Below are positions 1 to 32,852 of a stretch of DNA of 32,852 nucleotides, one piece after another; within the stretch, counting starts at the first letter, position 1; the number at the start of each line of letters is the position of its first letter. A model generated the notes under the pieces. The model saw only the letters and a program-made list of their open reading frames with translations. It searched no databases and had not been told where the DNA came from. Source of the DNA: an uncultured beta proteobacterium (GTDB lineage Bacteria > Pseudomonadota > Gammaproteobacteria > Burkholderiales > Burkholderiaceae_C); assembly GCA_903954045.1 (NCBI GenBank), contig CAJBMJ010000442.1, forward strand, positions 1 through 32,852, read 5' to 3'. Both the position numbers and the translations under genes were made by a program.

Positions 1-1176
1 GGTAAGTCTGGCAGTGCAGCGATGACAGCAGCTACTGCAAAGACATTTGCGCTTACTGGCTTGACGGCTTCGACCCAGTACACGATTTGTCTGATGGCTG
101 AAGATGCCTCTGGTAACAAGTCTTCTGTGACTTGCTATGACATCACCACCCAAGCAGTACCTGACACCACTGCGCCTACGACCAGCTCAGTAAGCGCCAG
201 CGCCACAGGTCAGACAACGGCCAATTTGCTAGGTACCTCCGATGAGGCAGCCACAGGCTACTGGGTAGTGTTGCCTGGCCCAAGTGCTACAGCACCGACA
301 GCAGTGCAAGTCAAAGCGGGGCAGAACAGCGTCGGCAGTGCCGTTGCCAGCGGCAAGTCTGGCAGTGCAGCGATGACAGCAGCTACCGCAAAGACATTTG
401 CGCTGACTGGCTTGACAGCGTCGACGACTTACACTATCTGTTTGATGGCCGAAGATGCTTCTGGCAACAAGTCTTCTGTGACCTGTGCAGACATCACAAC
501 GCAAGGGGTCAACGCTAATGGCGCTTGTGGCGGTGCCCAAGGCCAGGCGGTTTCCATTGCGCCAAGCCAGAACTTGTGCTCCACCGGCAGCGCAGGCTCA
601 GTGCTCTCGGCCAATGGTGGCTATAGCTGGAACTGCTCTGGTGTAGGCAGCGGTTCCCCCGCATCGTGTACGGCTCCAGGAGCTACAGCGCCAGGCAGCA
701 CAACGACCACCACCACGGAGCTTGTCAGCGGCACGGGTTGCCGGTTTAGCTCAGTCACCCCATTGGCTCCGCCGGCAGGTGGCCCTGGTGGAGGAGTGAC
801 CATGCCCTACGGTGTGGTGGACTTCACGCTGCTGGACTGCACGGCAGCGCAGGCCACAGTGCGCATGACCTACTCCGGTCCGGTGGGTGGCATGACGCTT
901 TGGAAATACGGCCCTTACCCCACCCCCACAAGTGCCGTGAGCTGGTATCAGCTCACAGGAGCCACGGTCAGTGGCAACTCCATCACCTTCACCATTGTGG
1001 ACAACGGTGTGGGCGATGCAGACCCGGCAACTGGTGTGATTGCCGACCCAGCGGGCCCGGGCAACGCGCCTGGCTCGGCGCAATCTATTCCCACCCTTTC
1101 CGAGTGGGGCCTGATCATCATGTCTGCCTTGCTTGCGCTGGGTACGCTGGTGGTCATGCGCAGACGCGAAATTTGA
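1..1176 (+). CDS. IPTL-CTERM sorting domain surface protein with choice-of-anchor U region (5' end truncated by window)
   Basis: Frame +1 is open from base 1. C-terminus IPTLSEWGLIIMSALLALGTLVVMRRREI is a classic IPTL-CTERM signal, preceded by an anchor-U-like region (SVTPLAPPAGGPGGGVTMPYGVVDFTL...). N-terminal repeats ...TAKTFALTGLTASTxYTICLMAEDASGNKSSVTC. Confidence 0.88.
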   Translation, partial: GKSGSAAMTAATAKTFALTGLTASTQYTICLMAEDASGNKSSVTCYDITTQAVPDTTAPTTSSVSASATGQTTANLLGTSDEAATGYWVVLPGPSATAPTAVQVKAGQNSVGSAVASGKSGSAAMTAATAKTFALTGLTASTTYTICLMAEDASGNKSSVTCADITTQGVNANGACGGAQGQAVSIAPSQNLCSTGSAGSVLSANGGYSWNCSGVGSGSPASCTAPGATAPGSTTTTTTELVSGTGCRFSSVTPLAPPAGGPGGGVTMPYGVVDFTLLDCTAAQATVRMTYSGPVGGMTLWKYGPYPTPTSAVSWYQLTGATVSGNSITFTIVDNGVGDADPATGVIADPAGPGNAPGSAQSIPTLSEWGLIIMSALLALGTLVVMRRREI

Positions 1177-1198
1177 TTTTCTAAGCCTGTCACACAAT

Positions 1199-1225
1199 GT
1201 GCCCACTTCGGTGGGCATTTTTTTT
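1199..1225 (+). terminator. Rho-independent terminator after the first IPTL-CTERM gene
   Basis: GCCCAC-TTCG-GTGGGC type hairpin followed by a run of 8 T. Confidence 0.85.
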
Positions 1226-1444
1226 GCGTTCACGGGCGACCAAAATTTGGTCACAAGCAATTGCATTTATTTGATGCCGAGAGACCAACACCGCCATATC
1301 ACCTCCACTTCATCCTCATGTCGCCACCAAAGCTGCGTGGAAACGCCAACGTTCTGCCGTCGATCACCATCAGACATCCCCAGCTCGAACCCATCGTCAC
1401 CGTTTTGCCAACGCCAAGTTGCCAATTCACGGCCCAATCAACAT

Positions 1445-1484
1445 CGATAAGACGATAAGACGATAAGACGATAAGACGATAAAA
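1445..1484. repeat. 8-bp tandem repeat, CGATAAGA x4 plus CGATAAAA
   Basis: Directly visible: cgataaga cgataaga cgataaga cgataaga cgataaaa. Confidence 0.95.
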
Positions 1485-1663
1485 CGACGTCGTCCACACC
1501 ACTACGGTTTTCCTGCTGACCGTTCACCCCGGGTTGGGTGCTAGCCCCCCGTAAATACCTGCATTTTTTCGGACTCTGTGGCACCTTGGATGGAAAGGAG
1601 AAACTTTCCATGCCCCCACTTTCAAGGCCCATATCATTAGAAGAAATAATTAAATCTACACTT

Positions 1664-1699
1664 TATCAAGCGCACTTATGCATCGCCCCTTCGGGACAA
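1664..1699 (-). other. Candidate MOBQ/IncQ-like oriT (nic region) upstream of relaxase
   Basis: Minus strand reads GTCCCGAAGGGGCGATGCATAAGTGCGCTTGATAA: a small hairpin with GAA loop followed by TAAGTGCGC, resembling the RSF1010/R1162 nic core TAA(A/G)TGCGC. Lies about 200 bp upstream of a MobA/MobL relaxase. Confidence 0.45.
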
Positions 1700-1890
1700 A
1701 GCTTTAGCGCGCCACCTACCGCTGGACCTGAACCCCTCTTTCAGGTTGTTTCTGTCGGTCGAGGTCGCCCGGCCATCACAAACCGCTGTCCTCATGTTCG
1801 CCCCATTCCCCTCTGTCGAGGTCGCCAGTCTGGTGAATGTGTCGTTCATTTCCAGGCGTGCCTTCCTGCCTTGGTCAGTGGAGGTGCCCT

Positions 1891-4107
1891 ATGAGCATCT
1901 ACCACTTCACCGTCAAGATGCACTCTCGTGCCAAGAACAAGAAACTCCGCGCCCTGCGTGCCTATGCCTACCGAGCTGGAACTCGTGTCGTGGACCCCAT
2001 CACCCAGGCTGTCTACAACAGCACAGCCAAGCGGCATGAGGTCATCCGCTGCAATACCATCACCCCGGACATCGGACCTGCCTGGAAGGACGATCCACTC
2101 GAGCTATGGCACCAGGTGCAGCAGATTGAGAAGCGCGTGGACGCGGGTCTCTTCAGAGAATTCGAATGTGCCTTACCTAAAGAGGTCGCCAGCGCACAAC
2201 ATCCCGAAGCCTGGGTTGCCCTGATAGAAGCATTCATTCGGGACCAGCTCACCCCCCATGGTGTCCTGGTGACCTACGCCATCCACAGCAAGCCGAGCAA
2301 CCCCCATGTCCACATGATGTGCACCACCCGCACCTGGGGTGACGACGGGTTTGGACTCAAGAACCGCAGCCTGGATACCTTCAAGATGCTCTACCAATGG
2401 CGGGCATCCTGGGCAGACCATTGCAATCAGGCATTGCAAACCGCTGGACGATTCGAGCGGGTCACCCACAAGTCCTATGCCGAACTCGGCATCAAGCGGG
2501 AAGCCACATCTCATGTCGGACCCGTTCACAGCGAACAGAGTGACCCTGGCTATGCCCAGAAGCGCCAGGAGGTCATCGCCAGCAACCGCAAGGTGCGAGA
2601 CCGAAACTTGCGCCGCAAACATGAACGACAGCGGCTGGCACAGGTGCATTGCCAGGCAGGCATTCATGCAGTCCAGATGGTGCGGACCGTCAAACCGTGG
2701 GTGCCATGGACAGCAACGGCACAGCCTTCGATACCAACACCCTTGCAGCCGACTGTAGCGTCCTACCCATTGGCGCATCGGGTGGTTCAGCTAGAACAAC
2801 CCGCAGCAACCATCCATTCCGTGGACGATACGGCGGAACACAGAGCGCGCCAAGAACTATTGAACGCATGGCCGGGGGCACTGGATGCCTTTGCCAAGCT
2901 CCAACGCTGGAGATCCACCATGGGCCGTACTTGGTCCTGGTCCATCTTCCTGGCGCAGTACCAGCGCATCAGCAAGACCCAGGACAACCCACTGGCAGAA
3001 CTCCTGACCAAAGAATTGATGTGGGTCGTGAGCCGTGCTCCACACAAGGTGGCTTCTTGCCTTCAGGCTGCTGACCCACCCGATCTGATTCGGGCAGCCA
3101 GCGCGGTACGTTCTTGGGCGATCAAGCACAAACCGCAGTGCCTACCGGCATTGGAAACTCTCATTGAATCCGCCCGTGCCACGCTACCGGAATTCCGGCA
3201 GCGTACAAGTCCCGTTGATCGTGAAGCTACGTCCACGAACAACGATGAGGCAAATCTGAACAACCGAGCAGACATTCCAACAGCAGACACAGACACCCCA
3301 AGCACTTTTGCCCAATCCTTGGCAGCGTTCCCGGAACTGGCACACCTAGTCCCGTTCCTGACGGACATCGTGGTGCCATGCCAGCGATTAGCCAAAGCCA
3401 TAGATAGGGCATTCACACCCGCAATCCTGTTCAAACGGCTTCAACGTTTGCAGGTCGAAGGGGTTCTTGACCCCAGAATCACCCTGGATTCCCTGGTTGA
3501 TGCCTTATTGACCAAAGACCTGGTGTTTGCCGCCAAGCGCAGACCGCATCGCCTGATGGATGCTTTGAAAGCCGTTCCACCATTACGCCGTACCCAGTTT
3601 GAATGCGTGGTCCGGGATGTTCTGGCAGGTACCGTCTATGAAGCCGGTCATGACAGAGCAGCCCAAGCCTTGTCGGAATTCCAGCAGCGTGAATTGCAAG
3701 CCCGATGGTCCATCGAGCAGGTGCTGACACAGCAGCAAATCGCCGACTTTGAACATCGTCGGGCATATCTGAACGCTTTGGGGCAGGAATATTCCTGGCA
3801 CGCATTTCAGAACGATATCAACCGGTATGCCCAGAGTGAGCAGGGATGGCAGCGGGCGTGGTGGGATGTGCAGGTTCAATCTGTAAACCCGAATGCATGG
3901 CAGACAGTCAGCCAGCACGTCCCGGCTTGGTATGTCGTACCCGACGAATTACGTCATCGATTCGAATCCCATGGCCAGGGCGGGATGGTGCAGACGGGGG
4001 AAGGGCGCCATGGTCAAACCACCGCATCCGCCGTCCACAAATATGCCCCCGAAGGGCACAGAAACGACCGTCATGACGCCAACTTTGATCGCTGTGACGG
4101 CAACTGA
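1891..4107 (+). CDS. MobA/MobL family relaxase
   Basis: N-terminus MSIYHFTVKMHSRAKNKKLRALRAYAYRAGTRVVD...; downstream HSKPSNPHVHMMCTTR matches the HxH-containing relaxase motif III of MobA/MobL (MOBQ). ATG at 1891 is preferred over the 1837 ORF-track start. Confidence 0.9.
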   Translation: MSIYHFTVKMHSRAKNKKLRALRAYAYRAGTRVVDPITQAVYNSTAKRHEVIRCNTITPDIGPAWKDDPLELWHQVQQIEKRVDAGLFREFECALPKEVASAQHPEAWVALIEAFIRDQLTPHGVLVTYAIHSKPSNPHVHMMCTTRTWGDDGFGLKNRSLDTFKMLYQWRASWADHCNQALQTAGRFERVTHKSYAELGIKREATSHVGPVHSEQSDPGYAQKRQEVIASNRKVRDRNLRRKHERQRLAQVHCQAGIHAVQMVRTVKPWVPWTATAQPSIPTPLQPTVASYPLAHRVVQLEQPAATIHSVDDTAEHRARQELLNAWPGALDAFAKLQRWRSTMGRTWSWSIFLAQYQRISKTQDNPLAELLTKELMWVVSRAPHKVASCLQAADPPDLIRAASAVRSWAIKHKPQCLPALETLIESARATLPEFRQRTSPVDREATSTNNDEANLNNRADIPTADTDTPSTFAQSLAAFPELAHLVPFLTDIVVPCQRLAKAIDRAFTPAILFKRLQRLQVEGVLDPRITLDSLVDALLTKDLVFAAKRRPHRLMDALKAVPPLRRTQFECVVRDVLAGTVYEAGHDRAAQALSEFQQRELQARWSIEQVLTQQQIADFEHRRAYLNALGQEYSWHAFQNDINRYAQSEQGWQRAWWDVQVQSVNPNAWQTVSQHVPAWYVVPDELRHRFESHGQGGMVQTGEGRHGQTTASAVHKYAPEGHRNDRHDANFDRCDGN

Positions 4108-4207
4108 CACCGCTGTGACGCAGACCAATGCCGTCGTGACGGAACCGGGTACATCCTTCAAAGCCAATATTGACGCGGGCTTCCAGGGGAAGGACGTTTT
4201 GATCTAA
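4010..4207 (+). CDS. Small hypothetical protein (65 aa) with 7-aa repeats, overlapping the relaxase 3' end
   Basis: ATG at 4010 with GGGGGAAG upstream. The translation contains VMTPTLI/AVTATDT/AVTQTNA/VVTEPGT, encoded by a 21-nt periodic DNA repeat. Confidence 0.4.
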   Translation: MVKPPHPPSTNMPPKGTETTVMTPTLIAVTATDTAVTQTNAVVTEPGTSFKANIDAGFQGKDVLI

Positions 4208-4212
4208 GACTG

Positions 4213-4243
4213 AACCAAGACCTGTTTAAGACAGGTCTATGGT
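4213..4243. other. Stem-loop downstream of relaxase / small ORF
   Basis: AACCA-AGACCTG-TTTAAGA-CAGGTCT-A-TGGTT: 12 paired positions with one bulge and no T-tract. Confidence 0.55.
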
Positions 4244-4548
4244 TAGTGATCTGGTGATACTCGCCGCCGCCTGTGACGTCGCCGAGCATCACCGGGGGTA
4301 TGGTGAGTTGTATGTATGGGGTTGTGTCTTACCCTGGAATAGTGAGAGACGTATTAGCCAAGGGTTTGTGGGCGGGTGCGATGACGCTTGTGGGCCATTG
4401 CAGTCATTACGAATGACCGTTAAGGAGCGCCGGAAAACCGAGCATTTATGACCCAAGTGAGAGGCGTTCAAAAGTCGAGGTTGGGCCTGGAAGCTGTCAG
4501 ATCCTTTGCTCCATACCAGTCACTCACGATTTGGTTTAATGCGCTTGA

Positions 4549-5052
4549 ATGCGAAAGCCTCATGCCATACTGGCTCTAATGCGATTGAAATTCCTGACTG
4601 TTACGGCATCTTTTTTACTCGCCCGAGAAGTAGCCATTTGGCCTGCCTGTTTGATCACACTCGCAATAGTTGGGCTTGTGGCATGGCCCGCACCAATACT
4701 TGCAAACACCTTGACGCAGTTGCGCTGCCAAGTTCACTATGCTGGCGAAACCCGGACACTGAATTACCCGCCAGTTACCGATATTTACGTGGTGCCGGCC
4801 ATACCGATCGGCGAGACATTTCGGTTTAAGGTGGTAGTTGCAGGTGAAGTTGGACGTATCGACTATGTGGCGATTTACACCTACTCACAAACAGCCCCCT
4901 GGAACGAACTGCTGCACCAAGTCAAGTACCTGAAGCCCACTGCGACTGGCACGAAAGATCCGGCGGCACTCACGGGCCAAGTCTATGTGTACTCCCGTGA
5001 ACTCCATAGCGAATTGCAATATGGTTGCGCGATCGTAGAGGTATTGCCATGA
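4549..5052 (+). CDS. Hypothetical secreted/membrane-anchored protein (about 167 aa), coupled to CapA-like gene
   Basis: Hydrophobic N-terminal segment; stop overlaps the next start (ATGA at 5049-5052). Real start may be the internal Met at 4579. Confidence 0.65.
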   Translation: MRKPHAILALMRLKFLTVTASFLLAREVAIWPACLITLAIVGLVAWPAPILANTLTQLRCQVHYAGETRTLNYPPVTDIYVVPAIPIGETFRFKVVVAGEVGRIDYVAIYTYSQTAPWNELLHQVKYLKPTATGTKDPAALTGQVYVYSRELHSELQYGCAIVEVLP

Positions 5053-6056
5053 GACGATTTACATGGCTTTCATCGTGGGTATGTTTCCTGCTGTGGCAGG
5101 GCAGCACTTCATTTGCCGAGCCCCCAGCGATCGAACCCACTGTATCTATCGCCTTTGTAGGCGACATCCTGCTCGACGATACGCCCGGCCGTGTGGTGAA
5201 GCGTGGGCGTGATCCGTTCGCTCCATTTGCAAAGATTCTCAGCAGCGCCGATATTCGTGTCGGGAATCTGGAATGCGTAATCGCAACCGTAGGAAAGGCT
5301 GATCCAGGCAAGCCGTTTTCCTTTCGTGCTCACCCGCGCACTGTCAGGGTGCTCAAGCGGCATTTTGATGCTGTGGCATTGGCTAATAACCACTCCGGAG
5401 ACTTTGGTCCGGCGGCATTTGTCCAGATGTTGGGCCTGTTGCAAGCCAGCGGCATTGGGTACTTCGGTGGCGGAAAAACGCTGACAGAAGCGCATCGTCC
5501 CCTGCTAATCGAGCGCAATGGTCTTAGGATAGCTTTGCTGGGCTACAACGAATTCTTTCCCCGCCGCTTTGAAGCTGACACGGATACACCCGGTATCGCT
5601 TGGAGCGAAGACGAACAAGTGATTCTCGACATCACCAATGCGCGGAAAATGTATTCGGCTGATCTGGTCATCCCGATGATGCATTGGGGCTGGGAGCACA
5701 AGCCCCTTGCAAGCGAGCGGCAGCGCCAACTTGCCCGCACGATGATCGACGCTGGTGCAGATGCCGTGGTGGGAGGCCATCCACACGTTACACAAGACAT
5801 CGAAACCTATCGCGGCAAACCCATAATTTATAGTTTGGGCAACTTTGTTTTTGATGGATTCAAGGACGAGGATAACAATACTGGCTGGCTACTGCGCATG
5901 GATCTGGACCGTCTTGGCGTACGTGCGTGGAATATCTACGTGGCCCGGATTGATCGTGAAGGCATCCCGCATCCAAAGACAGGGAAGCCTGGACTATGCT
6001 GGAGTCGTCACTCGGGGGCTAGGGTCGAATGCGAAGATGGCGAGCGTCTCCAGTAA
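5049..6056 (+). CDS. CapA family protein (poly-gamma-glutamate synthesis CapA-like, metallophosphatase fold)
   Basis: Signal peptide, then VSIAFVGDILLDD, DAVALANNHSGDFG, VIPMMHWGWEH, GADAVVGGHPHVTQDIE, PIIYSLGNFVFD: the hallmark CapA motifs. Confidence 0.92.
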   Translation: MRRFTWLSSWVCFLLWQGSTSFAEPPAIEPTVSIAFVGDILLDDTPGRVVKRGRDPFAPFAKILSSADIRVGNLECVIATVGKADPGKPFSFRAHPRTVRVLKRHFDAVALANNHSGDFGPAAFVQMLGLLQASGIGYFGGGKTLTEAHRPLLIERNGLRIALLGYNEFFPRRFEADTDTPGIAWSEDEQVILDITNARKMYSADLVIPMMHWGWEHKPLASERQRQLARTMIDAGADAVVGGHPHVTQDIETYRGKPIIYSLGNFVFDGFKDEDNNTGWLLRMDLDRLGVRAWNIYVARIDREGIPHPKTGKPGLCWSRHSGARVECEDGERLQ

Positions 6057-6234
6057 CCGTCTATTCGTGACCGGTAGGTAACGCGAAAACTCTGACAATA
6101 CCCTTGATTTAACACTGGTTAAACTAAGTCTAATTCAGTGAAAGTATTCGCGCTTTGCGGCGGCGGAAGTCTTGCTCTGTACAACCACCCGGACTGTGGG
6201 AACTGGAGGGGCCGGGGATTTGAAAAGAAACACC

Positions 6235-8322
6235 ATGTCCAACAACCGCATCACCCGCCTTACGCACAGGCTGTTTGTCTGCGCGCTCGCCACCCTGCTT
6301 TCATGTTCTTTAGCCCATGCAGCAACGATCACGGTAACCAGCACTGCGGACAGCGGGGCCGGGTCACTCCGCCAAGCCATTGCAGATGCCGCTGCCAACG
6401 ACACCATTGCCTTCAGCGGCAACGGCACGATTACATTGGCAAGTGAACTCGCCGTCAACAAAAACCTGAGCTTTGTTGGCAATGGCGTGGGCAACACCAT
6501 CATTGATGGTAACAACAGCGTGCGGCTATTCAGCGTAGATCGAAACATCACGGTAAGCTGGGCCGACATGACCCTGACCCGGGGACGCGCTAACGATGGC
6601 GGCTGTATATATGCCCTCAACCCATCTGTGGTGACCCTGACACGTGTGACCGCCAATGCATGTGCCGCAATTCTTAATCTTGGCGGCGCGATTCATGGTT
6701 ATTCAGTTAATTTGACGGACAGCACTATTAGCGGCAATAGCGCAACGTCCTGGGGCGGTGGCATTTTTGCCTTCGGTGATCTCATGGTATCCAATTCGAC
6801 GATCACAGCCAACAGCGTCGGAGCTCGAGGGGGTGGAATTTATTTCCAGCCAAGTTCTGGTAATGCGCTCACCATTCTTCATAGCACAATTTCTGGGAAT
6901 ACTGCGTCTGAAGGCGGTGGTATCTATGTTTTTCTTGCTCCTCCAATTTCCATCGGTCACACGGTACTTGCGGGTAACAACGCCAGCATATCCTCTCCCG
7001 ATGCGTATGGACCATTTGCCTCGACCGGTTACAACGTGATCGGCAATACCACTGGAATGACCATCACTGGCACCACAACAGGAAACATCATCAACGGTGC
7101 AGCTTCACCGCTCAGCCTCGGCCCATTGGCCGACAACGGTGGCCCCACCAAAACCATGGCGATCGGCGTGGACAGCGTGGCCTATAACGCGGGTGACCCT
7201 TCCTTTTCCGGATCACCGAGCACCGACCAGCGCGGCACAGCGCGGGTGAAGATGGGGCGCATCGACATTGGTGCGTACGAGAGCAGTGACCCCGTTGTTG
7301 CCATCACGCCGTCCACCCTCAACATTGCAGAGGGTTCTTCGGCCAACGTCACCCTCACGCGCACCGGCAGCACCGCGAGCGCACTCACCGTCAACCTGAG
7401 CATCACTCAGGGCACGGGTATCACAGGTGCTGACTACACCTTGTCGGGCGCATCCATCAGCGGCCAGAGCGGCAGCGTTACCGCCACCATTCCTGCAGGC
7501 AATTCCTCGGTCAATATCGCCGTGGCGGCTCAGAATGATGTGATACAAGAGTCCAGCGAAGTGCTCACGCTGACACTGGTTGACGCCCTCAGCTACGACT
7601 TGGGAGCCACCACGTCCAGCGCGGCCACACTGCTGGACAATGATTTTGTTCTGACGGTGACTACTGCTGGCACTGGAAGCGGCACCGTCGGTGGCAGCGC
7701 CGCCGGTACTTACAACGCGGGGAGCGCACTGACCCTGACCGCGACACCCGATACCGGCAGCACATTTTCTGGCTGGAGCACGGGTTGCAGTGCGTCGTTC
7801 AATATGCCATCCAGCGATCTGACCTGTACGGCGACCTTTGTACCGGCGACCACTTCGCGGTCTAGCATTTCGACAATTTCTAGCGGCGTGACTGCCACGT
7901 TGTCGGCAGCGGGTTGTAGTGCCGTTGACAGTGCAACTTTCATCGCGCCACCTGCCGGTGCGCCAAGCAACACGAGCTTCCCCTATGGATTGCTGGACTT
8001 CACCTTGAGTGGCTGCGCTGGCAGTGCGACAGTAACCGTGACCTACTCGCAGAACCTGCCAAGCGGTGCTACTTTCTACAAAATCAGAACAGGGACGTAT
8101 CAGACGTATACGGCCTCCGTGGGATTCAACAGCGTGACCTTCACACTGACAGACAACGATTCATGGGACGGCGATGGAGGGGCTGGTGTCATCAAGGACC
8201 CAGGCGGACTCGGATTTGGCAGCACCACCAGTATCCCAACCCTGTCTGAGTGGGGCATGATCATTCTGTCAGCGCTGCTTGCCCTGGGGTCATTCGGAGT
8301 TATGCGGCGCAGGCAGGTCTGA
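6235..8322 (+). CDS. IPTL-CTERM surface protein with choice-of-anchor Q/parallel beta-helix, Calx-beta-like and choice-of-anchor U regions
   Basis: MSNNRITRLTHRLFVCALATLLSCSLAHA signal peptide; ITVTSTADSGAGSLRQAIADAAANDTI (beta-helix start); GAYESSDP; SSANVTLTRTGSTASALTVNLSI...; C-terminus IPTLSEWGMIILSALLALGSFGVMRRRQV. Confidence 0.9.
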   Translation: MSNNRITRLTHRLFVCALATLLSCSLAHAATITVTSTADSGAGSLRQAIADAAANDTIAFSGNGTITLASELAVNKNLSFVGNGVGNTIIDGNNSVRLFSVDRNITVSWADMTLTRGRANDGGCIYALNPSVVTLTRVTANACAAILNLGGAIHGYSVNLTDSTISGNSATSWGGGIFAFGDLMVSNSTITANSVGARGGGIYFQPSSGNALTILHSTISGNTASEGGGIYVFLAPPISIGHTVLAGNNASISSPDAYGPFASTGYNVIGNTTGMTITGTTTGNIINGAASPLSLGPLADNGGPTKTMAIGVDSVAYNAGDPSFSGSPSTDQRGTARVKMGRIDIGAYESSDPVVAITPSTLNIAEGSSANVTLTRTGSTASALTVNLSITQGTGITGADYTLSGASISGQSGSVTATIPAGNSSVNIAVAAQNDVIQESSEVLTLTLVDALSYDLGATTSSAATLLDNDFVLTVTTAGTGSGTVGGSAAGTYNAGSALTLTATPDTGSTFSGWSTGCSASFNMPSSDLTCTATFVPATTSRSSISTISSGVTATLSAAGCSAVDSATFIAPPAGAPSNTSFPYGLLDFTLSGCAGSATVTVTYSQNLPSGATFYKIRTGTYQTYTASVGFNSVTFTLTDNDSWDGDGGAGVIKDPGGLGFGSTTSIPTLSEWGMIILSALLALGSFGVMRRRQV

Positions 8323-8374
8323 TTGCTGGCGGGGGGGCAAGCTCTCCTCCTTTCCATAAAATTATCATTCCTGA

Positions 8375-8406
8375 CAAAAAAAGAAACCCGACACATGGGC
8401 CGGGTT
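8375..8406 (-). terminator. Rho-independent terminator for the minus-strand IPTL gene
   Basis: Minus strand: AACCCG-(10 nt)-CGGGTT followed by TCTTTTTTT. Confidence 0.6.
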
Positions 8407-8606
8407 GGAATCCTATTTGCGTCACACATCTAGGACCTGCTCAGGGAGGTAAAGCAGGAGGCTTGCGCCTGTAGGGAATTGTAGGATATTCGACTAAATC
8501 AGTGGGGTTGACTTGCAGACTTGATCTCATACCAGCATCCCCAACATCTTCGCTTAGAAAGCTCCTGTGCTTGGCAGCAAATACGATCTCGCCTCTAGCC
8601 CATTGA

Positions 8607-9563
8607 TCATCGTCGTGCAGCCCTAACCCGCGTCCATCCAATCAAAAGCATCAATAAAACCAACAATAGCTTACCCCACTCAGAGAGTGTAGGTATGCCG
8701 TTGATTTGGGTGACAGCAATGGTGCGATCGACATCTGGAGCAGCAAGAAAATTTGAGTCACCGATCTGGCTGGCACGGACCACGCAATTACCAGCCCCGG
8801 TCAATGTAAGTGTTGAGTTGGCAAGCGAACAAGGGCCGGAAACTACTGAGAACGTTACTGGGCTCGTTGAGCCACCGCCATTTGCAGAGAGGGTTAGTAC
8901 ATCACCCACAACTCCAGTACTCGGGGGATTGAAGGTAATGGCCTGACTTGATAACCAGATCGGATTATTGGTGTAACTCCATGCTTGCTGAATTAGGCTG
9001 TCGTTGCCAAGCAATACCTTTAGCCAAAGTTTAGATCCGTTCTCTCCTGGAAATTCAGCGCAAATGAAAGAATTCGGTGATGTGCTGAACGATCCGCTAT
9101 AGGCGGCATTCTCACACGTGCCGGGATCATTGTTGCCATCGATGCTTCCCACGCGGTAGGCCCAGAAGTTAAAGGTCCCCAACACATTGATCACGGTGGG
9201 GTTTGCTGGGCCAATAAGGCCAAAATGTGGTGTGGGTGTATCGGTGACTCTGATTGCCAATGAAATAAAACGTGCTGTTGCTGGTGTCAATATTTGCCAT
9301 CCACCGCAACCTGAACGGTATTCGGTGCTGGTACTGATCAAATCAGGACACGCTCTGACCTCACTTTTCGCGACGTTGCACAGAACAAGCCCGAAAAATA
9401 GCGTGGCGAGAATTCTTATAAATACAGGCACACGGGATTTGATTACGGTAACTGGACTGGCTTTTCGAATGGCGCCTAGCATCGGCAACCCAAAGGCTTG
9501 CGATGTTTCCCCAGACGCCATCGTGCAAACCAAATTTTGACGAGTGTATTCCTCGCTGCGCAT
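8607..9563 (-). CDS. IPTL-CTERM surface protein (318 aa)
   Basis: C-terminus INGIPTLSEWGKLLLVLLMLLIGWTRVRAARR; preceding Ig-like/MBG-like segment (SVVSGPCSLANSTLTLTGAGNCVVRASQIGDSNFLAAPDVDRTIAV). N-terminal start uncertain. Confidence 0.85.
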   Translation of the reverse strand: MRSEEYTRQNLVCTMASGETSQAFGLPMLGAIRKASPVTVIKSRVPVFIRILATLFFGLVLCNVAKSEVRACPDLISTSTEYRSGCGGWQILTPATARFISLAIRVTDTPTPHFGLIGPANPTVINVLGTFNFWAYRVGSIDGNNDPGTCENAAYSGSFSTSPNSFICAEFPGENGSKLWLKVLLGNDSLIQQAWSYTNNPIWLSSQAITFNPPSTGVVGDVLTLSANGGGSTSPVTFSVVSGPCSLANSTLTLTGAGNCVVRASQIGDSNFLAAPDVDRTIAVTQINGIPTLSEWGKLLLVLLMLLIGWTRVRAARR

Positions 9564-9641
9564 TTTTTCTCCCTATCCAAATGAGATTCGTTGAAAGTGA
9601 AATGTTAACGCCAACCATGAACATTTCTGATTAATCGAGCG

Positions 9642-9752
9642 TTACTGCCAAAGATTGAACCGTTGCAAACGTCGCATTTGACGTTTCACCAGGGCTAGCA
9701 GGTGCCCCATGTCGAAGGGGTGCTCGGTGATCAGTGCTTGGCGGGCATAGGC
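9642..9752 (-). pseudogene. Short 3' remnant of an unidentified protein-coding gene
   Basis: Minus strand encodes AYARQALITEHPFDMGHLLALVKRQMRRLQRFNLWQ* immediately after an in-frame TGA; protein-like composition with no start or upstream body. Confidence 0.3.
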
Positions 9753-10032
9753 TCACTCTTCAGCATAATTTCTGTGCAGTTGGGCGGGACTTCTTCAACG
9801 GTGCTTAGAATGATCGGCAAACTTATCGAGTTGTAATTCAACTTGCATTCGAATGCTATGTCCACCATTAGGGATTTGTCGCCATGCACTTGCAATTGAT
9901 CTACAAGTATTCAACCTGTGGTGATTGATTGCTTCCGCGCACACCGGTCACACGCAGCAGGCGCAATCAACCTCAGCTTAAGGGTGATGCAGTTATGAGT
10001 TTGGACGACCGGTGTGGGTCGAATGCAGGTCT

Positions 10033-10402
10033 GGGCCATTATGTGGAGAACTCAGTTATGAATAGCTCTGGCGTCAAAAAGCTGATTCGCCAAGGGGATC
10101 AGCTTTTCAAGGGTAAATGAGCTTTACATAATTTCAATGAACGTGTTCAGTTATGAGTGCGACCTGCCAGACAGAATGGTCACCTCGCTTTTCCATCGCA
10201 ATCCTGAGCCGTTCACTCTTGTGGCGCCGTTGGAGCCTGATAGGTCCGACGCGACAGTTCAAGATGACTTGTCTGAACCGACGGTCATCAAAGTCTAACT
10301 ATTATGTAGAGAATTCATTCTGCTGAACACCCGCAGTTCTGAGGGGAAAACCGAGATCGGAACAGCCAACTCTGCATAACTGAGTCCTATACATAATGGC
10401 CC
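10033..10402. mobile_element. Non-coding inverted-repeat-bounded module, possible MITE-like or recombinase-target element
   Basis: Arms GGGCCATTATGTGGAGAACTCAGTTATG (10033-10060) and reverse complement GGGCCATTATGTATAGGACTCAGTTATG (10375-10402): 25/28 identical. A third related copy CTATTATGTAGAGAATTCATTCTG is at 10299-10322. Confidence 0.5.
10077..10107. other. Stem-loop inside the inverted-repeat module
   Basis: AAAAGCTGAT...ATCAGCTTTT: 10-bp perfect stem with an 11-nt loop. Confidence 0.7.
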
Positions 10403-10428
10403 TTATGGATAGCTATCCATAAGGGCCA
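10397..10428. repeat. 32-bp perfect palindrome abutting the right inverted repeat
   Basis: TGGCCCTTATGGATAGCTATCCATAAGGGCCA equals its own reverse complement. Confidence 0.9.
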
Positions 10429-10837
10429 GGAACGGTCTTTCCTGAGTGACAGGTTTGGAGCAATGAATCATTTCGCCACGACTAGGCCCGATACCTAACA
10501 TTCTCTGCAGACTCCTTCGTGCGCCAAGCGGTCGTAATCGTCGATCAGCTGTTCGACTTACAGCTCACCTTATTTGCGCGTGGTTCCAGTCCGTAGATGT
10601 CTGTGTAAGGTTGAATCATGCTCATGGTGACATTGAGTGACGACTGGTTTCCGTTAAAGCAATTCCAAACTTCGTTTTACGCGTAAATTGGCTCGCATGT
10701 GGCTCAATGGGTTTATCAGTCAATCCTTAGCAACACCCCGTCCAAATGGACGGGTGACTGGGCTGGCGCAAACCAATAACATCATTCAACGCCTTACCTG
10801 TAAATTTACGCCCAGTTTTTCTCAAAATGGCCTCACG

Positions 10838-13800
10838 ATGAAATCCGCTTCTCGCACTGCTGGTCTAGCCGCCTTCCTACTGCACTCAGGCCCCTCCCGC
10901 CGTATTTCGCTGTGGTTGGCCAGTGCATTTGCCCATCTAATGGTCGTTGCCTTGCTTTCACCTGCCACGGCTGCACCGCTGGTCATTAGTGATGGCGCGA
11001 CGGTCACGCTATCAACAAACACCAGCGGAACAGCAGGAACCAACGGTGTGACAGGTGCTACTGGCGCGGGCGGATCGGCAGGCGCAGACGGTAGCGTGGG
11101 CGCCACAGGGGCAGTCGGTGCCGCAGGCGTCGCAGGCACGAGCGGCACCGCAGGAAGCCCTAGCGGCAGTGGAGGTGCCAGCGGTGGAGTTGGCGGCACC
11201 GGTGCCACGGGTGGAAGCGGACTGACAGGTAGTAGCGGGGGCGCGGGGGGGTGGGGCGCGACAGGTACGGTGGGCGTCGAGGCCGTGAGCTACTCCGGTG
11301 TGGGGACTACCACTGCGGTACTCACCAACAGCGCGACGATTGAGGGCGGCAGTGGAGGACAAGGCGGAACCGGAGGCACGGGCGGCACAGGCGGGCAAGG
11401 CGGCAACGGCGCGACGGGCGGGTCCGGTGGCGTTGGAGGCCAAGGTGGTTCAGGTGGAGCTGGCTACAGCAACAATTCTGGCAATGGTGGCAATGGCGGT
11501 GCCGGTGGCAACGGTGGGGCGCCCGGTGCGGGTGGAGCCGGTGGCAATGGCGGTGTCGGTGGCAATGGCGGTGTCGGCGGCGCCGGTAGCACCGGTGGCA
11601 TTGGTGCAACCGGCATCCGCCAAGATGCAGGCAGTCTGCGCGTAATGAATCAGGGCAACCTATACGGCGGCGCGGGTGGGGCAGGCGGTACTGCCGGTGC
11701 TGGGGGAGCCGGCGGGACTGGGGGCACTGCCGGTGGTGGGGGCGCGGGCGGCCCGCTTGGTGGAGCCGGTGGAGCCGGTGGCGCCGGCGGCGCAGGGGGC
11801 AGCGATTCCAACTACATCGGATCTTCTACCGGTGGCAGTGGCGGCGCAGGTGGTCAGGGATTTAGCGGTGGCAATGGTGGACCCGGAGGGAGCGGCGGGT
11901 CGGCATATGCATTCGGTAACTTCGTGACGGCTGAAGGTGGCGCCGGCGGAATTGGGGGGCAGGGAGCGAACGGTGGTGCGGCTGGTTTTGGGGGTAGTGC
12001 TTCCGCGCAAGGAAATGATGTTACAGCAAACGGCGGGATGGGCGGGATGGGCGGGATGGGCAGTACTTCCGGAAACGGAGGGGCCGGTGGAAACGGAGGT
12101 GGCGCGAATTCGGCAGGGGTTCGTCCACGTGCCACCGGTGGCGCCGGCGGTAGCGGTGGCAGTGGCGGTGCCGGTGGTAGCGGCGGGTTAGCAGGCACCG
12201 CTAGCGCAATAGGGATCGACACCATTACCAATGCTGGTTCGGCTGGTGCAGCTGGGGCAACAGGCGGTTTCGCACCGACGACGTCGCCCGGTGCAAATGG
12301 TACGGCGGGCAACGGAGGGGGAGGCGGCTCGGCAGGAGGGTCGGGGTCAACCGGTAACACCGGAAACGGTGGTGCAGCGATCCTGAGTCAGGCTGGCAGC
12401 GTCCGTCTTGAAGTTCTCAACACTGGGGCAGGCATCATTCGTGGCGGAAGCGGCCTCAACGGTGGTGCGGGCATCCAATCGGCAGCCAGCACGCTTGTCA
12501 TCGAGAACCTTGCCGGCGGCAGCATTCTAGGTGGCGTCGGCAGCAATGCCTATGGCATTGACGTCACCGGCGGTATTCTCACCAGTCTGTCCAACACCGG
12601 AACCATCAGCGGAACTGGCAATGGCGCCGGGATTCACAATGCGGGCGCTATCACCACACTGACCAACCGGCAGGATGGCCTGTCCTACACCGGCACCGCT
12701 CCCGCCAACTATTACGTCGACATTGCCGGAACTACTGCGGGTCAGTATGGCACGTTGATAGTGAAGGACTCCCCCAACTGGAATATCAGTGCATTGAATT
12801 TTGGGGTTGCTTCCGGCTCGACCTTGGCCGAAGGCGTAATCTACCAAGATGTGATCCAGGGAAGCGGGACGACCAGTTTTAACAGCACGGCAAGCAAGAC
12901 TGGCAGCTTTGTTGCAGGCGGCACGACCTACAACTATTCTCTGGTCTATGACGGTAACAGTTGGGACCTGACGCTGGTCGGCATCTACACCGTCACCTTC
13001 GATGCCAACGGCGGAAGCGGCAGCATGAGCACGCAGAGTGGCAGCTACAACACCACCGCAGCGCTGACCAACAATGCTTTCACCCGCACCGGCTATACCT
13101 TTGCGGGCTGGAATGCGGTTCAAGGCGGAGGCGGTGCAGCCTATGCCAATGGTGGAAACTACACATTTACGGCCAGCAACACGCTGTACGCCCAGTGGAA
13201 CATCAACAGCTATGCCGTCACCCCCAACGCAGGCGCTGGCGGAAGCATCAGTCCCAGCGGCGCGCAAACAGTAAATCACGGTGGAACCACCAGCTTTACC
13301 GTCACACCCAATACGGGATACAGCATAGCCAGCGTGACGGGTTGCAGCGGCAATCTGAACGGAAATACCTACACCACAGCAGCAGTAACCGGGGCCTGCG
13401 CGGTGAGCGCAACCTTTAGTGCAAACACATCGGTCACCGGCTCCACCGCCGGTGGCTCGGTCACGGCAGCCATCACCGGCGGCACTTGCGCTGGTTTTGT
13501 CACTGGCAGTACCCAGTTTGCAGCGGGTAGCAATGCACCGGCAGGCCAGACCTTCCCCTACGGCAGCTTTGGCTTTACTGCCACGGGGTGCGGCACCAGT
13601 GGAGGCAGTGTGACGATCACCCTGAACTATCCGCAGGGCCTGCCAGCACAACCCAAGTTCTACAAACTTATCAGCGGCAACTGGGTGGATTGGACTAGCC
13701 GGGCTACCTTTGGCGCGAACACGGTGCAGTACACGGTGCAGGACAACCAATTGGGCGACAGCGATCCGGCAGCCGGCGTCATCACTGACCCGGTGGCGCT

Positions 13801-13936
13801 AGCGGCACCTGCCGAACTGGCCAGCATTCCTACGCTCAATGAATGGGCGTTGATGCTGCTGGCGAGCTTGATGTTGATGCTGGGGATGTGGCAGGTGCAG
13901 CGCCGTTCTGTCGTTGCCGGGGCGATGGAAATTTAA
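10838..13936 (+). CDS. Large Gly-rich (GGX repeat) IPTL-CTERM surface protein with InlB B-type repeats and choice-of-anchor U
   Basis: Signal peptide from ATG 10838 (MKSASRTAGLAAFLLHSG...); about 450 aa of GGxGGx repeats; YTVTFDANGGSGSMSTQSGSY...GYTFAGWN...LYAQW; C-terminus IPTLNEWALMLLASLMLMLGMWQVQRRSVVAGAMEI. Confidence 0.88.
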   Translation: MKSASRTAGLAAFLLHSGPSRRISLWLASAFAHLMVVALLSPATAAPLVISDGATVTLSTNTSGTAGTNGVTGATGAGGSAGADGSVGATGAVGAAGVAGTSGTAGSPSGSGGASGGVGGTGATGGSGLTGSSGGAGGWGATGTVGVEAVSYSGVGTTTAVLTNSATIEGGSGGQGGTGGTGGTGGQGGNGATGGSGGVGGQGGSGGAGYSNNSGNGGNGGAGGNGGAPGAGGAGGNGGVGGNGGVGGAGSTGGIGATGIRQDAGSLRVMNQGNLYGGAGGAGGTAGAGGAGGTGGTAGGGGAGGPLGGAGGAGGAGGAGGSDSNYIGSSTGGSGGAGGQGFSGGNGGPGGSGGSAYAFGNFVTAEGGAGGIGGQGANGGAAGFGGSASAQGNDVTANGGMGGMGGMGSTSGNGGAGGNGGGANSAGVRPRATGGAGGSGGSGGAGGSGGLAGTASAIGIDTITNAGSAGAAGATGGFAPTTSPGANGTAGNGGGGGSAGGSGSTGNTGNGGAAILSQAGSVRLEVLNTGAGIIRGGSGLNGGAGIQSAASTLVIENLAGGSILGGVGSNAYGIDVTGGILTSLSNTGTISGTGNGAGIHNAGAITTLTNRQDGLSYTGTAPANYYVDIAGTTAGQYGTLIVKDSPNWNISALNFGVASGSTLAEGVIYQDVIQGSGTTSFNSTASKTGSFVAGGTTYNYSLVYDGNSWDLTLVGIYTVTFDANGGSGSMSTQSGSYNTTAALTNNAFTRTGYTFAGWNAVQGGGGAAYANGGNYTFTASNTLYAQWNINSYAVTPNAGAGGSISPSGAQTVNHGGTTSFTVTPNTGYSIASVTGCSGNLNGNTYTTAAVTGACAVSATFSANTSVTGSTAGGSVTAAITGGTCAGFVTGSTQFAAGSNAPAGQTFPYGSFGFTATGCGTSGGSVTITLNYPQGLPAQPKFYKLISGNWVDWTSRATFGANTVQYTVQDNQLGDSDPAAGVITDPVALAAPAELASIPTLNEWALMLLASLMLMLGMWQVQRRSVVAGAMEI

Positions 13937-13950
13937 TAGAGAGAGACTTC

Positions 13951-16900
13951 ATGATGACCATCTTGTCCGACCGACTGCCTTCCTGGAAAAGCCTTGTTTT
14001 TGCTGTCGTCTGCCTGAACGCCTCGTTCATCGCCTGCGCTCAGAACATCACTGCGTTTAGCGGGGGCGGGCAACGTGCCCAGGTTGGCACAGCGTTTTCC
14101 AATCCGTTCGTGGCTGTGGTAACCAACACGAGTGGCGTACCCCAATCCGGACAGTCGGTTACTTTTTCCGGTTCGGGTCTGGATACCAATTACACCTACA
14201 CCGCCACGACAGACGCCAATGGCCGCGCATCCCTGGCGCTTTATGCAAACGCCACGGCTGGCGCTTACACGGTCACGGCAATACTCAACGGCGCCCATTC
14301 GGCCATGGCCACGTTCGGTGCGCGTCAGGGCACCAATGCCAGCTGTACTGCAAATATTTCCGTCACAAGCGGGAACGATGCGGGAGCGGGCACGTTGCGC
14401 GAGGCTGTCAACGAGGTGTGCGCTGGCGGGACGATTGATCTGACGCCATTGACATGTGGCAGCACCGTCACCCTGGCGAGTCGCCTGTATCTGGCGTCAG
14501 ATGTGACGATCAAAGGGCCGCCGAGCTGTGGCACCCCCGTAACGATCAGCGGCAACAATGTCACGCGACAATTTTTTGTTCAAGGTGGAGACGTCACGCT
14601 GCAGGACCTGACCCTGGCCAACGGGCGTGGTGCCGGTGGCAATGCAAGCCAAGCGGGCGCGGGTGCGGGCATGGGTGGTGCCATTTTTCAGAACGGTGGA
14701 CATCTGCGGCTGGTGAACGTAGCGCTGAATAGTAATGTGGCTCAGGGTGGCGGATGGGACGGCGGCACCGGCGCACCCGGCGGAGGCGGTTTTGGAGGTG
14801 ACGCCGTAGTGCTGCAGACCCAGGAGGCTTACGGTACTGGCGCTAACGGTGGCGATCTGGGAGGGGCTGGCGGCACTTATCCTAGATGGGTCTGTGGTGA
14901 CCGCAACGGTGGAGACGGTGGGGGCGGGGCGGCGGGCTCACTTTACTGCGGTGGTCAGGCCGACGGCGGGGCGGGGGGCTTCGGTGGTGGTGGTGGCAGT
15001 AGCAGTGGCGGTGGCACTTACTATGGCGGACGTGGCGGATTTGGCGGAGGCGGGGCCGCCGGAAACAATGCATTCCAATCCAGTAACGGTGGTTGGGGCG
15101 CCAACAAGGGGACCGGTTTGCCCAGTGGAACTGGTGCGGCAGCCGGGTTTGGGGGCGCAATTTTTGCGCGCAGAGGGCTGCTAGACCTGAGCAATGTCAG
15201 CTTTACCAGCAACGCGGCCTATGGGGGACGAAGCAACCCCAATTCTATGTACACCCAATACTACGGTCAGGGCAAGGGCGGGGCCTTGTTCGTCTATGAC
15301 GGTGCCCTGGTCAACGCGAGCAATGTCAGTTACTCGGGCAATATTGCGGCTGATGCCGGGGTGGCGGGTATTGGTGAGTCGCCCGCGCCGTACACCTTTG
15401 GCAGCACCTGTCCGGGAAGCGACACCGTTAACCTGTGCGGTACCGTCGTTATTGGCGGCAGTGTGGGGAGTGGCCATGTGCTGAACCTGACTGTGCAGGG
15501 CAGCGGAAGCGGAAGCGTCAGCTCGGGTGTGGTCGCTTTGAATGAAATCAATTGCCCGGGCATGTGCTCCAAATTCGGGAACGGCTCGGTGACGCTGACC
15601 GCCACTGCAGCGGATGGCAGCATGTTCACGGGGTGGGGTGGGGCGTGTAGCGGCACCGGGACATGTACCGTGTCCCTGGCGAGCGCGGATCAGGCAGTTA
15701 CAGCTACCTTTATTCCTGGCTTCACCCGCATTGGCAACGACGGCAACCCGACGAGCAGTACCACGCTGGGTACTGGCCCGACCGACTGGGCCTGTACACG
15801 CGATAACGCCACCGGCTTGGTCTGGGAGGTCAAGACGACCAGCGGGCTGCGCAGCCAGACTACGACCTATACCAACTACGACAGCAGTTACGGCACAACC
15901 GCGCAGATCAACGCCGCCACCAACAGCATGGGCTTTGCCAATGCGGTCAACGACACCGCCTTGTGCGGCTCGGCGCAGTGGCGTATGCCAACCGTGGCTG
16001 AACTGCAGGGCATCGTCAAGGCGGGAGCCACAAACCCGGCGATCGATACGACGTATTTTCCGAATACGCCTAGTTCGTACTTTTGGTCGGGTTCGCCCAG
16101 TATCATGAGCTACGCGTGGAACGTGAACTTTGGCGACGGAGTTGCCGCCAGCGGCGGCGTCCGCGACAGCGGCAGCGTTGCCGTTCGCCTTGTGCGTGGC
16201 GGACAGTCTTTTGCCACTTCTGCGCTTGACGTCACTGTGACCGGTGGTGGCGCGGGCAGTGTGACCACGGGCAACATCAACTGCACCCGCTCGGGCGGCA
16301 GCACCAGCGGCACCTGTTCCGAGGGCCGCGGCACCAACAGTGTGGTCACCCTCACAGCCACGCCAGTTACGGGCAGCACCTTTGCGGGCTGGGGCGGAGC
16401 CTGCAGCGGCAGTGCCAGCACTTGCAGCATCACCATGGATGCAGCCAAAGCAGTGTCGGCCAGTTTCAACCTCAACACCTACACCGTCACCCCCAGCGCA
16501 GTCACCGGCGGCACCATCAGCCCCAGCGGCGCACAAACCGTGAGCCACGGTGGAACCACCAGCTTTACCGTGTCGCCTAGCCCGGGTTACAGCATTGCCA
16601 GCGTCACGGGTTGCAGCGGTAACCTGAGTGGCAACACCTACACCACAGGGGCGATTACGGGCGCGTGCATCGTCAACGCCACGTTCAGTGCCAACACATC
16701 GGTGACCGGCTCTACAGCCGGTGGCTCGGTCACGGCAGCCATCACCGGCGGCACCTGCGCCGGTTTTGTCACCGGTAGCACCCAGTTTGCAGCGGGAAGC
16801 AATGCACCGGCAGGCCAGGCGTTTCCCTACGGAACCTTTGGGTTTACCGCTACGGGCTGCGGAAGCGGTAGTGGAAGCGTCACCATCACCCTGACGTATC

Positions 16901-17196
16901 CGCAAGCTCTCCCAGCACAACCCAAGTTCTACAAACTTATCAGCGGCAACTGGGTGGACTGGGCTAGCCGGGCTACCTTTGGTGCGAACACGGTGCAGTA
17001 CACCGTGCAAGACAACCAGGAGGGCGACAGCGATCCAGCCAACGGTGTGATCACAGACCCGGTGGCACTTGCAGCTCCTGCGGCGCTCACCAGCATCCCA
17101 ACCTTGAGCGAATGGGGTCTGATGCTGTTAGCGGGAATGATGTTGATGTTGGGGATGCGGCAGGCGCAGCGCAGAGTGGAGCGAGCATGCTCCTAG
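13951..17196 (+). CDS. IPTL-CTERM surface protein with beta-helix, Gly-rich, Lcl/DUF1566, InlB-type and choice-of-anchor U regions
   Basis: ATG at 13951 after GAGAGAGAC; NISVTSGNDAGAGTLREAVNEVCAGGTI; Gly-rich middle; FTRIGNDGNPT...LVWEVKTT...WRMPTVAELQGIV...YFWSGSPSIMSYAWNVNFGDG...AVRLVRGGQ (DUF1566/Lcl); C-terminus IPTLSEWGLMLLAGMMLMLGMRQAQRRVERACS. Confidence 0.88.
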   Translation: MMTILSDRLPSWKSLVFAVVCLNASFIACAQNITAFSGGGQRAQVGTAFSNPFVAVVTNTSGVPQSGQSVTFSGSGLDTNYTYTATTDANGRASLALYANATAGAYTVTAILNGAHSAMATFGARQGTNASCTANISVTSGNDAGAGTLREAVNEVCAGGTIDLTPLTCGSTVTLASRLYLASDVTIKGPPSCGTPVTISGNNVTRQFFVQGGDVTLQDLTLANGRGAGGNASQAGAGAGMGGAIFQNGGHLRLVNVALNSNVAQGGGWDGGTGAPGGGGFGGDAVVLQTQEAYGTGANGGDLGGAGGTYPRWVCGDRNGGDGGGGAAGSLYCGGQADGGAGGFGGGGGSSSGGGTYYGGRGGFGGGGAAGNNAFQSSNGGWGANKGTGLPSGTGAAAGFGGAIFARRGLLDLSNVSFTSNAAYGGRSNPNSMYTQYYGQGKGGALFVYDGALVNASNVSYSGNIAADAGVAGIGESPAPYTFGSTCPGSDTVNLCGTVVIGGSVGSGHVLNLTVQGSGSGSVSSGVVALNEINCPGMCSKFGNGSVTLTATAADGSMFTGWGGACSGTGTCTVSLASADQAVTATFIPGFTRIGNDGNPTSSTTLGTGPTDWACTRDNATGLVWEVKTTSGLRSQTTTYTNYDSSYGTTAQINAATNSMGFANAVNDTALCGSAQWRMPTVAELQGIVKAGATNPAIDTTYFPNTPSSYFWSGSPSIMSYAWNVNFGDGVAASGGVRDSGSVAVRLVRGGQSFATSALDVTVTGGGAGSVTTGNINCTRSGGSTSGTCSEGRGTNSVVTLTATPVTGSTFAGWGGACSGSASTCSITMDAAKAVSASFNLNTYTVTPSAVTGGTISPSGAQTVSHGGTTSFTVSPSPGYSIASVTGCSGNLSGNTYTTGAITGACIVNATFSANTSVTGSTAGGSVTAAITGGTCAGFVTGSTQFAAGSNAPAGQAFPYGTFGFTATGCGSGSGSVTITLTYPQALPAQPKFYKLISGNWVDWASRATFGANTVQYTVQDNQEGDSDPANGVITDPVALAAPAALTSIPTLSEWGLMLLAGMMLMLGMRQAQRRVERACS

Positions 17197-17423
17197 CTCT
17201 GGATGGCATAAAGAACAGGTTTCAGGAAGCCAATAAATGTCGACTTTTTGGCGGCCAATCAACAGGTCGATAAGACGGAAATGGGTCGCCAGGAGCCTTC
17301 CAATCTGCACCCCCATTCCAGTTCTGCGCCCCCAACCTCCCTAAATTTCGCTGCTCAAAAAACAAGCACTCTTTCAGCCCACCCCGCCGCAACCCGCATA
17401 AACACTAGGGTTTGGTACCCCAC

Positions 17424-17450
17424 TTGACAAAGCGGGGGTCGATTTGTCAA
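17424..17450 (+). promoter_or_regulatory. Inverted-repeat regulatory element, copy 1 (upstream of 669-aa gene)
   Basis: TTGACAAAGCG-GGGGT-CGATTTGTCAA followed by TCTGGTT; near-identical to the element at 19971-19997. Confidence 0.7.
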
Positions 17451-17480
17451 TCTGGTTTCACACATAAAGGAACCATAGAC

Positions 17481-19490
17481 ATGACAAATAATCAAAACCC
17501 ACAGGGAACCAAAACCCAGACCCACACGGACCAATCAACTCCGTCAAACATCGCGGCGACCCAGCTTGCAACGGTTGCATCTACATCCGCCCGGCAATTG
17601 GACTTGAAACAACTCCAGACCTGGATGACCCGCGACTGCGCAGCCCAACTCCGTCAATTGGCAAAACACCAATGCGAGGTTCAGTTGGAATTCGTCGAAG
17701 ACACCGACACCTTAGAACCCATTCCAACCATTGGTATGGTGCACACGCCCAGCGCAGGCAAACCTAAGGACCCCCATCCAGCATTGGCACGCTGGCAAGT
17801 TCGCAGTGCCGTGTCGTACGTTGATGCCATCGACTCCATGGAAAAAGCCCAGGTCTTACTGCTCGATAGGTTGGAGCGCATGGTCCAGATTGCACCCGGC
17901 TTGGTGGCTTTCAGCAAGGTATTGGGCAAGTTGGACACTCAGAGCAAAGTCACTTGTGCCACAGCATTCATGCCCGACTTCAGCCCTGGTGTGATGGACC
18001 CCAGCGGAATGGAGCTGGTCTTGCAGCGTCTGGTACAAGAGCCGCTTGCCGATGATTTCGAAGGCAAGCGCTCCACACGCGAATGGATTTCCCTGGAAGA
18101 ATGGCTATCCGTTTGGATGAAGCTCTACCACAGGGAGTTGAAGTCCTTCAACCCTGTGGCAGGACGGCACTTTGTGGAACGTATCCGCAAGAACAGACCC
18201 GACCCCCAACAGCAGGCATTTCATTTCAAAGACAGGGATGCGACCTACAAGGGGACATGGAAATACTTCACCCGCAACAAGAAACCCATGGCCCAAGTCA
18301 AAGGCACAGTTCATGTTCCGATTGCCTGCCTGAACCCATGCAAGGATGAAGACCAGAATTTGAGCTTTTCAGGGCCAACCGTTGAACTGCACTTTGACGG
18401 GGTTGAATTTCTGTTTGACGTTGCTGCGTTCGGGTGGGACCAGACCCAGTGGAAGCCAGCCAGTATTGCTACCACCGACGCCGCTGGTGTTTTTGACTTG
18501 GATGACGACCAGTCCGACGCCAACCCCACCCCCGAGTTCAGTCCTGAAGATTTAGTCGAAGCCATTAATGCGCGCTTGTCAGCAGAACTGGCGGACGTAC
18601 TGGCAGATTTCCGGGCGGACGGATTGTGCGAAGTCTTGGCCATGCAAACGTCTCGCCCGTCCGGTTCACGGGGAAGGAATGCCGCAAATCAGTCAAATCT
18701 GGCGCTGGTCTTCTATGTGAACTCTGCTCAACCAGTCACTTACCACGCGGTGTACAAAGGTCCCGAATATCCCTGGGCAATGTGCCAGGTGATGGAGTCG
18801 GTGACATCCATGCAGGATTTTGAGCGTGCATTTGAATCAGTGGTTCACCGCTTACCCAAGATTCGCAGCAGTTTGCTGGGGCTCCAAAATCTGTTGGGCA
18901 GCATCGATAACTACGGCACCGCCTTGACGGTAGATGCTTTGTTGGAAAGTGCGGGTGGCTGGGTCGTCGATAACGGCGGGATGGGCTTGGTGGCGGGCAA
19001 ACATGTGCGAAGCAATTACGTTCGCATTTGGGACGATTGGACCCTACCCATCAGTGGCTCTACCGAGAACTACTTGGCACGTTGGTGCGATTCTGTAGCC
19101 ACCGTCAAGTTAGAGAGCACCCCAGAACCAGCTGGTGAGTTTTTGGACTATCTGGAATTCGACGAAGACGGCTCCTGGCTGTCGAAGTGGGCTGACAGAA
19201 CCATTCAGGGGACTTGGGCCTACGAGGTGACGCTCGATAAGCCGCATGTGGTTTTGAGCCACCGCCTGGAGTTTGGTCTGCCTTCTTTGGATATGGATGT
19301 TAGCCATCGTGTACCCCCGGTTGCCACCTGGCGAGTGAAAGCTCAGATGGTCATCGACGGTGTAACTTTGGTGGGCAGTGATGAAGCATTGACACTACGC
19401 ATGGTCGGCAATCTTCTACCCACTGCCGAACTGGACCGCAGCGTTTCATCCGGGATGGTGGAGGAGATTGAAGCGGAGATTTTTGGATAA
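17481..19490 (+). CDS. Hypothetical protein (669 aa), uncharacterised island cargo
   Basis: Long ORF with ATG at 17481 (MTNNQNPQGTKTQTH...) downstream of AAAGGAACC; no recognised domain; C-terminal third resembles the 20023 protein. Confidence 0.8.
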   Translation: MTNNQNPQGTKTQTHTDQSTPSNIAATQLATVASTSARQLDLKQLQTWMTRDCAAQLRQLAKHQCEVQLEFVEDTDTLEPIPTIGMVHTPSAGKPKDPHPALARWQVRSAVSYVDAIDSMEKAQVLLLDRLERMVQIAPGLVAFSKVLGKLDTQSKVTCATAFMPDFSPGVMDPSGMELVLQRLVQEPLADDFEGKRSTREWISLEEWLSVWMKLYHRELKSFNPVAGRHFVERIRKNRPDPQQQAFHFKDRDATYKGTWKYFTRNKKPMAQVKGTVHVPIACLNPCKDEDQNLSFSGPTVELHFDGVEFLFDVAAFGWDQTQWKPASIATTDAAGVFDLDDDQSDANPTPEFSPEDLVEAINARLSAELADVLADFRADGLCEVLAMQTSRPSGSRGRNAANQSNLALVFYVNSAQPVTYHAVYKGPEYPWAMCQVMESVTSMQDFERAFESVVHRLPKIRSSLLGLQNLLGSIDNYGTALTVDALLESAGGWVVDNGGMGLVAGKHVRSNYVRIWDDWTLPISGSTENYLARWCDSVATVKLESTPEPAGEFLDYLEFDEDGSWLSKWADRTIQGTWAYEVTLDKPHVVLSHRLEFGLPSLDMDVSHRVPPVATWRVKAQMVIDGVTLVGSDEALTLRMVGNLLPTAELDRSVSSGMVEEIEAEIFG

Positions 19491-19557
19491 AAATTCGGGA
19501 GTGGGTAGGAAACTTGCCCGCTTTCAGAAATCGCGCCCGGTGCGCAGAAAGGAAATC

Positions 19558-19926
19558 ATGGACATCGAGAACCCGATAACTGCCCTGTTGCTGTTTACAA
19601 CCATAGCTCAAACATCCCCCGATGCGGATGAAGTTCAGGAATATGCAGAACAGGCGCAAGTGATTATTGACACCTACAACCTCGATGAAGATGTCATTTC
19701 GTCAACCAGTGCGCTGTCAAAAAAGTTGATCGAACAGCACGAGAAAAAATTCTTCATTGAGGTCCATCTGGGTGACGGTTCAAAGGCGCTGGTTGGCTGC
19801 GACGACCAAGAGACCCTGAAAAACGGCTTGGTCAAGTTTCAAACTGAATACCCAGGGAGTGTTCAAATCAGTTTCCAGGAGGCGTACCCGTCGCTATGGA
19901 ATGCAATAGCGGAAGAACGAACCTAA
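19558..19926 (+). CDS. Hypothetical acidic small protein (122 aa)
   Basis: ATG at 19558 with AGAAAGGAAATC upstream; MDIENPITALLLFTTIAQTSPDADEVQEYAEQ...; lies between the two paralogous genes. Confidence 0.65.
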   Translation: MDIENPITALLLFTTIAQTSPDADEVQEYAEQAQVIIDTYNLDEDVISSTSALSKKLIEQHEKKFFIEVHLGDGSKALVGCDDQETLKNGLVKFQTEYPGSVQISFQEAYPSLWNAIAEERT

Positions 19927-19970
19927 ACCGGATAGCGTCCCCAAGAATAGGCGTGGCACCCGCCCATCAC

Positions 19971-19997
19971 TTGACAAATCGCATCCCGATTTGTCAA
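19971..19997 (+). promoter_or_regulatory. Inverted-repeat regulatory element, copy 2 (upstream of 341-aa gene)
   Basis: TTGACAAATCG-CATCC-CGATTTGTCAA (perfect 11-bp arms) followed by TCTGGTT. Confidence 0.75.
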
Positions 19998-20022
19998 TCT
20001 GGTTGGACAAGGGAGAAATCAC

Positions 20023-21048
20023 ATGCCAGCTATCAGTTCCAACAATAGACCAACCAGCCAAACCAATCCGCCTGTAAACACCCGCATATCTCAAATGCCC
20101 ATGGGCACTGCCAGAGACCCCTACATTGAAGCCCTGGATGCCCACATGCATGCCCAGTTCGCAAGCGCTGTAGGCGCATTTGAAGACGATGGGCATTGCC
20201 AGATACGTGTCATCGGATTGCATGCCTACGAAGGGGCGCCATGGTCACCTGGCTTGCTCATGAATTACCGATTGCCCAGTGGTCCCGTACCCGACGATGG
20301 ACCCCACTATTACAGACAGTGGGCGTTCCGGCTGGATTTGACGGATGTAACGTCCATCGGGCTGTTTCCTTCGGCCATGGCGATGGTCGTTCCCAGGCTG
20401 CCCAGCATTCGGCAAACTTTGATTGCCTTGCACCAAACCCTTGGATATATCGACAACCTTTACAACGAGGAAGCCTTCGAATCCCAAATCCGGGAGGATT
20501 ACCCCACGTTGACTGACGACTCTGGGCTCCAGTTTCTGTTGTGTCCGGTCAATGATGCCACCCAAGACCACACGCGATTGATACCGACCGACCCTGTGAC
20601 CGATGGGGGCATGGAAGATTGGATGTCGGACTGGTGCGTCTTTGCCCAGCATATGAAGACACAGGGCGAACCGGTACTGACGAGGGAATTTTTGGCATCA
20701 ATCCAACTGGCAGATACGGACGGCAACTGGTTCAGTGCCTATGGCAAGGAGATGCGTTTTATCCGACCACACCTGGAAGCACTGCCGGGTGGTCCTGTGC
20801 TGGTGATGGAGATGCAGACCAACCACTATTTGCCAATCTTCGACCTGGCGAGTCGGTTTCAGGAACGTGGGGGCATGTGGCCCCGCTTGGGACTCAAATT
20901 TGCGGATGCCGGGACGTTGGGGATGGAGCCGGGCTTATTTATGGCAGGGGTGAACATGGGGTGCAATCCGTTGCTGGTGAGTGCAAGACGGGACGCCGAG
21001 ATGGTCGCGGCCGCCACTGGGATTGGCGGGGATGTGTTTTGTGAGTGA
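20023..21048 (+). CDS. Hypothetical protein (341 aa), distant paralogue of the 669-aa protein C-terminal region
   Basis: MPAISSNNRPTSQTN...; VPRLPSIRQTLIALHQTLGYIDN matches VHRLPKIRSSLLGLQNLLGSIDN of the 17481 protein. Confidence 0.78.
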   Translation: MPAISSNNRPTSQTNPPVNTRISQMPMGTARDPYIEALDAHMHAQFASAVGAFEDDGHCQIRVIGLHAYEGAPWSPGLLMNYRLPSGPVPDDGPHYYRQWAFRLDLTDVTSIGLFPSAMAMVVPRLPSIRQTLIALHQTLGYIDNLYNEEAFESQIREDYPTLTDDSGLQFLLCPVNDATQDHTRLIPTDPVTDGGMEDWMSDWCVFAQHMKTQGEPVLTREFLASIQLADTDGNWFSAYGKEMRFIRPHLEALPGGPVLVMEMQTNHYLPIFDLASRFQERGGMWPRLGLKFADAGTLGMEPGLFMAGVNMGCNPLLVSARRDAEMVAAATGIGGDVFCE

Positions 21049-21159
21049 GTCAATGGCTCTTTCGAGCACATCGGGAGCCTTTCATTGGAGGAACTTGCAT
21101 CGGACCTCATTCGCACCGGCATTATCTGGAGGAATCCCAGATGCAGGTGTCTTCATACC

Positions 21160-22494
21160 TTAACGGAAAGCTTCATCAACAGAGGGGAGGGTGCGAACTT
21201 CCTCCACGAACTTTTTTGCGTCGGCAAGTCCTAGTACCTTGGTCAATGCGCTGATGCCCCGGTGCCGTACAGATCCGGAGTGCTCCACGAGCAGGGCATA
21301 GAGCTCTTCAACCTGGACGTCGAAATAGCGTCTATTCAGAACATCCAGACTCTTGTGGCCGGTTAGGCGACTTAACTCCATCGGGTTGTTGACCTTCTTG
21401 GAAAGATCCTTGGTGGCAATTTTTCTCAATGAGTGGAAAGTCAGTTTTTTAATTGGGGGGTCAGCTTTGGCACATGCAATAGAAAACGCACCTGTGACAG
21501 AGTTGATAGTGTTGGAAAAAATGAGCCCAGATTTCGTGGGGCTTGCTTCATAGAGCGGACGCAGTATGTCTTGCATCTCCGGTGTAAGAGGCACGGCACG
21601 GCCCAGGGATTGGGTCACACTTTTCGTGTGATCGTTTTTTTCTCGGGGCAGGGTAAGGATATTGTTGGCCCAGTCGATATCCTCCCAGCGCATACCGCCT
21701 GATTGTTCGCCGGTTATCTTGTCCTTTGCGCCTTGAACGATTTCGCTTCGACGAAAAGCCATCGCTAATGACAGCTTAACGATAGGAATCATCCAGGGAG
21801 AGTGCGCCTGGAGGGCTGCGATCAGGCGCTCGTACTCATTTCCAGACCATGACCGCTGCACATTGTTCTTGGGTTTGGGTAAGGAAATCCCGCTGGGTGG
21901 GTTGTCTACGGGATAAAGCCATTCATTGGCGGCATGGGAGTACAACGAGGTCAGAACGGTGAAGTAGTTGCGTACCGACGAAGCGGAATATTTTTCTTCC
22001 AGCAGCTTGTCTCGAAGTAGGATGTAGTCCTTCTTTTTCAGGTCGCGAAGTAGCTTGTTTTCTCCCAGCCACTCCGACAAATGATTCACCCGGTGTCCGA
22101 CCTCTCTAAACGAACTCTTTCCGGCGTAATGTTGGCCATGAAAACGCTTGAGTGCCTGTTTGATCGTGATGGTTTCGTATTCGGCAACAAAGCCACCGTG
22201 CTTGGTGCGAATTTTCTTGATTTCTTCCTCTTGAGACTTCGCCCAAGCATTTGCATTGTCAAGGGTGTCATGCGTGGCGGTTCTGACAACCAGATTTCCA
22301 TCGGCGTCTGACAACTTGATTTGCACCTCGAATGCTGTTTCCAGTTGCCTGAGGGCATTTTTCGGAAGGTTATGTGGGTCTGCATGCCCCTGACTGGCCA
22401 GGTAGGCAAGCGCTTTGGATTTGAGTCGGAACTTTTGCTCTGCCTGACCTTTTAGCTTGACTTGCCAGGGTGATCGGTTTGTGATGTTCGCCAT
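21160..22494 (-). CDS. Tyrosine recombinase / phage-type integrase
   Basis: MANITNRSPWQVKLKGQ...; AFRRSEIVQG, LTFHSLRKIATKDL, LTGHKSLDVLNRRYFD give the R...HxxR...H...Y catalytic pattern; next to a tRNA 3' fragment. Confidence 0.93.
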   Translation of the reverse strand: MANITNRSPWQVKLKGQAEQKFRLKSKALAYLASQGHADPHNLPKNALRQLETAFEVQIKLSDADGNLVVRTATHDTLDNANAWAKSQEEEIKKIRTKHGGFVAEYETITIKQALKRFHGQHYAGKSSFREVGHRVNHLSEWLGENKLLRDLKKKDYILLRDKLLEEKYSASSVRNYFTVLTSLYSHAANEWLYPVDNPPSGISLPKPKNNVQRSWSGNEYERLIAALQAHSPWMIPIVKLSLAMAFRRSEIVQGAKDKITGEQSGGMRWEDIDWANNILTLPREKNDHTKSVTQSLGRAVPLTPEMQDILRPLYEASPTKSGLIFSNTINSVTGAFSIACAKADPPIKKLTFHSLRKIATKDLSKKVNNPMELSRLTGHKSLDVLNRRYFDVQVEELYALLVEHSGSVRHRGISALTKVLGLADAKKFVEEVRTLPSVDEAFR

Positions 22495-22597
22495 GTCACA
22501 CATGCCTTCATGCAACACCCCGCCAAATTGAATTCGCGATGCTCACCGGAGGGCGGTATCTCCATTTCGAAAAATTTTTCGTTTGACATTGTGACCG

Positions 22598-22620
22598 AGT
22601 TTGGGAAATAGTTTGGGAAA
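22598..22620. repeat. Direct repeat AGTTTGGGAAA(T) x2 between integrase start and att
   Basis: AGTTTGGGAAAT AGTTTGGGAAAG. Confidence 0.8.
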
Positions 22621-22720
22621 GGTTAAAAATCACTATGAAAATTTCCAGTTTCTCCAATGAAAACGCAATTTTTATTTATGGAACAAATTTGGGTTTAGGT
22701 CCTGTCGGTAGCAATACTGT

Positions 22721-22748
22721 GCTGGTTCGAGTCCAGTCGGTCGCACCA
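22721..22748 (+). other. Orphan tRNA 3' end (T-arm, acceptor strand and CCA), candidate attR
   Basis: GCTGGTTCGAGTCCAGTCGGTCGCACCA forms a T-arm plus CGGTCGC-A-CCA, but no 5' tRNA half lies upstream. A terminator hairpin follows directly. Confidence 0.7.
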
Positions 22749-22757
22749 CCCTGAAAT

Positions 22758-22796
22758 GGCTGAAACCCCAATGAAATCAAAGGTTTCGGCCTTTTT
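22758..22796 (+). terminator. Terminator downstream of the tRNA 3' end
   Basis: GGCTGAAACC...GGTTTCGGCC followed by TTTTT. Confidence 0.7.
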
Positions 22797-22889
22797 CAGT
22801 ACCCAAGCTTGATTTCCAGCGCCAGCAAGGCTATTCTTGAGCCGGGCGAATGCCTCGCGCAATGAAAGCGTGCCCTGCACTCAGGGACT

Positions 22890-22915
22890 AACCCGGCCTT
22901 ACCGCCGGGTTTTTC
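22890..22915 (+). terminator. Rho-independent terminator-like hairpin
   Basis: ACCCGGC-CTTACC-GCCGGGT followed by TTTTC. Confidence 0.6.
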
Positions 22916-22925
22916 GTTTGTATCC

Positions 22926-23348
22926 TCATTCGCTAGTTGGATTGATGTCGCAACCCTCAATGCGTCTGACAAATTGAGGCCAAAGTCTCCAAAGTACAAC
23001 GGAAACCACCAAACCGGAAACAGTGTCAACCAGCCAATCAGTGATTGCCGCAGTTCGGTAAGGGAAGAAACTTTGGACGTATTCATCCAGAGCACCCATT
23101 GCCGCAACCGTTAGGATCGCAGTGAATGCACGCCTGGACGCCGCCCCAAAAGTGCCCACAAAAATCAGTGTGCTGATGACTGCGTAGGCAACCGAGTGCA
23201 AAACCAAGCCGGTCGCATAGTTGGCAATGTCCTGCCTAGCTCCGGGAATTGAGCCCACTGCCAAGATGAGCAGGTAAAAAAATATTCCTGCCCTGAAGCA
23301 AAAATGCTGAAAACCAGGGGAAATCAATGCTTTCGGCGAGATTCGCAT
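22926..23348 (-). CDS. VanZ-like family membrane protein
   Basis: 140 aa, about 4 hydrophobic segments, GALDEYVQSFFPYRTAAITDWLVDTVSGL typical of VanZ-like proteins. Confidence 0.75.
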   Translation of the reverse strand: MRISPKALISPGFQHFCFRAGIFFYLLILAVGSIPGARQDIANYATGLVLHSVAYAVISTLIFVGTFGAASRRAFTAILTVAAMGALDEYVQSFFPYRTAAITDWLVDTVSGLVVSVVLWRLWPQFVRRIEGCDINPTSE

Positions 23349-23412
23349 GGGTGCTTGGTAGGTACAAAACCCTGTACTGCAGTCTGTAAACAGTCTGTAT
23401 CAGCCAATAATG

Positions 23413-23447
23413 AAAAAACCCCGCTATATATTCAATAGCAGGGTTTT
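23413..23447 (-). terminator. Terminator of tRNA-His
   Basis: Minus strand: AAAACCCTGCTAT...ATAGCGGGGTTTTTT. Confidence 0.8.
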
Positions 23448-23458
23448 CAATGTTTACT

Positions 23459-23535
23459 TGGGGTGGCTGATGGGGCTCGAACCCACGACAACAGGAATCA
23501 CAATCCTGGACTCTACCAACTGAGCTACAGCCACC
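23459..23535 (-). tRNA. tRNA-His (GTG)
   Basis: Minus strand GGTGGCTGTAGCTCAGTTGGTAGAGTCCAGGATTGTGATTCCTGTTGTCGTGGGTTCGAGCCCCATCAGCCACCCCA; cloverleaf with GTG anticodon and encoded CCA. Confidence 0.95.
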
Positions 23536-23694
23536 GTAGCACAAATTATATCGCAAGCAACTTTGCGCCGTCCCAAAGCAGCCAGGTCATTGGACTATTT
23601 GACTGAGCGATACAGGAATAGGTTAAAATCGCGGGCTTAGCGAAAAGTACATTAGATTGGCTAATGCGGCTGACGCGCCTGATTGAGAAGATAT

Positions 23695-23952
23695 ATGAAA
23701 GAAGGAATTCACCCCAATTACCGTGAAGTGTGCTTCATGGACCTGTCCAACAATTTCAAGTTTGTTACACGTTCTTGCGCCAACACCAAGGAAATGATCA
23801 AGATGGAAGATGGCCGCAATCTGCCTCTCTACAAACTTGACACTTCTAGCGAGTCACATCCTTTTTATACCGGCACACAGAAGTCGGTCGATAACATGGG
23901 CGGCCGTGTAGAGAAATTCCGCAACCGCTTCGGCAAGACCGCTGCGAAGTAA
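23695..23952 (+). CDS. rpmE2: 50S ribosomal protein L31 type B
   Basis: [31 protein letters not shown]...[38 protein letters not shown]. Confidence 0.95.
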
Positions 23953-23984
23953 TTTGGTATCAGGTATTCACCTGAAATACTCTC

Positions 23985-24019
23985 AAAAGGCAGATCGGAT
24001 TTCCGAACTGCCTTTTTTT
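23985..24019 (+). terminator. Terminator after L31
   Basis: AAAGGCAGATCGGATTTCCGAACTGCCTTTTTTT. Confidence 0.88.
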
Positions 24020-24042
24020 CTGGCAGAAGTAGCTGACTCCTA

Positions 24043-25746
24043 GTGAACCACCCCAATCCAGCCATCGTTTCAAAAGCGGCTGCCAGACGCCTGCCGCGTT
24101 TGGCTTTGATTTTGCTTTGTGTGGCTTATGTAATTCCGGGATTTATCGGGCGCGATTCCTGGAAAAGCGAGGACATGGCTGCTTTGGGTTTCGCGTGGGA
24201 ACTGCTTCAGGATAACGCGAATTGGTGGGCTCCAAGCCTCATGGGTCTACCCCCCGACAACCCGGCCTTGCTGCCGTACTGGCTGGGTGCATGGAGCATA
24301 AAGCTCACCCAGCCTTGGGTGCACACGGAGTTTGCTGTACGCATTCCGTTTGGGTTGCTTTTGTCGTTGACCCTGGTTTCAACATGGTATGCCGTCTACT
24401 ACCTGGGAAGAAGCCCCAAGGCCCAACCAGTTGCATTTGCCTTTGGTGGCGAGGCCCTGCCAACGGACTATGCGCGGGCCATGGCCGATGGCGGACTGCT
24501 TGCCGTCATCGCTTGTATGGGGCTTGCCCAGCTGTCGCACGAGGCGACACCGGCACTTGCCCAACTTGGGTTTTCGGCTCTGTTTTTCTTTGGGGCTTCT
24601 GCCCTGCCTTATTCCAGAATCCTGCCCTTGTTGGCAATTGGCCTGGGGCTCTTGGGAATGACCCTGTCAGGCGCGCCCGCCATTGCGGGTCTTTGGGCTA
24701 TTGGGGCCGCTCTCATTCACGTCCTGGATCGCTTTGAAATTCGGGAAGATGAAACAAGACTTGGTACCAAAACACTTGAGTCAGGGTTGGTGGTTTTGAT
24801 CGCTTTGGTCTGCGCGCTGGTTGCGCAGCAACTAGATCTTTGGAATTGGAAATTACAGCTTCCAAAAGCCAACTGGGTTGAATGGAGTGGTTTTGGTCAG
24901 CTCCTGATCTGGTTTACCTGGCCAACATGGCCGCTTGCACTCTGGACTCTCTGGCGCTGGCGACACCAGCTTTTCAGTCGACATATAAGCCGCCATTTGA
25001 CATTGCCTCTTTGGCTGTGCCTGGTTGCTGTTGCCGCCACGCTTCTCACAGGATCTTCAGATAGAACACTTCTCCTGGCACTTCCCGCCATGTCAGCGTT
25101 GGCTGCCTTTGCACTCCCTACTTTGAAGCGGCAAGTAGCCGCTTTGATCGATTGGTTTACCCTTTTATTCTTCACTGGTTGTGCCGTCATTATTTGGGTG
25201 ATCTGGATCGCCATGCAAACAGGCATCCCTAGCCAACCCGCAGCAAACGTGGCGCGACTTGCGCCGGGATTTGAAACTAGTTTTTCTGTATTGGCCCTTG
25301 CAATTGCCTTGTGCGCAACCACAGTCTGGGGTTGGCTGGTGCATTGGCGTGTCGGTCGCCATCGGGCTGCTATTTGGAAGAGCCTGGTGCTTCCCGCTGG
25401 TGGGGCGGCACTTTGCTGGTTGCTGCTGATGACACTTTGGATGCCACTTCTCAACTATGCACAGGGTTACAAATTGCTGGTTAACCGCGCATTGGCTCAG
25501 CTCACACCCGTTGGCTGCGTTGAGGTGGTAGGTCTGGGCCAGGGGCAGATAGCTGCTCTGAAGTTTTACGCAGATTTGCAAATGCAACCAATGCAGAACG
25601 AGCCTACCTGCCCATGGTTGATTGCTGAGTTGGGCCCAGATGGAAATGCGCCGTCAACGTTCTCAGTCAATGATTGGAACCTGGTATCTCCAATTCACCA
25701 CCCTACGGACCGAAACCAGTCCCTGTTGCTATTCAAACAAAAGTAG
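24043..25746 (+). CDS. Polytopic membrane protein, ArnT/GT39-like glycosyltransferase-related
   Basis: 567 aa with many hydrophobic helices; N-terminal GRDSWKSEDMAALGFAWELLQDNANWWAPSLMGLPPDNPALLPYWLGAWSIKL resembles the GT39/ArnT first periplasmic loop. GTG start. Confidence 0.65.
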   Translation: MNHPNPAIVSKAAARRLPRLALILLCVAYVIPGFIGRDSWKSEDMAALGFAWELLQDNANWWAPSLMGLPPDNPALLPYWLGAWSIKLTQPWVHTEFAVRIPFGLLLSLTLVSTWYAVYYLGRSPKAQPVAFAFGGEALPTDYARAMADGGLLAVIACMGLAQLSHEATPALAQLGFSALFFFGASALPYSRILPLLAIGLGLLGMTLSGAPAIAGLWAIGAALIHVLDRFEIREDETRLGTKTLESGLVVLIALVCALVAQQLDLWNWKLQLPKANWVEWSGFGQLLIWFTWPTWPLALWTLWRWRHQLFSRHISRHLTLPLWLCLVAVAATLLTGSSDRTLLLALPAMSALAAFALPTLKRQVAALIDWFTLLFFTGCAVIIWVIWIAMQTGIPSQPAANVARLAPGFETSFSVLALAIALCATTVWGWLVHWRVGRHRAAIWKSLVLPAGGAALCWLLLMTLWMPLLNYAQGYKLLVNRALAQLTPVGCVEVVGLGQGQIAALKFYADLQMQPMQNEPTCPWLIAELGPDGNAPSTFSVNDWNLVSPIHHPTDRNQSLLLFKQK

Positions 25747-25787
25747 CTCTTTGTTGTGCCAATGTCGACGCTTGACGGCCCGGCAAT

Positions 25788-26249
25788 TTACAGGTGTTCT
25801 GGAGTTTGGACCGTCACAATATTCGTTTGAGCAACTTGATCCCGCTCACGATAGCGAAGCCACCAAATGGCTCCCTTTTTTACAGCGCACTCTCCCTCGC
25901 CAATACCTGTCAATCGTGCGATCACCCTGCCTAAAGTAGGTTGATGGCCTACAACGACATAACAGCCTTTTGCATGCGGCCATTGCACTAGGCTGAGTAA
26001 GTCATCTGCATTGGACAAGGGGGCCAGGGCCGAGCTGGATTTGTATTTCCTTCCCAAAGCCCTTGCTGTTTGATCCGCACGAACTGCCGTACTCGACAGG
26101 ACTTTGGCACCGTCTGGCAATTGACGGTCGAGCCACGCTGCCATACGCGCCGCTTGCTTTTCACCTCTGGGCGTGAGCGTACGCTCCATGTCGTCCCCCA
26201 CAAGTTCCAGGTCGATGGCCTCTGCATGCCGCCACAAAATCAAATCCAT
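25788..26249 (-). CDS. sixA: Phosphohistidine phosphatase SixA
   Basis: MDLILWRHAEAIDLE...RTLTPRGEKQAARMAAWL...VVVGHQPTLGRV: RHG and GHQP motifs. Confidence 0.9.
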   Translation of the reverse strand: MDLILWRHAEAIDLELVGDDMERTLTPRGEKQAARMAAWLDRQLPDGAKVLSSTAVRADQTARALGRKYKSSSALAPLSNADDLLSLVQWPHAKGCYVVVGHQPTLGRVIARLTGIGEGECAVKKGAIWWLRYRERDQVAQTNIVTVQTPEHL

Positions 26250-26261
26250 TTGACAAATTCC

Positions 26262-28346
26262 TTAACGCTGTTGAGATGAAACTCCGTACCGCCGCATGAG
26301 CGCGGCTTGCGCACCGTGTGCACTTTTTCTCCCCAAAGGCTTACACCGCGTGTACACCCCATCGGGGCCAAGATCCCAAGCGTCCACCGAGTCATGCAGG
26401 TAAGCAACCAGGCACTCATCGACCAGACGTTGGCGTTGATCGGCATCCAATACTGGCCAGGCGAGTTCGACCCTGCGAACCATGTTTCGATTCATCCAGT
26501 CGGCACTGGACAAATACAGGCTATCTGCGCTTCCCTCCCTGAAATAAAACACGCGGGAGTGCTCTAGAAAGCGGCCAATGATTGAACGCACCCGAATGTT
26601 GTCCGTTTGACCGGGCAGTTGCGCTGGCAGCATACAGGCGCCACGAACGATGAGGTCGATCTTCACGCCCTGTCGTCCGGCAAGCATCAGGCTTTGGATG
26701 AGTGCTTCGTCTGTCAGCGAATTCATCTTGGCAACAATTCTGCAGTCCTTGCCTTTGGCAGCGGCTTTTCCCAGTTCACCCATTTTTGAAATGAGATTGC
26801 TTTGCAAGTTGAACGGTGCTATCCACATTCTTGACAAGCGAGGCAAACGACTTTGACTGGCCAAGTGAACAAAGACATGCTCCATGTCATTGGTCAGTCC
26901 GATATTGGCAGTCAGGTGGCTGATGTCGGTATAGAGCGCTGCAGTTCGCGGGTTGTAATTGCCGGTGGACAAATGACCGTATCGCTTGAGCGACTTGCCT
27001 TCACGACGGGTAATTAGCATCATTTTGGCGTGCGTTTTCAGGCCTACTACGCCGTACACAACCTGAGCGCCGATGGACTCCAGCATTTCCGCCCAGTTGA
27101 TGTTGGCTTCCTCGTCAAAACGGGCTTTCAACTCCACAACTACCGTAACTTCCTTGCCGCGCCGAACGGCCTCCCGCAACAAGTCCATCAACTCTGAATT
27201 GCTGCCCGTGCGATAAATGGTTTGCTTGATCGCCAGCACATCAGGGTCATTGACAGCTGCGCGAAGAAAAGCCAGAACGCCGTCAAAACTCTCAAACGGC
27301 TGATGAAACACCAAATCGCCTTGTTTGAGTTGATCAAAAATTGAAGAATCTGCTGGAACCTGAATCGAGTGCGATGCCCGGTAAGCAGGAAAGCACAAAT
27401 CCGGCCGATGGGCCAAATCCACCAACTGCGTGAGACGCACCAGATTGACAGGGCCAGCCACCCTGAACAGAGATTCCTTGGGCAATTCAAACTGCTGCAA
27501 AAGAAAGTCGGCAAGAAAATCAGAGCAGCCCGACGAAACCTCAAGTCGAACCGCTTGGCCGAAGTGCCGGTGTACCAAGCCCTGGCGCAAGGCCATGCGA
27601 AGGTTCTTCACATCTTCCTCATCAACCGACAGGTCGGAATGCCGGGTAACCCGGAACTGCGAAAACTGACCTACATGTCGACCCACAAATAGTTCACCCA
27701 AATGGGCGCGAATCACGCTGGAAATTGAAACAAACAAAACCCGTGAGCCGGACACTTTCTCAGGCAATCGAATGAATCGCGGCAGAACACGCGTGACCTT
27801 AACAATTGCAATTTCATTTTCCCGTCCGAAAGCATCTTTGCCTCCCAGTCGTACGATGAAATTGAGTGACTTGTTCGCCACTTGGGGGAAGGGGTGAGAA
27901 GGGTCCAGACCCACTGGAACCAGCAAAGGGCGGACTTCTCTTTCAAAGTACTGCTTGACCCATGTACGTTGAACAGAGTTACGTTCTCCGTGTGAAATAA
28001 CTTTGATTCCCTCTTTTTCGATCGCTGGCATCAATTTGTCGTTGTACAGGTTGTATTGCTTGTCAACCAAGGTTCTGAGGGCCAGCGATAGTTTGTCAAA
28101 TGACGTGACCGAATAGCTACCCTTCTGTTCCCCGGCGAGTTTCGCTGACAGGTGCGGTTCGATTCGCACCTCAAAGAACTCATCCAGATTGGAGGACACA
28201 ATGCACAAATAGCGCAATCGCTCCATCAGGGGCACGTCAGATCTAACGGCCCAATCCAGCACCCGTTCATTGAAAGCCAGAATACTGTGATCGCGGTCTA
28301 ACAGCGCTGGGGGTTTCAAGTGGCTTGATGTCTCCGAAATATTCAT
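26262..28346 (-). CDS. ppk1: Polyphosphate kinase 1
   Basis: LLDRDHSILAFNERVLDWA, LDEFFEVRI, HPFPQVANKSLN, IKQTIYRTGSNSELMDLLREAVRRGKEVTVVVELKARFDEEANI, RYGHLSTGNYNPRTAALYTD: canonical PPK1. Confidence 0.97.
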   Translation of the reverse strand: MNISETSSHLKPPALLDRDHSILAFNERVLDWAVRSDVPLMERLRYLCIVSSNLDEFFEVRIEPHLSAKLAGEQKGSYSVTSFDKLSLALRTLVDKQYNLYNDKLMPAIEKEGIKVISHGERNSVQRTWVKQYFEREVRPLLVPVGLDPSHPFPQVANKSLNFIVRLGGKDAFGRENEIAIVKVTRVLPRFIRLPEKVSGSRVLFVSISSVIRAHLGELFVGRHVGQFSQFRVTRHSDLSVDEEDVKNLRMALRQGLVHRHFGQAVRLEVSSGCSDFLADFLLQQFELPKESLFRVAGPVNLVRLTQLVDLAHRPDLCFPAYRASHSIQVPADSSIFDQLKQGDLVFHQPFESFDGVLAFLRAAVNDPDVLAIKQTIYRTGSNSELMDLLREAVRRGKEVTVVVELKARFDEEANINWAEMLESIGAQVVYGVVGLKTHAKMMLITRREGKSLKRYGHLSTGNYNPRTAALYTDISHLTANIGLTNDMEHVFVHLASQSRLPRLSRMWIAPFNLQSNLISKMGELGKAAAKGKDCRIVAKMNSLTDEALIQSLMLAGRQGVKIDLIVRGACMLPAQLPGQTDNIRVRSIIGRFLEHSRVFYFREGSADSLYLSSADWMNRNMVRRVELAWPVLDADQRQRLVDECLVAYLHDSVDAWDLGPDGVYTRCKPLGRKSAHGAQAALMRRYGVSSQQR

Positions 28347-28631
28347 GTTCAGTCGATTGCTGTTTCGTGTAGTCGGAGTTGCGCACAAATTGTTCACATT
28401 TTCAGTGACTGATTTATGACAACACAGTTAAGGGTAGTAGCCCGAGAATAACCCAGCCATAGCCTGGCCACAATGAGGTGTGAGCCTGAGCGGCGGGCGG
28501 CGCTCACGAGAAAATTCAGACACTGTTTGGTCAGATCGAAACCTACAGAGTCGATGTCCTGCGGCTATACCAGAACGGCCCACCCCAGGGCGATCCAAAC
28601 TCCTTCCCGTAGGCTGTCAGATTGCTGGAGC

Positions 28632-30095
28632 TCAGCGACCAGCAGCCTTGCGCTGTGCCCGCTCCACATACCAGTGAGCTGCCTTTTCAGCCAAAGCCTG
28701 CACTCGCCCAACCAGCCCTTGTCCTGGCGCCGTTGTCGCGTGCATATCCATGTCTTGCCCACCCGCCTGGTACATCTGTGCAAACATGTCCAACACTTTC
28801 TGGCGCACCATTCCTCGCATTGGAAGATGACTCATCATTCCATACGTTGCGGCACTGCCCGCGCTGGCCAGCGTCGGATCGGCCTTCACCGTGGCCACCG
28901 CATCTCGCAGGTCTTTCAGGTACTCGTCCACGACCTCCAGATGACCGGCAGTAATCATGGCGTGCAAACCGTCCGGGTTCTGCAGTCGGTTGACCTTCCA
29001 GCCCTTGGCATCCATCTGGTCGCCCACTGCATAAATGTTGACCTCGGGATCACGTGAACCATAGGCCAATAAAGGTCCGCTGGGATCGCCCATGACGTAC
29101 AACTCCGGTATGGCAAGCACACCTTTGCGCATGGTTGTGAACGCCTGGATCGTGCGCCGCGCAAGATCGCGATATCCCGTCTTGCCGAAATACTGCATGG
29201 CCGCCCAGGCAGCAGCGTAGGCACCGCCAGGACGTGTCCCCAGCAACGCAGGGGAAGCAAATACTCCACCTGGCCAGTCTTGTTGCACAAACATCTGGTG
29301 CTTGAGGTAGTCCAAATTACGGTAGGTGATGGTAGAGGCACCCTTGGACGCAAAGCCGTACTTGTGAATGTCTGCAGAGATGGATGTCACCCCCGGCACG
29401 CGGTAGTCCCATAGCGGCAACTTTTGTCCATTCATCTCCATGAAAGGCAGAATGAACCCGCCCACACAGGCGTCAACATGCAACGGCACACGGTTCTTCT
29501 GTGCAATTTCTCCAAACGCCTCGATCGGGTCAATAGTGCCATGCGGGTACTCCGGTGCCGAACCCAGAATCATCACGGTGTTTCGGTTGATCAGGCGCGG
29601 CAGTTTGCGCACATCGGCGCGCAAATCTTTGTCCAGTGGCAACAGACGCACCTTGACATCAAAGTACTCGGACGCTTTGAACCAGGCGACATGGGCTGTG
29701 ACAGGCAATACCATCTCAGGTCGCTTTACGCCTCGCGCACGAGCCATATCGCGGTAGGTTTTGACCGCCAGAAGGCAACTCTCGGTACCACCTGATGTCA
29801 CAACGCCGCATACCTCGGGGGTGCCATGCAGCATCTCCGACACGCCCGTGATGATCTCGGTCTCGAATTGTTTGAGGCTTTTGAAAGCGGTTGGGTTCAG
29901 CCCATTGGCGGATGAAAATGCCTGGTAGGCTTCGGCCTGAAAGGCTGTGTACTCTTCATCCAGGTAGTACACCAGACTCCACAAGCGACCGGATTTGTAG
30001 TCCGGATCGTGCGCGCCATAGGATTGCAGGTCTGCCAGAACATCCGACGTGGCGCGACCCTTGCGTGACAGCGCAGTTTTTTTCATGGTTTTCAT
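28632..30095 (-). CDS. PLP-dependent decarboxylase, sphingosine-1-phosphate lyase-like
   Basis: SGGTESCLLAVKTYRD, HVDACVGGFILPF, SADIHKYGFASKGASTI (PLP lysine); start is the ATGA overlap with the DedA stop at 30092-30095. Confidence 0.85.
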   Translation of the reverse strand: MKTMKKTALSRKGRATSDVLADLQSYGAHDPDYKSGRLWSLVYYLDEEYTAFQAEAYQAFSSANGLNPTAFKSLKQFETEIITGVSEMLHGTPEVCGVVTSGGTESCLLAVKTYRDMARARGVKRPEMVLPVTAHVAWFKASEYFDVKVRLLPLDKDLRADVRKLPRLINRNTVMILGSAPEYPHGTIDPIEAFGEIAQKNRVPLHVDACVGGFILPFMEMNGQKLPLWDYRVPGVTSISADIHKYGFASKGASTITYRNLDYLKHQMFVQQDWPGGVFASPALLGTRPGGAYAAAWAAMQYFGKTGYRDLARRTIQAFTTMRKGVLAIPELYVMGDPSGPLLAYGSRDPEVNIYAVGDQMDAKGWKVNRLQNPDGLHAMITAGHLEVVDEYLKDLRDAVATVKADPTLASAGSAATYGMMSHLPMRGMVRQKVLDMFAQMYQAGGQDMDMHATTAPGQGLVGRVQALAEKAAHWYVERAQRKAAGR

Positions 30096-30739
30096 ACCGA
30101 GTTTCCTTTTGTTAAGCGACGGCGATATAGCCATAGAGCCAAAGCCACCAGCACTGCTGCGGGCACCAGGTAGCTCTGCATTTGCTGCATAGCTGCCAGA
30201 ATTTCCTGCCAACGTCCTCCTACGTAACGAACGCCATAGACCAGTAGAGGCAACTCGACTGCCGCAGCGAGTCCGTCGTATACAAACAAATGCCTGTAGG
30301 GCATGCGTGACATGCCCGCCACCAGAAAAAGCGGTGTGCGAATGCCAGGCAAGAATCGCACCACGAAGATGTACGCCGGACCATAGTGAGTCATGGTTGC
30401 CTGCATGGACTGCAGTCGTTTCTCGGGCAACATGCGCGCGAAAAACTTCCTGCGCAGCAGTTGTGCACCGTAGCGGTACCCCCAATGAAAGATCAGCGCG
30501 TCACCCGCCAGCAAGCCAAACCAGGCCACAACCATCAATGGGCCGGGGTCCATGATCCCTTTCAGGGTAAGGGCCGCTGCTGCCAACAGAACGATGTCTT
30601 CGTTCATGGGCAAGCCAATGCCACAGCCAAATAGCAGGGCAAACATCAGGGCATAGGCCGGAAAGCCCTGCAGTGATTGCAGGACAGGCCAAACGGTATC
30701 CATCATGGGCAAGCTCTCCTCAATATGTGCAGCAAGCAT
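30092..30739 (-). CDS. DedA family membrane protein
   Basis: FGCGIGLPMNEDIVLLAAAAL, GDALIFHWGYRYG, VRFLPGIRTPLFLVAGMSRMPYRHLFVYD: DedA hallmark. Confidence 0.9.
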   Translation of the reverse strand: MLAAHIEESLPMMDTVWPVLQSLQGFPAYALMFALLFGCGIGLPMNEDIVLLAAAALTLKGIMDPGPLMVVAWFGLLAGDALIFHWGYRYGAQLLRRKFFARMLPEKRLQSMQATMTHYGPAYIFVVRFLPGIRTPLFLVAGMSRMPYRHLFVYDGLAAAVELPLLVYGVRYVGGRWQEILAAMQQMQSYLVPAAVLVALALWLYRRRLTKGNSV

Positions 30740-30842
30740 TCGTGGCCTGCCGGTCTCTCAATGCCGAGTTTGTACAAAATTGGGCAAGAAATCTTGACAT
30801 TACCGGACAAACATTTGACTTTTGTGGACAATGGGTAGCTCC

Positions 30843-31844
30843 ATGACAGATCTTATTCGTGCCGCTGCGCTGCAAGGCTTTGACACCGCTTCCCGCAGTG
30901 TTCGTGTGTCTCCACTGGCGCAGTTGCGCAAGGCCGGACTCCCGGTGAACTGCCTTAAGGAGCCAGACACCTTTCTTTCGTACCACGCCTTTATCCGCCT
31001 GCTTGAAGACACAGCGATGGTGGGCCAGTGTTCCGACTTCGGCATGCGCCTGGCACAGCACCAGCAGTCCTATCTGGAAGGGCCACTCACCCTATTGATG
31101 CGCCATGCTTCTAGCTTGAATGAAGCTTTGTCGCTGGGTGCGCAATACGGATATGTGTTCAGTCCGGTGATGCGTGCATCGCTGGTCCCGGTTGCCGAGA
31201 AGCCCGACTTGGTGGACGTGACCATGATCGTCAGTGATGGTGCAGCAGGCGCCTTCGCCCAGACCACGGAATTTGTACTGTTGGGCATCCTGCATGTACT
31301 GCGCTGGCTTACGGATGGTCAGGTTCGCCCGGTACTGCTGCAACTACCACACGCTGCGATCAATACCCCCGAAACCTATTCGCGCTATTTCGCCTGCGAA
31401 TGCCGCTTTGAGACCAGCTTTGCCGCTGTGCGTATGACTCTGGCAGATCTGGCAATGGAGCTACCCGCGCGAAATGCCTTGCTGCTGCAAATGGCGCGAG
31501 GCTACATTGAGCACCGCTATGGCTCGTCGAGGCAACTGTTGTCAGATCGAGTTCGCATTCTGTTGCGTCAGCGCATGGCCATGGGGAGAGTGGTGCAGGC
31601 TGATATTGCCGCAGCGCTGGCCTTACACCCAAAAACCATGCAACGCCGGCTGCTACAGGAAGGCCAACGCTTTGATGCTCTGGTCGATGAGGTGCGGCGT
31701 GAACGCACTTTGGAGCTTTTGGCCCAGCCCACGCGCCCCTCTATGGCCCAAATTGCACTGATGGCGGGCTATTCGGAGCAGTCCGCACTGGCACGCAGCT
31801 GCAAGCGCTGGTTTGGATGCAGCCCCAGTGCGTTACGGCATTAG
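30843..31844 (+). CDS. AraC family transcriptional regulator (arabinose-binding-like N-terminal domain)
   Basis: MTDLIRAAALQGF...; C-terminal HTH VQADIAAALALHPKTMQRRLLQEGQRFDALVDEVRRERTLELLAQPTRPSMAQIALMAGYSEQSALARSCKRWFGCSPSALR. Confidence 0.92.
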   Translation: MTDLIRAAALQGFDTASRSVRVSPLAQLRKAGLPVNCLKEPDTFLSYHAFIRLLEDTAMVGQCSDFGMRLAQHQQSYLEGPLTLLMRHASSLNEALSLGAQYGYVFSPVMRASLVPVAEKPDLVDVTMIVSDGAAGAFAQTTEFVLLGILHVLRWLTDGQVRPVLLQLPHAAINTPETYSRYFACECRFETSFAAVRMTLADLAMELPARNALLLQMARGYIEHRYGSSRQLLSDRVRILLRQRMAMGRVVQADIAAALALHPKTMQRRLLQEGQRFDALVDEVRRERTLELLAQPTRPSMAQIALMAGYSEQSALARSCKRWFGCSPSALRH

Positions 31845-31973
31845 GAGTTGGGTAGATGATAGATGCAGTACAACTGCATCAAGCGACGTATCCGCTCTCT
31901 GCCGACCCGGTGGCCACGTGAACATTGGAGTAGCATTCAGGCTATTGCGCCATTCTGGTGCCAAGGCGAACCT

Positions 31974-32852
31974 ATGACCGGCACCAAGAAGCCCCGTAAA
32001 GCAAAAGGGCCGGAGCAGACCTTGCTGCAGGTGACCTTCCCCATTGTTGGCATCGGGGCCTCGGCCGGCGGCCTGGCGGCGTTTGAAGCATTCTTTGCGG
32101 CCTTGCCCGCAGATGCACCGCCGGGCATGGCATTTGTGCTGGTGCAGCACCTGTCGCCGGACCACAAGAGCCTGCTTCCGGAACTGATCCGGCGCTTCAC
32201 GCATTTGCAGGTGCTGGACGTTGACGACGGCATGGTGGTGCAAGTCAACTGCATCTACGTCATCCGGCCCGGCTACGACATGGCGCTGCTCAACGGTACG
32301 CTGCATCTGCTCGAACCAACGGCGCCGCGTGGGCAACACCTGCCGATTGACTTTTTCTTCCGCTCACTGGCGCTGGACCTCGGAGCCAGGGCCATAGCCA
32401 TCGTGCTCTCGGGCAGCGGCAGTGATGGTGCTCTGGGTGTGCGTGCCGTCCATGAGGTCGGCGGCATGGTCATGGTGCAAAGCCCCGCCAGTGCCGAGTT
32501 TGACGGCATGCCGCAGGCCGCCCTGGACTGTGGCGTGGCGGACTTTGAGTGCGAACCCGCCCAGATGCCAGCGCAACTCGCCAGCTACGTGGCGCAAGCC
32601 CACGTCGACCGGCGCCGCCTGCCTGATGCGCCGTTGCCACTGAGTGATTCGGCGATGAACAAAATCTTCGTCGTACTGCGGGCCCAAACCCGGCACGATT
32701 TTTCACTCTACAAGCCCGGCACGATTCAGCGACGCGTCGAGCGGCGCATGGCGCTCAACCGAATCGACGAGGGCGATCAATATGTCAAGCTGCTGCAAAA
32801 GGGCAACACTGAGGCCCAGGCTCTGTTCAACGACTTGTTGATTGGCGTGACA
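31974..32852 (+). CDS. CheB/CheR fusion-type chemotaxis signalling protein (3' end truncated by window)
   Basis: Open to the window end, so absent from the ORF track: MTGTKKPRKAKGPEQTLLQVTFPIVGIGASAGGLAAFEAFFAALPAD...FVLVQHLSPDHKSLLPEL...IVLSGSGSDGALG; then SLYKPGTIQRRVERRM (CheR start). Confidence 0.92.
   Translation, partial: MTGTKKPRKAKGPEQTLLQVTFPIVGIGASAGGLAAFEAFFAALPADAPPGMAFVLVQHLSPDHKSLLPELIRRFTHLQVLDVDDGMVVQVNCIYVIRPGYDMALLNGTLHLLEPTAPRGQHLPIDFFFRSLALDLGARAIAIVLSGSGSDGALGVRAVHEVGGMVMVQSPASAEFDGMPQAALDCGVADFECEPAQMPAQLASYVAQAHVDRRRLPDAPLPLSDSAMNKIFVVLRAQTRHDFSLYKPGTIQRRVERRMALNRIDEGDQYVKLLQKGNTEAQALFNDLLIGVT

Follow-up and report, generated by a model that had tools for sequence, protein, structure and literature searches.

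In the TetR/QacR-, LacI- and Cro/CI-type arrangements, bacterial promoters carry a repressor operator which overlaps the -35/-10 region. A dyad is also found within the metal-responsive promoters of the MerR family, e.g., PpbrA of Cupriavidus, in which the dyad sits in a spacer of 19-20 bp and activation works through that spacer (PMC3431237). Here we describe two near-identical inverted repeats, each placed shortly before one of two distantly paralogous genes, P1 and P2, in a window of 32,852 nucleotides (the whole stretch of DNA analysed) from an uncultured beta proteobacterium. They resemble the repressor-operator promoters in that the dyad lies between and across the predicted -35 and -10 elements, at about -23, is followed by a short leader and is common to genes which are predicted to be co-regulated. 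However, no regulator gene is adjacent, the motif is unmatched in any collection searched and the combination of 11-bp arms with a 5-bp centre was not matched to a known operator. With PpbrA (PMC3431237) they share a dyad centred in the promoter spacer, a consensus-like -35 and a weak -10, whereas the spacer here is 18 bp, the dyad takes in the entire -35 and extends to the -10, and no MerR gene lies nearby; a MerR-type promoter was rejected as the best spacing is 18 bp and not 19-20 bp.

The regulatory architecture is ordinary and of a known kind, and the genes behind it are ORFans; what is unusual is that this arrangement singles out two ORFan paralogues of a mobile element as probably co-regulated. 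The carrier is similar to the integrative mobilizable elements found at tRNA genes in having an integrase, a duplicated tRNA 3' end, a MobA/L relaxase and an ArdC-like protein, and in that the gene adjoining the integrase differs in one readable related element. It is unlike known integrative mobilizable cargo in that P1, S (the gene between P1 and P2) and P2 are without detectable relatives, and the assembly lacks the central part of the element.

Two copies of one dyad before paralogous genes

The motif TTGACAAA(G/T)CG-N5-CGATTTGTCAA occurs twice in the window as two 27-bp copies (Table 1), and both lie exactly where a sequence-only reading had placed them, 30 bp before the ATG of P1 and 25 bp before that of P2. 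Copy 1 reads TTGACAAAGCG-GGGGT-CGATTTGTCAA-TCTGGTT (to 17457) and copy 2 TTGACAAATCG-CATCC-CGATTTGTCAA-TCTGGTT (to 20004), which bears out both the perfect 11-bp arms claimed for the second copy and the divergence of the 5-nt spacers, GGGGT and CATCC having no base in common at any position. The arms of copy 1 carry a single uncompensated mismatch, G for T. The CAC which that reading also quoted begins three bases before each dyad, at 17421 and 19968, and aligned in register from there copy 1 is CACTTGACAAAGCGGGGGTCGATTTGTCAATCTGGTTtcACA and copy 2 is CACTTGACAAATCGCATCCCGATTTGTCAATCTGGTTggACA.

Table 1. Coordinates of the features of the P1-S-P2 region and the right end of its carrier element (positions in the window).
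Feature	Position	Strand	Detail
O1, predicted promoter-operator copy 1	17421..17462	+	42-nt conserved block CACTTGACAAAGCGGGGGTCGATTTGTCAATCTGGTTTCACA
Copy 1 dyad	17424..17450		arms 17424-17434 and 17440-17450, separated by 5 nt and mismatched at one position
Putative -35, copy 1	17424..17429	+	TTGACA
Putative extended -10, copy 1	17445..17453	+	TGT + CAATCT, 18-bp spacer; predicted +1 A at 17460
P1 ribosome-binding site	17466-17472		AAAGGAA
P1	17481..19490	+	669-aa ORFan; tandem pair of P2-like domains (residues about 1-345 and 346-669)
Third partial half-site	17482..17489	+	TGACAAAT; overlaps P1 start codon, complementary to O1 right arm
S	19558..19926	+	122-aa ORFan between P1 and P2
O2, predicted promoter-operator copy 2	19968..20009	+	CACTTGACAAATCGCATCCCGATTTGTCAATCTGGTTGGACA
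Copy 2 dyad	19971..19997		perfect 11-bp arms 19971-19981 and 19987-19997
Putative -35, copy 2	19971-19976	+	
Putative extended -10, copy 2	19992..20000	+	TGT + CAATCT; predicted +1 A at 20007
P2	20023..21048	+	341-aa ORFan; single-domain paralogue of P1
Tyrosine-recombinase integrase of carrier element	21160..22518	-	Phage_integrase 9.6e-12; phrog_1 1.5e-38
Probable integrase arm sites	22598..22619	+	two AGTTTGGGAA direct repeats
Right end of element	22692..22748	+	57-bp copy of tRNA-Leu(TAG) 3' end; with 22749 included, a 58-bp exact repeat

Up to TGGTT the copies, of which there are only two for comparison, share 31 of 37 bases (p about 9e-13 by a binomial test against a 27% background), and the 20-bp blocks flanking both of them mostly match at 3-9 of 20 positions. 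The differences fall on all five bases of the centre, a single base of the arms and the two bases just before the ACA which contains the predicted +1. To the left of the dyad only CAC is kept, whereas the right side is conserved well beyond it, into TCTGGTT and ACA. A recent segmental duplication, already disfavoured in the sequence-only reading, is excluded because the flanking blocks are unrelated and the two proteins are only 26% identical. The retention of 31 of 37 bases despite such divergence of the genes points either to constraint or to later homogenisation.

A genome-wide search, proposed earlier as a check for scattered copies, found the motif confined to these two gene starts, with no third copy within three mismatches elsewhere in the 4.4 Mb genome. 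Dinucleotide shuffles of the window gave no match at three mismatches, and the exact motif was absent from 2.9 million viral contigs, with fixed and variable spacer, and from a genome collection of 84,980 species. Among 401 family genomes two other single sites were found at up to two mismatches; these look like chance matches, the reversed control pattern having itself matched one genome. A literature search for the motif sequence gave, among the titles listed, chance primer matches only.

The distant paralogy suggested for the two genes is upheld by BLASTP (E=4e-18, 26% identity over 253 aa). The N-terminal half of P1 resembles both P2 (2e-6) and the C-terminal half of P1 itself (2e-5), and P1 is accordingly a tandem of two P2-like domains, so that a new domain family is seen three times, twice in P1 and once in P2. 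S is without a motif of its own upstream and is probably co-transcribed with P1. Significant matches in Pfam, PHROGs, PADLOC or NCBIfam are lacking for P1, S and P2 alike, as are matches among PDB sequences for P1 and P2. No homologue was found of P2 in 103 genus genomes, of P1 in 401 family genomes, of S in 151 family genomes or, using a profile of the P1/P2 domain, in 369 class genomes; nor were homologues of the three found in plasmids, phages or viral contigs, or of the genes in the genome collection (genome_contigs). The predicted structures are of low confidence (pLDDT 47 for the P2 model and 32 for the P1 model), and a Foldseek search of the P2 model against the PDB returned nothing better than E=1. 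The order of helices and strands in residues 31-213 of P2 recalls a class I type III secretion chaperone; nothing supports this assignment and it was dropped.

Predicted promoter-operator arrangement

We regard it as probable that both elements are paired, near-identical sigma70-type promoters with an overlapping operator dyad, through which one dimeric regulator acts on both genes. Each block would comprise, in order, a -35 TTGACA, an 18-bp spacer ending in the TGt of an extended -10, a -10 CAATCT, a GGTT discriminator and the +1 A of ACA, with the ribosome-binding site and then the ATG downstream of the predicted start; good ribosome-binding sites do lie 3' of the predicted starts at both genes. 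An operator which overlaps a promoter, with TTGACA as the -35 box as the sequence-only reading had suggested, fits best. The hexamer matches the consensus at 6 of 6 bases in both copies. The putative -10 hexamer, at 18 bp, matches TATAAT at 2 of 6 bases (the A at -11 and the T at -7) and is preceded by TGn. A strict consensus promoter scan reported no promoter at either site. By a weighted promoter score, the weights of which are general ones and not fitted to this organism, these are the best promoter-like matches in both upstream regions, and about 0.08% of the window's plus-strand positions reach such a score. Since the dyad contains the TG of the extended -10, this TG is not independent evidence for a promoter.

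With the exception of the leading CAC, all of the conserved bases fall on the -35, the dyad arms, the TGn and -10, the discriminator or the predicted +1. A promoter would explain why the right flank is conserved, as its bases fall on the -10, the discriminator and the +1; neither a dyad by itself nor an RNA hairpin would do so. That the sequence of the arms is kept and not merely their pairing, together with the uncompensated arm difference, is as expected for sequence-specific protein binding. Both dyads are centred at -23 relative to the predicted +1, and the 27 bp which begin with the -35 and end where the -10 starts would form the operator for a dimeric DNA-binding regulator. A dimer bound there would occlude RNA polymerase, and repression is the more likely sign because the dimer would cover both promoter elements. 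One such regulator would co-regulate P1, probably with S, and P2. Promoter activity, start sites, dimer binding and repression are all features which we infer from the two blocks and their surroundings.

No regulator gene adjoins P1 or P2. Two candidates, one an HTH_3/XRE protein and the other an HTH_17 protein, are encoded on contig C494 (locus L010), where the element most likely has its left end. The 27-bp dyad offers a defined DNA bait with which the regulator could be found. The partial half-site TGACAAAT, which overlaps the start codon of P1, may be an accessory one or may have arisen by chance.

Alternative explanations

The sequence-only reading had proposed either an operator or a structured 5' leader. 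The operator fits the conserved bases best, whilst the leader suffers from the absence of a start-codon hairpin at P2, and we consider it unlikely, though the strongest competitor. It would place the transcription start further upstream, so that the inverted repeat forms an RNA hairpin just 5' of the ribosome-binding site; at P1 the right arm could pair with either the left arm or the start-codon region and thereby create a translation switch. P1 lends itself to this, as the right arm together with TCTGGTTTC can pair with GGAACCATAGA..TGACAAAT and so cover both the ribosome-binding site and the AUG, at -14.1 kcal/mol compared with -5.6 for shuffles (1 in 1000 shuffles being as good), and the whole P1 leader folds with a z of -4.6. 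The P2 motif would form an 11-bp hairpin (-12 kcal/mol, z -7.4), and the copy 1 dyad at P1 would be the weaker of the two hairpins as RNA. However, hairpin energy is not independent evidence because any palindrome folds as RNA, 213 of 1000 shuffles (21%) fold as well as the P2 leader in the test for a start-codon hairpin, and the sole arm change breaks a pair without compensation. Rfam has no match in 17100-23600 other than tRNA, there is no better promoter-like site within 150 bp upstream of either motif, and the conserved ACA and right flank are left unexplained by an RNA leader. There is a slimmer chance that the motif is a relic, a plain promoter without an acting regulator which was duplicated with the ancestral gene and either survived or was homogenised by gene conversion. 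Such an origin would suit the paralogy of P1 and P2 and a conserved block extending only to the predicted +1, but 31 of 37 bases have been kept although the genes and flanks have strongly diverged, and a bare promoter neither needs a perfect 11-bp dyad nor normally constrains the bases between its -35 and -10.

The remaining two explanations are far less credible. If the copies were recombination sites, with 11-bp arms around a 5-bp centre and arranged as direct repeats around P1-S, a tyrosine recombinase could move P1-S as a cassette. A gene for such an enzyme is nearby and the arm length and layout are like those of Xer/dif-like sites, yet strand exchange by these enzymes needs matching centres and here the centres share no base; moreover, the element's own integrase uses a tRNA-Leu site of different sequence, and neither the conservation of the right flank nor the placement before the ATGs is accounted for. 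This is very improbable. The idea that the copies are intrinsic terminators, or members of a dispersed palindromic (REP-like) repeat, is largely refuted and the least probable of all. The sequences can form hairpins and copy 2 stands 44 bp past the stop codon of S; however, the stem is followed by TCTGGTT instead of a T-run, only two copies exist in the genome and the terminator scan lists neither of them.

The carrier element

Positions 1 to about 22748 of the window most likely belong to an integrative, probably mobilizable element inserted in tRNA-Leu(TAG), the middle of which is not assembled. This is based on the integrase, the tRNA repeat and the MobA/L relaxase (1837-4107). The integrase lies beside the direct repeat of the tRNA 3' end, and an intact tRNA-Leu(TAG) is found at the other end, on contig C494. 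It is because of this intact tRNA that C494, which also encodes the ArdC-like protein and both helix-turn-helix proteins, most likely carries the left end; as the intervening DNA is missing from the assembly, we infer the link between the two ends. The right end has two direct repeats of TTTGGGAA and the left end four (C494; L010 2891-2927, minus strand), and pairs of them also lie near three related integrases (L015, L016 and L017); they are probable arm-binding sites of the integrase. A comparison of the DNA to the right of the element with relatives, carried out as an empty-site check, gave mostly tRNA-His matches.

The three related integrases, which are 66-85% identical and come from other genera, are on contigs that stop about 90 to 1,100 bp past the integrase. 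On the longest of these the neighbouring gene is a different one (primase-like by eye) and the motif is absent. P1-S-P2 are therefore cargo of the integrative element. A first handle on the function of P1 and P2 is provided, namely that they are probably co-regulated, paralogous and cargo. It is conceivable, but doubtful, that P1, S and P2 constitute a new cargo system, e.g., for defence, anti-defence or element maintenance, built on an undescribed domain which occurs three times and switched as a unit via a dedicated 27-bp operator by a regulator borne on the element.

The element carries as further cargo a PGA_cap protein and a cluster of IPTL-CTERM surface proteins, several of them large. 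Four of the latter were identified by HMM match (6172-8322, 8607-9563, 10688-13936 and 13843-17196), and an IPTLSEWG motif was seen by eye in the product of 22-1176. Two of the large IPTL-CTERM proteins have a near-identical C-terminal region, which suggests that the 3' ends of their genes may have been recently duplicated or converted. Outside the element, about 98 bp at 22824-22921 end in a terminator-like stem (AACCCGGCcttaccGCCGGGTTTTTCG). This sequence has no Rfam match, and partial copies with 78-89% identity are present at three further genomic sites (C497, C11 and C146) and in relatives; it is possibly a family of small RNAs or terminators.
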